A stretch of 57,033 nucleotides of DNA from a virus. The notes beneath the pieces are model-generated. The model did not search any database. It was not told where the DNA came from and was given only the letters and a program-made list of their open reading frames with translations. The stretch covers positions 1 to 57,033 of the IMG/VR virus record IMGVR_UViG_3300027741_000075; one strand, given 5' to 3'. This document shows positions 1 to 57,033 of the stretch, one piece after another (position 1 is the first letter of the stretch; each line of letters begins with the position of its first letter). Both the position numbers and the translations under genes were made by a program.

Positions 1-38
1 AATTAAGAAAACTAGGATATTAATAAAAGGAGAACACC

Positions 39-824
39 ATGGCACTATGGGGAAACAATTCAGCACTTGCATTGACAGGTACAGTAGCGACAACTAACGG
101 TTCGTCTACAGTCACTGGCACTAGCACAGTCTTTACAACAGAAGTAAAAGTTGGTGATGTTATTAAAGTTAACACCACTTTCGCAAAAGTAACGCTAATC
201 ACTAGCAACACAGCATTGACGATTAGTCCAGCTTGGTCAATCGCTAATACATCTGGCGTTAGTGCAACAGTTAAGCAGTCGCCAAAATGGCTTCCAGCTG
301 GTACTGATAAAACAGTTCAAAGCATTGGTTTAATTTTTGGTGTTGATAAGAACGAAGCAACAGCCGCAACACCATCAGAAATTCCTGGATGGGTTTATAC
401 AAATACATATACTGATATGCACGGAAATTCACGTAGAAAAGCAGAAGCACTTGTTGCAATGCATACAATTTCTACTGCAACAGATGATGAAGATGTAGTA
501 TATCCAGATTACAGAATTGTTATTGGCACACAGCCAACAAGCAAGTCAGTTACCGCTGGTACAGCTAACACATTTACTGTTGTTGTTACAACAGTTCCAA
601 CTGGTGGTTCAGTCAACTATCGTTGGCAACAAGCGGCTAACGCTAATGCATCATTCTCAGATTTGACAACTGCAGGTACATTCTCAAACACATCGAATGC
701 AACTCTAAGCATTGCAAACGTTTCCGTTGCAGGCACAGGTTCTATCTTCCGTGTACAAATGAACGTTACTGGTGCAACAGCGTCAAACACAGTATCTTCA
801 AACGCAACATTGACAGTCGTTTAA
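39..824 (+). CDS. Virion structural protein with C-terminal Ig-like domain
   Basis: The 261-residue product is rich in Thr, Ser, Val and Ala, typical of phage surface proteins. Residues about 1-80 are beta-rich with no named domain. Residues about 95-155 contain a block (GWVYTNTYTD, then a YPDYRIVIGTQPT segment) that recurs, from memory, in T4-like cyanophage structural proteins. Residues about 165-261 look like an Ig-like domain, with a YRWQQ motif around a core Trp and a final TLTVV strand. It begins at an ATG preceded by AAGGAG and ends just before a strong terminator. The role as decoration or tail-surface protein is inferred. Confidence 0.7.
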   Translation: MALWGNNSALALTGTVATTNGSSTVTGTSTVFTTEVKVGDVIKVNTTFAKVTLITSNTALTISPAWSIANTSGVSATVKQSPKWLPAGTDKTVQSIGLIFGVDKNEATAATPSEIPGWVYTNTYTDMHGNSRRKAEALVAMHTISTATDDEDVVYPDYRIVIGTQPTSKSVTAGTANTFTVVVTTVPTGGSVNYRWQQAANANASFSDLTTAGTFSNTSNATLSIANVSVAGTGSIFRVQMNVTGATASNTVSSNATLTVV

Positions 825-836
825 TATTATCTCACA

Positions 837-858
837 GGGGGCTTAATCGCCCCCTTTT
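837..858 (+). terminator. Rho-independent terminator
   Basis: GGGGGC (837-842) and GCCCCC (849-854) form a perfect 6-bp GC stem with a 6-nt loop, followed by four T. It separates the Ig-like structural gene from the next gene. Confidence 0.85.
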
Positions 859-915
859 GGTCCGAGTCCCGGAAGTAGCATTCCCATTCAATTGGGTTTA
901 AATTAAGGAATACAA

Positions 916-1452
916 ATGGCAGATAAAAAAGTAACGCAGTTAACAGCTTTAACTGTACCAACAAAAGAAGATTTGTTATTAATCATCGATGATCCATTGG
1001 GTTCTCCAATCAGTAAAAAAATTACTGTAGATAACTTATTTGGTGCAACATCAGTATTAAATGTTAATGCAATTAGCATCACGGCTAGTGGCACTACAGC
1101 ACTAGGCGCAAACAACTTCACCTTAACATCAAACACACAATCAGTTTTTACTAAGGGTGTTTCAATTAATAGTTCAGGCGCAGATTCTGATACTGTAATT
1201 GCATCAGACAATCAAGCAAATATGTTTTATGTTAAAGCATCTACAGATAAAATTGGTCTCTTAACAAACGCACCAACAGAAATACTTGATATTAATTCCG
1301 ATGCAGTTCGTTTACGCACAGCAAGAACACCAGCAAGTTCGAATAATACCGCAGTTGGTTGGGGTGTTGGTACAATTGCTTGGGATGCAAGTTATTTGTA
1401 TGTTGCAGTTAGTTCATCGGTAATTAAGCGAGTAGCACTAAGTACATTCTAA
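916..1452 (+). CDS. Tail-fibre-like structural protein
   Basis: A 178-residue protein. The N-terminus (MADKKVTQLTALT, then a DLLLIIDDP stretch) is a signature I remember from short fibre and tail-associated proteins of T4-like marine phages. The rest is Thr/Ser/Asn-rich beta-repeat sequence, ending in a segment about a sample mean position (NNTAVGWGVGTIAWDASYLY) that is common at the C-termini of such fibres. SD AAGGAA precedes the ATG. Its stop overlaps the next ATG (TAATG), so it is probably co-transcribed with the following virion genes. Exact virion position unknown. Confidence 0.7.
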   Translation: MADKKVTQLTALTVPTKEDLLLIIDDPLGSPISKKITVDNLFGATSVLNVNAISITASGTTALGANNFTLTSNTQSVFTKGVSINSSGADSDTVIASDNQANMFYVKASTDKIGLLTNAPTEILDINSDAVRLRTARTPASSNNTAVGWGVGTIAWDASYLYVAVSSSVIKRVALSTF

Positions 1453-1808
1453 TGTCAACTTTAAATAATGACAATTTTGATGAATATGCAGTAAGCAAGT
1501 ATTTTAATCCAAATTGTGTTTCTGTTTTAGAATTTCTTGATGACTTAAAAATAATTAAGTACATTAAAAGACTCATAAACAAATATGCAGACAAAAAAGA
1601 ATTGAAAGAGAGACTGATACTTAATCATATCATATCTCTTTCAAATGTTTTTGGAGTTGAAGCAACTGTTAACATGTTACACTTTAAGATAGATAAAAAA
1701 CATCACGATATCTTAAATGCGTTCTTATTGCATCTTGAGTATTTAAACTTAGAAGACGTTGATTTATTAGATTTGTCTTTGTATAACATTTTAAAGAAGA
1801 GCATTTAA
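1452..1808 (+). CDS. T4-like conserved protein (DUF7207-like)
   Basis: A 118-residue, mostly helical protein. The segments SKYFNPNCVSVLEFLDDLK and LKERLILNHIISLSNVFGVEA match a small family I remember from T4-like cyanophages next to the structural genes, of unknown function. It overlaps the upstream stop and the downstream start by one base each, indicating translational coupling. Confidence 0.65.
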   Translation: MSTLNNDNFDEYAVSKYFNPNCVSVLEFLDDLKIIKYIKRLINKYADKKELKERLILNHIISLSNVFGVEATVNMLHFKIDKKHHDILNAFLLHLEYLNLEDVDLLDLSLYNILKKSI

Positions 1809-2503
1809 TGGCTAACTTAGTAGACTTATATTTGGTATATCGAATTTTGAGATTGTTTACTACTCCATTTACAGAGTGGGAAGCATTCAAGACTGGCGTT
1901 ATTGATGACGAAGGGAACATTGTTGTTTCTTCAGATAAGAGAACACCAGCACAAGATGAATCGTTTACCAAATTTGATTTATTAATTCTAAAACTCAGAA
2001 GAGTTTTGGAAAAATTGCCATTTGGAAAAACAAGACTTGCATCATATGCGGCCGCATTGTTTCTTCTGAAAGAAGAAAAGAATATTAAAGAAGAGACACT
2101 AGAAGAACAGTTTTTAGATTACTACAATGGCAAAAGTTATTTAACTGAAAATGCGCCAGCAAACAATGTTGGTGGTGGTAATATTGCTGGCGCTAATGGT
2201 GATCCCCCAAAGCCAACTAAAGTTCTGATTCGCAGATTTGCAAATCAAGATGTATTTGTTGTTGATGCAAAGAAATTCAATGATGCACGATTTGGTAAAA
2301 AGAAATACCTTAAGTATGAGAAGTATGTTGGCAACGATGAAGTTGGAAATGCAATTCGTGACTACGGCCGCAAGTATCCTAAGAAGCCAATTATTATACA
2401 AGACGAATTAACTGGCGCTATGACATTCTTACGTCACGGCCGTTCGGGAATGTTTACAGAACAATTTGAAAGAGAACAATTATGCGTAAGAAAAACTTTA
2501 TGA
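1808..2503 (+). CDS. T4-like conserved protein, possibly virion-associated
   Basis: A 231-residue protein. The N-terminal segment (VDLYLVYRILRLFTTPF, then a short GVIDDEGNIV stretch) recurs in T4-like cyanophages as a conserved unknown. A central Gly/Asn-rich linker (about residues 115-140) separates two halves, and the C-terminus is basic. It is coupled to the preceding gene by overlapping stop/start. A structural role is inferred only from its neighbours. Confidence 0.6.
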   Translation: MANLVDLYLVYRILRLFTTPFTEWEAFKTGVIDDEGNIVVSSDKRTPAQDESFTKFDLLILKLRRVLEKLPFGKTRLASYAAALFLLKEEKNIKEETLEEQFLDYYNGKSYLTENAPANNVGGGNIAGANGDPPKPTKVLIRRFANQDVFVVDAKKFNDARFGKKKYLKYEKYVGNDEVGNAIRDYGRKYPKKPIIIQDELTGAMTFLRHGRSGMFTEQFEREQLCVRKTL

Positions 2504-2538
2504 CGCATAATCAAAAATTCACAGTATAAGGAAATTAT

Positions 2539-2658
2539 ATGTTAGAAACAATTTTTTGGATCTTAATTGGTGCATTTGTTGGTTGGCACTTTCCTCAACC
2601 ATCGTGGGCTAAGACGTTAGAAACTAAAGTGCGTTCTGCATTCGCAAGTAAAGAATAA
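2539..2658 (+). CDS. Small single-pass membrane protein
   Basis: A 39-residue frame (starts MLETIFWILIGAFVGWHFP) preceded by a good SD (AAGGAAAT). It has one hydrophobic segment at residues 4-20 and a charged C-terminal tail. It lies immediately before the spanin pair, so a role in lysis is possible but unproven. It fits tightly between its neighbours, which supports it as real. Confidence 0.6.
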   Translation: MLETIFWILIGAFVGWHFPQPSWAKTLETKVRSAFASKE

Positions 2659-2660
2659 TC

Positions 2661-3110
2661 ATGTGGATTTTAGAATGGTTACCCAATTGGATTTTCTATG
2701 CAGTCTTCTTTGTTGGAGTTGCTGGATTATTAATTGCATATTCGCTTAAAATTTTACCTAGTGTTTTAGTTCCATACAGAACACTAGTTCAACTGATATC
2801 AATTGTCGCAATATGTTTTGGTACATATATGATTGGTGCTATATCAGACAATGAAGCATGGTTAAAAAAAGTAAAAGATGTTGAAACAAAAGTAGCTGAA
2901 GTTGAATTGAAGTCTGCAAAAGAAAATGTAAAAATAGTTGAAAAAGTTGTCAAGAAGATAGAAGTAGTTAAAGTTCAAGGTGCGGAAGTTATTAAATACA
3001 TTGATCGTGAAGTTGTTAAATATGATACTATATTTGCACCAGGAGGTGCATGTGAAATTCCTAAAGAATTTTTTATAGCGCATGATGATGCTGTCAAGGA
3101 TCCAAGATGA
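2661..3110 (+). CDS. Putative i-spanin (Rz-like inner-membrane subunit)
   Basis: A 149-residue protein with two hydrophobic segments (about residues 9-30 and 38-60), then a long heptad-rich Val/Lys/Glu coiled coil (about 65-125) and a short C-terminal periplasmic tail. The layout, and the 4-bp overlap with a downstream lipoprotein gene, match two-gene spanin systems, which fuse inner and outer membranes at the last step of lysis. Two N-terminal hydrophobic segments rather than one is less usual. Confidence 0.7.
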   Translation: MWILEWLPNWIFYAVFFVGVAGLLIAYSLKILPSVLVPYRTLVQLISIVAICFGTYMIGAISDNEAWLKKVKDVETKVAEVELKSAKENVKIVEKVVKKIEVVKVQGAEVIKYIDREVVKYDTIFAPGGACEIPKEFFIAHDDAVKDPR

Positions 3111-3373
3111 ATAAATACCTTGCACTTTTATTGCTTATACTATTAACAGGATGTTCTACTGTCGTTCCTGTGACAGTAAAATTTCCTGATGCTCCAGATG
3201 AAATGAAAATTAAATGCCCGTCTTTAAAAACTATGGACGGATCTAAATTATCTGAGATATCTAAAACAATAACCCAAAACTACACAATGTATTACGAATG
3301 TGCAGTTAGAAATGACGCTTGGATAGAATGGTACGAAACTCAAAAGAAAATTTACGAGACACTAAAGAAATGA
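3107..3373 (+). CDS. Putative o-spanin lipoprotein (Rz1-like)
   Basis: An 88-residue protein with a signal peptide ending in the lipobox LTGC (Cys16), so it should be lipidated and sorted to the outer membrane. The mature part is short, with two further Cys residues and helical character. The start overlaps the end of the i-spanin gene (ATGA), as in separated or overlapping spanin pairs. Confidence 0.75.
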   Translation: MNKYLALLLLILLTGCSTVVPVTVKFPDAPDEMKIKCPSLKTMDGSKLSEISKTITQNYTMYYECAVRNDAWIEWYETQKKIYETLKK

Positions 3374-3801
3374 GTGATATAGTAGAATTAAAAGTCGATG
3401 TTGAGGTTTTAAAAAATCAAGTCTTGACAATTACGCAACTCTGTAGTAAAATGGACTCAGTTATCGAAAAGCTGGTGAATAATCACGACCGTATGGTCAA
3501 TCAAATATATGACGATATGGAAAAAAGAAAATCAGACACCAACACGGATATCAAGGAATTACATTCTAGAATCACCACAATAAGCCGTGAAGTTTCGGAC
3601 AAGGTAGAATTGACAGAACGTAGAATCATGGATGAAATTAAAGCACTCCGTGAAGAGATTCAAGAACATAACAAAAAAGAAGATAACGAATTACGTAAGA
3701 TCATGGAGTGGAAGTGGATGGCAGGTGGTGCAATTATTGTTCTTGCATGGATATTCTCCCACATTAAAATAGACGCAATAAGCAAACTCCTTGGTGGATA
3801 A
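3370..3801 (+). CDS. Coiled-coil tail-anchored membrane protein, holin-like
   Basis: A 143-residue protein when started at the ATG overlapping the o-spanin stop (ATGA); a longer in-frame start at 3319 lacks an SD and would overlap the lipoprotein. Residues 1-105 are predicted coiled coil with repeated heptads. A single hydrophobic segment (GGAIIVLAWIFSHI) sits near the C-terminus. The layout resembles XhlA-type hemolysin/holin helper proteins, and position after spanins suggests lysis. Function is inferred. Confidence 0.6.
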   Translation: MSDIVELKVDVEVLKNQVLTITQLCSKMDSVIEKLVNNHDRMVNQIYDDMEKRKSDTNTDIKELHSRITTISREVSDKVELTERRIMDEIKALREEIQEHNKKEDNELRKIMEWKWMAGGAIIVLAWIFSHIKIDAISKLLGG

Positions 3802-3802
3802 C

Positions 3803-3831
3803 TTGACGTAGACTCGAATGTACGCTATAAT
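3803..3831 (+). promoter_or_regulatory. Sigma70-type promoter for the primase-nrd operon
   Basis: TTGACG (3803-3808) and a perfect TATAAT (3826-3831) are spaced by 17 nt. The promoter sits in the only gap before the primase, thyX and nrd genes and probably drives that whole replication/nucleotide block early. Confidence 0.85.
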
Positions 3832-3868
3832 AGACATTCGATAGGCTTTTTGTATATAATGAAAAAAT

Positions 3869-4891
3869 ATGAGTATTTGGATCGATCAAAAGTACATTGG
3901 TACACTCTCAGTTCGCTTGGACAAATTTGTTCGCAAAGGCGACTACAACTATAACTTCAGATGCCCTATCTGCGGTGACTCCCAAACAAATCGAAACAAA
4001 GCACGAGGATACATCTACGCACAAAAAGGTGGACTCTTCTACAAGTGCCATAATTGTGCCGTCAGCATTTCGCTAGGTAATCTAATCAAAGCAGTTGATC
4101 CGAATCTCTACAAAGAGTATTCATTGGAGAGATACAAAGAAGGTGAGACTGGTCGCAAAGCACACAAAGAACACGGATTCATTTTTAAACCTGTCACATT
4201 CGGCAGTAACAAAACAGACAATCTAAAAGGTGTTCTAACTCCACTATCTAAACTCAACGATACGCATGAAGCGATTGTATATGCACGTTCACGAAAGATT
4301 CCTGAAGACAAATTAAAGACGCTATACTACGTTGACAATGTTCAGAAGTTGAAAGTTTTTTCACCTGAGTATGAAGAAAAGATTGTAACTGAAGAACCTA
4401 GAATTGTATTGCCGTTCTACGATAAAGATGATGAATTAGTTGGTCTAACGGCACGTGGTATTCGTGGTGAGAAACAGCGTTATCTTGTGATGAAAATAAA
4501 AGATGATTTGCCCATGATTTACAACATGAACGGGATAGATATAACACAGACTATTTTTGTTACTGAAGGTCCGATTGATAGTCTATTCTTACCTAATGCA
4601 GTTGCAGTTGGAAATTCTAATTTGAAGTATGTACTAAATTATTTACCTAAAGATAAGTTAGTATTAATTTATGACAACGAACCACGCAATAAAGAAATCG
4701 TAAGAGAGATTGGTGAAGCAATTAAAGCGGATGCGAATGTTGTGATCTGGCCTAAATCATATGAAGAAAAAGATATAAATGATATGGTACTAGCCGGAAA
4801 AGGCTTGAATGAAATTGTCGATACGATAAATAAATTTACTTTTCGTGGTCCTAAAGCACTACTTGAATATAACATATGGAAGATGAGATGA
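3869..4891 (+). CDS. 61: DNA primase (T4 gp61-like)
   Basis: A 340-residue primase that would lay RNA primers for lagging-strand synthesis together with the phage helicase. A zinc-finger of the CPIC...CHNC type lies at residues 32-63. A TOPRIM core follows at about residues 230-300: FVTEGPIDSLFLPNAVAVG carries the catalytic Glu, and LVLIYDNEPRNKE the acidic metal-binding motif. Length matches T4 gp61 (342 residues). It is the first gene behind a consensus promoter and its stop overlaps the thyX start. Confidence 0.92.
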   Translation: MSIWIDQKYIGTLSVRLDKFVRKGDYNYNFRCPICGDSQTNRNKARGYIYAQKGGLFYKCHNCAVSISLGNLIKAVDPNLYKEYSLERYKEGETGRKAHKEHGFIFKPVTFGSNKTDNLKGVLTPLSKLNDTHEAIVYARSRKIPEDKLKTLYYVDNVQKLKVFSPEYEEKIVTEEPRIVLPFYDKDDELVGLTARGIRGEKQRYLVMKIKDDLPMIYNMNGIDITQTIFVTEGPIDSLFLPNAVAVGNSNLKYVLNYLPKDKLVLIYDNEPRNKEIVREIGEAIKADANVVIWPKSYEEKDINDMVLAGKGLNEIVDTINKFTFRGPKALLEYNIWKMR

Positions 4892-5574
4892 ACATAAAAT
4901 TAATAAGTTATTCACAACAAGCGATTGATGCAGACAAACAAGATGAATTTGAATTTGATCTACCCAATCTTCAAGACCTTGTAGCATACTGTGCAAGAGT
5001 ATCTAATCCGTCGAATCAAGCAAATAGTGAAACTTCTGAGAAACTTATTAAGTATCTCATTAAACATAAGCATTGGTCACCGCTTGAAATGGTATCAGCA
5101 TGTATTGAAGTAGAAACAACAAGAGACATTGCAAGACAGTTATTGAGACATAGAAGTTTTTCGTTTCAGGAATTTAGTCAACGATATGCTGATCCTACAG
5201 CAGAATTGGATTTCGTACTTAGAGAAGCACGGCTACAAGACAATAAAAATAGACAAAACAGTATAAAGACAGAAGATATTGAATTGCAAACACGTTGGGC
5301 ACTAATGCAACAAAGAGTAATTGATGAGGCAAAATATGCGTACAATTGGGCGATTGAACATGGTATCGCAAAGGAGCAGGCGAGGGTGGTTCTTCCTGAA
5401 GGAAATACAACCTCAAGACTCTACGTTAACGGAACCCTTAGATCATGGATCCACTACATCGACCTTAGAGATGGTAATGGAACACAAAAAGAACATGCAG
5501 AAATTGCAAGAGCATGTGCAGAAGTAATTGCAAAAGTATTTCCAATAATTAAAAGTATACGAGAAGGAACTTGA
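4888..5574 (+). CDS. thyX: Flavin-dependent thymidylate synthase
   Basis: A 228-residue ThyX converting dUMP to dTMP with FAD and methylene-tetrahydrofolate. The signature RHR...S...SQR motif (RHRSFSFQEFSQRY) is at residues 87-100. The C-terminal half holds RLYVNGTLRSW and the Arg-rich substrate-binding segment. I chose the ATG overlapping the primase stop (ATGA), which has GGAAG upstream; an in-frame ATG 12 nt earlier is possible. It lies directly upstream of nrdA, so dTMP and dNDP synthesis are co-transcribed. Confidence 0.95.
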   Translation: MNIKLISYSQQAIDADKQDEFEFDLPNLQDLVAYCARVSNPSNQANSETSEKLIKYLIKHKHWSPLEMVSACIEVETTRDIARQLLRHRSFSFQEFSQRYADPTAELDFVLREARLQDNKNRQNSIKTEDIELQTRWALMQQRVIDEAKYAYNWAIEHGIAKEQARVVLPEGNTTSRLYVNGTLRSWIHYIDLRDGNGTQKEHAEIARACAEVIAKVFPIIKSIREGT

Positions 5575-7374
5575 ATGACAACTGATATTGTAATCGACTA
5601 TAGTAGAGATTCGCTATTCGATGAGTTGGGTATTAAAAGATTGAAAGAAAGTTATATGAAGGAGGATGAAACTTCTCCACAAGAAAGGTTTGCATATGTC
5701 TCAAAAGCGTTTGGTTCCAATCCAGAACACGCACAGCGATTATACGAATACAGCAGTAAACATTGGTTGTCTTATTCTACTCCCATTCTTTCTTTTGGTC
5801 GCAGTAGTCGTGGGCTTCCTATATCATGCTTTCTACCATACTTACATGATAGTGCAGAGGGGCTTGTCAATTGTCTCGCTGAAGTCAATTGGTTATCGAT
5901 GTTGGGTGGTGGTGTCGGCATCGGTGTCGGCATTCGCAGTTCGGATGATAAGTCGGTTGGAGTCATGCCCCACCTTCGCACATATGACGCATCATCTCTC
6001 GCTTATAGACAAGGTAGGACTCGCCGTGGTTCCTACGCTACTTATCTTGATATTTCTCATCCAGACATTCTTCTATTTCTTGAAATGAGAAAGCCAACAG
6101 GCGATCCCAATCTACGTACATTGAATCTACATCATGGCATTAACATTCCAGATTCATTCATGCAAATCGTTGAGAATTGTATGCAAGACAAAGATGCAGA
6201 TGATTCTTGGGAATTAAGAGATCCACACAATGGTGAAGTGCGTGAAGTTGTTTCTGCAAAAGACTTATGGCAACGCATACTTGACATTCGTATGCAAACT
6301 GGTGAACCATATCTACACTTCATTGATGCAAGCAATCGTGCTATGCCACAGTTTCAAAAAGACTTGGGGCTAAGTATCAAACAAAGCAATCTTTGTTCTG
6401 AAATTATTTTACCTACAGATAAAGATAGAACAGCAGTATGTTGTTTGTCTTCAGTCAACTTGGAGTACTTTGATGAGTGGAAAACGGATAGTTTATTTCT
6501 TTCTGATATTGCTGAAATGCTTGACAATGTTCTTCAGTATTTTATTGATAATGCGCCTGCCGCCGTTGAACGTGCAAGGTTCTCTGCCATACGTGAGCGC
6601 AGTATTGGGATCGGTGCTTTGGGTTTCCATGCTTATCTACAACGAAATAACGTGCCGTTCGAATCCGCACTTGCAGTCGGAAGAAATAAACAAATCTTCA
6701 AACACATAAGGGAACAACTCAATGATGCGAATCTTAAGTTGGGTAAAGAACGAGGTGAGGCTCTTGATGCTGTTGGTACTGGTCAACGTTTTAGTCATCT
6801 TATGGCTGTTGCTCCAAATGCTTCTTCGTCTATCATCATGGGAAATACTAGCCCTAGTATCGAACCTTATCGTGCTAATGCTTATCGTCAGGACACTTTA
6901 TCGGGCTCATCATTAGCCAAAAACAAATGGTTAGATAGAGTTATTCAAAAATATCTTTCGGGTGATGGAGATACAGTATCACAAAATGACTACAATGATA
7001 TCTGGTCTTCAATCATTGCGAACGATGGTTCTGTACAACACCTAACATGGATGGATGATTGGCAAAAAGATGTATTCAAAACATCTATGGAGATTGACCA
7101 GCGTTGGTTAGTTAATCATGCCGCAGATAGACAAGTCTATATCGACCAAGCACAATCTTTGAATCTATTCTTCCGTCCTGATGTAAACATTAAATATTTA
7201 CATGCAGTACACTTTCAAGCGTGGAAGCAAGGACTCAAAACATTGTACTACTGCCGTTCAGAAAAGATTGGTAAAGCAGATAAAGTATCTAAACGCATTG
7301 AGCGTGAAGTAATTAAAGAACTCGACATGAAAGCACTTATTGATGGTGATGCATGTCTCGCATGTGAAGGATAA
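5575..7374 (+). CDS. nrdA: Ribonucleotide reductase class I, large subunit
   Basis: A 599-residue NrdA reducing NDPs to dNDPs. The reducible pair is Cys85 (ISCFLP) and Cys289 or Cys290 (AVCCLSS). The catalytic N-x-C-x-E motif is Asn272-Cys274-Glu276 (NLCSEI). The radical-transfer Tyr pair is at 558-559 (LKTLYYCRS), and a C-terminal redox pair is CLAC (594-597), which thioredoxin would re-reduce. The N-terminal ATP-cone is missing, as in other short phage NrdA proteins, so dATP feedback inhibition is probably absent. The operon continues with thioredoxin and NrdB. Confidence 0.96.
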   Translation: MTTDIVIDYSRDSLFDELGIKRLKESYMKEDETSPQERFAYVSKAFGSNPEHAQRLYEYSSKHWLSYSTPILSFGRSSRGLPISCFLPYLHDSAEGLVNCLAEVNWLSMLGGGVGIGVGIRSSDDKSVGVMPHLRTYDASSLAYRQGRTRRGSYATYLDISHPDILLFLEMRKPTGDPNLRTLNLHHGINIPDSFMQIVENCMQDKDADDSWELRDPHNGEVREVVSAKDLWQRILDIRMQTGEPYLHFIDASNRAMPQFQKDLGLSIKQSNLCSEIILPTDKDRTAVCCLSSVNLEYFDEWKTDSLFLSDIAEMLDNVLQYFIDNAPAAVERARFSAIRERSIGIGALGFHAYLQRNNVPFESALAVGRNKQIFKHIREQLNDANLKLGKERGEALDAVGTGQRFSHLMAVAPNASSSIIMGNTSPSIEPYRANAYRQDTLSGSSLAKNKWLDRVIQKYLSGDGDTVSQNDYNDIWSSIIANDGSVQHLTWMDDWQKDVFKTSMEIDQRWLVNHAADRQVYIDQAQSLNLFFRPDVNIKYLHAVHFQAWKQGLKTLYYCRSEKIGKADKVSKRIEREVIKELDMKALIDGDACLACEG

Positions 7375-7378
7375 AAAA

Positions 7379-7621
7379 ATGAAAGTACTTAGATTTACAG
7401 CATCATGGTGTCAGCCATGTAAGATGTTAGCAAAAACATTAGAAGATGTTCAGACTCAAATTCCAATTGAAGTTATCGACATTGATGAGAATCAACAACT
7501 CGCAACTGACTATGGCATTCGTGGCGTTCCAACTTTAGTGATGCTAGATGGTGACATTGAAGTTAAAAGAGTTTCTGGTATGCTTATGAAAAATCAATTG
7601 ACAGAATGGTTAGGTGTTTAA
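7379..7621 (+). CDS. Thioredoxin
   Basis: An 80-residue minimal thioredoxin with active site WCQPC (residues 10-14) and the cis-Pro segment RGVPTLV. The ATG four bases after the nrdA stop gives the correct N-terminal first strand (MKVLRFTASWC). Its position between nrdA and nrdB suggests it is the electron donor that recycles the NrdA C-terminal cysteines. Confidence 0.93.
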   Translation: MKVLRFTASWCQPCKMLAKTLEDVQTQIPIEVIDIDENQQLATDYGIRGVPTLVMLDGDIEVKRVSGMLMKNQLTEWLGV

Positions 7622-7921
7622 ATGGAATGGAATTTTGGTGTATTTGAAGTAATTTTTCTTGTTAGTTGTATCATCATTTTTATTCAAAATAGAATGAAAC
7701 GAACAGAAAATGAAATCGACAGAGTGCTAAGAGAAGCCGAACAAGTTAAATTTAAGCATATGGATATATTAATTTGTAAAACTGAGGTACATGATAATCA
7801 AATCTTTATTTACAACAGAAAAACAAATGTGTTTATCACACAACAACCAACTATCGAGAGTACATTTAAGTACTTCATAGATAACTATCCAGGCAGAAGA
7901 ATACATTTCGGAGAAGAATAG
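7622..7921 (+). CDS. Small membrane-anchored protein in the nrd operon
   Basis: A 99-residue protein with one N-terminal hydrophobic segment (residues 6-22) followed by a charged helix and a C-terminal beta-type domain. It abuts both the thioredoxin and nrdB genes with no gap. I recall unnamed small genes at this position in other T4-like phages, but not a function. Confidence 0.6.
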   Translation: MEWNFGVFEVIFLVSCIIIFIQNRMKRTENEIDRVLREAEQVKFKHMDILICKTEVHDNQIFIYNRKTNVFITQQPTIESTFKYFIDNYPGRRIHFGEE

Positions 7922-8917
7922 ATGAGTACGATAAAAGTAAAAAATAATTTAATGGACAACAGGGATGCATTCAAGCCATTTAATTACCCGTGGGCATATG
8001 ATGCTTGGCTGAAACATGAACAGAGTCATTGGTTACATACAGAAGTCCCAATGGCTGAAGACGTTAAAGATTGGAAGAAAAAATTAACAACAGAAGAGAA
8101 ACATTTTCTCACAAACATTTTTCGCTTTTTCACACAAGGCGACATTGACGTTGCTGGTGGTTATGTAAAAAATTATCTACCATACTTCAAACAACCAGAA
8201 GTGCGTATGATGTTGCTTGGCTTTGCCGCAAGAGAAGCATTGCACATTGCCGCATACTCACACTTGATTGAAACGTTGGGCCTACCAGATACAACATATA
8301 ACGAATTCTTAGCATATCAAGAAATGAAAGACAAGCATGATTATGTGTTAGACATTTCAAATGCAAATGGTGACTTACAATCTACTGCTACACACATTGC
8401 AGTATTTTCAGCATTCACAGAAGGTATGCAGTTGTTTTCTTCATTCATTATGCTATTGAACTTTCCACGCACAGGTAAGATGAAAGGCATGGGACAAATT
8501 GTTACTTGGTCTATCGTAGACGAAACACAACATTGTGAGTCTATGATTAAACTATTCAGATCGTTCATTCAAGAAAATAACGAAATCTGGAATGATGAAC
8601 TGAAATCTAAAATATATACTATCGCAGAACGAATGGTAGAACTTGAAGATAAGTTTATCGACTTAGCTTTTGGCATTAATCAAATGGAAGGTCTTACTTC
8701 GGAAGAAGTTAAGAAGTACATTCGATATATTGCAGACAGACGCTTAATTAGTCTTGGTTTAAAAGGTATCTTTAAAGTTAAACGAAATCCACTACCATGG
8801 GTTGAGGAAATGATTAATGCACCAACGCATACCAATTTCTTTGAGAACCGTGCTACTGATTACGCAAAAGGTGCTACAAAAGGCGATTGGGCTGACGTTT
8901 GGGGCAAAGCCGCATGA
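7922..8917 (+). CDS. nrdB: Ribonucleotide reductase class I, small subunit
   Basis: A 331-residue R2 subunit that generates the Tyr radical at a di-iron site. Visible metal ligands are in FTQGDIDVAG, the EALHIAAYSH block (Glu, His, and the radical Tyr), TEGMQLFSSF, and DETQHCESM (Glu...His). The Tyr in HIAAYSH is retained, so this is a conventional Tyr-radical enzyme rather than the Phe-type class Ic. Last gene of the thyX-nrdA-trx-nrdB block. Confidence 0.95.
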   Translation: MSTIKVKNNLMDNRDAFKPFNYPWAYDAWLKHEQSHWLHTEVPMAEDVKDWKKKLTTEEKHFLTNIFRFFTQGDIDVAGGYVKNYLPYFKQPEVRMMLLGFAAREALHIAAYSHLIETLGLPDTTYNEFLAYQEMKDKHDYVLDISNANGDLQSTATHIAVFSAFTEGMQLFSSFIMLLNFPRTGKMKGMGQIVTWSIVDETQHCESMIKLFRSFIQENNEIWNDELKSKIYTIAERMVELEDKFIDLAFGINQMEGLTSEEVKKYIRYIADRRLISLGLKGIFKVKRNPLPWVEEMINAPTHTNFFENRATDYAKGATKGDWADVWGKAA

Positions 8918-8923
8918 TAAATA
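8916..8923 (+). promoter_or_regulatory. Candidate T4-type late promoter
   Basis: GATAAATA overlaps the nrdB stop and differs at one base from the T4 late consensus TATAAATA. It precedes a gene (8961) outside the early nucleotide block. Short motif, so moderate support. Confidence 0.45.
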
Positions 8924-8960
8924 GAATGTGCAATATCAAACCCCTTACTAGGAGATAGAA

Positions 8961-9395
8961 ATGACAACCGAAACTAAAACAGTTTATAAATTAAAAATAA
9001 TTGAAACACGACCAAATTTAGATGTAAATTGGTATGAGTTTGATGGAAAATGGAATGAAGCGTGGCGAGAATTTAATGAATTTGAAAATAAAATAACAGC
9101 AACATTTATCGATGAAGCTGGATCAGAAAAATCTGTTGAAATAAATCAAATCGTTAGTAAAGTTACCGTATTTCCTAATCCAACAATATCTGAAGATGGA
9201 TTAACAAAAACTCGTGAATATTTAGAATTGACTAAAGAATACCATGATGAACTGCTTTCAGCATTGAATAATGAAGAATCTGGTTTATATTCACAAAAAG
9301 CATATGATATAGAATATGGAATTACACATCAACTTGTTAGTGAAGAAGAAGTGCGTGAAGTAGTTCCTCCAGCAGAACCAATAGCACCAACATGA
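8961..9395 (+). CDS. Unknown acidic protein, possibly late
   Basis: A 144-residue acidic protein with SD AGGAG (8950-8954). The N-terminal half alternates strands and loops (WYEFDGKWNEAWREF); the C-terminus ends in a Pro/Glu tail. I do not recognise the family. A late-promoter-like motif lies 37 nt upstream, and its stop overlaps the following nuclease gene. Confidence 0.55.
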   Translation: MTTETKTVYKLKIIETRPNLDVNWYEFDGKWNEAWREFNEFENKITATFIDEAGSEKSVEINQIVSKVTVFPNPTISEDGLTKTREYLELTKEYHDELLSALNNEESGLYSQKAYDIEYGITHQLVSEEEVREVVPPAEPIAPT

Positions 9396-10222
9396 TACGT
9401 ATAAAACAGACTTTCTGGTCTCTATGTATTTTAACTTCTGTGCTGTTTTTAGCATGGAACAATAATGCATTAGCTTGGACTCAACGTGCTCCTTTATCAC
9501 CTCAAGCATGTGCGGTTCATGCGCCTTATGGATTCCCTGTTGTGCAAAATGTTCAGCCAATTTGCAGAGAAGCATATCTTGTTGGATATGATGAACAAGC
9601 AAAGATTCCAAAGTTTGTAACATACGAATTAACTCCTCCGAATGCATTGGGTTGTGTAGCACGTACTAATGCATTTGTTGCAGATCAATCAGTACCTAAT
9701 GGTCCACGTCCAGATGATTATGTTGGCACGGGTTACGACAAAGGTCATGCCGCACCAGATGGTGATATGAGTTGGGATACACAAGTAGAATATGAATCTT
9801 TCTTAATGACAAACATGTATCCACAAGCAGGTTCATTGAATCGTGGTGTTTGGAAATTACTCGAAACTTCTGTTCGTGGTTGGGCAGTTCAGCTAAATCA
9901 ACCTTTTACTATATACGTTGGTGCATTTTATGGTGCTGGTGATAAAACAATTGGGAATGGTGTTGTTGTTCCACATGGTTATTATAAAATTGTAATCAAT
10001 AATACAACACATGAGGTTGCTGGATGGAAATTTCCGCATGTACCACCATATCCAAATCTCGGAAATGACATGCGTGTATATCGTGTGCCAATCTCAGAAA
10101 TAGAAAAACAAGCTGGTGTAAAGTACTTATTTCCATCTAAAGCAAAAGAGTTAGAACCTGGTCAAGAATGGCCAGTTGATTTTGGTGCACTAACTAATGT
10201 TAAACGTAAAAAGTGTGGATAA
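9392..10222 (+). CDS. Secreted DNA/RNA non-specific endonuclease
   Basis: A 276-residue beta-beta-alpha-metal (NucA/Serratia type) nuclease. A signal peptide (residues 1-28, ending ALA) predicts export to the periplasm or medium. The catalytic motif is YDKGHAAP (Asp116-Lys-Gly-His119), a DKGH variant of the usual DRGH. Asn141 and Asn150 (TNMYPQAGSLNRG) and Glu158 match the metal-binding/active-site helix. Five Cys in the mature part suggest disulfides. It may degrade DNA from lysed cells or competing phage genomes; this is inference. Confidence 0.85.
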   Translation: MIRIKQTFWSLCILTSVLFLAWNNNALAWTQRAPLSPQACAVHAPYGFPVVQNVQPICREAYLVGYDEQAKIPKFVTYELTPPNALGCVARTNAFVADQSVPNGPRPDDYVGTGYDKGHAAPDGDMSWDTQVEYESFLMTNMYPQAGSLNRGVWKLLETSVRGWAVQLNQPFTIYVGAFYGAGDKTIGNGVVVPHGYYKIVINNTTHEVAGWKFPHVPPYPNLGNDMRVYRVPISEIEKQAGVKYLFPSKAKELEPGQEWPVDFGALTNVKRKKCG

Positions 10223-10234
10223 AAGGATTAACAA

Positions 10235-10531
10235 ATGAAAAAAATATTAACTGTATTTTTGTTAATGGTGTCTGCTTCATCATTTGCACAGCACCATGGT
10301 TATCATCACGGTTATGGACTTAGACCATATAATTGGATTGGACCTACAATCATAGGCGGTGTTATTGGATACGAAATTGCACGACAACAACCTATAATTG
10401 TTCAGCAACAGCCCGTATTTGTTCAACAGCAACCCGTTATAATTCAACAGTCGCCGCAAGTGTGTACTGATTGGAAAGAAATTCAATATCCTGATGGCAA
10501 ACTTTATCGTGAAAGAACTTGCACACAATAA
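10235..10531 (+). CDS. Exported protein with glycine-rich and Gln/Val repeat segments
   Basis: A 98-residue protein with a clear signal peptide (ends SSFAQ), a His/Gly/Tyr-rich stretch, a Gly-zipper-like segment (IGPTIIGGVIGYEIA), then QQQP-type repeats and a C-terminal domain with two Cys. Similar small proteins occur in betaproteobacteria. Function unknown; it was probably acquired from a host. It follows the secreted nuclease by 12 nt. Confidence 0.65.
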   Translation: MKKILTVFLLMVSASSFAQHHGYHHGYGLRPYNWIGPTIIGGVIGYEIARQQPIIVQQQPVFVQQQPVIIQQSPQVCTDWKEIQYPDGKLYRERTCTQ

Positions 10532-10533
10532 TC

Positions 10534-10683
10534 ATGTGGAGACTATGGGCAAAAGCACTAGGTGAAAAGGCTAGTGCATGTGATAAAGAGTCGGACAGAG
10601 TTGCAATTATCAGAACAATTATTGTGCTTTGCTATATAATAACAAACATATTCATCGTAGCAGGCGTTATAAGGCATTGGTAA
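10534..10683 (+). CDS. Small conserved membrane protein
   Basis: A 49-residue frame beginning MWRLWAKALGEKAS and ending in a hydrophobic helix followed by IRHW. I recall near-identical small proteins in T4-like cyanophages, which supports the frame. The charged N-terminus should be cytoplasmic, with one C-terminal transmembrane helix. Confidence 0.7.
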   Translation: MWRLWAKALGEKASACDKESDRVAIIRTIIVLCYIITNIFIVAGVIRHW

Positions 10684-10686
10684 AAC

Positions 10687-11310
10687 ATGGCACACATCGT
10701 AGCAAATCTTCCCGCAGTTAAGTGTTTTGTACGCAAAGAATTTCTCTATGACTTTGAAAAGGGTCATGGAGAATTAGTTCCTTGCTGGTGGATAAGTATA
10801 AAGAGTTTGAGGGGACAAGCATTTCGCATAGAAGCATATCTAAATGAATACGGCGCATTATATGACAAATTGCCATTACACGCATTCTGCTGGAAAGAAA
10901 TAACAAATGAAATGCCCCTCGACCAATTACAATTGTGGGATTGTTTGTCATATGACATTACTGTAATTAAAAAAGCACAGTTGCAATCTCAAAAATGTAA
11001 ATTCAAAACTAAGGCTGGTGATTGGAGATACGGCGAGTATATGTTTACTGTCGATTCTGCACATCCAGATTTTAATGTACTAGATACAGGATTCAGCGAA
11101 GATGTTGAAGATCATAAGTCTTACAACTTTATTAAGTGTGATAATGGGCAATTTGCCGCACAGCCCAACAATAGAATGCTGATTCTAGAACCTAGTAGCA
11201 ACCCTAAAGAACTTAAGATTCCAGATTTCAAAGTAGCAACAAAGCGTTGGTCTGTAGAGACTGAAGCAAAATGGGCACTTGGAAGTACCAGTACTGTAAT
11301 GTACGAATAA
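10687..11310 (+). CDS. T4-like conserved protein of unknown function
   Basis: A 207-residue protein with no signal peptide, rich in aromatic residues, with repeated acidic/aromatic segments (GDWRYGEYMFTVDSAHPDF). From memory it belongs to a conserved family in T4-like marine phages located near the small MWRLWAKAL-type membrane gene. No catalytic motif seen. Confidence 0.6.
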   Translation: MAHIVANLPAVKCFVRKEFLYDFEKGHGELVPCWWISIKSLRGQAFRIEAYLNEYGALYDKLPLHAFCWKEITNEMPLDQLQLWDCLSYDITVIKKAQLQSQKCKFKTKAGDWRYGEYMFTVDSAHPDFNVLDTGFSEDVEDHKSYNFIKCDNGQFAAQPNNRMLILEPSSNPKELKIPDFKVATKRWSVETEAKWALGSTSTVMYE

Positions 11311-11319
11311 GGAGAAAAA

Positions 11320-11532
11320 ATGACAACATATAACGTATTCTGCGATACATGCGAAGCTGAGTATTCAGTAACACCATCGGCAGGAGTATCAGATTTAATT
11401 CCAACAAATTGTTCCTATTGTGGCTCTCATATAGCAGAAGAAACAATTACGGAATTAGAAGAAGAATGGACTGATGAAGATTGGGATAGTCTAATAGAAG
11501 ATGAATGGAACACGGAAGAAGACAATAGATGA
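11320..11532 (+). CDS. Small zinc-ribbon protein with acidic tail
   Basis: A 70-residue protein with two CxxC knuckles (CDTC at 8-11 and CSYC at 32-35) and a strongly acidic C-terminal half. Likely binds one zinc. The acidic tail could mimic DNA or contact a basic protein. SD AAGGAG. The stop overlaps the resolvase start. Confidence 0.6.
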   Translation: MTTYNVFCDTCEAEYSVTPSAGVSDLIPTNCSYCGSHIAEETITELEEEWTDEDWDSLIEDEWNTEEDNR

Positions 11533-12098
11533 TCGTAGCAGGAATAGATTATTCCCTAACATGTCCTGCAATGTGCGTATTTGATGATGAAGACGGAGAG
11601 TTTAGTTTTGAAAAATGTCATTTTTATTTTCTGACACAATCTAGAAAATATGATGTACAATTTAAAAATATAACAGGTAGATTTTTTGACCACGAAGGAA
11701 TGACAGATGTATTGCGATATGATGGTATATCAAATTTCTTTATCGATAAGTTGTTAGATACAGACAAAGATTGCCACGTATTCCTAGAAGGTTATTCTAT
11801 GGGGTCAAAGGGCAGAGTGTTTAATATTGCAGAGAACGCTGGTATTCTAAAATACCGATTATGGTTGTTTGCCGTAGAATGTACAGAAGTGCCACCAACA
11901 GTACTTAAGAAATATGCTACTGGTAAAGGCAATGCAAATAAAGAACGAATGCAAGAAGTCTTTGAAGAATTTAATGATATTCGTCTAAAGGAAGAACTAC
12001 ATATGACTGAGAAGCAATGGAATCCTTCTTCCGACTTAATTGATGCATATTGGCTATGCAAATATGGAGTTGATAGGTTGACATCCCAAACAAAGTAG
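11529..12098 (+). CDS. RuvC-like Holliday junction resolvase
   Basis: A 189-residue RNase H-fold nuclease. Acidic active-site residues appear in order: Asp in GIDYSLT (residue 7), Glu in LEGYSMGSKG, and Asp residues in SDLIDAYWL near the C-terminus. The segment PPTVLKKYATGKGNANKE also fits RuvC-type proteins. T4 uses endonuclease VII instead, while several cyanophages carry this RuvC-like version; it probably resolves branched DNA before packaging. Confidence 0.8.
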   Translation: MIVAGIDYSLTCPAMCVFDDEDGEFSFEKCHFYFLTQSRKYDVQFKNITGRFFDHEGMTDVLRYDGISNFFIDKLLDTDKDCHVFLEGYSMGSKGRVFNIAENAGILKYRLWLFAVECTEVPPTVLKKYATGKGNANKERMQEVFEEFNDIRLKEELHMTEKQWNPSSDLIDAYWLCKYGVDRLTSQTK

Positions 12099-12106
12099 AG
12101 TATACT
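12078..12106 (+). promoter_or_regulatory. Consensus promoter with palindromic -10 region
   Basis: TTGACA (12078-12083) and TATACT (12101-12106) with 17-nt spacing. The -10 lies in the palindrome AGAGTATACTCT (12097-12108), a possible operator. It starts inside the end of the resolvase gene and should drive the ClpP-like and glycosyltransferase genes. Confidence 0.8.
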
Positions 12107-12133
12107 CTATATTACTGTAGAAAGTGAGTGATT

Positions 12134-12808
12134 ATGGACGAAGAAGAAAACAAGCTAGAGTCGATATTCAAGGACGATTCAAAAAAACCTAGACAACCAA
12201 AAATACTAGGGCAACTATACACATTGTATTTGGTTGGAGAAATAACTTCTCCTGAAGAATATGTTGACTGGTATGAAACAATCAGAAATGCAACAGAGAA
12301 TGATGTGATTAAAATTCACATCAATTCTCCTGGCGGCAATTTATTTACTGCTATACAACTAATGCGTGTCATGGCAGAATCTCAAGCAAATATTTTAACA
12401 TCAGTAGAAGGCGCATGTATGTCTGCGGCTACGATGGTGTTCTTATCTGGTGATGGATTTGAAATCTCAGAACATTCTATGTTTATGTTCCACAATTATT
12501 CTGGTGGAACTGGCGGCAAAGGTGGTGAGATGTACGATAATATCATGTATGAGCGTAAGTGGTCGGATAAATTTATGCGTAGCATATATGATGGGTTCTT
12601 AACTGACATTGAAATCAAGTCAATGTTAGAGAACAAAGATATCTGGATGGAACCAGAAGAAGTCTTTAAGCGTTTGAACAAACGTGGTGAAGATAGATTG
12701 AAAGGCGCAGAGGTTAAAACTAGAAAACCTAGAGTAAAATCTGCGGTTAAAAAAACACCTGCTAAAAAAGTGAGAAACGCAAATGTCAGAAAACCAAAAG
12801 AGTCCTGA
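12134..12808 (+). CDS. ClpP-like serine protease
   Basis: A 224-residue ClpP/SppA-fold protease. The oxyanion segment INSPGGN (64-69), nucleophile Ser97 (GACMSAATM) and His120 (MFMFHNYSGG) are visible; the acidic third residue should lie near 170. The C-terminus (about 190-224) is a Lys/Arg/Pro-rich tail absent from bacterial ClpP. I use the ATG at 12134; an upstream GTG at 12128 is possible. It may process virion proteins or act with a host unfoldase. Confidence 0.85.
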   Translation: MDEEENKLESIFKDDSKKPRQPKILGQLYTLYLVGEITSPEEYVDWYETIRNATENDVIKIHINSPGGNLFTAIQLMRVMAESQANILTSVEGACMSAATMVFLSGDGFEISEHSMFMFHNYSGGTGGKGGEMYDNIMYERKWSDKFMRSIYDGFLTDIEIKSMLENKDIWMEPEEVFKRLNKRGEDRLKGAEVKTRKPRVKSAVKKTPAKKVRNANVRKPKES

Positions 12809-13511
12809 TGGATTATTTCTAGTATCTTCAGCTATACACACAAATCATGGAGTATATAATTCTGACCAGCGCCTAGAACAAACAATAAACACACTAAAGT
12901 CAATTAAAGAAAGATGCGATGCAGATATCGTTCTGCTTGATGGTGGCTTAAAATCTCCAACTGACGAAGAGCGAAAAGTTTTAGAAGAATACGCAAAAGG
13001 AATTGTTAGTTTTTCTGACGCACCTTCTATCAAAGATATCTTAGCTATCCCAAGTCAAGACATTGTAAAAAACATGGCAGAGATTGTTATGTTTGGTTCA
13101 ACGTTTCAAGACATTGGTGTTTCTGGCGACTACAAAAAATACAAACGAATTTTTAAGATGAGTGGAAGATATGTGTTAAATGATAACTTCAATTATCAAA
13201 CACACATTGATGCGAAGGATAAAATTATCATTCGTGGTCCTTTCACTAGTCAATTCACATCAGCACAAACTGGTGGAGTCATATTTCAGTACATGAGTAG
13301 ACTGTGGAGTTTTGATTCTGAAATGCTTCCTAACATTGCAGAAGCATATGGTAGAATGTTCAAAGACATAAATATGGTTTTGACTGGCGGTGGATACATT
13401 GACATAGAGCATTTATTGTTTGTGCATTTAGACCCATCAAAAATTCAGAAGATTGCAAAAATTGGAATTGAAGGAAACATTGCACCCAATGGAAATGGAA
13501 TTTCAGAATGA
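12783..13511 (+). CDS. Probable glycosyltransferase (GT-A-like)
   Basis: A 242-residue protein. The N-terminus (SSAIHTNHGVYNSDQRLEQT, then a strand ADIVLLDGG) resembles nucleotide-sugar-binding folds, and FKMSGRYVLNDNF plus TGGGYIDIEHLLF fit acceptor and catalytic regions of glycosyltransferases in T4-like phages. No DxD motif is unambiguous. It overlaps the protease gene by 26 nt and is followed by another probable glycosyltransferase. Confidence 0.55.
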   Translation: MSENQKSPDGLFLVSSAIHTNHGVYNSDQRLEQTINTLKSIKERCDADIVLLDGGLKSPTDEERKVLEEYAKGIVSFSDAPSIKDILAIPSQDIVKNMAEIVMFGSTFQDIGVSGDYKKYKRIFKMSGRYVLNDNFNYQTHIDAKDKIIIRGPFTSQFTSAQTGGVIFQYMSRLWSFDSEMLPNIAEAYGRMFKDINMVLTGGGYIDIEHLLFVHLDPSKIQKIAKIGIEGNIAPNGNGISE

Positions 13512-14329
13512 AGTATAAAATTTTTCAGATTTGTTTTGAACAAAATCAAATACCACAAGTTGATCCTCTGCTAACACCATTTGACAATACAAAGAATGAA
13601 CGCCCTGAATTGAGAGAGTTTCATTCGTTCAATCGTATTATTGATGAAGGCTTTGCAGATGACTTAGATGCATGGGGTGTATTTGGTCCACGTTGGCAAG
13701 ACAAGATGCGCCATTCATCACAAGTTATTGTTGATGCGATTAAAGACAATTCAGAAGCAGACGTTTGGATTTTTAATCACGCAAGAGTACAAGATGCATT
13801 CATGTATAACGTATGGGAACAAGGTGAATACTTTCACAAAGGAATTCGTAGCGTTACTGGAACCGCACTTCAGGCTGGAGGTTATGATACTACTGCGCTT
13901 GAAGTTGTAATGACGGATGCTACATGTTATTGCAGTTACTTTGTCGCAAGAAAAGAATTCTGGTTAGACTATATCGCTTTTGTTAAAGACGTTAAAACAC
14001 ATCTAGAAGCATTGACTGGACTTGAAGCCGACATTTATCATGGTAGTGCAAACTATGCTAGAGACCCGAATCTGAATATGTTTCCGTTCATTGTAGAAAG
14101 ATTGTTCTCAACATTCTTGCACATGAATGGAAAATACAAAATCTATAGCAGAAAATATGATTACAGCGTTTATAAGGATCAAGTAAATGATTTTTATAAA
14201 ATTATCGAATCGATGAATGAGTTGAAGCGATTGACGTTGACTCAAGATTCTCCAGATTTGTTTCATCATTGGAATCAACTGAGAGTATATTTTATTAAAA
14301 TGTATCCGCAATTATTTAACTTGGACTAA
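13508..14329 (+). CDS. Probable capsular/glycan biosynthesis transferase
   Basis: A 273-residue soluble protein. The central part (WIFNHARVQDAF, SYFVARKEFWLDYI and NMFPFIVERLFSTFL) resembles phage and bacterial proteins annotated as glycosyltransferases that end in an FxxERLFS-type segment. It overlaps the preceding transferase by 4 nt, so the two are likely partners in host-surface or virion glycosylation. The substrate is unknown. Confidence 0.5.
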   Translation: MKYKIFQICFEQNQIPQVDPLLTPFDNTKNERPELREFHSFNRIIDEGFADDLDAWGVFGPRWQDKMRHSSQVIVDAIKDNSEADVWIFNHARVQDAFMYNVWEQGEYFHKGIRSVTGTALQAGGYDTTALEVVMTDATCYCSYFVARKEFWLDYIAFVKDVKTHLEALTGLEADIYHGSANYARDPNLNMFPFIVERLFSTFLHMNGKYKIYSRKYDYSVYKDQVNDFYKIIESMNELKRLTLTQDSPDLFHHWNQLRVYFIKMYPQLFNLD

Positions 14330-14330
14330 T

Positions 14331-14624
14331 ATGATTATCGATTTGTTTCGACCTACTATAGAATGGATTAAAGATGATTTTAAATCTAACCGAATTCGCT
14401 TTGTTGTTGAGTTGCTTGCTTGGGCTATTAGCATTGGTTGTAGCATTACTATGGCGAGTACAGTCCCCAATCCTCCTCTTCTTACTTTATATCCTGTCTG
14501 GATCACTGGCTGTGCTTTGTATGCTTGGGCTTCTTGGACTAGGAAATCTTTTGGCATGTTGGCTAACTATCTACTGCTAACAACAATTGATACCATAGGA
14601 CTAGTGAGAATGCTTACCGCTTGA
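14331..14624 (+). CDS. Small membrane protein
   Basis: A 97-residue protein with an amphipathic N-terminus (FRPTIEWIKDDFKSNRIRF) and about three hydrophobic segments (27-43, 50-68, 75-95). I recall similar unnamed proteins in T4-like marine phages. It starts 1 nt after the preceding stop. An overlapping frame at 14374 is hydrophobic but lacks an SD and is probably a shadow. Confidence 0.6.
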   Translation: MIIDLFRPTIEWIKDDFKSNRIRFVVELLAWAISIGCSITMASTVPNPPLLTLYPVWITGCALYAWASWTRKSFGMLANYLLLTTIDTIGLVRMLTA

Positions 14625-14649
14625 CTTTCCATAGAACATGAGTTATAAT
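14621..14649 (+). promoter_or_regulatory. Consensus promoter
   Basis: TTGACT (14621-14626), 17-nt spacer, TATAAT (14644-14649). It overlaps the end of the preceding gene and is 25 nt upstream of the 14675 ATG, which has SD AAGGAG. Confidence 0.85.
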
Positions 14650-14674
14650 GAATGTATTCGCTTAAGGAGTATGT

Positions 14675-15166
14675 ATGGCAAATAAAACTTGGACAATTTC
14701 ACTGGAAGAAGATCCTGAAACAGGAGACTTGATTCTTCCTTTAAATGATGAGATACTAGAAGGAACTGGTTGGAAAACTGGTGACACTATTGATTGGATT
14801 GACAATAAAGATGGAAGCTGGACTATGAAGAAAATTGAAACTCAATGGGTTCTTGTTGAAGCTGTATCTATGTTCCGTGAACGTTACATGGTAGAAGTGC
14901 CTGTTGGCACAGATTATTATGGTAAAGACAAAGCAGATTGGGCACTTGATACTGTAACATTAAGCGAGGCTAAAGAATTTTCACAAGAACACTTAGGCGA
15001 AACTATTGTATCGCATCGTGTTGTTACAAAAGAAGAAGCACTAGCAATGTGCGATAAAGATAATGACTATGCAAGAGTGTGGAATGATGAATTGAAAATT
15101 AAAACATTTTTCACCAAAAAGGAAGAACATATTCGTGATGGAGATTATAATGACTCTACCCGATGA
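14675..15166 (+). CDS. Two-domain protein with AbrB-like N-terminus
   Basis: A 163-residue protein. Residues 1-50 (TWTISLEEDPETGDLILPLN, then a GTGWKTGDTIDW segment) resemble the swapped-hairpin AbrB/MazE fold seen in phage proteins. The C-terminal part is acidic and helical and not recognised. First gene behind a consensus promoter, so probably early. A DNA-binding role is possible but unproven. Confidence 0.55.
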   Translation: MANKTWTISLEEDPETGDLILPLNDEILEGTGWKTGDTIDWIDNKDGSWTMKKIETQWVLVEAVSMFRERYMVEVPVGTDYYGKDKADWALDTVTLSEAKEFSQEHLGETIVSHRVVTKEEALAMCDKDNDYARVWNDELKIKTFFTKKEEHIRDGDYNDSTR

Positions 15167-15383
15167 AAGATATCGTGCGTTGCGTTGTGGACAACAATTA
15201 CTTTTAGATTTATTGAATCCTAAAGTAACGCCTAAAGTTCCAAAATACATTCGTCAACGTGCATTAGGTATTTTGCGACACTATCCAGATTCATATCACT
15301 TCACACGGATTGTAGAAAAGTTGCCTGAAGATTTTTCTGTTAATAGTCCATTTGTAAAGGTGACGAATGAAAACGGAAACTGA
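15150..15383 (+). CDS. BPSL0761-family small protein
   Basis: A 77-residue protein. The pattern TLPDERYRALRCGQQLLLDL followed by IRQRALGILRHYP matches the BPSL0761 family, which I know mainly from betaproteobacteria, where it is a small protein of unknown function. I chose the ATG giving MTLPDER at the N-terminus, as in the family. It overlaps the upstream gene by 17 nt and points to gene exchange with a betaproteobacterial host. Confidence 0.75.
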   Translation: MTLPDERYRALRCGQQLLLDLLNPKVTPKVPKYIRQRALGILRHYPDSYHFTRIVEKLPEDFSVNSPFVKVTNENGN

Positions 15384-15537
15384 AAATGAAGTTGTGCATT
15401 TTTTACAAGAGTTGCTACATCCTGAAGGTTTTGGATGGTCAGTAACTGCTGAGGTTCGTAAAGAATCAAAGCGCCTTTTAATTATGATAGAAAGTGAAAG
15501 TAATGAGCAAGATTCAACAATTCGGCAGAGTCTATGA
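15367..15537 (+). CDS. Small unknown protein
   Basis: A 56-residue frame starting MKTETENEVVHFLQELLHPEG with a potential SD (GGTGA) at 15358-15362. It overlaps both neighbours slightly. The amphipathic sequence looks like a real protein, but I do not recognise it. Confidence 0.5.
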   Translation: MKTETENEVVHFLQELLHPEGFGWSVTAEVRKESKRLLIMIESESNEQDSTIRQSL

Positions 15538-15805
15538 AACGTTTGATCCCAGTAATAAAAAACATAGAAAAATTTTCCATGATGTTTTAAGATATCGTAC
15601 ATGGGGTAGGTCTCCGATTTGTTTTTGGGCAGAAGATGATTCTTCTGGTTCTAACAGTTTGATGGATCAATGTATCAAAGCAATGGGAAGATACTATATA
15701 GAAAAAGAGTTTGGTGTGTTACTAGATGACGATCCTTTTGGTGGCGGAGAACTAACTCGCACTAGACCGAATCCGTGTCCTCATTCTTGGAAGAAATTAA
15801 AATGA
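15503..15805 (+). CDS. Small unknown protein
   Basis: A 100-residue protein (MSKIQQFGRVYETFDPSNKK...) containing an aromatic/acidic central part (TWGRSPICFWAED) and a Gly-rich segment. I chose the ATG at 15503 over the GTG at 15494 because a purine-rich SD precedes it. Coupled to the next gene by ATGA. Confidence 0.55.
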   Translation: MSKIQQFGRVYETFDPSNKKHRKIFHDVLRYRTWGRSPICFWAEDDSSGSNSLMDQCIKAMGRYYIEKEFGVLLDDDPFGGGELTRTRPNPCPHSWKKLK

Positions 15806-16527
15806 AAGTTTATATCGGACCCTATAAAAATTGGATAGGACCATATCAGATTGCCGAAGCACTTTGTTTTTGGGCAAAGCCTGTCGAGGATGAATATGGA
15901 TACAAACGTAAACCTGATTGGGTGCATAACTTTGGCACTTGGCTTTCTCATGGAACTACAAAAGAAGAAATTGTAGAGTCGAAAAACGCACCAGAAACTT
16001 GGCTATTGAAATTATGTCGATGGATAGAGTCTAAGCGTAATCGTAGGTCTTATATCAAGATTGACAAATACGACACATGGTCAATGGACCATACACTTGC
16101 AATGATTGTCTTGCCTATGCTAAAACAACTGCAAGCAACAAAGCATGGGTCGCCTAATGTTGATGATGAAGATGTGCCAGAAGAATTAAAGTCAACTTCA
16201 GCGCCAGCAAAAGAAAATGAATGGGATACTGATGAAAATCATTTCAAGCGTTGGGATTGGGTATTAGATGAAATGATTTTTGCATTCACTTGCAAGAATG
16301 ATGATTCTTGGCAAGAAGCATTTCGTTCCGGCGAACATGAGTTGATTTGGAAACCTGTTGATAAAGATGGCAATGAAGTCCCAAAAAAAGACGCTAAGTT
16401 GTTTCGAATGGAACATGGTCCTAACGACACATACAAGTGTGACTATGAAGGCATGAAAGTTGTTGAGACACGAATTCAAAACGGATTCCGTTTGTTTGGC
16501 AAATACTATCAAGCACTTTGGGATTAA
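15802..16527 (+). CDS. Conserved phage protein of unknown function
   Basis: A 241-residue protein. The core (RSYIKIDKYDTWSMDHTLAM, then a LPMLKQLQATKHGSP segment) is very recognisable: it occurs in many unrelated large phages, as a conserved unknown. Other common landmarks are YIGPYKNWIGPYQIAE at the N-terminus and GFRLFGKYYQALWD at the C-terminus. Start chosen at the ATGA overlap. No enzymatic motif is clear. Confidence 0.75.
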   Translation: MKVYIGPYKNWIGPYQIAEALCFWAKPVEDEYGYKRKPDWVHNFGTWLSHGTTKEEIVESKNAPETWLLKLCRWIESKRNRRSYIKIDKYDTWSMDHTLAMIVLPMLKQLQATKHGSPNVDDEDVPEELKSTSAPAKENEWDTDENHFKRWDWVLDEMIFAFTCKNDDSWQEAFRSGEHELIWKPVDKDGNEVPKKDAKLFRMEHGPNDTYKCDYEGMKVVETRIQNGFRLFGKYYQALWD

Positions 16528-16531
16528 ACTA

Positions 16532-16561
16532 TGCTAAATACTCCTATGATAATCATAGGAG
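16532..16561 (+). promoter_or_regulatory. Late-promoter-like motif followed by SD-sequestering inverted repeat
   Basis: TGCTAAATA (16532-16540) resembles the T4-type late promoter. Directly after it, CTCCTATGAT (16541-16550) and ATCATAGGAG (16552-16561) form a perfect 10-bp inverted repeat with one central base. The 3' arm contains the endolysin SD AGGAG (16557-16561). A transcript reading through from upstream could hide the SD; one starting about six bases after the motif would lack the CTCCT that pairs with it. Confidence 0.65.
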
Positions 16562-16567
16562 ATGGCG

Positions 16568-17188
16568 ATGGATTTTTTCACACAAGAAGCGGTAAAACAA
16601 TTAATTCCAAAAGTTAAAAATTTTGATGAGTGGTATAGTAATTTAGTTGAAATTTTACCACAATATGATATAGATACGTCAGCTAGAGTTGCCGCATTTA
16701 TGGCTCAATGCGGGCATGAATCTGGTGGGTTTACTACTCTACAAGAGAATTTAAATTATTCTGCAAAAGGTTTAGTTGGCACTTTTAAGAAATACTTTCC
16801 TAATGAGGCGGTAGCAAAACAATACGAACGTAGACCAGAAATGATTGCGAATCGTGTTTATGCTAATCGTATGGGTAATGGAGATGAAGCATCTGGAGAA
16901 GGTTGGTATTTTCGTGGTAGAGGAATCGTACAAATTACTGGAAAAAACAACTATACTAAATGCTCTCAAGCATTGTTTGAAGACAATACACTTGTTGATG
17001 ATCCAGACTTATTGCTTGAAGCAGAATATGCTATTCACTCTGCATGTTGGTTTTGGTCTGCGGCAAGACTAAATGAATTAGCTGATATAGGCGATATCAA
17101 AACAATGACAAAACGAATCAATGGTGGATACCTTGGTTTAGAAGAAAGAATCAATCATTACAATCATGCGATTGAAATTTTAACTTAA
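16568..17188 (+). CDS. Endolysin, glycoside hydrolase family 19
   Basis: A 206-residue GH19 (chitinase-like) muramidase-type endolysin acting on host peptidoglycan. The catalytic Glu is in QCGHESGGF (about residue 51), and the conserved substrate-cleft motif FRGRGIVQITGKNNY is at about 115-129. No signal peptide is visible, so release needs a holin. I chose the ATG at 16568, because AGGAG is 6 nt upstream; the ATG at 16562 would touch the SD. The inverted repeat over the SD suggests timed translation. Confidence 0.9.
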   Translation: MDFFTQEAVKQLIPKVKNFDEWYSNLVEILPQYDIDTSARVAAFMAQCGHESGGFTTLQENLNYSAKGLVGTFKKYFPNEAVAKQYERRPEMIANRVYANRMGNGDEASGEGWYFRGRGIVQITGKNNYTKCSQALFEDNTLVDDPDLLLEAEYAIHSACWFWSAARLNELADIGDIKTMTKRINGGYLGLEERINHYNHAIEILT

Positions 17189-17200
17189 AGGGCGATAATT

Positions 17201-17500
17201 ATGTTCAAGAAAATTAAAGAATTTTTTACAAGTAGCAAACCAACAGTAGAGGTAACAAATCAAGAAGTTACTTTAACTGCGGCAGATGTTGCAATTAAAA
17301 ATATCAAAGAAACTACTGCGTCTTTGGATGCTAAAGTAGAGGTTGCGCCTGCAATAGTAGAAACACCAGAACCAGTAAAAGAGCAAGCATGGACCACAAA
17401 GCCAGCGCCACCTGTTACTAAAACTGCTAAACCAAAAAAACAACAATCGACTAAAGCGACTACTACTGCGCCTAAGAAGAGAAAGCCAGCACCAAAATAA
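17201..17500 (+). CDS. Small Ala/Pro/Lys-rich protein
   Basis: A 99-residue protein. The N-terminal 20 residues are amphipathic and basic (MFKKIKEFFTSSK), and the C-terminal half is a disordered Lys/Pro/Thr/Ala tail reminiscent of histone-like tails. It may bind DNA or RNA non-specifically. Function unknown. Confidence 0.55.
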   Translation: MFKKIKEFFTSSKPTVEVTNQEVTLTAADVAIKNIKETTASLDAKVEVAPAIVETPEPVKEQAWTTKPAPPVTKTAKPKKQQSTKATTTAPKKRKPAPK

Positions 17501-17620
17501 ATGTACTTCAATATCATTATAACGTTTAATGATATATTATTTTTATTATCTATGATGCCGTTAGTTGCGGTATTCTGTGTGATGTTTAGTGACTGGTTGA
17601 AAGATAAAGACAGGTATTAA
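17501..17620 (+). CDS. Small membrane peptide
   Basis: A 39-residue frame immediately after the preceding stop, with a hydrophobic core (residues 5-28) and a charged end DWLKDKDRY. I remember similar peptides ending in DWLKDKDRY in T4-like cyanophages, which supports expression. It converges with the minus-strand block. Confidence 0.55.
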   Translation: MYFNIIITFNDILFLLSMMPLVAVFCVMFSDWLKDKDRY

Positions 17621-17623
17621 AAT

Positions 17624-18397
17624 TTATCTACCCACATAGATTTGCGGTTCGGATTCTCTACGGCGTGTCTCTTCACTTTTTGGAAATAATCCATCCCCGT
17701 ATTGAGGATATTTTTGTTGCCTATCATGTGCGACCCACATAAACATTCCACCCATGGTGAATATCACTATTAAAATAAACACACCTACTATAGCCTCTTG
17801 TTTTAATTGTCTCATACGTGCGGCTCTTCTTTTTGCTTGCACTTCTTCTGCTCTTATTTTATTCACCAAAAGAACTTTTTGTTCTTTACCCATCTCTTTC
17901 ATCATCTCTTCTACTTCAGTATACAAAGCACCTAACTCAGGAGGGCTTTGATAGACCATCAACTCACGCAATTCAGTTCCCATTTGTTCTAATTGTTTTT
18001 TCATTAGAACACGTTGTAGCGCACGTTTGCCTAAACTGTCATCACCCTCATATAATTTTGTTTTGCTTTTACGTTCTTCTTCTGCAAAGATAGCCATACA
18101 TTTGTGTAAATTATCATAGTATGTGCCGAGATGATTTCCAATTTCAGTATAAATGCCAACGGTCTCACCATCACGTTTGTTTAATTCTATAACACGATTC
18201 TTCTCTTCAATGTATGCATTACGTTGTGTGACTGTTGCTGGTTTGTCTTTATGATTATTTGCAAATTGTTCATCTAAATCTTTGAGTACTGCTTTAACGT
18301 CACCTGCCGCACCTTTAATGTCTTTATATAACTGGCACCCCTTTTTAACAGCCGCAACGGCGCCGTTAGCTAATGCAAAAAGGGTAATTGGATCCAT
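17624..18397 (-). CDS. Coiled-coil membrane protein, MDPIT family (A)
   Basis: A 257-residue protein starting MDPITLFALANGAVAAVKKG, with a long charged coiled coil (about 40-195) and one transmembrane helix (about 203-225, VGVFILIVIFTMGGMFMWVA) followed by a basic tail. It shares its N-terminus and layout with the adjacent protein at 18397-19008, so the two are probably paralogs. I recall similar unnamed pairs in T4-like marine phages. Last gene of the minus-strand block. Confidence 0.65.
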   Translation of the reverse strand: MDPITLFALANGAVAAVKKGCQLYKDIKGAAGDVKAVLKDLDEQFANNHKDKPATVTQRNAYIEEKNRVIELNKRDGETVGIYTEIGNHLGTYYDNLHKCMAIFAEEERKSKTKLYEGDDSLGKRALQRVLMKKQLEQMGTELRELMVYQSPPELGALYTEVEEMMKEMGKEQKVLLVNKIRAEEVQAKRRAARMRQLKQEAIVGVFILIVIFTMGGMFMWVAHDRQQKYPQYGDGLFPKSEETRRRESEPQIYVGR

Positions 18398-19008
18398 TAT
18401 TGTATCGCTTTATCTCTTTCTTCACGTTCTCTTTGTTCTCTCTCTTTATGCTGACGCCTTACTAATGCGGCTCTCTCAGCAACTTTTTGTTCATAAATTC
18501 GTTTTTCTTCCATTGCACCATATACACCTATACCACCCATAACAATTGCAAAAAGAATAGCACCAAATCCAATAAAATACATTCCAAACATAAACATGTC
18601 TGCCATTTTCTTTTTATGCTCTAATCTTTTTTTCTCAGCGGCGGCTTCTGCTTCTGCACGTTCTTTAAATAAACGTGTGCGTTCTTTAATCATCTGTTCC
18701 CAAATTTGAGGTTTACCCAATTGCCAGATAATCATATCCTTAAGTTCACGTTCTTGTTCACGTAATGCATCACTATGCATAGCAATTTGAAGTGCTTCTT
18801 TACCTAATTCAGCATCAGTTTTACCTAGGCTTTGCGCCTTTGCTCTTTGTTTTGTTTTTTCACGATGAATAGCATCTGAGGATTCAAAGAATTTGCTGAA
18901 TTGCCCGACAAGACTATTAACGTCTTTGCCTAATGCGATTGCCTGCTTGATGTGACTGACTGCACTCTGGGCGGCTGAGAATGCAAGTCCTATTGTAATT
19001 GGATCCAT
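18397..19008 (-). CDS. Coiled-coil membrane protein, MDPIT family (B)
   Basis: A 203-residue paralog of the downstream gene: MDPITIGLAFSAAQSAVSHIK at the N-terminus, a coiled coil with ELKDMIIWQLGKPQIW (compare ELRELMVYQSPPELG in the partner), a transmembrane segment at about 135-160 and a highly charged C-terminal helix. The stop overlaps the next start by 1 nt. Confidence 0.65.
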   Translation of the reverse strand: MDPITIGLAFSAAQSAVSHIKQAIALGKDVNSLVGQFSKFFESSDAIHREKTKQRAKAQSLGKTDAELGKEALQIAMHSDALREQERELKDMIIWQLGKPQIWEQMIKERTRLFKERAEAEAAAEKKRLEHKKKMADMFMFGMYFIGFGAILFAIVMGGIGVYGAMEEKRIYEQKVAERAALVRRQHKEREQREREERDKAIQ

Positions 19009-19013
19009 GACTA

Positions 19014-19211
19014 TTAGCCGCCAAGTTTACATATATCTTTATGTAATCGTTGAGAACAATCTTTCTTAGCCCATTCTATGCATTGGACTTTTCTATCATA
19101 AACATCGCCCGTCCACTTCCATCTGATACAAATATCAACGGATTCTTCTTTTTTTTCAGCACTTGCAGTCAAAATAATTAAACATAATATCGAAAGGATA
19201 TATGTTCTCAT
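19014..19211 (-). CDS. Small secreted Cys-containing protein
   Basis: A 65-residue protein with a signal peptide (cleavage near LTASA) and a mature part with four Cys (CIRWKWTGDVYDRKVQCIEW). The CIRW...GDVY...C.EW pattern recurs in T4-like marine phages next to MDPIT-type genes, from memory. Overlaps the glycosyltransferase stop by 4 nt. Confidence 0.65.
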   Translation of the reverse strand: MRTYILSILCLIILTASAEKKEESVDICIRWKWTGDVYDRKVQCIEWAKKDCSQRLHKDICKLGG

Positions 19212-20206
19212 TTTGCGCCTACCAAGTTATCCTTAAAAATTTTCCAAGCATTATCCCAAGTCCAACGTTTGCTTCCCTCAAATACGTTAATCCTATTTAA
19301 TTTTAATGCGGCATCTACAGCATCTTTTAAATTGTCACGCATACATCCAGTAATATCTTCATCTATAACATCTTTAGGACCTTGAACAGGATATGCGGCA
19401 ACAGGTGTGCCACATGCCATGGCTTCAATCATTACGATACCAAACGTTTCCCATTGACTAGGAAATACAAATACTTCTGCGTTAGCATAGTAACGTGCTA
19501 GATCAACACCAGTCTTGAATCCTGTAAATGTTACATCTGGATAACGCTTCTTATAAGTTTCTAACATAGGACCATCGCCTACCATGATCTTCAAGTATCC
19601 GGGATAATCCAATTCAAAAAACTTTTCAAGATTCTTTTCTTTACTAACACGACTAACACATAAGAGGTACTTGCCAGGAAAGTCTTCTCTCAACTCTGGT
19701 TTAAAAATTTCTCTATCAACACCTCTAGTCCAAGAGATAACCTCACCATCGAATCCATGTGATTTTAATTCTTTAACCATGCTGTCTGTGGTTGTCAATA
19801 CTTTACCAGAATGCTTATGAAACCAACGAACAAAGCGCCATGTTATGCTTTCCGGAATGCCAAACAGCTTCTTCAACCCTTCAGGAAACTTAGTATGATA
19901 AGCGGTATTGTGAGGAATATCAGCCAATGAAAGATATGCTCTAGCCCACAGACCAAGAGGACCCTCTGTGGCGACATGGATATAATCCGGAGATATCTCC
20001 TTAATCTTCTCGCCCAAGTTCCTCGGATAGGCAATCTTGACTTCGTTGTAGCCAGGGCAATTAATGTAGCTGAACCTCCTGGGATCCAACACCACAATGT
20101 TATAACCATCACTAGCCGCACAAATCTGAATGTTTTTGTAAGTTGTGACAACGCCATTTATTTGATCTGGTAGATTATCCGTTACTATTAATATTGTCTT
20201 TGTCAT
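19208..20206 (-). CDS. agt: GT4 glycosyltransferase, Agt-like (lipid glycosylation)
   Basis: A 332-residue GT-B enzyme. The N-terminus (VTDNLPDQINGVVTTYKN) matches the start of GT4 enzymes acting on diacylglycerol or phosphatidyl acceptors. Other landmarks are HVATEGPLGLWAR, WTRGVD, VSRVSKEKNL, VGDGP and the E-x7-E nucleotide-sugar motif in WETFGIVMIEAMACGTPVAA. In alphaproteobacteria and SAR11, Agt sits beside PlcP and glycosylates the diacylglycerol that PlcP releases from phospholipids. Here the start overlaps the PlcP-like gene by 32 nt. A capsule or LPS acceptor is the main alternative. Confidence 0.75.
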   Translation of the reverse strand: MTKTILIVTDNLPDQINGVVTTYKNIQICAASDGYNIVVLDPRRFSYINCPGYNEVKIAYPRNLGEKIKEISPDYIHVATEGPLGLWARAYLSLADIPHNTAYHTKFPEGLKKLFGIPESITWRFVRWFHKHSGKVLTTTDSMVKELKSHGFDGEVISWTRGVDREIFKPELREDFPGKYLLCVSRVSKEKNLEKFFELDYPGYLKIMVGDGPMLETYKKRYPDVTFTGFKTGVDLARYYANAEVFVFPSQWETFGIVMIEAMACGTPVAAYPVQGPKDVIDEDITGCMRDNLKDAVDAALKLNRINVFEGSKRWTWDNAWKIFKDNLVGAK

Positions 20207-20966
20207 TAATTTTTATCCATGTGATTATTTCCCAACGACCGTCCCAATGTTCTACAAGTGCTGTACAGGATTCTACCCAATCACCATCATTCATATAAAT
20301 GACACCATCTATTTCTTTAATTTCTGCGTGGTGTATATGCCCACATATAACACCATCATATCCACGCTTCTTACAGTATCCAGCTAGATTTTTTTCAAAG
20401 TGGAATATAAAGTCTACTGCTTTCTTTACTCTTGTTTTGAGATATTTACTAATACTAAAATACCCAAAACCAAAGCGGTGACGTATCCAATTGAATTTGC
20501 TATTAACCGATAAAATGAAATCATATGCTTTATCTCCCAAAAACGCTAGCCATGGAGCCAATCTTGTAATGCCATCAAACAAGTCACCATGCGTAACTAA
20601 GTAATGTTTACCATCTGCACCTATATGTTCTATTTGGTTGTGTATTTCTATTAACCCAAAACTAAATCCATATGGTATCATTGGTCTTAAAAATTCATCG
20701 TGGTTACCTGCTATGTAAATAACACGGGTACCACGCCTTGCATGTCCTAGAACACGCCTAACTACACCAGTATGACTTTGTTTCCAACGCCACTTGTTTT
20801 GCTGTATGCGCCATGCATCTATAATGTCACCCACCAAATATAAAGTATCGCAAGAATTATGTTTTAAAAAATTGTTAAGACTATCCGCTTTACAATCTTT
20901 TGTTCCCAAATGAACATCACTAATAAAGATACTTCGATACTTTTTTATATCGGAAGCCAAAGCCAT
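20175..20966 (-). CDS. plcP: PlcP-like metallophosphoesterase (phospholipase C / LpxH-like)
   Basis: A 263-residue calcineurin-like phosphoesterase. The metal-binding motifs are complete: SDVHLG (Asp17, His19), GDIIDAW (Asp47), GNHDE (Asn88, His89), THGD (His126) and GHIHH (His210, His212). The conserved MNDGDWVESCTALVEH near the C-terminus matches proteins annotated as UDP-2,3-diacylglucosamine pyrophosphatase, some of which are really PlcP, which cuts head groups from phospholipids under phosphate stress. It overlaps the Agt-like gene downstream and a DUF4337-like gene upstream. True LpxH activity in lipid A synthesis is the alternative. Confidence 0.78.
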   Translation of the reverse strand: MALASDIKKYRSIFISDVHLGTKDCKADSLNNFLKHNSCDTLYLVGDIIDAWRIQQNKWRWKQSHTGVVRRVLGHARRGTRVIYIAGNHDEFLRPMIPYGFSFGLIEIHNQIEHIGADGKHYLVTHGDLFDGITRLAPWLAFLGDKAYDFILSVNSKFNWIRHRFGFGYFSISKYLKTRVKKAVDFIFHFEKNLAGYCKKRGYDGVICGHIHHAEIKEIDGVIYMNDGDWVESCTALVEHWDGRWEIITWIKINDKDNINSNG

Positions 20967-21496
20967 AATCCTTGACTCATGAATATTCCTGCAAATAATC
21001 CAACAACAATACTAGCCCAATACAATGATATACTAACAGATAAGATACTAGCAGTTAATAATACGATTGCAATTTGAAATGCAGAACTAGCAAATGTTAA
21101 CCAAGGACTTGATTTGCGAATTTCATCACGTTCAGCTTCAAGTGCTTTTGCTTTAATAAACAATTCTTTTTTACCTTCACCCGTAGTTGGATCAGATTCA
21201 TACTTATCAATTTTAACCTTTAGTGCTTCAGCCTTTTTAAAATCTTTTTGTGCAATAGCATCATCCATACGCATTTCTGCTAGAGTTTGTTTAATACTCT
21301 TAGCTTGATAAAATGCCCAAGTATCATTTGCTCGGATTGTGTTATTTAAAACTTTACTGCTGTTACCATTTGATATATAAGTGTTAATTGCAAGCAAAGC
21401 GGCTAAAACAGTAATCAGCCATCCTGCTTTATCTTTAATTTGTGCTTCACGTTCACTACGTGACAATGGTTTCTGCTGTAATACTACTTCTGCCAT
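20945..21496 (-). CDS. DUF4337-like membrane protein
   Basis: A 183-residue protein. One transmembrane helix near residues 25-45 leads into a conserved block (ANDTWAFYQAKSIKQT), then a coiled coil, then two transmembrane helices (about 135-180). The FYQAKSIKQ block is the hallmark I associate with DUF4337, a bacterial family of unknown function. It overlaps the PlcP-like gene by 22 nt, and a link to membrane changes is plausible but unproven. Confidence 0.75.
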   Translation of the reverse strand: MAEVVLQQKPLSRSEREAQIKDKAGWLITVLAALLAINTYISNGNSSKVLNNTIRANDTWAFYQAKSIKQTLAEMRMDDAIAQKDFKKAEALKVKIDKYESDPTTGEGKKELFIKAKALEAERDEIRKSSPWLTFASSAFQIAIVLLTASILSVSISLYWASIVVGLFAGIFMSQGLWLWLPI

Positions 21497-21497
21497 T

Positions 21498-21848
21498 TTA
21501 GTTTTCCTTCATTGGTCCAATTTTTTTCGTTACACCTGCTCTGTCTTCAAGAATAGCAATGTGTGTTCTATTCTCCATAATAGCATCACGATTTTTTTGA
21601 ATTTCTTTTTCTAAATCTTGACGTAATTTTTCACGTGCTAATTCAGCACCGCTATTGCTAGCCTGCTTATTATCTGTAGTAACAACTAAACTCACTTTTT
21701 GATTCAGAATGGTTACGTCATGTTGGATAGAACCTAATGCTTGAATTAAATATCCAACTGAACCAACTAATAAAGGTAATAGAGCAAATAATAATTTCTC
21801 TATAAACGCACCTTTTTCATGTGCTTGTTCTGCTGTTTTTTCTGCCAT
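21498..21848 (-). CDS. Small membrane protein with coiled coil
   Basis: A 116-residue protein: a hydrophobic segment (residues 17-40, IEKLLFALLPLLVGSVGYLI) followed by a long coiled coil. It resembles XhlA-like and other T4-like membrane proteins of unknown role. SD GAGGAA upstream. Tightly packed in the minus-strand block. Confidence 0.6.
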   Translation of the reverse strand: MAEKTAEQAHEKGAFIEKLLFALLPLLVGSVGYLIQALGSIQHDVTILNQKVSLVVTTDNKQASNSGAELAREKLRQDLEKEIQKNRDAIMENRTHIAILEDRAGVTKKIGPMKEN

Positions 21849-21849
21849 T

Positions 21850-21999
21850 TTATTTTCCTCTGTTATGTAAATCGAATAATGATTTGACTTTTTCTTCTAA
21901 TACCCCGATTCGCACGTCCATTTTAGCCAAAACTATGACTAAAGTAATGAATGCTAAGAATACTGGCCATGCTTTTAAAAGTATCTCTATAATGTCCAT
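21850..21999 (-). CDS. Small membrane protein, first gene of minus-strand block
   Basis: A 49-residue frame starting MDIIEILLKAWPVFLAFITL, with one transmembrane helix and a short C-terminal coiled segment. It has a strong SD (AGGGAGG) and lies 30 nt below a late-promoter-like motif. Its stop precedes the next start by one base. Confidence 0.6.
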   Translation of the reverse strand: MDIIEILLKAWPVFLAFITLVIVLAKMDVRIGVLEEKVKSLFDLHNRGK

Positions 22000-22029
22000 A
22001 ACTATTATCCTCCCTAGGACTTGACAACA

Positions 22030-22037
22030 TATTTATG
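22030..22037 (-). promoter_or_regulatory. Candidate late promoter for the minus-strand block
   Basis: Read on the minus strand, CATAAATA differs at one base from the T4 late consensus TATAAATA and fits the NATAAATA late motif described for cyanophages. It lies just upstream of the first minus-strand gene, leaving a short leader with a strong SD. No sigma70-type promoter is seen on this strand here. Confidence 0.6.
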
Positions 22038-22108
22038 GTAAACCGAGTTTTTGATGCGTTTCAGAGGGGGATTTTTGTTGTTTTTGAGCAACAAAGCCAA
22101 AATAACCC

Positions 22109-22136
22109 TTGACCTGCTGTCCCAGTATGGTATACT
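22109..22136 (+). promoter_or_regulatory. Sigma70-type promoter
   Basis: TTGACC (22109-22114), 16-nt spacer and TATACT (22131-22136). It immediately precedes the GIY-YIG-like gene, whose ATG at 22143 is so close that the transcript would be nearly leaderless. Confidence 0.75.
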
Positions 22137-22142
22137 GTCTAT

Positions 22143-22460
22143 ATGACATTGAGAAAGAAACGTTGCGACCGAAACCATGTACTGTACAAAGTTACGTGCG
22201 TGGATACTGGCGATACATATGTTGGCTTGACTGTTGCACAGGGTCAAGCCTATTTGCGTTCGGTTAAAGTCCGTTGGCAAAAACATGTGAGTCGTGCTAA
22301 GTGCGAAAACAAAAATTGGGCAATGTGTAATGCGTTGCGTGAGTTAGCTGGTGCAAGTTGGCAATATGAAGTTATCGAAATAATCCGTGGGCGTAAACCC
22401 GCACACCAACGTGAACGTGAATTGATTGCCGAATTCGAGCCATCATTGAATACGTTTTGA
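22143..22460 (+). CDS. GIY-YIG-fold nuclease-like protein
   Basis: A 105-residue protein. The N-terminal pattern HVLYKVTCVDTGDTYVGLT corresponds to the GIY...YIG strands, with Tyr and Gly retained in YVG, followed by RWQKHVSRA, and RERELIAEFEPSLNTF at the end. Similar single-domain proteins occur in many large phages. No extra DNA-binding domain is seen, so it could be a stand-alone endonuclease. Confidence 0.7.
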   Translation: MTLRKKRCDRNHVLYKVTCVDTGDTYVGLTVAQGQAYLRSVKVRWQKHVSRAKCENKNWAMCNALRELAGASWQYEVIEIIRGRKPAHQRERELIAEFEPSLNTF

Positions 22461-22485
22461 CATGCCATATATGATGTGTTATACT
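22457..22485 (+). promoter_or_regulatory. Consensus promoter
   Basis: TTGACA (22457-22462), 17-nt spacer, TATACT (22480-22485). It should drive the small exported-protein genes beginning at 22512, preceded by SD AGGAG. Confidence 0.85.
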
Positions 22486-22511
22486 GTTTAAAGTAACATA
22501 TAGGAGTTTTT

Positions 22512-22718
22512 ATGACAAATTTCAAAACCGATAGTCTTGCTGTATTTTTTGGTGCGCTTGCTGGCATTGTAACTTTAGTTACGATTGGTTCAATCTTTAC
22601 TATCATGTCAATCAATATAATTTTCAAAACTAATATCCCACTTAATATGGAAACTATATTTTCTATTACTTGGTTAACCATGGTTGCTGGTGGAATAATG
22701 AGAGGTGCTAAACAATGA
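22512..22718 (+). CDS. Small two-helix membrane protein
   Basis: A 68-residue protein with two hydrophobic segments (residues 10-35 and 43-62). Coupled by ATGA overlap to the next, exported protein. Not recognised. Confidence 0.55.
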   Translation: MTNFKTDSLAVFFGALAGIVTLVTIGSIFTIMSINIIFKTNIPLNMETIFSITWLTMVAGGIMRGAKQ

Positions 22719-23074
22719 AAAAAATCTTAGCGGTTGCAGTTACCGCATTAATTGCAACATGTGCATTTGCAGATGATATTGTCAATTATCAAATTGTGCC
22801 TGTAATTAAAGTTGATCCAATTGGTAGCATGAGAGCCATTTCAATGCCTAGAATGTCATGCACCAATGTTGAACCTGTTGAAGGTGTAGGTGCGCCAGTT
22901 CAAACCCAACAACAAAAATGCGTATCATATAGTGACAGAGAGTTTCGCTATAATGTTACTGCATTCAATGTGACGTTTGAATATCAAGGACAAATTCGTA
23001 CAGTTAAAATGAATTATGATCCAGGTAATGCAATTCGAATTAAAACAGTAACGAGAGTTTATGCTGTAGAGTAA
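22715..23074 (+). CDS. Exported protein with YcfJ-like C-terminal domain
   Basis: A 119-residue protein with a signal peptide (cleavage after FA-D, about residue 19). The mature part has two Cys and ends in FEYQGQIRTVKMNYDPGNAI, which matches the C-terminal part of YcfJ-type envelope proteins. It lies next to a paralog at 23078. It probably acts in the periplasm; role unknown. Confidence 0.6.
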   Translation: MKKILAVAVTALIATCAFADDIVNYQIVPVIKVDPIGSMRAISMPRMSCTNVEPVEGVGAPVQTQQQKCVSYSDREFRYNVTAFNVTFEYQGQIRTVKMNYDPGNAIRIKTVTRVYAVE

Positions 23075-23077
23075 ACT

Positions 23078-23482
23078 ATGAAAAAAGCATGTACACTACA
23101 TAGTATCATAACAACTTTATTTTTGTGTAATGTTGCACAAGCTGGAGTTGTTCTTGTAGAAGATTCGTCAACCAAAGACGGCTACTATATGGCAAAAGTG
23201 ATAAATGTGAAACCTATTATAGAAAAGGTACCGTACATGACTACAAAAAATTATTGTCAAAAACAATATGGCACGACACACTATTCAGGACCAGGAACTA
23301 ATACTTTAGTCTTGGGTATGACGCCGCCGCTTTCAACACCTGTATGTAAACTTGTGATTGAACAAGCATATCAAAATGTTGTTAAAGGCTATCAAGTAAC
23401 ATATGATTTTAAGGGTACACTTAAAACTGCATTTTTAAATAATGAACCGAGTGAATATTTGCAGGTGTACAATGCGCCGTGA
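23078..23482 (+). CDS. Exported protein, paralog of the upstream gene
   Basis: A 134-residue protein with a signal peptide (ends VAQA) and a similar C-terminal block (GYQVTYDFKGTLKTAFLNNEP). Cys at positions 55 and 87 may form a disulfide. Likely an envelope protein derived from host YcfJ-like sequences. Confidence 0.55.
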   Translation: MKKACTLHSIITTLFLCNVAQAGVVLVEDSSTKDGYYMAKVINVKPIIEKVPYMTTKNYCQKQYGTTHYSGPGTNTLVLGMTPPLSTPVCKLVIEQAYQNVVKGYQVTYDFKGTLKTAFLNNEPSEYLQVYNAP

Positions 23483-23724
23483 TGTATTATATCTATGGTG
23501 CTGTAGGAAGTAAGGCTACAGAAAAGGCAGAATTACTTTTAAATATTTGCAGAAGACAGTATAAACTTTTCATACTTGGCGAAGATTATACTGTAGCGCA
23601 ATTACAGAAATTGGTTCCTAATACAACCTTTGTTCCACACATATATCACAATTTAAATTACATTGGCGGTATCAATGAATTGCATGATTACCTTTATGAT
23701 GAATTGAGAATAGAAAAGAGTTAG
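23482..23724 (+). CDS. Glutaredoxin-fold protein lacking active-site cysteines
   Basis: An 80-residue protein. MYYIYGAVGSKATEKAELLL aligns with the start of glutaredoxins, but the CPYC position reads VGSK, so no redox Cys remains there. The second landmark (TTFVPHIY...YIGGINEL) matches the TVPxIF...GG part. A redox role is unlikely; it may be a binding scaffold. I chose the ATG at 23482, overlapping the upstream stop. Confidence 0.7.
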   Translation: MYYIYGAVGSKATEKAELLLNICRRQYKLFILGEDYTVAQLQKLVPNTTFVPHIYHNLNYIGGINELHDYLYDELRIEKS

Positions 23725-23734
23725 CATGGCAAAC

Positions 23735-23763
23735 TTGACAACTGAACAGATTGTAGGTATAAT
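23735..23763 (+). promoter_or_regulatory. Perfect consensus promoter
   Basis: TTGACA (23735-23740), 17-nt spacer, TATAAT (23758-23763): an exact match to the sigma70 consensus. It should drive the run from 23799 to about 27352. Confidence 0.92.
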
Positions 23764-23798
23764 AAAGACTTGAACAATTTAACATGGAGAACTTTGAT

Positions 23799-24098
23799 AT
23801 GACAACTTTTAATTATGCGGCAAGTGATGCAAAAGAGCAAAAAGTATTTCGTGATTGGCTTGTTAGCCATCTCAAATACGGTCCTGTGACTGTTGACTTT
23901 CTTAAGAAAGACGGTACAATGCGTACCATGAAATGCACATTGCAAGAGAGTGCAATTCCAACATACGAAAAGAAAACCGAACGTGTTCGCACAACGGCAA
24001 CTGATGAGTCTATCTCTGTAGTTGACTTAGAGAAAAACGAATGGCGTTCATTCCGCTACGATTCTATCAAATCTGTATCATTTACATTGGGTGAATAA
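23799..24098 (+). CDS. DUF2693-like SH3-fold protein
   Basis: A 99-residue protein. FLKKDGTMRTMKCTLQES and the C-terminal WRSFRYDSIKSVSF match a small family (DUF2693, SH3-like) common in phages. I chose the ATG at 23799, because GGAG is 9 nt upstream; the ATG at 23784 has no SD. First gene behind a perfect promoter. Function unknown. Confidence 0.7.
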   Translation: MTTFNYAASDAKEQKVFRDWLVSHLKYGPVTVDFLKKDGTMRTMKCTLQESAIPTYEKKTERVRTTATDESISVVDLEKNEWRSFRYDSIKSVSFTLGE

Positions 24099-24101
24099 AC
24101 T

Positions 24102-25226
24102 ATGAAATTTTCCAAGATTAATCCTGGTGCCGATGCAAAAGCATATGGCATGGAACCTTCTTGGACCAATCAAGCCGAGATGCAAAATCTCAGAAGCGAA
24201 GAAATTCGTGCATTGAATTGGTATAATTATTTTTGTGACAACAAACAAGCAAAAACGTTTGTTGTCGAATACATGGCTAGCGTTGATCGACCGAAGGAAG
24301 AAATTTCTTTAGTCGCATCAAGTGACGCATCTATTCCAGTACAACTTGGTTGGGTAGCACGTATGATGTGTATGGGTTACGAACCATCCGAATCATTCAA
24401 AAAATTCTTTGTCAAAGAATTTAAGAATGTTGTTGAGACTGCAAAGAAAACTAAAAAAGCAAAAGCACCTGTTGTTGCAACATCGACCGCACCAGTCGTT
24501 TCTATTCAAGATAGAATTCGTGAAAAGGCATCTGAAGAAGTCGGTGAAATCGAAGGACTTGTAGATGACTTCATTGCTGGTGGGTGTAAGTCTGCACCAG
24601 ATATGCAATCATATCTAAAAGGTAAAGAATTATCTGCCGTTGTACAAAAGCGCATGTGTGAAGTGTTCATCAAGCGTTCTAAAGAATTTGAAGAAGTGAT
24701 GAATGCAACGGATGCAGATACGAAAGAGGCATACTCCAATTTCACTAAAGTACAATTGCGTAAAGTTAAAGAGTTCTATGATGCAATTGTTGCAGAAACA
24801 AATCGTGGCGCAGAAAAGAAACCCACACGTAAAGCACGTAAAGTAAAAGAGAAACCTGCAAGTGTCATTGTGGCTAAAGTGCAATACATGAAAGATTTCG
24901 CTGAGTTGAATTTGAAGAGTGTTCTGCCAGAAAAGATTATTGGTGCGAACCAAGTCTGGTTGTACAATACCAAAACAAAATTGCTTGGCATGTACAATTG
25001 CGATAATGCTAAAGGTCTGACGATCAAAGGCACAACAATTCAAAACTTCAATACAGAAACGTCCATTGGCAAACGTTTGCGTAAGCCAGAAGTGACTGTT
25101 AAGCAAGTACTTGATGGTGGTAAGATTGTGTTGAAAAAACTGTTAGACGGATTGACTACCAAACCTTCCGAGTTGACAGGACGCATTAACTCTGATACAA
25201 TTATTGTAAGAGTAATAACTGGATAA
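24102..25226 (+). CDS. T4-like conserved protein of unknown function
   Basis: A 374-residue protein. Residues about 1-110 (KAYGMEPSW..., EEIRALNWYNYFCD) form one helical domain; 120-250 is Lys-rich and helical; 270-374 is a beta-rich domain (NQVWLYNTKTKLLGMY). The same architecture appears, from memory, in T4-like phages near RNase H. Its basic composition suggests nucleic-acid contact. Confidence 0.6.
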   Translation: MKFSKINPGADAKAYGMEPSWTNQAEMQNLRSEEIRALNWYNYFCDNKQAKTFVVEYMASVDRPKEEISLVASSDASIPVQLGWVARMMCMGYEPSESFKKFFVKEFKNVVETAKKTKKAKAPVVATSTAPVVSIQDRIREKASEEVGEIEGLVDDFIAGGCKSAPDMQSYLKGKELSAVVQKRMCEVFIKRSKEFEEVMNATDADTKEAYSNFTKVQLRKVKEFYDAIVAETNRGAEKKPTRKARKVKEKPASVIVAKVQYMKDFAELNLKSVLPEKIIGANQVWLYNTKTKLLGMYNCDNAKGLTIKGTTIQNFNTETSIGKRLRKPEVTVKQVLDGGKIVLKKLLDGLTTKPSELTGRINSDTIIVRVITG

Positions 25227-25232
25227 CTTAAA

Positions 25233-26099
25233 ATGATTTTGATTGACTTGAATCAGGTAATGATTTCAAACTTGATGATGCAAATAAATTCAAATGCATC
25301 AAACCCAATTGATGAGAATCTCATTCGCCACATGGTGCTGAATAGCATTCGAATGTATAACGTCAAATTCCGTGATGACTATGGTGACATTGTTATCTGT
25401 TGCGATGACAAGAAATACTGGCGCAGAGAATACTTCCCTTACTACAAAGCAGGTCGTAAGAAAGATAGAGAGGCGTCTCCATTTGATTGGAATCTAATCT
25501 TTGAAACGCTAAACAAAGTGCGTGATGAAATTAAAGAATACTTTCCGTACAAAGTGATTCAAGTTGACAAAACTGAAGCCGATGACGTTATTGCTACGTT
25601 AACGCACAAGTTTGGCGTTCCACTTAAGAATAGCACTACCGAAAAGATTCTGATTCTGTCCAGCGATAAAGACTTCATGCAATTGCAGAAGTTCGCAAAC
25701 GTAGAACAATACAGCCCAATGGGTAAGAAGTTCTTGCGCTGTATTGATCCAGATAAATTCCTAAAAGAACACATTATTAAAGGAGACAGAAGCGATGGTA
25801 TCCCTAATTTTCTTAGTAGTGATGATTGCCTTGTTGCTGAGAGTCGGCAGAAACCTGTAACTGAGAAAAAACTAAATAAATGGTTAGAAGAAGAACCAAG
25901 GTCTTTTTGTGATGATGTGATGTGGCGTAATTACAAACGAAACGAATTGCTGATTGACCTGTCGAAGATTCCGACTGAGTATCAAGAGAAAATTCTTGAT
26001 GCTTATGAAAATACCCCTAAACGTGGTAGGGAAAAACTACTTAACTATTTTATCCAAAACCGCATGAAGCAGTTGATGGAACATATACAGGAATTTTAA
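25233..26099 (+). CDS. rnh: T4 RNase H-like 5'-3' exonuclease (FEN-1 family)
   Basis: A 288-residue flap endonuclease/RNase H that removes primers on the lagging strand. Acidic metal-ligand motifs: LIDLNQVM (Asp5), VICCDDKKYWRR (Asp51-52), KTEADDVIATL, and LSSDKDFMQL. The helix-hairpin region RSDGIPNFLSSDDC follows. Length close to T4 Rnh (305). A gp32-interacting C-terminus is expected in this family. Confidence 0.92.
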   Translation: MILIDLNQVMISNLMMQINSNASNPIDENLIRHMVLNSIRMYNVKFRDDYGDIVICCDDKKYWRREYFPYYKAGRKKDREASPFDWNLIFETLNKVRDEIKEYFPYKVIQVDKTEADDVIATLTHKFGVPLKNSTTEKILILSSDKDFMQLQKFANVEQYSPMGKKFLRCIDPDKFLKEHIIKGDRSDGIPNFLSSDDCLVAESRQKPVTEKKLNKWLEEEPRSFCDDVMWRNYKRNELLIDLSKIPTEYQEKILDAYENTPKRGREKLLNYFIQNRMKQLMEHIQEF

Positions 26100-26100
26100 A

Positions 26101-26544
26101 ATGGCTATTAATATTGAGAAAATGACTTTGCCCGAGTTGCTACAGCACATCGGAGATTTGCCTGTGGCAAAGAAAGCAAGTGCATTGAAGCAAATTGCAA
26201 ATCTGACACCAGAATTGAAAACTGTTCTTAAATATACATTTCATAAGAATATACAGTTTGAGTTGCCTAAAGGTGCACCTCCATATAAAGAGATGGAAAC
26301 TCCAGCAAATTGGGGGCACAACAGATTGCCTAGAGAGTTAAGAAAGTTTCAATACTTCATAACAGGAACTACATTGAATCCTATTAAACGGGAAGCAATG
26401 TTTATTGAGGTTTTAGAAAGCGTTTCGCCTGAAGAAGCCAAATTAGTTTTGATGATGAAAGAAAAAAAACTTACTTACAAAGGCATCAATCGAAAATTAA
26501 TCGAAGAAGCGTTGCCTGAAATTTTGCAGGGAGAATCAGAGTAA
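26101..26544 (+). CDS. T4-like conserved protein (DUF6433-like)
   Basis: A 147-residue helical protein beginning with a LPELLQHIGDLPVAKKASAL stretch, with a central LPKGAPPYKEMETPANWG. I recall this family beside RNase H in T4-like cyanophages, function unknown. It starts 1 nt after the rnh stop. Confidence 0.65.
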   Translation: MAINIEKMTLPELLQHIGDLPVAKKASALKQIANLTPELKTVLKYTFHKNIQFELPKGAPPYKEMETPANWGHNRLPRELRKFQYFITGTTLNPIKREAMFIEVLESVSPEEAKLVLMMKEKKLTYKGINRKLIEEALPEILQGESE

Positions 26545-26547
26545 CAA

Positions 26548-26736
26548 ATGGCTAAGACAAAGAAATATTCCAGTTTCCGTGACTTCTATGAAGACGAAGG
26601 CAGAGTAAGGAAACCGAAGTTGAACGAATCGAAAAAACAAAAAGATAAGTTCAAGCACCAAACTAAATTTATTGATCCTAAAAATATAAATGAAGATGAT
26701 TGGGATGAGTTTGAAGAATTTGACGAAATAAAATAA
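26548..26736 (+). CDS. Small charged protein
   Basis: A 62-residue protein: a basic N-terminal half (FRDFYEDEGRVRKPKLNESK) and an acidic C-terminal end (WDEFEEFDEIK). Similar peptides occur at this position in T4-like marine phages. Unknown function. Confidence 0.55.
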   Translation: MAKTKKYSSFRDFYEDEGRVRKPKLNESKKQKDKFKHQTKFIDPKNINEDDWDEFEEFDEIK

Positions 26737-26752
26737 CCTCTGAGAGTATATT

Positions 26753-27352
26753 ATGAAAAAGGAATTGGATGAAGCACTAGTAGCAAAGTACCCAAAGATT
26801 TTCAAGTATCGTCATGCACCAATGACGCATACTGCTATGTGTTGGGGTTTTGAATGTGGTGATGGTTGGTACAACATCATTGATGCATTGTGTGGAAACA
26901 TTCAAAGCCACGTTGACTTTAAACGTAAGCGCCGTGCGAATGCATTAAAATTTAATCGTGCATTGAAACGTGCATTGGCTGGAGATGTACGTTCACTTCA
27001 AAAGCATTTTACGTTTGGTGGTAAAGAAGAACCAGACGAGTGGGCGATTGAATCTGCTAATAAAGCAATTGAAAAAGCCGAATACCATGAAGTTCCTCCA
27101 CCTATGCCATACGTCACAGCAAGCCAAGTCAAAGAAAAGTTTGGCGGATTGCGATTCTACACTAATGGTTATACCGATGGGATTGGTGGAATGATTCGCA
27201 TGGCTGAGTCCATGTCATATCGTACATGTGAAGTGTGTGGCAATCCTGGTCGTTCAAATAACTACGGATGGATTTCAACATTGTGCGATACCCACCGACT
27301 AGAACGTGGCGAAACCCTCCCACAAGACGAGGAACTAGAGTCCGAAAATTGA
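26753..27352 (+). CDS. Conserved phage protein with C-terminal zinc finger
   Basis: A 199-residue protein. The end carries QVKEKFGGLRFYTNG, then CEVCGNPG (Cys-x2-Cys) and LCDTH, giving a Cys3-His zinc knuckle; GMIRMAESMSYRTCEVCG is a pattern found in many T4- and T7-like phages. Function unknown. Followed by a strong terminator. Confidence 0.7.
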   Translation: MKKELDEALVAKYPKIFKYRHAPMTHTAMCWGFECGDGWYNIIDALCGNIQSHVDFKRKRRANALKFNRALKRALAGDVRSLQKHFTFGGKEEPDEWAIESANKAIEKAEYHEVPPPMPYVTASQVKEKFGGLRFYTNGYTDGIGGMIRMAESMSYRTCEVCGNPGRSNNYGWISTLCDTHRLERGETLPQDEELESEN

Positions 27353-27378
27353 ATACCAAGGTACTAATACCCATTTCC

Positions 27379-27401
27379 AAGCCGTCCTAGACGGCTTTTT
27401 T
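27379..27401 (+). terminator. Rho-independent terminator
   Basis: AAGCCGTC (27379-27386) and GACGGCTT (27390-27397) form an 8-bp stem with a 3-nt loop, ending in six T. It closes the transcription unit from 23799. Confidence 0.92.
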
Positions 27402-27453
27402 GTTGTTTTTTCCCCACAAAACGTTGTTTTTTTGCACAAAGTGAAAATATCCG

Positions 27454-27481
27454 TTGACTTGCCCACCAGTGCCTGTATAAT
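27454..27481 (+). promoter_or_regulatory. Early promoter of the GTTGAC family
   Basis: TTGACT (27454-27459), 16-nt spacer, TATAAT (27476-27481), followed by the shared initial sequence AGATTCTGTAGTGA, which is nearly identical downstream of the promoter at 28000. Confidence 0.88.
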
Positions 27482-27517
27482 AGATTCTGTAGTGAGTGAG
27501 ATTGATTGGAGATTTAA

Positions 27518-27610
27518 ATGATTACGGTTTTAGCGATTTTGATGGGTTTGTTTGTTGCGATGGTTCTGTTCGGTGCCGCAGTTGGCGGTTCTGTTAAAAC
27601 CCTCGGTTAA
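27518..27610 (+). CDS. Tiny membrane peptide
   Basis: A 30-residue frame (MITVLAILMGLFVAMVLFG...) that is essentially one transmembrane helix, with SD GGAG 6 nt upstream. It is first behind an early promoter. Plausible but short. Confidence 0.5.
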   Translation: MITVLAILMGLFVAMVLFGAAVGGSVKTLG

Positions 27611-27628
27611 TTGATAAAGGAAATGAAA

Positions 27629-27964
27629 ATGATGTACGAAGCACTAGAAACCTTGAAGAATGACATTGTTGCCGATTACGAAAGTTGGCAGACACTAAGC
27701 GGTAAACCTCGCACCGAAATCCAAGCACGGATGCTTGACGAGTTTATCAACGGAATTCGGATTGATGAAGGTAGCAAGTACATCAAGGTTGTTACTGGTT
27801 CCTCGGTTTGGGGTTTCATTGTGAAAACTGATACAGACAAAAAATTCCGTAAAGGCGACATTCTGAAAGCGGCTGGTTGGGCGGCTCCTGCACGTAACGC
27901 CGCCCGTGGTAACATTCTGGACGGTGGATATTCAATCCAGTGGATGGGTCCTCACTATCTGTGA
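27629..27964 (+). CDS. Small unknown early protein
   Basis: A 111-residue protein with a helical N-terminus and a GFIVKTDTDKKFRKGDILKA segment, then an Ala/Arg-rich region and GGYSIQWMGPHYL. I have seen similar proteins in unrelated phages, without function. Start ATG chosen for its spacing to AAGGAA. Confidence 0.6.
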   Translation: MMYEALETLKNDIVADYESWQTLSGKPRTEIQARMLDEFINGIRIDEGSKYIKVVTGSSVWGFIVKTDTDKKFRKGDILKAAGWAAPARNAARGNILDGGYSIQWMGPHYL

Positions 27965-28027
27965 TTGTTGCAAAAAAGCAACAACTTGAAAAATAGTTGT
28001 TGACTTTTCTGCCGAAGAGAGTAGAAT
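27965..28027 (+). promoter_or_regulatory. Early promoter module with overlapping inverted repeats
   Basis: TTGTTGC (27965-27971) pairs with GCAACAA (27978-27984); CAACAAC (27979-27985) pairs instead with GTTGTTG (27996-28002), which runs into the -35 TTGACT (28000-28005). The -10 is TAGAAT (28022-28027), 16-nt spacing. The middle element can pair with only one partner at a time. Confidence 0.8.
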
Positions 28028-28063
28028 AGATTCTGTAGTGATTGAGAAATAAGGAAATTTGAT

Positions 28064-28333
28064 ATGCGTACTAAGACTTACATTCAGGGCTTCAAGAATT
28101 CACAAAAAATCCGTGTGATGTTTGACGGAATTGGTGTCTACACCACAGTTGCTGGTGTTGCTAGTGTGTTTGCTACATACACCCATTCGCAAGCGGCTAA
28201 TGATGCTCTGTTGCGTTTGTCTTACATGCGTTACATGGCGCAAAAAGATGGTGCGTTAGTTCCCACTGGTCTTGGTATGACAAGTTACAATACCTCGCAA
28301 GTTGGTACGCAAGTTCAAGTTGATTTGATTTAA
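28064..28333 (+). CDS. Small unknown early protein
   Basis: An 89-residue protein with a beta-type N-terminus (YIQGFKNSQKIRVMFDGIGV) and a helical middle (HSQAANDALLRLSYMRYMAQ). SD AAGGAAAT. Not recognised. Confidence 0.55.
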   Translation: MRTKTYIQGFKNSQKIRVMFDGIGVYTTVAGVASVFATYTHSQAANDALLRLSYMRYMAQKDGALVPTGLGMTSYNTSQVGTQVQVDLI

Positions 28334-28342
28334 GGAAATAAA

Positions 28343-28579
28343 ATGACTACATTGACTACAGATATCTCTTACGGAATGTTTAGCGAAGTTGGTAACTTAG
28401 CAGTTCATGGCGTTGTCGTTACTGCAATTACAATGAACCTGACATGGCCACAGACTTATAAGTGTCTCAACATGTTAGCGAAATCTGACTATAGCAAATT
28501 TGGTGAGGCGATGGACACCGAAGTTCGTGAGTGTGTCTATAATGCTTGTGGTTTTACTTCTAACTTTTATGGTGCTTAA
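28343..28579 (+). CDS. Small unknown early protein
   Basis: A 78-residue protein, mixed alpha/beta, two Cys near the C-terminus (ECVYNACGF). SD AAGGAAAT. Not recognised. Confidence 0.5.
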   Translation: MTTLTTDISYGMFSEVGNLAVHGVVVTAITMNLTWPQTYKCLNMLAKSDYSKFGEAMDTEVRECVYNACGFTSNFYGA

Positions 28580-28580
28580 T

Positions 28581-28760
28581 ATGATTACATACAAATTTTA
28601 TGTTGGTAAAGATGTTTACGAATTCACCGCAGAATCTAAACTGAATGCGATGGAAATGTGTAATCGTCAAGTGATTGATAAGTTGGATTTGCATCCTATG
28701 GCTTGGTTTGATGCTGGTCAAAATGCATTTTCGTGTCAGTCTGGCAACTTTTTTGATTAA
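28581..28760 (+). CDS. Small unknown early protein
   Basis: A 59-residue protein (MITYKFYVGKDVYEFTAESK...), apparently a small beta-sheet/helix domain. The ATG at 28581 lies one base after the upstream stop; an in-frame start at 28500 inside the previous gene is less likely. Confidence 0.5.
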   Translation: MITYKFYVGKDVYEFTAESKLNAMEMCNRQVIDKLDLHPMAWFDAGQNAFSCQSGNFFD

Positions 28761-28769
28761 GGAAACAAA

Positions 28770-28952
28770 ATGAAAATCGAAACAGCAATTGGTATTCTGA
28801 ATAAAGAACGTGAATTTTTGGGTTTGGGTTTCTTGGAGTTGTTGCAAGATATCCAAAAAGAAGGTAAGATGATTTACTCCGAGCGAGTGATGGAAGCCTT
28901 TGAACGGTTCATGGTCGATGGTCGCAAGATGTTTGCCCCTGTTGCAGAATAA
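28770..28952 (+). CDS. Small unknown early protein
   Basis: A 60-residue helical protein (MKIETAIGILNKEREFLGLG...). SD AAGGAAAC. Its stop codon lies within the loop of the next promoter's upstream inverted repeat. Confidence 0.5.
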   Translation: MKIETAIGILNKEREFLGLGFLELLQDIQKEGKMIYSERVMEAFERFMVDGRKMFAPVAE

Positions 28953-29001
28953 CAACACTACCAAAAATAGTTGTTGACTTACCTACCCAACCTGTTAAAC
29001 T
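28940..29001 (+). promoter_or_regulatory. Early promoter module with overlapping inverted repeats
   Basis: TGTTG (28940-28944) pairs with CAACA (28953-28957); AACAAC (28951-28956) pairs with GTTGTT (28970-28975) overlapping the -35 TTGACT (28974-28979). A TAAACT at 28996-29001 is a fair -10 with 16-nt spacing. Confidence 0.75.
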
Positions 29002-29031
29002 AGAGTCTGTTGAGTTGATAAAGGAAATGAA

Positions 29032-29274
29032 ATGATGACAGCGAACGAACAAACCCTCTGGGAAATCCAAGCATACGGTGCTAAGAAATCCGAAATCCTT
29101 GAGTCCGTTACGGATTCAATCAGTTTCAAATTTTCTGGTCCTGGCATGGTGATTGCAAGTTATCTTTCCGATGCACAGGAAATGATTGCATGTGGTAGTT
29201 CGAATGATGCACGGCAGTATATCAACATTGCCAAAATGTTGATGATGGAATTCAATTTAGGTTTTAAGGAATAA
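29032..29274 (+). CDS. Small unknown early protein
   Basis: An 80-residue helical protein (LWEIQAYGAKKSEILE...). The ATG pair at 29032/29035 leaves the exact start open; SD AAGGAAA. I recall similar small proteins in other T4-like phages. Function unknown. Confidence 0.5.
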   Translation: MMTANEQTLWEIQAYGAKKSEILESVTDSISFKFSGPGMVIASYLSDAQEMIACGSSNDARQYINIAKMLMMEFNLGFKE

Positions 29275-29278
29275 ATAT

Positions 29279-29623
29279 ATGATGATAGTTATCCGCACTC
29301 AGTACCACGAAAATTATGGCGCACATGATTGGGATGGTGTGGGTGAGTGTCCTCAGTATTGGAAAGCAAAAGGCGGTTCAGAGTATAAGATACTTGACGT
29401 TCCGCTTAACATAGACTATAATGAGTTTGTGAAGTTTGCATTGAGTGGCATTGAAACTGATACGGATTACTCCAGTGAGTACATGATTGATTGGTCTATG
29501 GAAAGTGATGATTACCTTTCATGGTTTGAGAAATCTCAGTTACAGTTTGATGGTGCGATTGCACACAAAGAACCCGCAATGACGTATCAACAAGTTTTGG
29601 ATAAACAAAAGGAACTAGCATGA
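29279..29623 (+). CDS. Conserved small phage protein
   Basis: A 114-residue protein. VIRTQYHENYGAHDWDGVG followed by PQYWKAKGGSEYKI is a pattern shared by several large phages, from memory. No catalytic motif. It overlaps the next gene by 4 nt. Confidence 0.6.
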   Translation: MMIVIRTQYHENYGAHDWDGVGECPQYWKAKGGSEYKILDVPLNIDYNEFVKFALSGIETDTDYSSEYMIDWSMESDDYLSWFEKSQLQFDGAIAHKEPAMTYQQVLDKQKELA

Positions 29624-29856
29624 GTAAGATGGGCGAGTTGGCTATGCAAATTGAAGAGTTGTACATACAAGGGTACAATGAATTCACGATTGCGACAATG
29701 CTTAATGTACCAGTAGAATTGGTAGACAATTTTGTTGCAAGTTTTATGGATGCAGAGTATAATGATGACATGGACGGAGATTTTGATTCCGCTATGGCTT
29801 CAGCAGGATATGGAACCGATGAGGATTACGGAAGTTATGGAGAGCCTGAATTTTAA
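29620..29856 (+). CDS. Small HTH-like acidic protein
   Basis: A 78-residue protein. Residues 1-45 (IEELYIQGYNEFTIATMLNV...) have helix-turn-helix spacing, and the C-terminus is acidic. Could be a small regulator. Not recognised by name. Confidence 0.5.
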   Translation: MSKMGELAMQIEELYIQGYNEFTIATMLNVPVELVDNFVASFMDAEYNDDMDGDFDSAMASAGYGTDEDYGSYGEPEF

Positions 29857-29980
29857 ATTGTCGAAAACAAAACCACGTAATATGGTAGCGAAGGACTTGC
29901 GTAGCCCTAAGTATCGTATGCGTGTGGTTGCAGACAAGCGTAAGAGAGAACCAAAGCATAAGGAACAATATGTATATTGA
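29837..29980 (+). CDS. Small basic protein
   Basis: A 47-residue basic peptide containing KTKPRNMVAKDLRSPKYRMR followed by KHKEQ. This KPRN...VAK...KHK pattern recurs in T4-like phages. It overlaps the previous gene by 20 nt in another frame. Likely nucleic-acid binding. Confidence 0.6.
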   Translation: MESLNFKLSKTKPRNMVAKDLRSPKYRMRVVADKRKREPKHKEQYVY

Positions 29981-30272
29981 TGGTATGGGTCCACGACAAT
30001 CGATGGCTGTTGAAATTTTAGATACAGTTCGATTTGGTGGTCTTGATAAAATCAAAGGTGCTAATGGTTATGCCAAGAAAAAACTTGACAACGGTGATGC
30101 TTATGTGATACCATTTGGACTCAGTAAAAATATTTTTGGTGCTGTGGTAATTTCTGCTCCAAAAAGACTATATATTACATATAGAATTAATAAAAAAGAA
30201 AAGACTGTGCGAATGACTAACGCATGGGAAGTGAAACGATTCTTGGTGAAGCAATTCATTCAGAATATGTAA
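29970..30272 (+). CDS. Unknown protein
   Basis: A 100-residue basic protein with a beta-rich core (AVVISAPKRLYITYRINKK). The ATG at 29970 follows AAGGAAC. No name assigned. It is followed by a long structured non-coding stretch. Confidence 0.5.
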   Translation: MYIDGMGPRQSMAVEILDTVRFGGLDKIKGANGYAKKKLDNGDAYVIPFGLSKNIFGAVVISAPKRLYITYRINKKEKTVRMTNAWEVKRFLVKQFIQNM

Positions 30273-30563
30273 AGACCGTGCCATGTGATAGTGGCTACTG
30301 TGACCCGCAGGATGAGAAGTGAAATAATTAATCACGGGTGGTTCGGACAAGGGTTCACCTTTAGTAACATTGGTGAGAGAATCTGTCCCTACAGTAAGAT
30401 GTAGCAGTTAAACCGAACTGGCGTTAGCAATACGACAACGGAACCTGTCGGGAAGCGGGTGGAGGCTGTGTGTGATGTGACTCTGGTACAAAGGAGAAGC
30501 TGATGCAGTATAATTACCGCCGAGGTTCGCAGAGCATTTTATGAATTGAGAAAAGGTTTGGAT
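30273..30563 (+). ncRNA. Candidate multi-branched structured RNA
   Basis: No gene fits this 291-nt gap. Nested complementarities are seen: TACTGTG (30296-30302) with TGCAGTA (30504-30510); ACCCGC (30303-30308) with GCGGGT (30455-30460); GGACA (30345-30349) with TGTCC (30384-30388), enclosing TCACC/GGTGA; CTACA with TGTAG around 30389-30404; CGACA with TGTCG around 30433-30450. The set forms a plausible multi-way junction. I recognise no known RNA family. Confidence 0.5.
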
Positions 30564-30564
30564 A

Positions 30565-30849
30565 ATGATTAATGCGAATGAGAAAGAAATTTTATTGATT
30601 GCCCAGGAAGAATGTGCAGAAGTGACACAGGCAATCAGTAAGGTTTTTCGATTTGGATTACATGCACAACATAATGGCGCATCTAATCGTGAACGATTGA
30701 CAGAAGAAGTTGGTGATTTATTTTGTATGATTCAATTGATGATTGAAACAGGTATTATTAATATTGATGAAGTAGATAACGCATCACGAAAGAAAAAAGA
30801 AAAACTCCAGAAATGGTCTAACATTTATACGAAAGAAACGGTACTCTAA
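30565..30849 (+). CDS. MazG-like nucleotide pyrophosphohydrolase
   Basis: A 94-residue all-alpha NTP-PPase. EECAEVTQAISKVFRFG and RLTEEVGDLFCMIQLM carry the E-x-x-E...E-x-x-D metal-binding pattern of MazG-like proteins. Phage MazG proteins hydrolyse nucleoside triphosphates, with suggested roles in nucleotide pools or in damping (p)ppGpp signalling. Confidence 0.85.
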   Translation: MINANEKEILLIAQEECAEVTQAISKVFRFGLHAQHNGASNRERLTEEVGDLFCMIQLMIETGIINIDEVDNASRKKKEKLQKWSNIYTKETVL

Positions 30850-30850
30850 A

Positions 30851-30967
30851 ATGAATTTAATTTCGAAACTCTCAACAAGAAATTATATGCCAATTATGTG
30901 GCAGAGTATTTCTCGCTTTGAGAAATCCGATTGCCATTCACCAGTGATGGGGGCTTGTTATACCTGA
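30851..30967 (+). CDS. Candidate leader peptide
   Basis: A 38-residue frame (starts MNLISKLSTRNYMP) one base after the MazG-like stop. No strong SD, so coupled translation is required. Its 3' end covers the first arm of a hairpin that competes with the terminator at 31001-31033. Weak as a protein but well placed as a leader. Confidence 0.3.
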   Translation: MNLISKLSTRNYMPIMWQSISRFEKSDCHSPVMGACYT

Positions 30968-31033
30968 GGACCATAAGTCCAAAGAGAATACAAAGACAAG
31001 CCCCCTAGAGACACCAAACTCTAGGGGGTTTTT
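30949..31033 (+). terminator. Strong terminator with competing upstream hairpin
   Basis: CCCCCTAGAG (31001-31010) and CTCTAGGGGG (31019-31028) form a 10-bp stem followed by five T. The 5' arm also pairs, through ACAAGCCCCC (30996-31005), with GGGGGCTTGT (30949-30958), a perfect 10-bp alternative hairpin. The two hairpins exclude each other. Confidence 0.8.
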
Positions 31034-31038
31034 CTTTG

Positions 31039-31145
31039 TGTTGTATAAAAACAACATCTATGAAAATAGTTGTTGACAGTCTTCCTGATTGTGTTATACT
31101 TTGTATTGAGTTGATCGTGACTCAGCAAAAACAAGTTCTTTAACA
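31039..31145 (+). promoter_or_regulatory. tRNA operon promoter module with boxA-like leader
   Basis: TGTTGT (31039-31044) pairs with ACAACA (31051-31056), and AACAAC (31050-31055) with GTTGTT (31069-31074). The -35 is TTGACA (31073-31078), the -10 TATACT (31095-31100). The leader carries GTTCTTTAACA (31135-31145), matching rRNA-operon boxA antitermination sites (TGCTCTTTAACA). Confidence 0.8.
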
Positions 31146-31168
31146 ATTTGCATCCATATTTTTTATGT

Positions 31169-31242
31169 TGGGGGTTAGTGTAGCGGTAGCACACCAGACT
31201 TTGACTCTGTTAGCACAAGTTCGATCCTTGTACCCTCTGCCA
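31169..31242 (+). tRNA. tRNA-Gln (TTG)
   Basis: Cloverleaf with anticodon loop CTTTGAC, T-loop TTCGATC and encoded CCA. The 1:72 position is a U-U mismatch, compatible with GlnRS preference for a weak first pair. Confidence 0.95.
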
Positions 31243-31249
31243 AATAAAA

Positions 31250-31324
31250 GGTGACATAGCACAGCGGTAGTGCATCTGCTTCATACGCAGGAGGTCGTTG
31301 GCTCGAATCCAACTGTCACCACCA
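31250..31324 (+). tRNA. tRNA-Met (CAT), elongator type
   Basis: Cloverleaf with anticodon loop TTCATAC and fully paired acceptor GGTGACA/TGTCACC; CCA encoded. Paired 1:72 excludes initiator. A lysidine-modified tRNA-Ile2 is the alternative reading of CAT. Confidence 0.88.
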
Positions 31325-31327
31325 AAT

Positions 31328-31402
31328 GGGGGTATAACTTAACGGCTAAAGTAGTAGGCTTTTAACCTATTAATCCGAGTTCGATTCTCGGTGCCCCTAC
31401 CA
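31328..31402 (+). tRNA. tRNA-Lys (TTT)
   Basis: Anticodon loop CTTTTAA on a TAGG/CCTA stem, T-loop TTCGATT, encoded CCA. Confidence 0.95.
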
Positions 31403-31414
31403 GTTTTCTTTGGT

Positions 31415-31490
31415 GTGACCTTAGTGTTAGCGGTCAGCACCTCGGATTGTGATTCCGATAGGATGGGTTCAAATCCCATAGGTCACCCCA
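31415..31490 (+). tRNA. tRNA-His (GTG)
   Basis: Anticodon loop TTGTGAT, acceptor GTGACCT/AGGTCAC, discriminator C, encoded CCA. The base before position 1 is T, not the usual encoded G(-1). Confidence 0.93.
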
Positions 31491-31499
31491 AAGAAAATT

Positions 31500-31574
31500 G
31501 CCTTGTTAACTCAGCGGTAGAGTGTCTCCCTTACAAGGAGAAGGTCGGCAGTTCGATCCTGTCACAAGGTACCA
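31500..31574 (+). tRNA. tRNA-Val (TAC)
   Basis: Anticodon loop CTTACAA on TCTCC/GGAGA, acceptor GCCTTGT/ACAAGGT, encoded CCA. Confidence 0.95.
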
Positions 31575-31580
31575 GATTTT

Positions 31581-31654
31581 GCTCGGTTAGTTAAATGGTA
31601 TAACGGACGCTTGATAAGCGTTTATCACAAGTTCAATTCTTGTACTGAGCACCA
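31581..31654 (+). tRNA. tRNA-Ile (GAT)
   Basis: Anticodon loop TTGATAA on GACGC/GCGTT, acceptor GCTCGGT/ACTGAGC, encoded CCA. Confidence 0.95.
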
Positions 31655-31657
31655 AAT

Positions 31658-31734
31658 GCCCCTGTGACGGAATTGGTATACGTGTTGGTCTTAGAAGCCA
31701 AATTTTTGGAGTTCGAGTCTCCACGGGGGCACCA
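31658..31734 (+). tRNA. tRNA-Leu (TAG)
   Basis: Anticodon loop CTTAGAA, acceptor GCCCCTG/CGGGGGC, encoded CCA. The variable arm is very short for a leucine tRNA. Confidence 0.9.
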
Positions 31735-31742
31735 AGTATTTT

Positions 31743-31817
31743 GCGCCTTTAGTGAAATGAATATCACACCTTGCTACGAACGAGGAATTGGGAGTTTGAT
31801 TCTCTCAGGGTGCGCCA
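31743..31817 (+). tRNA. tRNA-Arg (ACG)
   Basis: Anticodon loop CTACGAA (A34 probably edited to inosine by host TadA), discriminator G, encoded CCA. The T-loop reads TTTGATT. Confidence 0.92.
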
Positions 31818-31819
31818 AT

Positions 31820-31895
31820 GCAACTTTAGCTGATGTGGTCATAGCGGTGGTCTGAAGAACCATTGAAAGAGGTTCGATTCCTCTAGGTTGCACCA
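31820..31895 (+). tRNA. tRNA-Phe (GAA)
   Basis: Anticodon loop CTGAAGA on GTGGT/ACCAT, acceptor GCAACTT/AGGTTGC, encoded CCA. Confidence 0.93.
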
Positions 31896-31901
31896 AGATA
31901 T

Positions 31902-31991
31902 GGAAGTGTGGCAGAGTCCGGTTTATTGCACCTGTCTTGAAAACAGACGAACAGAAATGTTCCGTGAGTTCGAATCTCACCGCTTCCGCCA
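31902..31991 (+). tRNA. tRNA-Ser (TGA)
   Basis: Anticodon loop CTTGAAA, long variable arm (class II), acceptor GGAAGTG/CGCTTCC, discriminator G, encoded CCA. Confidence 0.95.
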
Positions 31992-31998
31992 AAGTTAT

Positions 31999-32086
31999 AG
32001 AGAGTTGCCTGAGTGGTTAAAGGAGCGGTTTGCTAAACCGTCATTGCGAAAGCGGTGCATGAGTTCGAATCTCATACTCTCTGCCA
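31999..32086 (+). tRNA. tRNA-Ser (GCT)
   Basis: Anticodon loop TTGCTAA, long variable arm, acceptor AGAGAGT/ACTCTCT, discriminator G, encoded CCA. Confidence 0.94.
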
Positions 32087-32087
32087 G

Positions 32088-32192
32088 TGTTGAAAAAAAA
32101 CAACAGTTACCAAAAATTGTTGTTGACAAAAAATGTCTAGAGTGTTATACTCTATTCATAGATTGAGAAATCAATCAGATGTTCTTTAAAAA
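32088..32192 (+). promoter_or_regulatory. Second tRNA promoter module with boxA-like leader
   Basis: TGTTG (32088-32092) pairs with CAACA (32101-32105), which can also pair with TGTTG next to the -35. -35 TTGACA (32123-32128), 17-nt spacer, -10 TATACT (32146-32151). The leader has GTTCTTTAAAAA (32181-32192), very like rRNA boxA of betaproteobacteria. Confidence 0.8.
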
Positions 32193-32198
32193 ATATAT

Positions 32199-32274
32199 GC
32201 ACGGTTCGTCTATCGGTTTAGGACACATGCCTTTCACGTATGTAAGACGGGTTCGATTCCCGTACCGTGTACCA
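32199..32274 (+). tRNA. tRNA-Glu (TTC)
   Basis: Anticodon loop CTTTCAC, acceptor GCACGGT/ACCGTGT, encoded CCA. It is followed one base later by the structured RNA at 32276. Confidence 0.94.
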
Positions 32275-32275
32275 G

Positions 32276-32477
32276 ATTTAATTACATTGGTTACCAAGCC
32301 AGTAGGTAATTTAACAAGTGAGAACCAGTTGACGGACTGGCACTTCTAGATTACATGAACGAGCGAATCACGCTGGAACAACTTGGTCCGTAATGTGGTT
32401 GACAAACAAATCCATGGACGGCATGGTAGGGCAGGTTCAAAACTGTTATTTTTGTCAATCATCCAGTGTAATTAAAT
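32276..32477 (+). ncRNA. Structured RNA domain 1 (about 202 nt)
   Basis: Ends of the domain pair over 15 bases (32276-32290 with 32463-32477, one G-U). Inside are AAGTG-x4-CCAGT with ACTGG-CACTT (about 32320-32348), AGCG/CGCT (about 32364-32376), ATTAC/GTAAT, CCATG/CATGG and TTGACAAA with TTTGTCAA. No convincing protein frame. It fills the gap between tRNA-Glu and domain 2 exactly. Comparable in place, not in sequence as far as I can tell, to the stable RNAs C and D in the T4 tRNA cluster. Confidence 0.7.
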
Positions 32478-32478
32478 G

Positions 32479-32687
32479 TGGTATTAGTTGTATCGTTTTG
32501 GAAAAATCCTGTGTCCACTTGGATAATGCACTGGCAATGTAATGGATTCTAGATTGAAGTTACACACAGTTGTGCCAAACGAAAGCAAGGTTAACATCGG
32601 CCGATGTCCTTGTATAAGGTTTGGGCGATAAAAGCAAACGGCAGTAGGGTGATTGCTGTCCATAACAAAACGATACAACTAATACCA
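32479..32687 (+). ncRNA. Structured RNA domain 2 (about 209 nt) with perfect 22-bp closing stem
   Basis: Positions 32479-32500 are the exact reverse complement of 32666-32687. Inside are CCAAAC/GTTTGG, CAAGG/CCTTG and the palindromic ACATCGG/CCGATGT as one nested arm (about 32577-32625). The 3' end reads ACCA and abuts tRNA-Tyr by one base. It begins one base after domain 1. No known family is recognised. Confidence 0.75.
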
Positions 32688-32688
32688 T

Positions 32689-32781
32689 GGAGTAATTGAT
32701 GCTATGGCGTGTGCATCCTCAGACTGTAAATCTGATCCCTCTGGGTAAACATTCTTGGTTCGACTCCAAGTTACTCCACCA
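32689..32781 (+). tRNA. tRNA-Tyr (GTA)
   Basis: Anticodon loop CTGTAAA, long class II variable arm as in bacterial tRNA-Tyr, acceptor GGAGTAA/TTACTCC, encoded CCA. Confidence 0.95.
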
Positions 32782-32787
32782 AGTTTT

Positions 32788-32863
32788 GGTCTTAAAGTGT
32801 TCATGGACGCACGATGGCTTGTCACGCCATAAGAGTGGGGATCGTTACCCCCTAAGACCGCCA
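32788..32863 (+). tRNA. tRNA-Asp (GTC)
   Basis: Anticodon loop TTGTCAC on ATGGC/GCCAT, acceptor GGTCTTA/TAAGACC, discriminator G, encoded CCA. The T-loop ATCGTTA departs from the usual TTCRANY and the outer T-stem pair is T-C, so it may be less stable. Confidence 0.88.
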
Positions 32864-32885
32864 GATTTTTTATACATAATAGTAT

Positions 32886-32962
32886 GTGCGTGTGTAGCTG
32901 AACGGTTAGGCACGGGATTGCAAATCCCTTTTATGCAGGTTCGAATCCTGTCACGCACTCCA
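32886..32962 (+). tRNA. tRNA-Cys (GCA)
   Basis: Anticodon loop TTGCAAA, acceptor GTGCGTG/CACGCAC, discriminator T (U73 is CysRS identity), encoded CCA. Confidence 0.95.
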
Positions 32963-32967
32963 ATTTT

Positions 32968-33043
32968 AGCGGGTTACGTCAGTGGTCAGACTATCAGGCT
33001 CATAACCTGGAAGACGGAGGTTCGAATCCTTCACCCGCAACCA
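32968..33043 (+). tRNA. tRNA-Met (CAT), initiator-like
   Basis: Anticodon loop CTCATAA. With six paired acceptor bases GCGGGT/ACCCGC, position 1 is A opposite A72: an unpaired 1:72, the key initiator feature for formylation. Only two of the three G-C pairs of the initiator anticodon stem are present (AGG/CCT). Encoded CCA. Confidence 0.85.
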
Positions 33044-33050
33044 GTTTCAT

Positions 33051-33125
33051 TCCAGAGTAGCACAGCGGTAGTGCAGTTGACTGTTAATCAATTGGTCGTA
33101 GGTTCGATCCCTGCCTCTGGAGCCA
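33051..33125 (+). tRNA. tRNA-Asn (GTT)
   Basis: Anticodon loop CTGTTAA on TTGA/TCAA, acceptor TCCAGAG/CTCTGGA, discriminator G, encoded CCA. Confidence 0.95.
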
Positions 33126-33140
33126 TTAACAAAGAAAAAT

Positions 33141-33884
33141 ATGAAAAAAATAATCTTGTCTCTATTCATGTTGACATGTTTGAATGTTAATGCTGTTACA
33201 GTCTACGCATATAATATTACAAAACAACATCCGATTGTTGATTTTGAAATCGATACAATCAGACCAATAGCAAGTATTACCAAACTAATGACTGCACTAG
33301 TATTGATTGAGAGTGGACTTCCTTTAGATGAGAAAGTTCCATATAAAGGAATGTTCTATTCACATAATAAGTTTACTAGAGAAGAGTTGTTGAATTTGAT
33401 GTTAGTCAAAAGTGACAACAGAGCGGCAGAAGCATTAGCAGAAAGCATGGGCGGTAAACTATGGACAGTTTATCAAATGAACAAACGTGCAATTGCGCTT
33501 GAGATGTACAATACAAAATTTGATGACACGTTTGGTCTAAGTGCAAAGAACACCAGCACCGCAAGAGATTTAGTTATTCTGTTGACAGATGCATACAAGC
33601 ATGATAAAATACGTGAAATATCAGCATTAAGTAGATATGATTTGACAGTTGTAGATAAGAAGAATAAAGAGAAACACATTTCTGTCAATAACACTAACGT
33701 GAAGTTGATGAACAAATTTGATATCATTGAAGTTTCTAAAACTGGCACAACGAATGCGGCTGGTAAGTGTCTTGTGATGATCGTACATAAGAATGGTGAA
33801 CAGTATGCTATTGTTATTCTCGGAGGCACAACAAGAGCCGATGTTGATAACTTAGCGAAGAATATTATGGAGAAAGTAATTTAA
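33141..33884 (+). CDS. D-alanyl-D-alanine carboxypeptidase/endopeptidase (S11, PBP7-like)
   Basis: A 247-residue exported protein with a signal peptide (residues 1-18, ends VNA). All three active-site motifs are present: SITK (Ser45, Lys48), SDN (91-93) and KTG (200-202). It lacks the C-terminal domain and membrane anchor of DacA-type proteins, so it is like soluble PBP7. In the periplasm it would trim or cut peptidoglycan cross-links. It sits between tRNA-Asn and tRNA-Thr without an own promoter, so it is probably read from the tRNA operon. Confidence 0.88.
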   Translation: MKKIILSLFMLTCLNVNAVTVYAYNITKQHPIVDFEIDTIRPIASITKLMTALVLIESGLPLDEKVPYKGMFYSHNKFTREELLNLMLVKSDNRAAEALAESMGGKLWTVYQMNKRAIALEMYNTKFDDTFGLSAKNTSTARDLVILLTDAYKHDKIREISALSRYDLTVVDKKNKEKHISVNNTNVKLMNKFDIIEVSKTGTTNAAGKCLVMIVHKNGEQYAIVILGGTTRADVDNLAKNIMEKVI

Positions 33885-33890
33885 GTTTTA

Positions 33891-33964
33891 GCCCTATTAG
33901 TATAATGGCATTACACCTGTTTTGTAATCAGGTTACGGCAGTTCGATTCTGTCATGGGGCACCA
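33891..33964 (+). tRNA. tRNA-Thr (TGT)
   Basis: Anticodon loop TTTGTAA, acceptor GCCCTAT/ATGGGGC, encoded CCA. The innermost anticodon-stem pair is T-T. Confidence 0.92.
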
Positions 33965-33973
33965 GTATAAATA

Positions 33974-34050
<77 letters not shown>

Positions 34051-34054
34051 ATTT

Positions 34055-34129
34055 GGGGGATTAGTGATAATGGGAGCACATGTGCTTTGCAAGCATGAAG
34101 TGGGAGTTCGATCCTCCCATCCTCCACCA
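34055..34129 (+). tRNA. tRNA-Ala (TGC)
   Basis: Anticodon loop TTTGCAA, acceptor GGGGGAT/ATCCTCC. The G3-U70 AlaRS identity pair is present (third base G against T). Encoded CCA. Confidence 0.94.
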
Positions 34130-34159
34130 TTAATTTAGAAAATAAAGTGAAAGTATAAA

Positions 34160-34606
34160 ATGTTATATTTAATAAAATCGTTTACTGATAGTGTAATGAG
34201 TATGTTAAGTGAAGACCCTGTGCGTCCTCATATTCCGCATGTTGACAGAGTTGGTGACAACAAAGATATCTTTGTATTACGTGACGAAACTGAACAAGTG
34301 AAAGCAATTACATGCGTGAGTTATCAAACAGAAATTCCAACAAAAGAAACAGAGTTGTTTCAGATATCAACTGAACCTGTTGTTGCAATCTTTTATACCA
34401 TCTGGAGTTATGCTCCAGGTGCCGGTCGTACATTAATTTTTGATGCTGTTAGACACATCAAAGAAAACAAACCAGAAATTCAAAGATACGTTACGCTAAG
34501 TCCTAAGACGGAAATGGCTAAACGTTTTCATATGCGTAATGGTGCAGTTGTTTTCAGAGAGAATGAGGACACAGTTAACTATGAATATCATAGGGTGATT
34601 TTATGA
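34160..34606 (+). CDS. GNAT-like acetyltransferase-fold protein
   Basis: A 148-residue protein. The pattern VVAIFYTIWSYAPGAGRTLI, then a helix and YVTLSPKTEMAKRFHMRNGA resembles the acetyl-CoA-binding and final strands of GNAT proteins, and similar proteins are found in T4-like cyanophages. No substrate can be proposed. Confidence 0.55.
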   Translation: MLYLIKSFTDSVMSMLSEDPVRPHIPHVDRVGDNKDIFVLRDETEQVKAITCVSYQTEIPTKETELFQISTEPVVAIFYTIWSYAPGAGRTLIFDAVRHIKENKPEIQRYVTLSPKTEMAKRFHMRNGAVVFRENEDTVNYEYHRVIL

Positions 34607-34833
34607 TTGATAAAAAGAATATTGAGGCCGGCGAAGAAATTCATTCTGATAAAGGATACGAATTAGGCACTAAAGAAGGCTATGAAGCATTTGCTAAGAA
34701 ACGCCAAGAAGCCGCATTAGATGAAATGGTTCGTATCAGCCAAGAGATGGGTTTGTATGATGATGAGTTTGAAGAAATTCACAAATACAATGAAGAGACT
34801 AAAGAAGTTAAATTTAGACAGACATACAAATGA
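34603..34833 (+). CDS. Small charged protein
   Basis: A 76-residue very acidic/basic helical protein; overlaps both neighbours by 4 nt. Unknown, but T4-like phages often carry such a gene beside the GNAT-like one. Confidence 0.5.
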   Translation: MIDKKNIEAGEEIHSDKGYELGTKEGYEAFAKKRQEAALDEMVRISQEMGLYDDEFEEIHKYNEETKEVKFRQTYK

Positions 34834-35489
34834 AAGTTGAATTACATAAATTATTCTATACTCCAGTTTGGAGATTTTTCTATCCAAACTTTGAGAATGA
34901 CCAAGAATTCTTAGTACGATATCTTGCACAAGATCATCTGTATCTTTCGGAACGTGAGAAGAATGGACTTCAAATCACTAGAGCAAATTTACACAAAGAT
35001 GCTAAAGTAAAAAAGTTAACAGACTTCATTCATAGTTGTGGTAAGTATGCAATGGATGATATGGGTTACTATGATGAGTGTGGCATTACAAGTATGTGGG
35101 CAACTAGACAGAAAGCAAAAGGCTTTCATCATATGCATAGTCATGCAAATAGTTTCTTAGGTGGTTCATTTCATTTGTTTGATGCTGATGGCAATGCAAG
35201 CGGAACAGTATTTCCAAATCTAGGTGCAGAGAAGTATGTAATACAACCTGCAATCTCAGGTAAGAATGAATTGATGTTGAAGTCACAGGAAGAAATGGAA
35301 TTTATTGCAGGCACGTTAGTTATGTTTCCCTCATGGGCGACACATCAAACAAGTCCTACTGATTGCAATTATAGAATCATTGTTGGTGTGAACATCATGC
35401 CAATTGGTAAAACTAATTTTGACCACTTTGATAGATATGATTTTCCTGATACAGAAAATATGCAATTGATGGAGTATGGTGATGAGTAA
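34830..35489 (+). CDS. 2-oxoglutarate/Fe(II)-dependent oxygenase
   Basis: A 219-residue cupin-fold oxygenase of the 2OG-FeII_Oxy_5 type. The metal triad fits His in FHHMHSHANSFLGGSFHLFD, an acidic partner a few residues on, and His in FPSWATHQTSP, with Arg in NYRIIVGVN for 2-oxoglutarate. Such phage oxygenases are common in T4-like marine phages; substrate (protein, DNA base or metabolite) is unknown. Overlaps the second oxygenase gene by 8 nt. Confidence 0.8.
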   Translation: MKVELHKLFYTPVWRFFYPNFENDQEFLVRYLAQDHLYLSEREKNGLQITRANLHKDAKVKKLTDFIHSCGKYAMDDMGYYDECGITSMWATRQKAKGFHHMHSHANSFLGGSFHLFDADGNASGTVFPNLGAEKYVIQPAISGKNELMLKSQEEMEFIAGTLVMFPSWATHQTSPTDCNYRIIVGVNIMPIGKTNFDHFDRYDFPDTENMQLMEYGDE

Positions 35490-36009
35490 CTTTAGATTCA
35501 TTGAAACTGGAATTGATATAAGTAAAATTCTTGGGCAGATCGATGACAAAGATTGGCAAGCAGTTTCCACTTATTCTAAAATTGGTGGAGAACAAAACCC
35601 ATATGGATTTCTTCCTTTAGTAATGGCGATGGTTCGTAGTGCTGATGAGAATCCTAAAAATTCTGATTTGCAAAGACGCACACCGCTTTACGATAAATAT
35701 ACAGAAGTAAGAAAGTATCTTAAGAAGCATAATATTACGCAAACTTCAAGAGCCGCTTTCTTTAAATTAAATCCGAATGATAGTGTTGGTCGCCATGTTG
35801 ATGATGGCACATATTATGCAACAAGAGATAGATATCATTTATCATTGCAAGGCACTTACTTGTATGAAGTAGATGGTGAAGAAAGACAAATAGAACCAGG
35901 AACATTTTTCTGGTTTGACAATAAGAAATATCATTCTGCGTGGAACAATGGTACAGTAGACAGAATTACATTCGTGTTTGATGTACCACATTCTGCAAAG
36001 AATCCGTAA
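35482..36009 (+). CDS. Aspartyl/asparaginyl beta-hydroxylase-like oxygenase
   Basis: A 175-residue protein. FFKLNPNDSVGRHVDDGTYY (His...Asp), DRYHLSLQGTY, and KKYHSAWNNGTVDRITFVFD (His...Arg) give the Fe(II)/2-oxoglutarate site of the Asp/Asn hydroxylase family. I chose the ATG at 35482 for its GGAG spacing. It likely acts with the overlapping upstream oxygenase. Confidence 0.82.
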   Translation: MSNFRFIETGIDISKILGQIDDKDWQAVSTYSKIGGEQNPYGFLPLVMAMVRSADENPKNSDLQRRTPLYDKYTEVRKYLKKHNITQTSRAAFFKLNPNDSVGRHVDDGTYYATRDRYHLSLQGTYLYEVDGEERQIEPGTFFWFDNKKYHSAWNNGTVDRITFVFDVPHSAKNP

Positions 36010-36014
36010 CAAAT

Positions 36015-36088
36015 GTCTCCTTAGTATAATGGCAGTACTGCGGTCTCCAAAACCGTAAGTGGGAGTTCGAGTCTCTCAGGGGATGCCA
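36015..36088 (+). tRNA. tRNA-Trp (CCA)
   Basis: Anticodon loop CTCCAAA on GCGGT/ACCGT, discriminator G, encoded CCA. Confidence 0.95.
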
Positions 36089-36095
36089 AAAAAAT

Positions 36096-36169
36096 GCGGG
36101 GTTCGTATAGTGGTAATACCTTAGCCTTCCAAGCTAAAGCGAGGAGTTCGATTCTCCTACCCCGCTCCA
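36096..36169 (+). tRNA. tRNA-Gly (TCC)
   Basis: Anticodon loop CTTCCAA on TTAGC/GCTAA, acceptor GCGGGGT/ACCCCGC, discriminator T, encoded CCA. Confidence 0.96.
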
Positions 36170-36170
36170 C

Positions 36171-36199
36171 TTGACAAATCAATCAATACAAACTATACT
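36171..36199 (+). promoter_or_regulatory. Third tRNA promoter
   Basis: TTGACA (36171-36176), 17-nt spacer, TATACT (36194-36199). Lies between tRNA-Gly and tRNA-Arg; no boxA-like motif or GTTG/CAAC repeat accompanies this one. Confidence 0.88.
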
Positions 36200-36220
36200 A
36201 CATGTATAGAAATTAAATAA

Positions 36221-36297
36221 CTGCCCTTAGTTCAGTTGGATAGAACAGCGGTCTTCTACACCGCATGTCGGGAGTTCGAATCTCTCAGGGCAGGCCA
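36221..36297 (+). tRNA. tRNA-Arg (TCT)
   Basis: Anticodon loop CTTCTAC on GCGGT/ACCGC, acceptor CTGCCCT/AGGGCAG, discriminator G, encoded CCA. Confidence 0.95.
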
Positions 36298-36302
36298 GTT
36301 AT

Positions 36303-36386
36303 GCGAGAGTGGTGGAATGGTATACACAGGAGACTTAAAATCTCCCGCCGCAGGGATTGAGGGTTCGAGTCCCTCCTCTCGCACCA
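36303..36386 (+). tRNA. tRNA-Leu (TAA)
   Basis: Anticodon loop CTTAAAA on GGAGA/TCTCC, longer variable arm, acceptor GCGAGAG/CTCTCGC, encoded CCA. Confidence 0.95.
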
Positions 36387-36390
36387 GTAT

Positions 36391-36466
36391 GGGCTGATAG
36401 CTTAACGGTTAAAGCAGAGGACTCATAATCCTTTGAGTGGGGGTTCGATTCCCTCTCAGCCTACCA
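36391..36466 (+). tRNA. tRNA with CAT anticodon (Met or lysidine-type Ile2)
   Basis: Anticodon loop CTCATAA, acceptor GGGCTGA/TCAGCCT, encoded CCA. It is the third CAT tRNA here. One of the CAT tRNAs is probably tRNA-Ile2 that needs host TilS to read ATA; which one cannot be decided by eye. Confidence 0.9.
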
Positions 36467-36479
36467 TATACATAGTGAT

Positions 36480-36878
36480 ATGAGAATCATAGTAAACGGA
36501 TCATTTGACATTATACATTTAGGACATATACGATTATTGCAATATGCAAAATCGTTTCCTAATGCATATGTGTACGTGCTTACTGATACTGATAGACGCA
36601 TTAAAGAGTTGAAAGGTGAAGATAGACCAATCAATACTGAATATGAACGTGTATCATTGTTAGCCGCACTCAAATCAGTAGACAGAGTAGATGTGTTTGA
36701 TACCGATGATGAATTGATAAACTTGATTCGTGAATACAAGCCTGATATAATGGTTAAAGGAAGTGACTACAGAAACACACCAATCATTGGTTCTGAATTC
36801 TGCAAAGAAATTAAATTTTATGACAGACTTGAAAAATACTCAACCACAAACAAAATTCAAGATATTGCTAATCGGTGA
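36480..36878 (+). CDS. HldE C-domain-like nucleotidyltransferase
   Basis: A 132-residue cytidylyltransferase-fold enzyme. NGSFDIIHLGHIRLLQYAK carries the HxGH motif, and LKSVDRVDVFDTDDELINLI with MVKGSDY match the adenylyltransferase half of HldE (RfaE), which makes ADP-heptose from heptose-1-phosphate. A related nucleotidyltransferase such as glycerol-3-phosphate type cannot be excluded. Its 3' end overlaps the kinase gene. Confidence 0.8.
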   Translation: MRIIVNGSFDIIHLGHIRLLQYAKSFPNAYVYVLTDTDRRIKELKGEDRPINTEYERVSLLAALKSVDRVDVFDTDDELINLIREYKPDIMVKGSDYRNTPIIGSEFCKEIKFYDRLEKYSTTNKIQDIANR

Positions 36879-37611
36879 TTCTTGCATAGACGTTTATCAA
36901 TATGGAACAATCGACAGATTGAGTCCAGAAGCCCCGATTCCCGTAATCAAATTAACTAGAAAAGAAACCAGACTTGGTATGGCACGAAATGTCCATAGCA
37001 ATCTGTATAAACTCGGCTGTGATACAACGATAATTTCAAATCAAGCGGCAGGTGTCAATGGTGAACCTAGAATCACAAAGACTAGAATTATAGATGAAAA
37101 ATCTGGATATCAAATTGTTAGGATAGATGACGAACCAAAAATAGAACCTTGGGATGGGATTGTAGATACAGAAGGTTATGATGCTGTTGTTATATCAGAT
37201 TATAACAAAGGTTTTTTAACTTATGAAAATATTCAAAATCTGATTCATGATTTTAATGGACCAGTTTTTATCGATACTAAGAAAAAAAACTTAGAAGCAT
37301 TTAATGGTGCTTACATTAAAATCAATGAAAAAGAATTCGAAGAGTCTGAATCTCATGCATGGGATATGATTGTAACACTAGGTGCAAAAGGTGCAATGCT
37401 GAAAGGTGAACATATCAATACCACATACGCAACTAAAAAAGTTGATGTAGTTGATGTGTGTGGTGCGGGCGATACATTCTTAGCCGCTTTGACTTATCAA
37501 TATCTTGTGACAAATAACATTGAAGATGCAATTAAATTTGCAAATAAAGCATCTTCAATTACAGTACAGCATGTGGGAAACTATGCGCCAACATTAGAAG
37601 AAATTAAATGA
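36820..37611 (+). CDS. PfkB-family sugar kinase, HldE N-domain-like
   Basis: A 263-residue ribokinase-fold kinase. LLIGDSCIDVYQYGTIDRLSPE at the N-terminus is the RfaE1-type signature (split here: GDSCIDVYQYG, RLSPEAPIPV), and DVCGAGDTFLAAL holds the catalytic Asp and anion hole. Together with the preceding gene it rebuilds HldE as two proteins in reversed order. It would phosphorylate heptose-7-phosphate at C1. I chose the ATG at 36820. Confidence 0.8.
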   Translation: MTDLKNTQPQTKFKILLIGDSCIDVYQYGTIDRLSPEAPIPVIKLTRKETRLGMARNVHSNLYKLGCDTTIISNQAAGVNGEPRITKTRIIDEKSGYQIVRIDDEPKIEPWDGIVDTEGYDAVVISDYNKGFLTYENIQNLIHDFNGPVFIDTKKKNLEAFNGAYIKINEKEFEESESHAWDMIVTLGAKGAMLKGEHINTTYATKKVDVVDVCGAGDTFLAALTYQYLVTNNIEDAIKFANKASSITVQHVGNYAPTLEEIK

Positions 37612-38078
37612 AACGTTTAGATTTAGAAGAAGTAAGACAATTTATAGAAGAGCAAACGCCAGATACTAAAATCTATATTGGCTGTGATTCTGAAAGATTT
37701 AACATAGGTGGGTTGTGGTATGCAGATTACATTCTTGCTATCGTAGTTCATATCAACGGAAATAATGGATGCAAATTGTTTGGTGAAGTACAACGTGAGC
37801 GTGACTATGACCAAAAAGTTAATCGACCAAGATATCGTTTGATGAACGAAGTATATAAACTTTCTGAGTTGTATATCAAACTTGCAGATGTGCTTGAAGG
37901 TCGTGATGTAGAAGTTCATTTGGATATCAATCCGAATGAGATGCATGGAAGTTCTTGTGTGATTAATGAAGCAATTGGATACATCAAAGGAACATGTAAT
38001 GTTGTTCCGATGGTTAAGCCAAATGCATTTGCCGCTTCTTATGCGGCAGATAGACTGAAAGGATTGAAAGTTGCGTAA
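37608..38078 (+). CDS. DUF458/YkuK-like RNase H-fold protein
   Basis: A 156-residue protein. TKIYIGCDSERF with LAIVVHINGNNGCKLFGEV, and LMNEVYKLSELY, match the YkuK family (RNase H-like fold), also present in T4-like cyanophages. Conserved acidic residues (Asp in GCDS, Asp in HLDIN) suggest a nuclease, which has not been shown to my knowledge. Confidence 0.7.
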   Translation: MKRLDLEEVRQFIEEQTPDTKIYIGCDSERFNIGGLWYADYILAIVVHINGNNGCKLFGEVQRERDYDQKVNRPRYRLMNEVYKLSELYIKLADVLEGRDVEVHLDINPNEMHGSSCVINEAIGYIKGTCNVVPMVKPNAFAASYAADRLKGLKVA

Positions 38079-38793
38079 ACTATTTGTTATGACTTTGCTT
38101 TGTGCAAGTATTGCACATGCCGAACGTGTATCAGGTACTGGTGAGTATTCATTTGGTCCTGATACTGCTGAGAATGTTGCGTGTAGACTTGCTGAAGAAA
38201 AGGCAAAGCAAAATGCAATTGCAAATTTTGTTGGTGAAATGATTGAAGCCGCACAAAACGAAAATTGCAAAGATGAGAAGTGTACCGTGCTGTCTACTCT
38301 ATATACCGAAGTGAGCGGTGAGATTAAAACAATCATCAAAAAAGACAAACAAGTTTATCCCGATAGGAATCGACAAGTTTGTGAAGTTGACATTGTTGCG
38401 AACGTAGAGAAGATTACCAATACTATGAAGTTTCATGTTGAGGGCAAAAATCAATTGAAGGCTGGCGAACGATTTGTTTTTCAAGCCGTCTCTGGGATTG
38501 CCGGTACCGTTGGCATTTTTAATCTAGTTGACAAAGAGTACCAAATGGTCTATACTGACAAAGTACTGGAGACTAACAAACAAATTCAAATTCCATCTGC
38601 TAATTATAAACTACAAGCTGAATTGCCAAATGGCAAAAGTCATTCTAATGAACTGCTGGTGTTTTTATTTACCGATAAGAATTTGACTTTCAAACCTAGG
38701 TACAGTATAATGGAGTTTGAGGCGCTGGTAAAGGACATTCCGTTCTCTAGCAGAAAAGTTATTAATCATCATGTAAGTATTGAGAGGCAGTAA
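38071..38793 (+). CDS. Exported protein with DUF4384-like C-terminal domain
   Basis: A 240-residue protein starting at TTG (38071), which gives a full signal peptide (MRKLFVMTLLCASIAHA); the inner ATG at 38089 would shorten it. The first mature domain (about 20-130) resembles LPP20/FlgT-like folds; the second (about 130-240, KAGERFVFQAVSGIAGTVGI) resembles DUF4384. It is followed by two lipoprotein genes, forming an envelope cassette. Confidence 0.6.
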   Translation: MRKLFVMTLLCASIAHAERVSGTGEYSFGPDTAENVACRLAEEKAKQNAIANFVGEMIEAAQNENCKDEKCTVLSTLYTEVSGEIKTIIKKDKQVYPDRNRQVCEVDIVANVEKITNTMKFHVEGKNQLKAGERFVFQAVSGIAGTVGIFNLVDKEYQMVYTDKVLETNKQIQIPSANYKLQAELPNGKSHSNELLVFLFTDKNLTFKPRYSIMEFEALVKDIPFSSRKVINHHVSIERQ

Positions 38794-38794
38794 A

Positions 38795-38923
38795 ATGAAG
38801 TTGTTTTTTATTATGGGTGTACTTGCGGTTCTAACGGGCTGTGGTACTGTGGGTGGTGCAATGGAAGGCGCTGGTCAAGATTTGAACAAGGCTGGACAAT
38901 ACATTAAGAAAGTTGGGAATTAA
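38795..38923 (+). CDS. Entericidin-like small lipoprotein
   Basis: A 42-residue lipoprotein. The lipobox LTGC (Cys16) is followed by GTVGGAMEGAGQDLNKAGQY, close to the entericidin A/B pattern (C-x-T-x-x-G-x-G-x-D-x-x-K-A-G). Entericidins are a small toxin/antidote lipoprotein pair of Gram-negative bacteria, and one acts as a bacteriolytic peptide. Only one member is present here. Confidence 0.7.
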   Translation: MKLFFIMGVLAVLTGCGTVGGAMEGAGQDLNKAGQYIKKVGN

Positions 38924-38925
38924 TT

Positions 38926-39537
38926 ATGGATAAGTTACTCTGTTATATTGTAGTACCATTTGTGCTTGCACTAAGTGCATGTAGCACTATCAAAGATGGT
39001 CCTAGTGTGGGTGAAACAAAAACTTTTAGTAATGAAGTAGACTATCCTAAATGGTATGCAGATGCACCAAAGAAAGATGATTCTTCTATCTATGGTGTTG
39101 GTACCGAATACTCAAATGATTTTCAATTTGCAGTAGACAAGGCGATGCTATCCGCTAAACGTGAACTTGCATCTAACTATTCTTCATACACTAGTGCCAT
39201 GATGAAAGACTTTGCGGTTGAATCTGGTGTGCTAGGTAAAGGTGTTGCTAATGCTGATATCGAACGTACTACACGATTGATTGTGTCTAAAGTAAATCTA
39301 GTTGGTGTTCAACGCACAAACTTTATTGTCGTGAAAGAAGGTAGTGGTTTCCGTGCATTTGTTCGACTACGTTTCTCTGCTGATGAATCAAACAAAATTA
39401 TGCTTGCTGAAGTACAACGTAATGCCGCACTTTATGCACAACTACGTGCGTCTAAATCTTTCCGTGAGTTAGACAAAGAAACTGGTAAAATTGAAGAACA
39501 AAAAATTAGCGAATTGAATGCAATGAAGGTGGACTAA
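38926..39537 (+). CDS. LPP20-like lipoprotein
   Basis: A 203-residue lipoprotein with lipobox LSAC (about Cys19). YPKWYADAPKKDDSSIYGVG and DKAMLSAKRELA match LPP20/FlgO-like lipoproteins. The segment after is helical. It probably sits in the outer membrane, next to the entericidin-like and DUF4384-like products. Confidence 0.65.
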   Translation: MDKLLCYIVVPFVLALSACSTIKDGPSVGETKTFSNEVDYPKWYADAPKKDDSSIYGVGTEYSNDFQFAVDKAMLSAKRELASNYSSYTSAMMKDFAVESGVLGKGVANADIERTTRLIVSKVNLVGVQRTNFIVVKEGSGFRAFVRLRFSADESNKIMLAEVQRNAALYAQLRASKSFRELDKETGKIEEQKISELNAMKVD

Positions 39538-39863
39538 TGAACAAAGTTATTCGTGATGGGAAAGTTGCAGTACTAGTATCTCCAGGATATGGTGCTGGCT
39601 GGTCAACATGGGCATATGCTGGTGACGAAGATAATCGTGACTTTATGCTTTTTGATCCAACACTAGTTGCTATGGTTGAACGTGGTGACTCTGTAGAGGC
39701 AATTGAATCATATGTTACTGCTATTCATCCACATACATACTGTGGTGGTGCTGATGATTTAACAATCGAATGGTTGCCTGTTGGTACTGCTTTTCGCATT
39801 CACGAATATGATGGTAGTGAATCTGTAGAGGTTCGTGATAACATGAATTGGAATATAGCATGA
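39537..39863 (+). CDS. Conserved small phage protein
   Basis: A 108-residue protein. VSPGYGAGWSTWAY and LFDPTLVAMVERGD are familiar from many phages, with an Asn/Asp C-terminal part (GTAFRIHEYDGSESVE). Function unknown. It starts at the TAATG overlap with the lipoprotein. Confidence 0.6.
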   Translation: MNKVIRDGKVAVLVSPGYGAGWSTWAYAGDEDNRDFMLFDPTLVAMVERGDSVEAIESYVTAIHPHTYCGGADDLTIEWLPVGTAFRIHEYDGSESVEVRDNMNWNIA

Positions 39864-40030
39864 TTAAATTTTTGAGTGGAATTGCATTTGGAATTTTTTT
39901 AGCTACTGCTGGCACTTCAGGTATTGCTATGCTTATAGATAGTAGTGTTAGCAAATTTCAAAACACTATCAAAGAATCTGTTCGTGAACAACCACGCAAC
40001 AATCAACAAATTAAATTGGAGTCAATATGA
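39860..40030 (+). CDS. Small membrane protein
   Basis: A 56-residue protein with one N-terminal transmembrane helix (residues 6-26) and a hydrophilic tail. The ATG overlaps the previous stop (ATGA). Confidence 0.5.
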   Translation: MIKFLSGIAFGIFLATAGTSGIAMLIDSSVSKFQNTIKESVREQPRNNQQIKLESI

Positions 40031-40482
40031 AACATTGGGGTGAATTAACTGATTTAGAAACTGAAATTATCCGAGTAGGAGAATTTAGAAGTCTATTTAA
40101 ACTTCTTGTTGCTGGTGTAGAAAATGATACCGACATAAAAACATTACAATCTGCAATCTACACAATGGAAGGTATGATTGATGATATCGATTCTACATTG
40201 TACGAAAAATTTCAAACAGTATGGGATGCTGTTAAGTTTGAAGTTGAAGATGAAAAGCCCAAGGCAAAAGAAACTGATGGACTTACAGTTGGTGGAATTA
40301 TTAATCTTGATAATATGAATAATACTATTCCAGCTTTTAATAGTTACAATTATGATAATATTAAAGTCACTTTGACACCTAGTAATAATACTGTCACAAT
40401 TCCGTCATATTCTAAAGAGGAAGATGAAGCCTTCAAGGAACTGGAAAAAGCAATGAAAAACTGGCATATAGCGCCCCTCTAA
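40027..40482 (+). CDS. Unknown acidic protein
   Basis: A 151-residue protein, helical for residues 1-85 and low-complexity Asn/Thr-rich after. It overlaps its upstream neighbour by 4 nt. Not recognised. It is followed by a terminator and a new promoter module. Confidence 0.5.
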   Translation: MKHWGELTDLETEIIRVGEFRSLFKLLVAGVENDTDIKTLQSAIYTMEGMIDDIDSTLYEKFQTVWDAVKFEVEDEKPKAKETDGLTVGGIINLDNMNNTIPAFNSYNYDNIKVTLTPSNNTVTIPSYSKEEDEAFKELEKAMKNWHIAPL

Positions 40483-40550
40483 ACCGCCGATAAGGCGACT
40501 TTCCGACCTAGACTGTACTCCTACCCCTCCCAACCGGCAAAAACCGCCTA

Positions 40551-40576
40551 AAACCGCCCTAATCAGGCGGTTTTTT
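40551..40576 (+). terminator. Rho-independent terminator
   Basis: AAACCGCC (40551-40558) and GGCGGTTT (40566-40573) with a 7-nt loop and T-run. The preceding 60 nt hold several related ACCGCC repeats. Confidence 0.9.
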
Positions 40577-40662
40577 GTTGTTTTTTTACAACATTTTGGC
40601 TGTTGCAGAAACCCCACAAAACTAAAAATAGTTGTTGACTTCCTCGGTAGGACCTGTAGAAT
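40576..40662 (+). promoter_or_regulatory. Early promoter module
   Basis: TGTTGT (40576-40581) and ACAACA (40588-40593) form a hairpin with a T6 loop. Further on come TTGACT (40635-40640) inside AAATAGTTGTTGACT and the -10 TAGAAT (40657-40662), 16-nt spacing. Here the second CAAC element is farther from the -35 than in the other copies. Confidence 0.8.
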
Positions 40663-40695
40663 AGACTTTGTTGATTGAGAAAACAAAGGAAATTT

Positions 40696-41445
40696 ATGAA
40701 ACTGCTCTCTACTGGAAATCCCAAGGTTCTGAAAGGAATGTCCCAAGGTTACAATACTTACATTCTGCACCTTGCGCCGGCCAACTTGAGCGGTTATGAA
40801 ACCTGCGCCAAGCGTACTGCTGGTTGTACTGCCGCTTGCCTAAACACCGCTGGTCGTGGTGGTATGTTTAAGCGTGGCGAAACCACTAACGTTATCCAAC
40901 AGGCACGTATTCGCAAAACCAAAATGTTTTTCGAAACCCGTAACTATTTTATGACTTTGCTTGTTGCTGATATTGAATTGGCTATCAAGCAAAGCAAACG
41001 GATGAACCTGATTCCTGTGTTCCGTTTGAATGGTACTTCCGACCTTGCGTTTGAAAAGTATGAGGTTGTGCGTAACGGAAAATTCTTCCGTAATATTTTC
41101 ACCGCTTTTCCTGAAGTCCAATTCTATGACTACACCAAGATTCTTGGACGTAAAATTGTTGATATCGCTAACTACCACTTGACATTCTCTGCCGCTGACG
41201 GCAATGATGCCGATGTTGCAAAAGCAATTCAACAAGGTTATAATGTTGCTACCGTGTTTGGTATCAAGAAAACTTTGCCGATGCCTGAGACTTATATGGG
41301 TATGCCAGTTTTCAATGGTGACGAATCGGACCTACGTTTCCTTGACCCTAAAGGTGTTGTGGTTGGTTTGTATGCTAAAGGCAAAGCAAAAAAAGACACC
41401 ACTGGTTTTGTGAAGTATCCTACTCTTATGTTGAAAGCGGCTTAA
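40696..41445 (+). CDS. Gp88-like conserved phage protein
   Basis: A 249-residue protein. YILHLAPANLSGYETC...GCTAACLNTAGRGG with several Cys is the hallmark of a family widespread in phages (named after mycobacteriophage gp88) of unknown function. The Cys cluster could bind metal. I chose the ATG at 40696 following AAAGGAAAT. First gene of an early unit. Confidence 0.75.
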   Translation: MKLLSTGNPKVLKGMSQGYNTYILHLAPANLSGYETCAKRTAGCTAACLNTAGRGGMFKRGETTNVIQQARIRKTKMFFETRNYFMTLLVADIELAIKQSKRMNLIPVFRLNGTSDLAFEKYEVVRNGKFFRNIFTAFPEVQFYDYTKILGRKIVDIANYHLTFSAADGNDADVAKAIQQGYNVATVFGIKKTLPMPETYMGMPVFNGDESDLRFLDPKGVVVGLYAKGKAKKDTTGFVKYPTLMLKAA

Positions 41446-41446
41446 A

Positions 41447-41938
41447 ATGACAATCAAAAATTTAAAATCTATCCCTGGATTTTCTGGTTATTATGTTTCT
41501 AAAGAAGGTAAAGTTTATTCTGATAAACGCCTTGGTAAAAAAATTGAATTAAAAGATTCACGAACTTTTTGTGGTTACCGTAAAATTGCATTAAGAACTG
41601 ATGATAAAGTAACAAAATATTTTCTAGTACATCGATTAGTTGCACAATGTTTTATTAAAAATCCTAAAAATTTGCCTATTGTTAATCACAAGAACGGCGA
41701 GAAAAACGACAACCGGATTTCAAATTTAGAATGGACCGATTCGAAAGGAAATGCAAAGCATTATCAAGAAGTGTTAAAGCCCAAGACAAATAAAACAAAT
41801 ATGCGAAAACGACAGGAAGAATATATGAATAAACACTATGAAAACTTGGCTAGGGTTATGGACAGAGTATTGGATATTTATGGCGAAAGTGATCCAGCCA
41901 TGGTGTGTAAAATATACAAAGTTATGACTGAAAATTGA
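41447..41938 (+). CDS. HNH homing endonuclease with NUMOD4 domain
   Basis: A 163-residue protein. Residues 1-50 form a NUMOD4-type DNA-binding module (LKSIPGFSGYYVSKEGKVYS). VHRLVAQCFIKNPKNLPIVN then HKNGEKNDNRISNLEW make the HNH site (His...Asn-His, Asn). A free-standing homing endonuclease, an intruder between the early genes. No intron is evident. Confidence 0.9.
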   Translation: MTIKNLKSIPGFSGYYVSKEGKVYSDKRLGKKIELKDSRTFCGYRKIALRTDDKVTKYFLVHRLVAQCFIKNPKNLPIVNHKNGEKNDNRISNLEWTDSKGNAKHYQEVLKPKTNKTNMRKRQEEYMNKHYENLARVMDRVLDIYGESDPAMVCKIYKVMTEN

Positions 41939-41947
41939 AGGTTAAGG

Positions 41948-42008
41948 TGTTGCATAAAAACAACAGAGTGAAAAAACTTGTTGACATTCCCGCCTATTGT
42001 GTTATACT
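41948..42008 (+). promoter_or_regulatory. Early promoter module
   Basis: TGTTG (41948-41952) pairs with CAACA (41961-41965). -35 TTGACA (41981-41986), 16-nt spacer, -10 TATACT (42003-42008). The second GTTG half-site is reduced to CTTGTTGAC here. Confidence 0.8.
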
Positions 42009-42037
42009 AGAATTTGTTCAGTTGATTGGAGATTAAA

Positions 42038-42202
42038 ATGCGTGGTTCTATTCGAATGCTTGTTGGTTTTTTGATTGTCTTTGGTGCCGTTGGTACTATC
42101 GAAGTGAATCCTGATGCCAATTTGCTGGTTCAAATGATTGTTGCGGTAACTGGTCTTGCTATCATGTTTACTGGTGTTAGTGCTATGCAGGAAAATGCAT
42201 AA
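42038..42202 (+). CDS. Small two-helix membrane protein
   Basis: A 54-residue protein with two hydrophobic segments (6-21, 29-47), SD GGAG upstream. I recall similar small proteins at the start of early operons in T4-like phages. Stop/start overlap TAATG with the next gene. Confidence 0.55.
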   Translation: MRGSIRMLVGFLIVFGAVGTIEVNPDANLLVQMIVAVTGLAIMFTGVSAMQENA

Positions 42203-42390
42203 TGAGCGAAATTGAAATTCAAATTAATGAGATACTAGACACCACAGTTATGCTTTGCGAAGAAATTGCAGAGCAAGTTGGTTGTCCAGTTGAATGGGTT
42301 GAGAAAATTGTTGAGAAGCGTTGGAATGACTTGTTGTTTTCCGATGCTGATTTTATGAATGGCTATGATATGGCAAAGGAGAATATGTAA
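42202..42390 (+). CDS. Small unknown early protein
   Basis: A 62-residue acidic helical protein (QINEILDTTVMLCEEIAEQV, CPVEWVEKIVEKRW). The helix spacing could be a HTH. Coupled to both neighbours. Confidence 0.5.
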   Translation: MSEIEIQINEILDTTVMLCEEIAEQVGCPVEWVEKIVEKRWNDLLFSDADFMNGYDMAKENM

Positions 42391-42824
42391 TGGGTACTCG
42401 GTCTTTAACTTATGTGTACGATGGTTCCAATTCCGATGACGGAACTAACGAACCAATCATGTGCATCTATCGGCAATTCGATGGCTATCCTTCAGGGCAT
42501 GGCCATGAACTGGCTCAGTTTTTAAATTCTAAAACCCTAGTCAATGGGTATAGCGATAAAAATTCTGCACAAGCAAATGGCATGGGTTGCCTTGCCGCAC
42601 AATTGGTTGTTCAATTAAAACATGGTGTTGGTGGAATTTATATCTACGCACCAATGACTGGCCGTGACTACAGCCAAGATTATGAATATCACGTATACGA
42701 AAACAAAGTGATTGTGTATCACGATTTTCCATATGGTGAAAGTCCATATGACCAAGAACCATTGTTCGAAGGTACATGGGAAGAGTTTGCACAATTTTGT
42801 TTAGACCCAATTTCTGTGGAGTGA
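42390..42824 (+). CDS. Conserved phage protein (GTRSLT family)
   Basis: A 144-residue protein. MGTRSLTYVYDG with IYRQFDGYPSGHGHELA is a widespread phage family whose function I do not know. The regular YEYHVYENKVIVYH segment suggests a beta-sheet domain. Confidence 0.65.
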   Translation: MGTRSLTYVYDGSNSDDGTNEPIMCIYRQFDGYPSGHGHELAQFLNSKTLVNGYSDKNSAQANGMGCLAAQLVVQLKHGVGGIYIYAPMTGRDYSQDYEYHVYENKVIVYHDFPYGESPYDQEPLFEGTWEEFAQFCLDPISVE

Positions 42825-42826
42825 AT

Positions 42827-43051
42827 ATGATTCGAATAAAACAAAAAAATTCTGGACCGATTGTAATTGATTTGACTGGTCCTCAAGGTAATGCATATTA
42901 CTTGATAGGGGTTGTTCAGTCTACATTTAGACGTTCTGGTGCGCCTGAGTTGGGCGATTCAATTATCAAAGAAATGCGAAGTGGTGACTACGAACACTTA
43001 CTCAAAACTTTTGATTTGTATCTTGGCGACCATTTCATTTTGGAGCGATAA
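42827..43051 (+). CDS. Small conserved early protein
   Basis: A 74-residue protein starting MIRIKQKNSGPIVIDLTGPQ; the GPQGNAYYLIG segment is seen in several T4-like phages. Unknown function. Confidence 0.55.
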   Translation: MIRIKQKNSGPIVIDLTGPQGNAYYLIGVVQSTFRRSGAPELGDSIIKEMRSGDYEHLLKTFDLYLGDHFILER

Positions 43052-43273
43052 ATGACTGGCTTTCAAAGCAAACGAAAAATGGCAGAAGCCAGATTTAAAG
43101 TCTATTGTGAATGGTGCCATGATTGGCACTACACCGATGAAGTTGATATTCTAGATGTTGAAGAAGACATTGAAGGTCGTGATGTAGCGCATTTTGAATG
43201 CGGACAACCACCTTCATGGAACGAAGACATTTCACGTTACGATGGTACCTCCTCACTTGTTTATAAGGAATAA
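43052..43273 (+). CDS. Small zinc-knuckle-like early protein
   Basis: A 73-residue protein with CEWCHDWH and a later Cys (FECGQPP), giving a possible Cys-Cys-His-Cys zinc site. Unknown function. Confidence 0.5.
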   Translation: MTGFQSKRKMAEARFKVYCEWCHDWHYTDEVDILDVEEDIEGRDVAHFECGQPPSWNEDISRYDGTSSLVYKE

Positions 43274-43276
43274 ATT

Positions 43277-43510
43277 ATGTTACTCGCAAAACCAAAATTG
43301 ACAAACACACTAGACGCAAAACAATTTGAAACGTTTGCCGAATGCCAAGAATATCTTGAAGCGTATACTGACATTTCAATGTCACTTGTTGAATGGATCG
43401 CACTTGGTAAAATTCTTGTTGCAGAGACAATGACAACACCAGAATTCTATCCAAAGAAAGTTAAGGGTCAAATCGTTATGGCTAAATTTGATATAGAGGA
43501 ATTCGCATGA
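43277..43510 (+). CDS. Small unknown early protein
   Basis: A 77-residue helical/beta protein with an FAECQEYLEAY segment. Overlaps the next gene by 4 nt. Not recognised. Confidence 0.45.
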   Translation: MLLAKPKLTNTLDAKQFETFAECQEYLEAYTDISMSLVEWIALGKILVAETMTTPEFYPKKVKGQIVMAKFDIEEFA

Positions 43511-43707
43511 GTGCAGGATTATCAATTGACTTTGACACCGCAGACAGAATCACTCTGTTGGTATTAAAGGATCAATTAAAATATTTGCGAAAAGAACTTG
43601 AAGATTTTAAAGAAGGTAAATATTTGCATCCAGAAGATGTTACAAACAACATCAAAATCATTGCCGCTTTAGAATTGCTGATTCCTTATTATGGGGGTAC
43701 CGTATGA
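43507..43707 (+). CDS. Small unknown early protein
   Basis: A 66-residue helical protein (LLVLKDQLKYLRKELEDFKE) coupled to both neighbours by 4-nt overlaps. It resembles small phage proteins with a KxLHPED segment. Function unknown. Confidence 0.5.
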   Translation: MSAGLSIDFDTADRITLLVLKDQLKYLRKELEDFKEGKYLHPEDVTNNIKIIAALELLIPYYGGTV

Positions 43708-44021
43708 GTGGCGGACATTTTCAATACAAACAATATGAACTTGGATATATTGCAGATGAAATTGAACAACTTATCCTAGACAATGATTCCGAGGAAGTGA
43801 ACGAATACGGAGACATAAAAGGTTATGGTTATTCGCCAGAAACTATTGAAAAATTTAAACTGGCTCATATGACACTTTTATTGGCACAAATTTATGTGCA
43901 GAGGATCGATTGGCTGGTTTCGGGGGATGATGGGGAGGACTCTTTTCACCGCCGTTTAGGCGCTGATATTGACGCCCTAGACCGCCGTTTGGGCGACTCT
44001 GACGGCTTGGACGTACTCTAG
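43704..44021 (+). CDS. Conserved early phage protein (SGGHFQY family)
   Basis: A 105-residue protein. MSGGHFQYKQYELGYIADEI is the start of a phage family I have seen repeatedly, with a helical middle containing LAQIYVQRIDWLVSGDDG. The DNA of its 3' end contains CCGCCGTTTRGGCG twice and GCCGT/ACGGC complementarity. Function unknown. Confidence 0.6.
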   Translation: MSGGHFQYKQYELGYIADEIEQLILDNDSEEVNEYGDIKGYGYSPETIEKFKLAHMTLLLAQIYVQRIDWLVSGDDGEDSFHRRLGADIDALDRRLGDSDGLDVL

Positions 44022-44097
44022 CATCAAACTATAGCGGAAAACCTCCCAAAACCGCCCTAATTTTGTTGTTTTTTTGCGACATTTGCCAGAAAAGCCC

Positions 44098-44126
44098 TTG
44101 ACAGGTGCGGTATTTCATGCGATACT
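44098..44126 (+). promoter_or_regulatory. Sigma70-type promoter
   Basis: TTGACA (44098-44103), 17-nt spacer, GATACT (44121-44126). An imperfect GTTG-x8-CGAC repeat lies upstream, a degenerate copy of the module. Confidence 0.75.
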
Positions 44127-44158
44127 AGGGGTGTTGGTTGTGAGATTAAGGACTAATT

Positions 44159-44332
44159 ATGAATCTTGACTTGATAAATGCTGAATTACAGACTGTTGCT
44201 TTAACCCAACAAGAAGAACAAATTAATTTGACTTATCAGGACTTCCTTGATACAATGAATGCTTACCACGATATGATGATGTATTCATCTAATTCGTATG
44301 ATGAAGACGCTATTTTTTATGGAGTGAATTGA
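44159..44332 (+). CDS. Small acidic early protein
   Basis: A 57-residue frame (MNLDLINAELQTVALTQQEE...) preceded by AAGGAC. Acidic and helical; not recognised. Confidence 0.45.
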   Translation: MNLDLINAELQTVALTQQEEQINLTYQDFLDTMNAYHDMMMYSSNSYDEDAIFYGVN

Positions 44333-44334
44333 AC

Positions 44335-44748
44335 ATGGCTTATATGAATCAAGAACGCAAAGCGAAAATCAAAGCAAACCTTGATGCCGCTCTCAAAGGC
44401 ACTGGCGTTAAGTATTCCTTGCGTTGCGATAATCTCTCTATCACATGCACAATCAAATCTGCGCCTGTAGATTTTATTGCTAACTCTAACGAAACTTGCT
44501 TGGCAGACTTCTACCAAGTATCCCGTGGCTTCCGTCCCAATGACACTGGTTACGACCAAGTGAATCCCTACCATTATCAGAACCACTATTCTGGTAAAGC
44601 AAAAGAACTAATGACCAAAATCGTTACTGCGATTTATTCTGGTGATTATTATGATAATAGCGATGCGATGACAGATTATTTTGACACCGCTTACTATGCT
44701 CATATCAATGTTGGCAAGTGGGACAAACCTTTTGTTGTTACCGCTTGA
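44335..44748 (+). CDS. Conserved phage protein (MAYMNQE family)
   Basis: A 137-residue protein. MAYMNQERKAKIKANLDAAL, then KYSLRCDNLSITCTIKSAPVDF, is a family found in T4- and T7-like phages. The last third (DYYDNSDAMTDYFDTAYYAHINVG) is also typical. Function unknown. Start chosen at the ATG, not the upstream TTG. Confidence 0.65.
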   Translation: MAYMNQERKAKIKANLDAALKGTGVKYSLRCDNLSITCTIKSAPVDFIANSNETCLADFYQVSRGFRPNDTGYDQVNPYHYQNHYSGKAKELMTKIVTAIYSGDYYDNSDAMTDYFDTAYYAHINVGKWDKPFVVTA

Positions 44749-44774
44749 CAAACAACACATGGTGTGTTACCATG
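44745..44774 (+). promoter_or_regulatory. Promoter with operator-like inverted repeat
   Basis: TTGACA (44745-44750), 17-nt spacer, TACCAT (44768-44773). CATGGT (44758-44763) and ACCATG (44769-44774) form a perfect inverted repeat across spacer and -10, a possible repressor site. Confidence 0.75.
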
Positions 44775-44809
44775 TATCTCTTAGTTAACTCTTTTTAAGG
44801 AAATATATT

Positions 44810-45274
44810 ATGACTAAATCTGCTCAACAATACACAAAGATTTTTGAAGTTTTGCAAAACGCAAAAGCACCCGTACCTGTTAGCACCATTCGTGCGATTG
44901 ATGGTATCGTTGCGACTCGCCTTTCTACTTATCTGTGGGAAATCAAGAAAAACACGGGCTTTGCTGTTCGTGCCAATCGTGATGGCCGCACAGTTGTGAG
45001 TTATGAACTCGTTGGCGCTGGTACTGCACCTGTTGCAAAACTGGCTAAAGTGAAGGCTGTTAAGGCTCCAGTTGTGAAAGCGGCTAAGCCTGTTGTTGCG
45101 AAAGCAAAGAAAGTTACTCCTACGCCTGTTCCTGCTGGTGATTCCCTTGATGGAATTATGAATGCGATGGCTAAATCTTCTGCAAAGAAACCTGTTAATC
45201 TGTTAGATGAGATTGATACAGACGTTGCGGATTACGAAGACCGTGCATTCGCTGAAGCATATATTCGAACATGA
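44810..45274 (+). CDS. Winged-helix-like protein with Ala/Lys/Pro linker
   Basis: A 154-residue protein. Residues 1-70 (YTKIFEVLQNAKAPVPVSTI, TRLSTYLWEIKKNTG) look like a winged-helix DNA-binding domain. Residues 75-120 are a histone-H1-like Ala/Lys/Val/Pro linker, and the end is acidic. It follows an own promoter with an operator-like repeat, so it might be an autoregulated DNA-binding protein. Confidence 0.6.
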   Translation: MTKSAQQYTKIFEVLQNAKAPVPVSTIRAIDGIVATRLSTYLWEIKKNTGFAVRANRDGRTVVSYELVGAGTAPVAKLAKVKAVKAPVVKAAKPVVAKAKKVTPTPVPAGDSLDGIMNAMAKSSAKKPVNLLDEIDTDVADYEDRAFAEAYIRT

Positions 45275-45290
45275 TATTGATTGGAGTGAT

Positions 45291-45449
45291 ATGGATGACC
45301 GTGCAGTAATAGAACGATACATCCTTGAAGCATGGGACAAAGGCTTGACTGGTACTGACGTTATTAATTATGTTCAGTATATGTCAAGCGTTCCCGTTTT
45401 TGAGATAGAACCTGTTTTACAAAATTTAATTGTGAGAATGTCAGAATGA
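45291..45449 (+). CDS. Small unknown protein
   Basis: A 52-residue acidic helical peptide (DDRAVIERYILEAWDKG). The ATG at 45291 has GGAG upstream (TTGGAGTG). It overlaps the next gene by 4 nt. Unknown. Confidence 0.5.
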   Translation: MDDRAVIERYILEAWDKGLTGTDVINYVQYMSSVPVFEIEPVLQNLIVRMSE

Positions 45450-45568
45450 AACTTTCCATATATGATAAATTGATGCAGTATCCTTGGTTTTATAAACTAA
45501 TGATAAACTTCACCATTATGGAATATTTTGTGTTTATCGTAGTGATCGGATTGATTATATGGCTATAA
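45446..45568 (+). CDS. Small membrane protein
   Basis: A 40-residue frame with a C-terminal transmembrane helix (residues 22-40) overlapping both neighbours. Placement supports expression; function unknown. Confidence 0.45.
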   Translation: MKLSIYDKLMQYPWFYKLMINFTIMEYFVFIVVIGLIIWL

Positions 45569-46053
45569 CTAAAATTTATCTAGACATGGATGGCGTTTTC
45601 TGTGATTTCAATAGACGCTACTTTGAACTGTTCGGTGAAACTGCGGGTGCATCACGGGATAGAAAAAACTTCTCCACTAACTGGACTAAATTTATTGAGA
45701 ATGAAAACTTTGCTACACTAGATTGGCATGAAGGCGGAGAAGAATTGCTTGCATATGTAAGAACCATTCGTGGCATTCCTATTGAAATGTTGACTTCTAG
45801 CGGCGGACAAAAGTACCATGCAGAAGTGACAATTCAAAAAACACAATGGCTTTGCGAACATGGATTTGAATACAAACCAAATGTATGCCCAGGTAGCAGA
45901 TTGAAAGCCGAATATGCAACATCCACAACCGTATTGGTGGATGATACCGATTATGTTATTGATGGATTTGTCAAAGCTGGTGGTATTGGAATACTACATA
46001 AAGGCGAAAACGTGAATGCAACAATAAATAGATTAAAGGAATTGCTAGAATGA
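45559..46053 (+). CDS. HAD-family 5'-deoxyribonucleotidase-like phosphatase
   Basis: A 164-residue HAD-fold enzyme. The nucleophile motif is YLDMDGVFCDFN (Asp9, Asp11), motif II is EMLTSSGG, and VLVDDTDYVIDGF gives the acidic motif IV. Similar to the 5'(3')-deoxyribonucleotidases and nucleotide phosphatases of phages. It probably acts on nucleotides. Confidence 0.82.
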   Translation: MAITKIYLDMDGVFCDFNRRYFELFGETAGASRDRKNFSTNWTKFIENENFATLDWHEGGEELLAYVRTIRGIPIEMLTSSGGQKYHAEVTIQKTQWLCEHGFEYKPNVCPGSRLKAEYATSTTVLVDDTDYVIDGFVKAGGIGILHKGENVNATINRLKELLE

Positions 46054-46967
46054 AAATTGCTATTGCATCCGATGTTCACCTTGAGTTTGGTGATTTGATT
46101 TTAAAGAACGAAGAGAACGCTGAAGTATTAATACTGTCTGGCGATATTTGTGTTGCCGCAGATTTCCGTAAGTCTGATCCATATGGGCTTGTAGAGCATG
46201 GTAAAAGTCAACGTTATATTGACTTCTTTTCTCGCTGTGCGTTTCAATTTCCTTCAGTAATTTACGTTGCAGGTAATCACGAACACTATAATGGCGACTA
46301 TGCAGAAACGTTTAATATTCTGCGAAACTTTCTTGGACACATTCCAAATCTACACATTCTCGACAAAGAGCATGTTACACTCGGCGATGTAACGTTCATT
46401 GGTGGTACATTGTGGACTGACATGAATGCACAAGACCCTGTTACACTTGCACACATTCGTGGTGTGATGAATGATTTTCGTATTATTCAAAACAGTACCG
46501 AGATGGTGTCGTACAAGACTATGGTCAATGCATACGATGCTGATGGTAATGTTAAACTAGATGAAAATGGACATGCAATTCAACAAGCAGAATTTCATAA
46601 GCGTCCTGCTAGATTCACACCAGAAGATACTGTACAAGATCACAAAAAAATGTTAGAATACATTCAAGTGACTACTGCAATGCTTGGTGAGAATACAAAC
46701 AAGTATGTTGTTGTTGGGCATCATGCACCTAGCAAGGCATCTACTCATCCACGATACAAAACCGAAGTGATTATGAATGGCGCATATAGTAGCCGTTTGG
46801 ATCAATTCATTCTTGACAACCCACAAATCAAATTGTGGACTCACGGGCATACGCACGAAGACTTTGACTACATGATTGGCACTACTAGGGTTGTTTGCAA
46901 TCCACGTGGATACATTAATTATGAAAATCGTGCCGATGACTTTAAACTAAAATACGTGGAGATTTAA
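46050..46967 (+). CDS. Calcineurin-like metallophosphoesterase
   Basis: A 305-residue phosphoesterase: ASDVHLEFG (Asp, His), LSGDICVAAD (Asp), VAGNHEHYNGD (Asn-His), VVGHHAP, and THGHTHEDFDY (GHTH). All metal-binding residues are present. Unlike the PlcP-like protein it lacks the lipid-enzyme landmarks. Substrate unknown; broad phosphodiesterases of this type occur in many large phages. Confidence 0.85.
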   Translation: MKIAIASDVHLEFGDLILKNEENAEVLILSGDICVAADFRKSDPYGLVEHGKSQRYIDFFSRCAFQFPSVIYVAGNHEHYNGDYAETFNILRNFLGHIPNLHILDKEHVTLGDVTFIGGTLWTDMNAQDPVTLAHIRGVMNDFRIIQNSTEMVSYKTMVNAYDADGNVKLDENGHAIQQAEFHKRPARFTPEDTVQDHKKMLEYIQVTTAMLGENTNKYVVVGHHAPSKASTHPRYKTEVIMNGAYSSRLDQFILDNPQIKLWTHGHTHEDFDYMIGTTRVVCNPRGYINYENRADDFKLKYVEI

Positions 46968-47392
46968 TGGAAGACAATATTGACTTTGAAAATTCTCATC
47001 CAAATATGGAACAGATTGTCAACGCTGAAAATCTTTTACCGATTACAAAATCAATAGCAAAAATGCTAATTAGAAATCCATATCTCACATTAGGTAAATT
47101 CTTTAAAAAATTGTCTGATGAAAATTTACAAACATTACTCGAAATCATCGATGAGGGCGATAGCGAATTCAATGATGGCATAGAAGACATTGTATTGATG
47201 ACAGAAATGTTGTCCCGTGCTGAAGGTGTTCCAAGTCAATCTATTGAAGACGTTACAGAAAATGTAAATTATTTTGGTGCATGTGTGACATGTGTTTCAC
47301 TTGCACGTAAAGGTCTTGTTCGTGTATACTATGAGAATATGTCGTTTGGTACAGACCTAGGCGACCAAGTACTTGTGGAGAAATTAGATTGA
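46967..47392 (+). CDS. T4-like conserved protein of unknown function
   Basis: A 141-residue helical protein. MLIRNPYLTLGKFFKKLSDE, with LMTEMLSRAEGV and CVSLARKGLVRVYYENMSFG, is familiar from T4-like phages. No catalytic motif. It precedes the 47389 gene with a TTGA overlap. Confidence 0.6.
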   Translation: MEDNIDFENSHPNMEQIVNAENLLPITKSIAKMLIRNPYLTLGKFFKKLSDENLQTLLEIIDEGDSEFNDGIEDIVLMTEMLSRAEGVPSQSIEDVTENVNYFGACVTCVSLARKGLVRVYYENMSFGTDLGDQVLVEKLD

Positions 47393-47964
47393 ATATTTTT
47401 TATCTTGATCCTGATCCATCAACGTGCGCTAAAATGCATTTAGACAAACACGTTGTAAAAATGATTATTGAGTATGCACAACTCATGTCTACTGCACACC
47501 GAGTTCTTGATGGTGAACCGTATACTGATAAGACTGCTAATAATCGTAGCATTCAACGTTGGCGTATGAAAGATGAATTGTTTGAATATACGCTATATAA
47601 AGCAAGTCATTTTAATCATCCATCTGCTATTTGGGTTAGAAAGTCAAATGAAAATTATCGTTGGCTTTATCGCATGTGGCAATGTCTTTTGCAAGAATAT
47701 GCATATAGATATAATAGAAATCATGCATGTGAAAAATTGATGCATGTACTTTGGTTGGATCCAGTAAATATTCCTATAGGTGAATTTACTGAACCTACGC
47801 CTGCGATGCCTGATATCTACAAAGTGACGAATGATTCTATACGTTCGTACCAAAACTACTATATACATGATAAGAGTAGATTTGCAAAATGGAAAAACAG
47901 AGAAACACCAGAGTGGTTCTCACACGGAGTAAAGAATGCCAACATACAACTTTCGCCATCGTGA
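47389..47964 (+). CDS. Pyrimidine-dimer-glycosylase-like conserved protein
   Basis: A 191-residue protein of a T4-like cyanophage family: CAKMHLDKHVVKMIIEYAQ, LMSTAHRVLDG, NHPSAIWVRKSNENYRW and EFTEPTPAMPDIYK are diagnostic. The HVVKM...EYAQ start recalls the T4 endonuclease V-related folds, but catalysis is unproven. Starts at TTG, supported by GGAG 9 nt upstream. Confidence 0.75.
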   Translation: MNIFYLDPDPSTCAKMHLDKHVVKMIIEYAQLMSTAHRVLDGEPYTDKTANNRSIQRWRMKDELFEYTLYKASHFNHPSAIWVRKSNENYRWLYRMWQCLLQEYAYRYNRNHACEKLMHVLWLDPVNIPIGEFTEPTPAMPDIYKVTNDSIRSYQNYYIHDKSRFAKWKNRETPEWFSHGVKNANIQLSPS

Positions 47965-48172
47965 GACAGGCGAAATAATCGAAAGACTTTTTAAAATTGC
48001 TGATAGAGAGGAATTTTTAGAAAAAAATCCTCACTATGAATCTGTTATGCTAGGCGCCCCATCATTAGGCGATCCTGTTAGGTTAGGTTTACGAAAGCCA
48101 GACAATGGATTTAGAGAAGTCCTTGCAAAAGCTAAAGAAGCACATCCTTTAGGAAATGTTAACACGTTCTAA
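47936..48172 (+). CDS. FmdB-like small protein without zinc ligands
   Basis: A 78-residue protein starting MPTYNFRHRETGE, like the FmdB-type family of T4-like phages, but without the usual Cys pairs. It overlaps the preceding gene by 29 nt. Conserved C-terminal KPDNGFREVLAKAKEAHP. Unknown function. Confidence 0.65.
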   Translation: MPTYNFRHRETGEIIERLFKIADREEFLEKNPHYESVMLGAPSLGDPVRLGLRKPDNGFREVLAKAKEAHPLGNVNTF

Positions 48173-48174
48173 TA

Positions 48175-48996
48175 ATGGGGATACACTATACAACAACAAG
48201 TAAAAGGGCTCCAATGGCAAGAAAATCAGGTACAACTAAAACTGCAAATACCGAACCCGATATTCCATCATCATCAACACCAAGAACTAAATCTGTCAAT
48301 AATACACTCAGACTCAGATTAGATGATTTAAAAACTTTTGATCCATTAACAGACAATCAAAAAATCTTTTTTGATGCATACAAACGTGGAGACTATTTTG
48401 TAGCACTTCATGGTGTAGCAGGTACAGGTAAAACATTCTGTGCGCTATACAAAGCAATCGAAGAAGTAATGGATAAAGCAAATCCATTTAATAAAATTAT
48501 TGTAGTACGTTCTGCTGTTCAATCAAGAGAGATTGGACATTTGCCAGGTGACGTAAATGAGAAGATGGAAATCTATCAACAACCATATCGCCAAATCTGT
48601 GATACATTGTTTGGACGTAAAGATGCATGGGATAGATTAGAAGAACAAGGACACATTGAATTTATCTCCACATCATTCATTCGTGGTATGTCATTCGATG
48701 ATGCTATCATTATTGTTGATGAAATGCAGAACATGACATTTGAAGAGATAGATACAGTTATGACAAGGGTTGGCTATCGCTCTAAGATTATTTGGTGTGG
48801 TGACTATCGCCAAACAGATTTGAATAAAAAGAAAAATGATGTATCAGGTATTCTCAAATTCTTTGATATTGCATATCATATGAATGCATTCACAAAGATT
48901 GAATTTACTGTAGATGACATTGTTCGTTCTTCATTGGTAAAAGATTATATTTTAGCGAAGTTACAACATGAAGACGGAGTAGAGACTGCTAAATAA
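48175..48996 (+). CDS. phoH: PhoH-like ATPase
   Basis: A 273-residue PhoH protein. The Walker A motif is GVAGTGKTF (about residue 80-88), Walker B IIIVDEMQN, and conserved VRSAVQSREIGHLPG and KIIWCGDYRQTD complete the family. The N-terminal 40 residues are low-complexity; an ATG at 48214 could be the true start. Phage PhoH is common in marine T4-like phages and belongs to the phosphate-stress set of several bacteria, though its phage role is not settled. Confidence 0.93.
   Translation: MGIHYTTTSKRAPMARKSGTTKTANTEPDIPSSSTPRTKSVNNTLRLRLDDLKTFDPLTDNQKIFFDAYKRGDYFVALHGVAGTGKTFCALYKAIEEVMDKANPFNKIIVVRSAVQSREIGHLPGDVNEKMEIYQQPYRQICDTLFGRKDAWDRLEEQGHIEFISTSFIRGMSFDDAIIIVDEMQNMTFEEIDTVMTRVGYRSKIIWCGDYRQTDLNKKKNDVSGILKFFDIAYHMNAFTKIEFTVDDIVRSSLVKDYILAKLQHEDGVETAK
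48988..48995 (+). promoter_or_regulatory. Late-promoter-like motif
   Basis: GCTAAATA overlaps the phoH stop. It shares TGCTAAATA-type sequence with 16532 and 53621, but because AAATAA here is a Lys-stop it may be chance. Confidence 0.3.
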
Positions 48997-49026
48997 AATA
49001 TCATTATAATTACAGGATAAAACAAA

Positions 49027-49695
49027 GTGAACTTTAAACATGTTGGTTGTGATATTGATTATGACCTAGAAACCGAAACAATAAACGGCAAGCGTTTTTA
49101 CAAGACGCCTGAAGGCAATCTATATCCTTCCGTGACTACTATCACATCTCAGCATGGTAAAGATAAAATCATAGAGTGGCGAAAGCGTGTAGGCGAAGAA
49201 GAAGCCAATCGTATTTCAACTAAAGCATCCAGCCGTGGTACTAGAGTGCATAAGATTTGTGAAAATTATTTGAACAACGAAGAAGATTATGCACGTAAGA
49301 CGATGCCAGATTCTGTTGCTATGTTTAAGTCTTTGCAACCTTTATTGGATGAACATGTAAACAACATTCATGCACTAGAGATTCCTTTGTATTCGCATCA
49401 CTTAAAAGTTGCGGGTAGAGTTGACTGTATTGCAGAATATGATGGTAAGTTATCTATCATTGACTTCAAGACTTCAAGCAAGTTAAAAGAAGAGAGTTGG
49501 ATTAAAGGATACTTTATGCAATGTTCTGCCTATGCAGTCATGTATGAAGAACGAACTGGTATACCAGTATCACAAATTGTAATTATGATAGCAGTTGACT
49601 CTGAACATCCACAAGTGTTCATTAAAAAACGCAACGACTACATTAAAGATTTTATTTCTTACCGTGAAGCATATGATGCCGTGCTGATTGACTAA
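49027..49695 (+). CDS. RecB-family PD-(D/E)XK exonuclease
   Basis: A 222-residue nuclease. SSRGTRVHKICENYL is the RecB-type motif with catalytic His; KVAGRVDCIAEYDGK (Asp) and LSIIDFKTSSK (Asp-x-Lys) form the metal centre. Starts at GTG after AGGATAAAA. Conserved in T4-like cyanophages, presumed to process DNA ends. Confidence 0.88.
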   Translation: MNFKHVGCDIDYDLETETINGKRFYKTPEGNLYPSVTTITSQHGKDKIIEWRKRVGEEEANRISTKASSRGTRVHKICENYLNNEEDYARKTMPDSVAMFKSLQPLLDEHVNNIHALEIPLYSHHLKVAGRVDCIAEYDGKLSIIDFKTSSKLKEESWIKGYFMQCSAYAVMYEERTGIPVSQIVIMIAVDSEHPQVFIKKRNDYIKDFISYREAYDAVLID

Positions 49696-49696
49696 C

Positions 49697-49834
49697 ATGA
49701 TATATAGTGATATAATATTATTTATTCTTGTTGTAGGACTACATGCATTTTGGATTTACAAAGTTGCAACCTACGATTGGAATAACTTTGAAGAGGATAG
49801 TAAGGCGGACACTGGTTGGCCACCTTATGATTGA
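49697..49834 (+). CDS. Small membrane protein
   Basis: A 45-residue frame (MIYSDIILFILVVGLHAFWI...) with an N-terminal transmembrane helix and an acidic/aromatic tail. No clear SD, so confidence is limited. It ends just before the tmRNA gene. Confidence 0.4.
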   Translation: MIYSDIILFILVVGLHAFWIYKVATYDWNNFEEDSKADTGWPPYD

Positions 49835-49837
49835 TAT

Positions 49838-49899
49838 TGCTGTATGAAGCAAAGAGAAAAGTGTTCTGGACGGGGGTGCGAATCCCCCCACCTCCACCA
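49838..49899 (+). ncRNA. ssrA: tmRNA acceptor piece (permuted ssrA, upstream part)
   Basis: This part encodes the mature 3' end. T-stem GGGGG (49872-49876), loop TGCGAAT and CCCCC (49884-49888) are followed by CACCTCC (49889-49895) and ACCA. CACCTCC pairs with GGGGGTG at 49988-49994, far downstream, to make the acceptor stem. TGTTCTG (49862-49868) pairs with CAGGGCA (50007-50013) as helix P2, and TGCTGT (49838-49843) with ACAGCA (50030-50035). The 5' end of the piece is approximate. Confidence 0.9.
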
Positions 49900-49987
49900 A
49901 AAGTATTCTAAACTGGACGCAGGATCGAAGAAAGTTGAAAGTGGATTGATCGCCACAAGTATGCTGGAGATTAAGAATGCTTTTGAT

Positions 49988-50155
49988 GGGGGTGACATAG
50001 ATTCGACAGGGCAAAGAGTAACAGAGTGGACAGCACATCAGAGTAGATGTTAAAACTAAAAAAAAGTAAACGCAAACGACTCACAGTTCGCATTAGCCGC
50101 CTAAACTCGGCTTAGGGTTTCGACAGGTTTCCTCGTAACAGAATAACCTGTCACC
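49988..50155 (+). ncRNA. ssrA: tmRNA coding piece with tag ANDSQFALAA (permuted ssrA, downstream part)
   Basis: This part starts with GGGGGTGACATAGATTCGAC, the standard tmRNA 5' sequence. The resume codon GCA is at 50072-50074; the frame reads Ala-Asn-Asp-Ser-Gln-Phe-Ala-Leu-Ala-Ala and stops with TAA at 50102-50104. The stop lies in the loop of AGCCG (50095-50099) and CGGCT (50108-50112), as in helix 5 of tmRNA. GACAGGTT (50122-50129) and AACCTGTC (50145-50152) form a final hairpin. A spacer of 88 nt (49900-49987) separates it from the acceptor piece and should be removed on maturation. Confidence 0.93.
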
Positions 50156-50171
50156 AATTTATGGAGTAATA

Positions 50172-50726
50172 ATGAAAATAACTGATTCGAAAATAATCCC
50201 TGATGTTAAAATCATCAATCTACCTGTCTATAGAGACAATCGTGGTTTCTTTACAGAGACATTCAGACCAGAAGTTGAAGACGCACTTGGCGTAAAATTT
50301 CTTCAAGACAATCAATCCGTATCAAAAAAACATGTTCTAAGAGGTATTCATTTCCAATGGGACAAACCAATGGGTAAATTGGTTCGTGTCACTCATGGAT
50401 ATGGACTTGATGTTGCAATTGATTTACGAAAAGACTCTCCAACATACGGACAGTATCATGCTGAGTTATTAGGACCAGAATCAAACAATCAGTTATGGGT
50501 ACCAGCAGGTTTTGGTCATGCGTTTCTTTCATTAGGAGAATATACGCATCTAATGTACAAATGCACAGCAGTACATAATTCCAAAGCAGAAGCCGCAATT
50601 AATCCATTTGATAAAGATTTGAATATCGATTGGCAAACAATTGATAAAATTGAAGACTTCATTCTATCAGACAAAGATAGAGCCGCAGGTTCTTTCGCAG
50701 ATTATAAACTAAATCCAAAATTCTAA
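50172..50726 (+). CDS. rmlC: dTDP-4-dehydrorhamnose 3,5-epimerase-like
   Basis: A 184-residue cupin sugar epimerase. FTETFRPEVEDALG, LRGIHFQWDKPMGKLVRV (catalytic His), and WVPAGFGHAFLSLGEYTHLMYKCTAVHN (split: WVPAGFGHAF, YKCTAVHN) match RmlC. It starts a four-gene sugar cluster. dTDP-sugar precursors would come from the host, since RmlA and RmlB are not in the window. Confidence 0.9.
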   Translation: MKITDSKIIPDVKIINLPVYRDNRGFFTETFRPEVEDALGVKFLQDNQSVSKKHVLRGIHFQWDKPMGKLVRVTHGYGLDVAIDLRKDSPTYGQYHAELLGPESNNQLWVPAGFGHAFLSLGEYTHLMYKCTAVHNSKAEAAINPFDKDLNIDWQTIDKIEDFILSDKDRAAGSFADYKLNPKF

Positions 50727-50728
50727 TT

Positions 50729-51694
50729 ATGAAAAATATTCTTATCGTTGGTGGCGCAGGCTACATTGGCACAAGACTCTCTAATCACTTGAGTACCCGC
50801 ATGGGATACAAAGTGCATGTTATTGATAACTTTTGGTTTGGTGATAACTTAACTAAAAGCATTTCAAAAGAAAAGAAAAGTTTATGGGATATTAAACCGG
50901 AAGACTTGACAACATATGATGCTGTTTTGTTTCTTGCTGGATTGTCTAATGATCCGATGGCAATGTTCAGACCAGACTTAAACTTTATTGAGAATTCTTC
51001 TGCACCAATGTATCTTGCATTCATTGCTAAAGAAGCTGGTGTGAAACGTTTCATTTGTGCAAGTTCTTGTAGCGTATATGGATTCACAAAAAACAAGACA
51101 TTAAATGAAAGCAGTCTTGTTAAACCTGCATATGCATATGGTATTTCTAAACTACAATGTGAACGTGGTTTAGAAACTTTAGAAGATGATAACTTTAAAC
51201 CGATTGTATTCCGTAAAGGCACAGTTGGTGGATGGTCACAAAAAATGCGCTATGATTTAGTTGTAAACACTATGTTGAAGAGTGCATTCACTACACAAAA
51301 GATTGTAGTTAATAATCCAAAGATTTGGCGCCCACTTGTAGATATTCGTGATGTGATTCAGGGATATCAAAAAGCGTTAGAAGCAGACTTGAATGTGTCT
51401 GGTGTTTATAATCTTTCTGGCGGCAATATGACGATTGGTCAGTTGGGTGAAGCAATTCACGGAGAGTTGAGAAAAAGAGGATATGTTGTTGACTTAGTTA
51501 TCAATGAAAACAATGATGTTCGTAACTACAAAGTGAGTACGGAAAAGATTGAGGATGAGTTAGGATTCAAAGCACAGTTTACCCCTCTAGATTCTTTGGC
51601 TGAAATACTTGACAATATGGATCCGTTAAGCTATAATTTCGATAGTGATGAATATTCTAACATAACAACATTTCAGAAAGTTTTAGGCAAATGA
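50729..51694 (+). CDS. NAD-dependent sugar epimerase/dehydratase
   Basis: A 321-residue extended SDR protein. The NAD-binding GGAGYIGTRL motif is at the N-terminus, ASSCSVYGF with YAYGISKLQCE gives Ser and Tyr-x-x-x-Lys, and RPLVDIRDVIQGYQKALE is the C-terminal substrate region. Specificity (GDP, UDP or dTDP sugar) cannot be told. Overlaps the RmlD-like gene by 4 nt. Confidence 0.88.
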   Translation: MKNILIVGGAGYIGTRLSNHLSTRMGYKVHVIDNFWFGDNLTKSISKEKKSLWDIKPEDLTTYDAVLFLAGLSNDPMAMFRPDLNFIENSSAPMYLAFIAKEAGVKRFICASSCSVYGFTKNKTLNESSLVKPAYAYGISKLQCERGLETLEDDNFKPIVFRKGTVGGWSQKMRYDLVVNTMLKSAFTTQKIVVNNPKIWRPLVDIRDVIQGYQKALEADLNVSGVYNLSGGNMTIGQLGEAIHGELRKRGYVVDLVINENNDVRNYKVSTEKIEDELGFKAQFTPLDSLAEILDNMDPLSYNFDSDEYSNITTFQKVLGK

Positions 51695-52380
51695 AAATTT
51701 TGTTAACTGGTGGGTCAGGACTTCTTGGTAGAAATTTAATTCGTCATTTAAGAGTAAAAGGACATGAAATCATTGCGCCCAATAGTAGTGAGTTAGACAT
51801 TACTGATCCACTCTTCTTTATACTATTTGATTGTGATTTGGTTATTCATTGTGCGGCTATTGCAAAATTTGCTGATGCGGAAAAAAATCCTATTGACACA
51901 ATTGAAACAAACATTCAAGGCACATGTAACGCATTAAAACATGCGATGAGTAAGAATGCTAGATTTGTTTTTATTTCATCGTCACATGTATTCGATGGAC
52001 AAAAAGGAAACTACACACATACAGATTTGCCTAATCCATTAACACGATATGCAAAATCTAAAGTTGCTGGTGAGATGGCTACTCTAATTTATGAAAAATC
52101 TTTAGTGATACGAACAGAATTTTGCGATGTTGATTTTCCATTTAACACAGCATTTACAGATAAGTATTCATCTAAAGAGTACATAGATATCATTGCACCT
52201 AAGATTGCAGAGAAATGTTTAAGTGAACAAACAGGCATTTGTCATGTTGGTGGACCTAGACGTTCATTCTATGAGTTTGGACAATTGAGAAACCCAAATG
52301 TAAAACCTGGATCAGTTGAGAATTTATTAAAAACAAGCACAGTACCGATTTTGATAGATACAAGTTTAATTGAAAATTGA
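51691..52380 (+). CDS. RmlD-like sugar reductase (short)
   Basis: A 229-residue SDR protein. LLTGGSGLLGRNLIRHL is the NAD(P)-binding motif, VFISSSHVFDGQKGNYT and NPLTRYAKSKVAGE (Tyr-x-x-x-Lys) the active site. At 229 residues it is shorter than typical RmlD (about 300), so the C-terminal substrate domain is reduced. With RmlC it could complete a deoxysugar. Confidence 0.85.
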   Translation: MKILLTGGSGLLGRNLIRHLRVKGHEIIAPNSSELDITDPLFFILFDCDLVIHCAAIAKFADAEKNPIDTIETNIQGTCNALKHAMSKNARFVFISSSHVFDGQKGNYTHTDLPNPLTRYAKSKVAGEMATLIYEKSLVIRTEFCDVDFPFNTAFTDKYSSKEYIDIIAPKIAEKCLSEQTGICHVGGPRRSFYEFGQLRNPNVKPGSVENLLKTSTVPILIDTSLIEN

Positions 52381-52387
52381 GGACACA

Positions 52388-53626
52388 ATGGCATCAACAG
52401 TAATTGCACACATTTATAATGAAGAATATATTCTACCTTGGTGGCTAGAACATCATAAGAAAATTTTTGATCATGGTATCATTATCGACTATGCATCTAC
52501 AGACAGGTCCCGTGAAATCATCAAAGAGATTTGTCCAACATGGGAAGTTGTACAATCTAAAAATTCAGAATTTAATGCTAGACTTGTTGACGTTGAAGTA
52601 TTAGAATATGAACGTAAGATTGAAGGCTGGCGCATTTGTTTAAATGTCACAGAATTCTTAGTTGGTGATTACAAAAAGTTTTTAGTAGACACCATTAGGT
52701 CTACACAACATTTAATTCCTACAATTACATTTTGGGATTGGAATCCAAACGGTGAGTTAGACAGAACTAAACCTTTGTGGGCACAGAAGAAACAAGGTAT
52801 TCACTATAAGACAGACTTCATGGCTCGCCGTGCTAGAAGTTTGCATAATGTGAAGACGATGGAATATGATGTTGGTCGTCATTTTCCTACACACAATAAT
52901 GAAGAGATGATTATTTTTCATTATGCAAACTGTATTGCTAGTAGAGGTATGCTTGAACGTAGATTGCAGATTCAAACTAAAGTGCCAGAACACGATAGGG
53001 TTCGGGGATGGGGAAGTCATCACTATCATGGACCAAATGGTGTAATGACTGCTGATACTTTAAAAGAATTGTGGAGTAAAGATTTACCTAAAGTGACAGA
53101 CTGTAGCGAAGATATTATTCGATACACTAAAGAGCCTGATGAAACATACGCATTAGATTTAGGATGCGGTGAGTATCCTAAGAATCCATTCAAAGCAAAA
53201 CATCTATATGGCATTGACGTAAGAGATGATACTAAGAATAAAATCACAAAAGCAGATTTAGTTATTGAACCAATTCCATTCATTGATAATTTCTTTGACT
53301 ATGTGACTGCACATGATTTCATCGAACACATTCCTAGACTAATGTATAACCCAAATCGTAGATATCCATTCGTAGAATTGATGAGTGAGATTTGGCGAGT
53401 ACTTAAAGTTGGCGGAAAATTTTATTCCAAAACACCTGCATTTCCACATGCGGCCGCCTTTTGGGATCCAACACATGTGAATATAATCACAGAACAAACA
53501 TTTCCATTTTATTTCGATAATGAAAAGATGTGGGCTAAAGAAGTTTATGGCTTCAAAGGTCAATTCAGAATCGAAAGCCAAACATGGGATGGACCACATT
53601 TACTAAGCACATTAGTCAAATGCTAA
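52388..53626 (+). CDS. Fused glycosyltransferase and SAM methyltransferase
   Basis: A 412-residue two-domain protein. Residues 1-230 are a GT2/GT92-like glycosyltransferase (AHIYNEEYILPWWLEHHKK, IIIDYASTDRS; an Asp-rich motif). Residues about 255-412 are a class I methyltransferase: ALDLGCGEYPKNPF (SAM loop), IEPIPFIDNFFDYVTAHDFI and WRVLKVGGKFY. It probably adds and methylates a sugar, with the upstream sugar genes supplying the donor. I chose the ATG after GAGGA. Confidence 0.8.
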   Translation: MASTVIAHIYNEEYILPWWLEHHKKIFDHGIIIDYASTDRSREIIKEICPTWEVVQSKNSEFNARLVDVEVLEYERKIEGWRICLNVTEFLVGDYKKFLVDTIRSTQHLIPTITFWDWNPNGELDRTKPLWAQKKQGIHYKTDFMARRARSLHNVKTMEYDVGRHFPTHNNEEMIIFHYANCIASRGMLERRLQIQTKVPEHDRVRGWGSHHYHGPNGVMTADTLKELWSKDLPKVTDCSEDIIRYTKEPDETYALDLGCGEYPKNPFKAKHLYGIDVRDDTKNKITKADLVIEPIPFIDNFFDYVTAHDFIEHIPRLMYNPNRRYPFVELMSEIWRVLKVGGKFYSKTPAFPHAAAFWDPTHVNIITEQTFPFYFDNEKMWAKEVYGFKGQFRIESQTWDGPHLLSTLVKC

Positions 53627-53655
53627 ATAAAAGACCCACTAAAATTTAGTGGGTC
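53621..53655 (+). promoter_or_regulatory. Late-promoter-like motif followed by perfect inverted repeat
   Basis: TGCTAAATA (53621-53629) is followed by GACCCACTAAA (53633-53643) and TTTAGTGGGTC (53645-53655), an 11-bp inverted repeat with one central base. No T-run follows, so it is not a forward terminator. The same motif and repeat arrangement precedes the endolysin gene. The SD AAAGGAAA is downstream of the repeat. Confidence 0.6.
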
Positions 53656-53673
53656 AAAAAAGAAAGGAAAAAT

Positions 53674-54180
53674 ATGAAAGCACTATTAGCGGCTGTAGTA
53701 TTTGTATCGGCACTATTTTCTACAAATGTGATTGCTACTGAATTGCCATCACTAAAAGAAATTTCAGATGCCGCTGGAGCACCAAAAAATTCAAGTAAAT
53801 CCGACTTGTATTGGATGGCAATGAACATCTATTATGAAGCAGGTAGCGAACCCCTAATCGGTAAAATGGCAGTTGGCGCAGTCACACTCAACAGATTACA
53901 TGATAGCAGATTTCCAAAAAGCATCCGTGATGTTGTGACAGAACCACAACAATTTTCTTGGTATAACACCAAAATTGCAAGTACACCACCAGCAAATAGC
54001 AAACGATGGAAAGAATCTTATGAAGTTGCAAAGATGCTATTGACAAAGACTGCTGGAACTGATATAATTAAACTATTAGAAGGCGCAACACACTTTCATG
54101 CTATTGATATTAAACCATCATGGCGTGGCAGAGTAACAAAAGTTGCGACTATTGAAGGTCATATTTTTTATAGAATGTAA
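53674..54180 (+). CDS. SleB-like cell wall hydrolase
   Basis: A 168-residue exported hydrolase with a signal peptide (ends VIATE). YWMAMNIYYEAGSEPLIGKM carries the catalytic Glu, and VGAVTLNRLHDSRFPKSIRDVV and PQQFSWYNTK are conserved. SleB-type proteins are lytic transglycosylase-like. Because it is exported it could act on peptidoglycan from the periplasm. Late-promoter-like motif upstream. Confidence 0.88.
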   Translation: MKALLAAVVFVSALFSTNVIATELPSLKEISDAAGAPKNSSKSDLYWMAMNIYYEAGSEPLIGKMAVGAVTLNRLHDSRFPKSIRDVVTEPQQFSWYNTKIASTPPANSKRWKESYEVAKMLLTKTAGTDIIKLLEGATHFHAIDIKPSWRGRVTKVATIEGHIFYRM

Positions 54181-54193
54181 AAGGAATTTTGAA

Positions 54194-54391
54194 ATGAGTA
54201 TCGTGAAAAAACAAGTTAACGTTAAAACTTACCAACGCAAAAATGGATATCCACCAAATTACTATGCATCAGAGAGTGATATGAAAAATCCTATGTTTCG
54301 TACCGCAAAGCCTGCAAGTACTCCAAACGCATCTGGAACATTTCGAAATGGGCGAATTACTTCAATGAGAGTTCTAATTGATGAGTCTTAA
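54194..54391 (+). CDS. Small unknown protein
   Basis: A 65-residue basic protein (SIVKKQVNVKTYQRKNGYPP...), with an AAGGAA SD. The KTYQRKNGYPPNYYASESDM segment is not recognised. Overlaps the gp33 gene by 11 nt. Confidence 0.5.
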   Translation: MSIVKKQVNVKTYQRKNGYPPNYYASESDMKNPMFRTAKPASTPNASGTFRNGRITSMRVLIDES

Positions 54392-54620
54392 AATCATAAC
54401 TCAAAAAGAATTTGAGGCAGAGATTAAACAGATACAACGTGATAAACATCCTATTACAATGATTGATGCTATTCTTGAATATTGCACAATCAAAAATGTT
54501 GAAGTTGAAACTGCCGCATCTTTAATTACGCCTCGCATGAAATCTGCTATTGAAGGTGAAGCGATGAAGCTAAAGATGATTGCACCAAAAGCAAGATTGC
54601 CTATTGAGGTGGATGATTAA
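54381..54620 (+). CDS. 33: Late transcription coactivator (T4 gp33-like)
   Basis: A 79-residue protein. TMIDAILEYCTIKNVEVETA, LITPRMKSAIEGEAMKLKMI and the final LPIEVDD fit the gp33 family of T4-like phages, and its place before gp59 and gp32 is the T4 gene order. gp33 bridges host RNA polymerase, gp55 and the sliding clamp at late promoters. It supports the reading of TATAAATA-like sites as late promoters. gp55 itself is not in the window. Confidence 0.8.
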   Translation: MSLKIITQKEFEAEIKQIQRDKHPITMIDAILEYCTIKNVEVETAASLITPRMKSAIEGEAMKLKMIAPKARLPIEVDD

Positions 54621-55216
54621 TGAAAATGGATGCTATAGACGCATACAAAGTTTATTTGGGAGTTAAAAATCACTTCACGCAAGATAGCTACGATTGGTTC
54701 AAGTACAACAAGAAAGTCAATGTCACATACGATTCTTTTTTGAAACGTAAAGACAAAATCTTTTTTGCTAAACTCGGTAATCGTAAGGATGCTTACTTAG
54801 AAGAATTTTTAGTTTCTAACTTCTTGCACGACACAAAAATTTGGGTTGGCGAACTTCTATCTGAAGAGTGTGAAGAACGCTACAAAGAATGGAAACGTAA
54901 ACAAGAATCTTTAACGTATGTATTTAAAAATGAGATGGATTTTATCTCTGGTTGGAAGCCAGACGAACTGAATGAATTTTTTAATGCTAAAGGTGTCGAT
55001 CATCCACCAATCATCAAGAAATATTTAAGAGGAGAAATCAGTCTGGAGACACTAGCAATATTGAATTCACTATTGCATTTTGTCAAAAGGTATGATACAA
55101 TGATACATGATCCAATCTACAAAGAGGTAAGCAAGTTATGCAAAAAGTACCAGCCCTTTTTAAATTACGATACGGCAAGGATGAAAAAGTCACTCAGAGA
55201 ATTAGTAGTGACGTAG
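54620..55216 (+). CDS. 59: Replicative helicase loader (T4 gp59-like)
   Basis: A 198-residue helical protein. YKVYLGVKNHFTQDSYDWFK and the LKRKDKIFFAKLGNR block are typical of gp59, as is ETLAILNSLLHFV. It loads gp41 helicase onto gp32-covered DNA at recombination forks. Position immediately before gp32 confirms it. An overlapping frame at 55138 is not a gene. Confidence 0.93.
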   Translation: MKMDAIDAYKVYLGVKNHFTQDSYDWFKYNKKVNVTYDSFLKRKDKIFFAKLGNRKDAYLEEFLVSNFLHDTKIWVGELLSEECEERYKEWKRKQESLTYVFKNEMDFISGWKPDELNEFFNAKGVDHPPIIKKYLRGEISLETLAILNSLLHFVKRYDTMIHDPIYKEVSKLCKKYQPFLNYDTARMKKSLRELVVT

Positions 55217-55260
55217 TGGTGTCGGCAGTAATGCGTAAACCTAGTAAGGTTTGCCGACTA

Positions 55261-55289
55261 TTGACACCTTTAGAGAATTATGATAGACT
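55261..55289 (+). promoter_or_regulatory. Promoter of gene 32
   Basis: TTGACA (55261-55266), 17-nt spacer, TAGACT (55284-55289). The leader is AT-rich to the SD GAGGAA; I see no clear pseudoknot like the T4 gene 32 translational operator. Confidence 0.75.
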
Positions 55290-55367
55290 ATATACTATAG
55301 TAGATTATGATAAAAGTGGACAAGCAAAACATACATTTAATACTTAACATACGAGGAATATACTAAT

Positions 55368-56273
55368 ATGGCATCAACATCATTTGCAGATTTGAAAAAG
55401 TCACGCACCAAAGATTTGGAAAAACTCACAGACGCAGTTTCCAAACTCACAAACAAAGAAGAAGGTAAGAAGTCTTATGAAGACACCCGATTCTGGAAAC
55501 CCACAGTAGACAAAGCAGGTAATGGTTTCGCAACGATCCGTTTTCTTCCCGCACCCGCAGGCGAAGATGTACCTTGGGTTCAAGTTTTCAATCATTCATT
55601 CCAAGGTCCTGGTGGATGGTACATTGAAAATTCGTTGACTACACTCAACAAGAAAGACCCTGTGTCTGAACACAATAGCATCCTTTGGAACTCTGGTTCT
55701 GATGCTAACAAAGATATTGCACGTAAGCAAAAGCGTAAGTTGCAGTATATCGCAAACGTTTATATTGTTAAGGATCCTGCGAATCCTGACAATGATGGAA
55801 CAGTTAAATTGTTCAAATTCGGTAAGAAGATTTTTGACAAGTTGAATGACTTGATGAATCCTGAGTTTGAAGATGAAACTCCTGTCAACCCATTTGACCT
55901 TTGGGAAGGTGCGAACTTCAAGTTGAAGATTCGTAAAGTTGAAGGTTATCAGAACTATGATAAGTCTGAGTTTGAATCACCAGCACCTTTGTCTGGCGAT
56001 GAAGATGATCTAGAACGTATCTGGAAGCAAGAGTTTAGCTTGTCTGAATTCTTGAGCGAAAAGAACTTCAAGTCTTATGATGAATTGAAAGCACGTTTGA
56101 ACAAAGTGCTTGGGCTTGAAGATGGTTCTGCTGGAGATAATTATTACTCCACTAAACCTAACGTACCAGTTACAGCTAAACCTGAGGCAGTAACTAAGCC
56201 AAAGACTACAGTTGCAGATTCAGTTAGTGATGATGAAGACTTGAGTTATTTTGAGAAGTTGGCTGAAGATTAA
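55368..56273 (+). CDS. 32: Single-stranded DNA-binding protein (T4 gp32-like)
   Basis: A 301-residue gp32. The N-terminal basic segment (DLKKSRTKDLEKLTDAVSK) is the cooperative LAST-like region, the OB-fold core contains WVQVFNHSFQGPGGWYIE and YIANVYIVKDPANPDNDG, and the C-terminus is acidic (SVSDDEDLSYFEKLAED). The zinc-binding Cys of T4 gp32 are absent; only Asn/His residues remain in that segment, as I recall for cyanophage gp32 too. Strong independent promoter, followed by a terminator. Confidence 0.95.
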   Translation: MASTSFADLKKSRTKDLEKLTDAVSKLTNKEEGKKSYEDTRFWKPTVDKAGNGFATIRFLPAPAGEDVPWVQVFNHSFQGPGGWYIENSLTTLNKKDPVSEHNSILWNSGSDANKDIARKQKRKLQYIANVYIVKDPANPDNDGTVKLFKFGKKIFDKLNDLMNPEFEDETPVNPFDLWEGANFKLKIRKVEGYQNYDKSEFESPAPLSGDEDDLERIWKQEFSLSEFLSEKNFKSYDELKARLNKVLGLEDGSAGDNYYSTKPNVPVTAKPEAVTKPKTTVADSVSDDEDLSYFEKLAED

Positions 56274-56299
56274 TATTTCGTAATCTCCTTTGTGACTTT

Positions 56300-56330
56300 G
56301 GGGAAGCAGTAAAATGCTTCCCCTTTTTTT
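56300..56330 (+). terminator. Rho-independent terminator of gene 32
   Basis: GGGGAAGCA (56300-56308) and TGCTTCCCC (56315-56323) with a 6-nt loop and seven T. It also separates the convergent minus-strand gene. Confidence 0.95.
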
Positions 56331-57033
56331 ATGCAGGCAATCCAGTATTCAAACTAGCATCTCTAATAGCATTTTTAGATTTGCTTAATAGGTTTGCATA
56401 ATATGTGTTAACAGACTGATTGTTTGTCTGGCGGTTATCAGCAACAGTATTAACCGTTACGGGTGTGCTTGATGATCCAGTCGCATTGCCACCAGTAATA
56501 ATAGTTGCAGAATTGGATGGTGTTGCGCTGATAATATCTGCTATATCAATGCCATTACTATTAGTATCGTAAATTAGTTTTCCATTTTTATCATACATCA
56601 ATGCAGTAGTATCATAAACTTTCCGTTTAACCTGAGATACATTTCCATACTCATCAGTAACGTCTACCATCTTTTCAGTAAATGGTGCCTCAACATATTT
56701 ACCTTCTTTCATGCTATAAATCATCGGATCAGTTCCTGCAGTATACTCATCTCCAGAAGTGGCCTCCTGACGTTTATTAGCTAAACCAGCCGCAATGATT
56801 GCATCTTGTGCAACAGTAGCACCAAACACACCTTGCTCTTTTGTAACATCAATTTTATTTGCGCCAGTACTTAACTCTTTAATTAAACCTTTTGATATAG
56901 TACCATAAGTTTTAGAGTTTAATAATTTAGATGCTTTATCAACAGCATCTGATTTAGCCGCATATGCGGCCTTGAATGCATCCGCAACGTGTTTAACAAT
57001 TTGTGATGCCGCCGCACCCGCTGAGAAATCTTT
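56329..57033 (-). CDS. Partial structural-like protein (5' end outside the window)
   Basis: The frame is open to the end of the window: 68 further codons lie upstream of the first possible GTG (56829). The visible 234 residues have an Ala/Lys-rich helical start and a Thr/Asn/Ser-rich end (TIITGGNATGSSSTPVTVN), consistent with a virion or tail-associated protein. Not recognised by name. Confidence 0.6.
   Translation of the reverse strand, partial: KDFSAGAAASQIVKHVADAFKAAYAAKSDAVDKASKLLNSKTYGTISKGLIKELSTGANKIDVTKEQGVFGATVAQDAIIAAGLANKRQEATSGDEYTAGTDPMIYSMKEGKYVEAPFTEKMVDVTDEYGNVSQVKRKVYDTTALMYDKNGKLIYDTNSNGIDIADIISATPSNSATIITGGNATGSSSTPVTVNTVADNRQTNNQSVNTYYANLLSKSKNAIRDASLNTGLPA

Follow-up and report, generated by a model that had tools for sequence, protein, structure and literature searches.

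Two-piece tmRNAs, the products of circularly permuted genes, have been described in phages before. The Methylophilales phage Melnitz carries such a tmRNA (Buchholz et al. 2022, PMC9004378), and in the same study 53 of 133 distinct phage tmRNA structures were two-piece (50 from marine or aquatic phages), while a permuted tmRNA was present in 17 of 47 Melnitz-like contigs. In addition, 79 bacteriophage tmRNA sequences were listed in PMC11915505, in which the Rfam model RF04321 was introduced. The gene analyzed here had been predicted from its sequence with an implied novelty that was overstated: two-piece tmRNAs of aquatic phages had already been published (PMC9004378), and therefore the gene adds to a known kind. 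It is not a new kind of gene, permuted phage tmRNAs being already known and abundant in IMG/VR. What goes beyond the original prediction is that the gene resides in a conserved T4-like locus, that the elbow of its tRNA-like head is A18/G55, and that different heads occur within near-identical P2 arms.

The gene is located on a 57-kb linear virus fragment (IMG/VR record IMGVR_UViG_3300027741_000075, 57,033 nucleotides, hereafter the window), which belongs to a phage with T4-like genes, i.e. those for primase, NrdA/NrdB, PhoH, a phrog_298 exonuclease, gp33, gp59, and gp32. The circularly permuted tmRNA occupies positions 49838-50152. ARAGORN and two Rfam models independently confirmed the original prediction, according to which the permuted tmRNA is complete and its tag layout canonical. 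ARAGORN reported a permuted tmRNA (tmRNA*) at 49807-50195 with the tag ANDSQFALAA. The covariance search, an empty outcome of which had been named as refuting the prediction, returned RF04321 tmRNA_permuted (49838-50104, 129.7 bits, E 4e-25, cut-off 47) and RF01850 beta_tmRNA (49774-50169, 114.4 bits, E 4e-34, cut-off 84), both far above the cut-offs. An independent IMG/VR contig, L002, was identical to the window over the 700-bp stretch compared, and thus the tmRNA is no assembly slip.

All parts of the gene are encoded on the plus strand, and the 3' half of the tRNA-like domain is encoded upstream of the 5' half. The predicted coordinates turned out to be base-exact, with the CCA end at 49899, G1 at 49988, 88 nt between them, and the tag at 50072-50104, and the three proposed joining helices (acceptor 7 bp, P2 7 bp, extension 6 bp) are present in the sequence. 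The extension helix is formed by TGCTGT (49838-49843) and ACAGCA (50030-50035). The P2 arm of the 3' (acceptor) piece (49862-49868) pairs upon cofolding over 7 bp with CAGGGCA of the mRNA piece (50007-50013). It is followed by the T-arm GGGGG-TGCGAAT-CCCCC (49872-49888), in which position 55 is a G (49878), and by the acceptor 3' strand CACCTCC with the encoded ACCA (49889-49899), the CCA being 49897-49899 and the mature 3' end 49899. The intervening segment of 88 nt (49900-49987), which would be removed during maturation, contains a clamp helix of 10 bp (49900-49909/49974-49983), with the ACCA opposite a TGAT (49984-49987). The mature 5' end of the mRNA piece, 49988, opens the acceptor 5' strand GGGGGTG (49988-49994), which pairs over 7 bp with 49889-49895 and includes G3-U70 (49990 with 49893). 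The D-loop region ACATAGATTCGAC (49995-50007) contains A18 (49999), where G18 is usual, and G19 (50000). The tag frame ANDSQFALAA extends from the resume codon GCA to TAA (50072-50104), and, as had been claimed, the TAA is in the loop of a predicted hairpin, AGCCG/CGGCT (50095-50112; pairs 50095-50099/50108-50112). Folding of the mRNA piece, which covered hairpins, also yielded the 3'-terminal hairpin GACAGGTT/AACCTGTC (50122-50152), a stem that is modelled in RF01850. The clamp helix and the T-loop TGCGAAT with G at position 55 had been unnoticed.

A promoter-like element, TTGACT-17-TATAAT with a TG before the second hexamer (49688-49716, plus strand), is a candidate for the tmRNA promoter; it has 11 of 12 matches, and such sites are no commoner in the region than in shuffles. 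Elsewhere in the window, a repeated strong sigma-70-like promoter element, AAAAATAGTTGTTGACT...TAnAAT, was observed at 27990-28036, 28964-29010, 31061-31109, 40625-40671, and 41969-42008, which is likely an early promoter family of the window phage. One copy is positioned directly before a cluster of 25 tRNA genes (31169-36466, all on the plus strand), which has anticodons for all 20 amino acids according to ARAGORN and is interrupted by an S11 peptidase gene and by 2OG-Fe(II) oxygenase genes.

The paired elements of the gene were compared across distinct phage relatives. In 175 of these, 88% of the P2 cells were paired, compared with 69% when the partners were dealt anew, and G3-U70 was retained in 172. 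Acceptor pairs 4 and 5 showed type changes on both sides and T-stem pair 2 occurred in all four Watson-Crick types; acceptor and T-stem pairing had been used to parse the relatives, and therefore only their pair-type changes count. For the extension helix the mean was 6.2 bp versus 5.7 bp with partners dealt anew, which lends it weak support. A helix of at least 7 bp, in most cases beginning directly behind the CCA, was present in 111 of 127 distinct intervening segments, while in a control that combined halves from different genes it was found in 27%. TGAT directly preceded G1 in 90 of the 127 segments. Because G3·U70, P2, and the clamp helix covary over 127-175 distinct phage relatives, the tmRNA gene is under selection. 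The intervening segment is no random spacer, and the clamp helix would present both cleavage sites.

The surroundings of the gene match a T4-like (Kyanoviridae-type) locus, with PhoH and an exonuclease upstream and gp33, gp59, and gp32 downstream. On the plus strand of the window, a gene for a PhoH-like protein (48175-48996, PF02562, phrog_170) precedes that of the conserved upstream neighbour, a PD-(D/E)XK exonuclease (49027-49695, phrog_298). Between exonuclease and tmRNA there is a small ORF of 45 aa with a hydrophobic start (49697-49834, plus strand), and a small ORF is found at the corresponding place in the phages HTVC008M, Mosig, and Melnitz. The conserved downstream neighbour is the late-transcription coactivator (T4 gp33; 54378-54620, PF16805), followed by the helicase loader (T4 gp59; 54620-55216, PF08993) and the single-stranded DNA-binding protein (T4 gp32; 55368-56273, phrog_224), all on the plus strand. 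A nucleotide-sugar cassette on the same strand (50172-53626), which starts 20 nt past the last tmRNA hairpin, separates the tmRNA from a cell-wall hydrolase, gp33, gp59, and gp32; it comprises a dTDP-sugar epimerase, two epimerase/reductase genes, and a glycosyl/methyltransferase. An rfbC-like gene was also seen 3' of the tmRNA in contigs L002, L005, L051, and L061.

Among the permuted tmRNA loci of IMG/VR, those with the A18/G55 elbow had the exonuclease upstream in 67 of 110 cases and gp33 downstream in 60 of 110, and those with G18/U55 had the exonuclease upstream in 31 of 90; many loci are cut by contig ends, and therefore these counts are lower bounds. Because it lies in the conserved locus PhoH–exonuclease–tmRNA–gp33–gp59–gp32, the tmRNA is regarded as a long-term property of the phages, which supports the view that T4-like aquatic phages carry a ribosome-rescue RNA as a lasting trait and not through accidental capture. 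Passively carried host DNA without a phage function, i.e. a scar of integration or excision or a recent capture, would be conceivable in that genes for tmRNA often serve as sites of integration and ssrA fragments are known from prophages (PMC9004378). However, the gene is complete and covarying, and it is found at the same T4-like locus although the neighbouring exonucleases are often just 40-55% identical to that of the window, so that passive carriage is already largely refuted and must be rated extremely improbable.

The tag ANDSQFALAA belongs to the ordinary bacterial ANDxxxALAA type and ends in the generic ALAA degron; the majority of relatives whose tags differ retain this end or one like it. 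The exact string was not found in a DNA scan of one genome per species (84,980 species), which was run without a separate positive control. A phage-specific tag, as originally proposed, is conjecture; the absence of the exact string from all sampled cellular genomes speaks for a letter string confined to phages. The single return of the scan, L209 (CAIMDH010000093.1), reads ANDTQFALAA in a permuted tmRNA at 791-1162; the contig has extra tRNAs and a Clp-type protease, the relatives of its bin are all about 0.6-1.7 Mb and mostly devoid of a permuted tmRNA, and the contig is probably a misbinned phage. For this reason an assignment of the host by the tag was dropped. An aberrant long tag, ANVNKTVTVSGKNLKFSARSAKEALAV, was observed in L245, which has a permuted tmRNA with the P2 type of the window; it is possibly frameshifted or decayed.

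SmpB was not found in the window, which is a fragment, so that its absence is not final for the whole window phage, nor was it found in 16 other phage records (11 deposited as complete genomes). For phages without SmpB the host must supply it, and the combination of an ordinary tag with no phage SmpB argues that the RNA operates within the rescue machinery of the host. A phage takeover of ribosome rescue, as suggested in the original prediction, and a phage-specific fate of tagged proteins are conjecture. It is very probable, in our view, that the gene encodes an intact two-piece tmRNA of a T4-like phage that performs trans-translation with the SmpB, alanyl-tRNA synthetase, and proteases of the host, and that it is a long-term resident of its locus. 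The head of the tmRNA appears to have been exchanged repeatedly as a cassette.

The proposed course of events is as follows. One precursor transcript would be made, and the intervening segment would form a helix that continues the acceptor stem by stacking, the helix itself being shown by covariation. The clamp helix may hold the CCA next to the RNase P site. Cleavage by RNase P and by tRNA 3'-end nucleases, at 49987/49988 and 49899, would then yield one acceptor piece and one mRNA piece, kept together by the acceptor, P2, and extension helices, among which P2 and the acceptor are shown by covariation. The conserved G3-U70 pair suggests charging with alanine. The charged RNA would rescue ribosomes stalled on broken messages, which are likely to be plentiful once nucleases of the phage attack RNA and DNA, and would add the tag A-ANDSQFALAA, presumably a normal ClpXP-type degron. 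Most likely the tmRNA is retained because, jointly with a tRNA set covering all 20 amino acids, it helps the phage to keep translation going late in infection.

The role judged most likely is general ribosome rescue in infected cells; we consider selective tagging, a decoy function, and passive carriage less likely. The tmRNA could instead tag host or selected proteins for degradation, for amino acid recycling or the removal of defences, as has been proposed for Melnitz by its authors (PMC9004378), and the absence of the exact ANDSQFALAA from all sampled cellular genomes would fit this. Yet there is no known means by which a tmRNA could choose host messages, and the generic ALAA end is kept here and, in the same or a similar form, in most relatives with other tags, which makes selective tagging improbable. 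It is more improbable still that the RNA is a decoy which captures SmpB or stalled ribosomes and thereby blocks host rescue. Such an action has been reported for a tag-less tmRNA form of phage DS6A (cited in PMC11915505); here, in contrast, the tag frame, the resume codon, the stop hairpin, and the alanine identity pair are intact, as they are in the relatives, and a decoy would not need a tag. The intact G3-U70, ACCA, tag frame, and stop hairpin are consistent with general rescue.

The elbow of the tRNA-like head was analyzed further. The usual base at tRNA position 55 is U (pseudouridine), and the window has A18/G55 and not G18/U55; position 18 corresponds to G13 of the E. coli tmRNA in the alignment made in this analysis. 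Across 212 sequences positions 18 and 55 switch together. In 139 parsed viral sequences U55 was always accompanied by GG and G55 by AG, apart from four exceptions, namely two G55 sequences with an ambiguous AGG and two U55 sequences with the GG shifted by one base. A larger G55 set comprised 103 sequences with AG and eight with AGG, the latter being ambiguous because the A18 call depends on the spacing. Doyon and colleagues reportedly found in 2004, in suppressor tRNA selections, that U at position 55 needs G at position 18 and G at position 55 needs A. The coordinated elbow states of the phage genes are a natural test of this rule, according to which the base at 55 determines the purine permitted at 18.

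The A18/G55 elbow is common to the phages HTVC008M, Mosig, CcrPW, Bajun, Cp1R7A-A1, and Melnitz. It is an alphaproteobacterial-type feature: the alphaproteobacterial Rfam consensus (RF01849), from which alone the state of the Alphaproteobacteria was taken, is A18/G55, and the betaproteobacterial consensus (RF01850) is G18/U55. The idea that A18/G55 is a phage invention was dropped in view of the former. Plasmid queries gave only matches to the tRNA-like end, plus one beta-type tmRNA with the standard elbow (Pandoraea). The G55 T-loop pattern also caught a sole one-piece tmRNA (L268, 1822-2187, tag ANQDDYFEYALAA), which would test whether the elbow swap reaches beyond permuted genes.

The window tmRNA is a chimera, because its elbow is of the alpha type and its body is of the beta type, the score with RF01849 alpha_tmRNA being only 54 bits (cut-off 50) versus 114 bits with RF01850. 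In a tree of the neighbouring exonuclease with 93 loci, the elbow type changes at least seven times, and six of the changes are forced by well-supported branches. A quick tree of the tmRNA, in which both positions were masked, contained six independent pairs that change together on supported branches and none in opposition. Each of two P2 arm types was found with both heads (type I with 37 and 19, type II with 2 and 5), and the left arm matched the right in 60 of 63 cases. L043 (G18/U55) and L291 (A18/G55) have the same P2 arm over 34 nt and agree in 40 nt on the opposite side, yet the heads are different throughout; likewise, L134 (G18/U55) has the 34-nt arm of the window exactly. The heads between identical arms differ in the T-stem, acceptor pairs 4-5, the T-loop, the length of the D-loop, and the intervening segment.

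In the permuted gene the T-arm, the acceptor, the intervening segment, and the D-loop are contiguous between the P2 arms, and therefore an exchange at the arms would carry the entire head along. These arrangements suggest that the permuted layout may let recombination exchange the head as one cassette. Accordingly worded, the permuted tmRNA of T4-like phages would be a two-layer mosaic at a fixed locus, in which recombination in the P2 arms swaps the head cassette and the elbow passes as a whole from G18/U55 to A18/G55 or back, with no broken intermediate; we give this reading an even chance of being right. Repeated double substitutions in place are possible but less probable. A change at one of positions 18 and 55 always comes with a change at the other, as would be expected of a tertiary pair, and the intervening segments evolve too fast to show which copy came from where; however, substitutions in place do not fit with the difference of the whole head between identical P2 arms (L043 versus L291, L134 versus the window). 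If exchange of the head by recombination is true, it would be a concrete evolutionary consequence of gene permutation, which makes the tRNA-like domain one exchangeable DNA block.

Permuted tmRNAs were also found in phages of Xanthomonas, Stenotrophomonas, Bordetella, Alcaligenes, Caulobacter, Brevundimonas, and Mesorhizobium. Xanthomonas itself belongs to the bacteria with a one-piece tmRNA. Most of the tmRNA copies in the named phages checked are unannotated, including those of L210 (2974-3402), L214, L215, L216, L217, L300, and L301, which are named phages of Xanthomonas, Bordetella, Alcaligenes, Caulobacter, and Mesorhizobium. A group with the tag ANDAQFALAA encodes ACCT and not ACCA (L125, L130, L133, L138, L141, L157, L159, L168, and L201), and therefore the last A would need to be added or repaired by a CCA-adding enzyme.

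Among the described systems, Melnitz (MZ577097) is like the window in that it is a T4-like Kyanoviridae phage with a two-piece tmRNA and an A18/G55 elbow. In Melnitz, PhoH and the PDDEXK nuclease are followed by two small ORFs, ssrA, gp33, gp59, ThyX, and gp32; the order of the genes from PhoH to gp32 is the same in the window, which in contrast has the sugar cassette between tmRNA and gp33. Melnitz differs in its tag, ANDNYVPVDYALAA, and its T-loop, GGCAGTA with G54; moreover, its authors report a glutamine riboswitch (PMC9004378), whereas an Rfam scan of the window at the gathering threshold gave the tmRNA and tRNAs only. The Pelagibacter phages HTVC008M and Mosig share with the window the permutation, the A18/G55 elbow, and a nuclease and a small ORF upstream, but have other tags (ANFNEYALAA and GEDNFALAA, respectively). 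Mosig is above the cut-off with RF01849 and not with RF01850, and HTVC008M reaches 83.8 bits with RF01849. The RF01849 consensus, with the D-loop uAGGAUCGAC and the T-loop GGCgGUA, has A18/G55 as in the window, but G54 and G58 in place of U54 and A58. The window matches the full RF01850 model and agrees with it in P2, body, tag type, and final hairpin, but has A18 (49999)/G55 (49878) where the consensus is G18/U55. Phage tmRNAs of the betaproteobacterial type in the ANDAQFALAA group (e.g. L046, L133) share the P2 arm type and the locus of the window, but, unlike the window, they carry the G18/U55 head.
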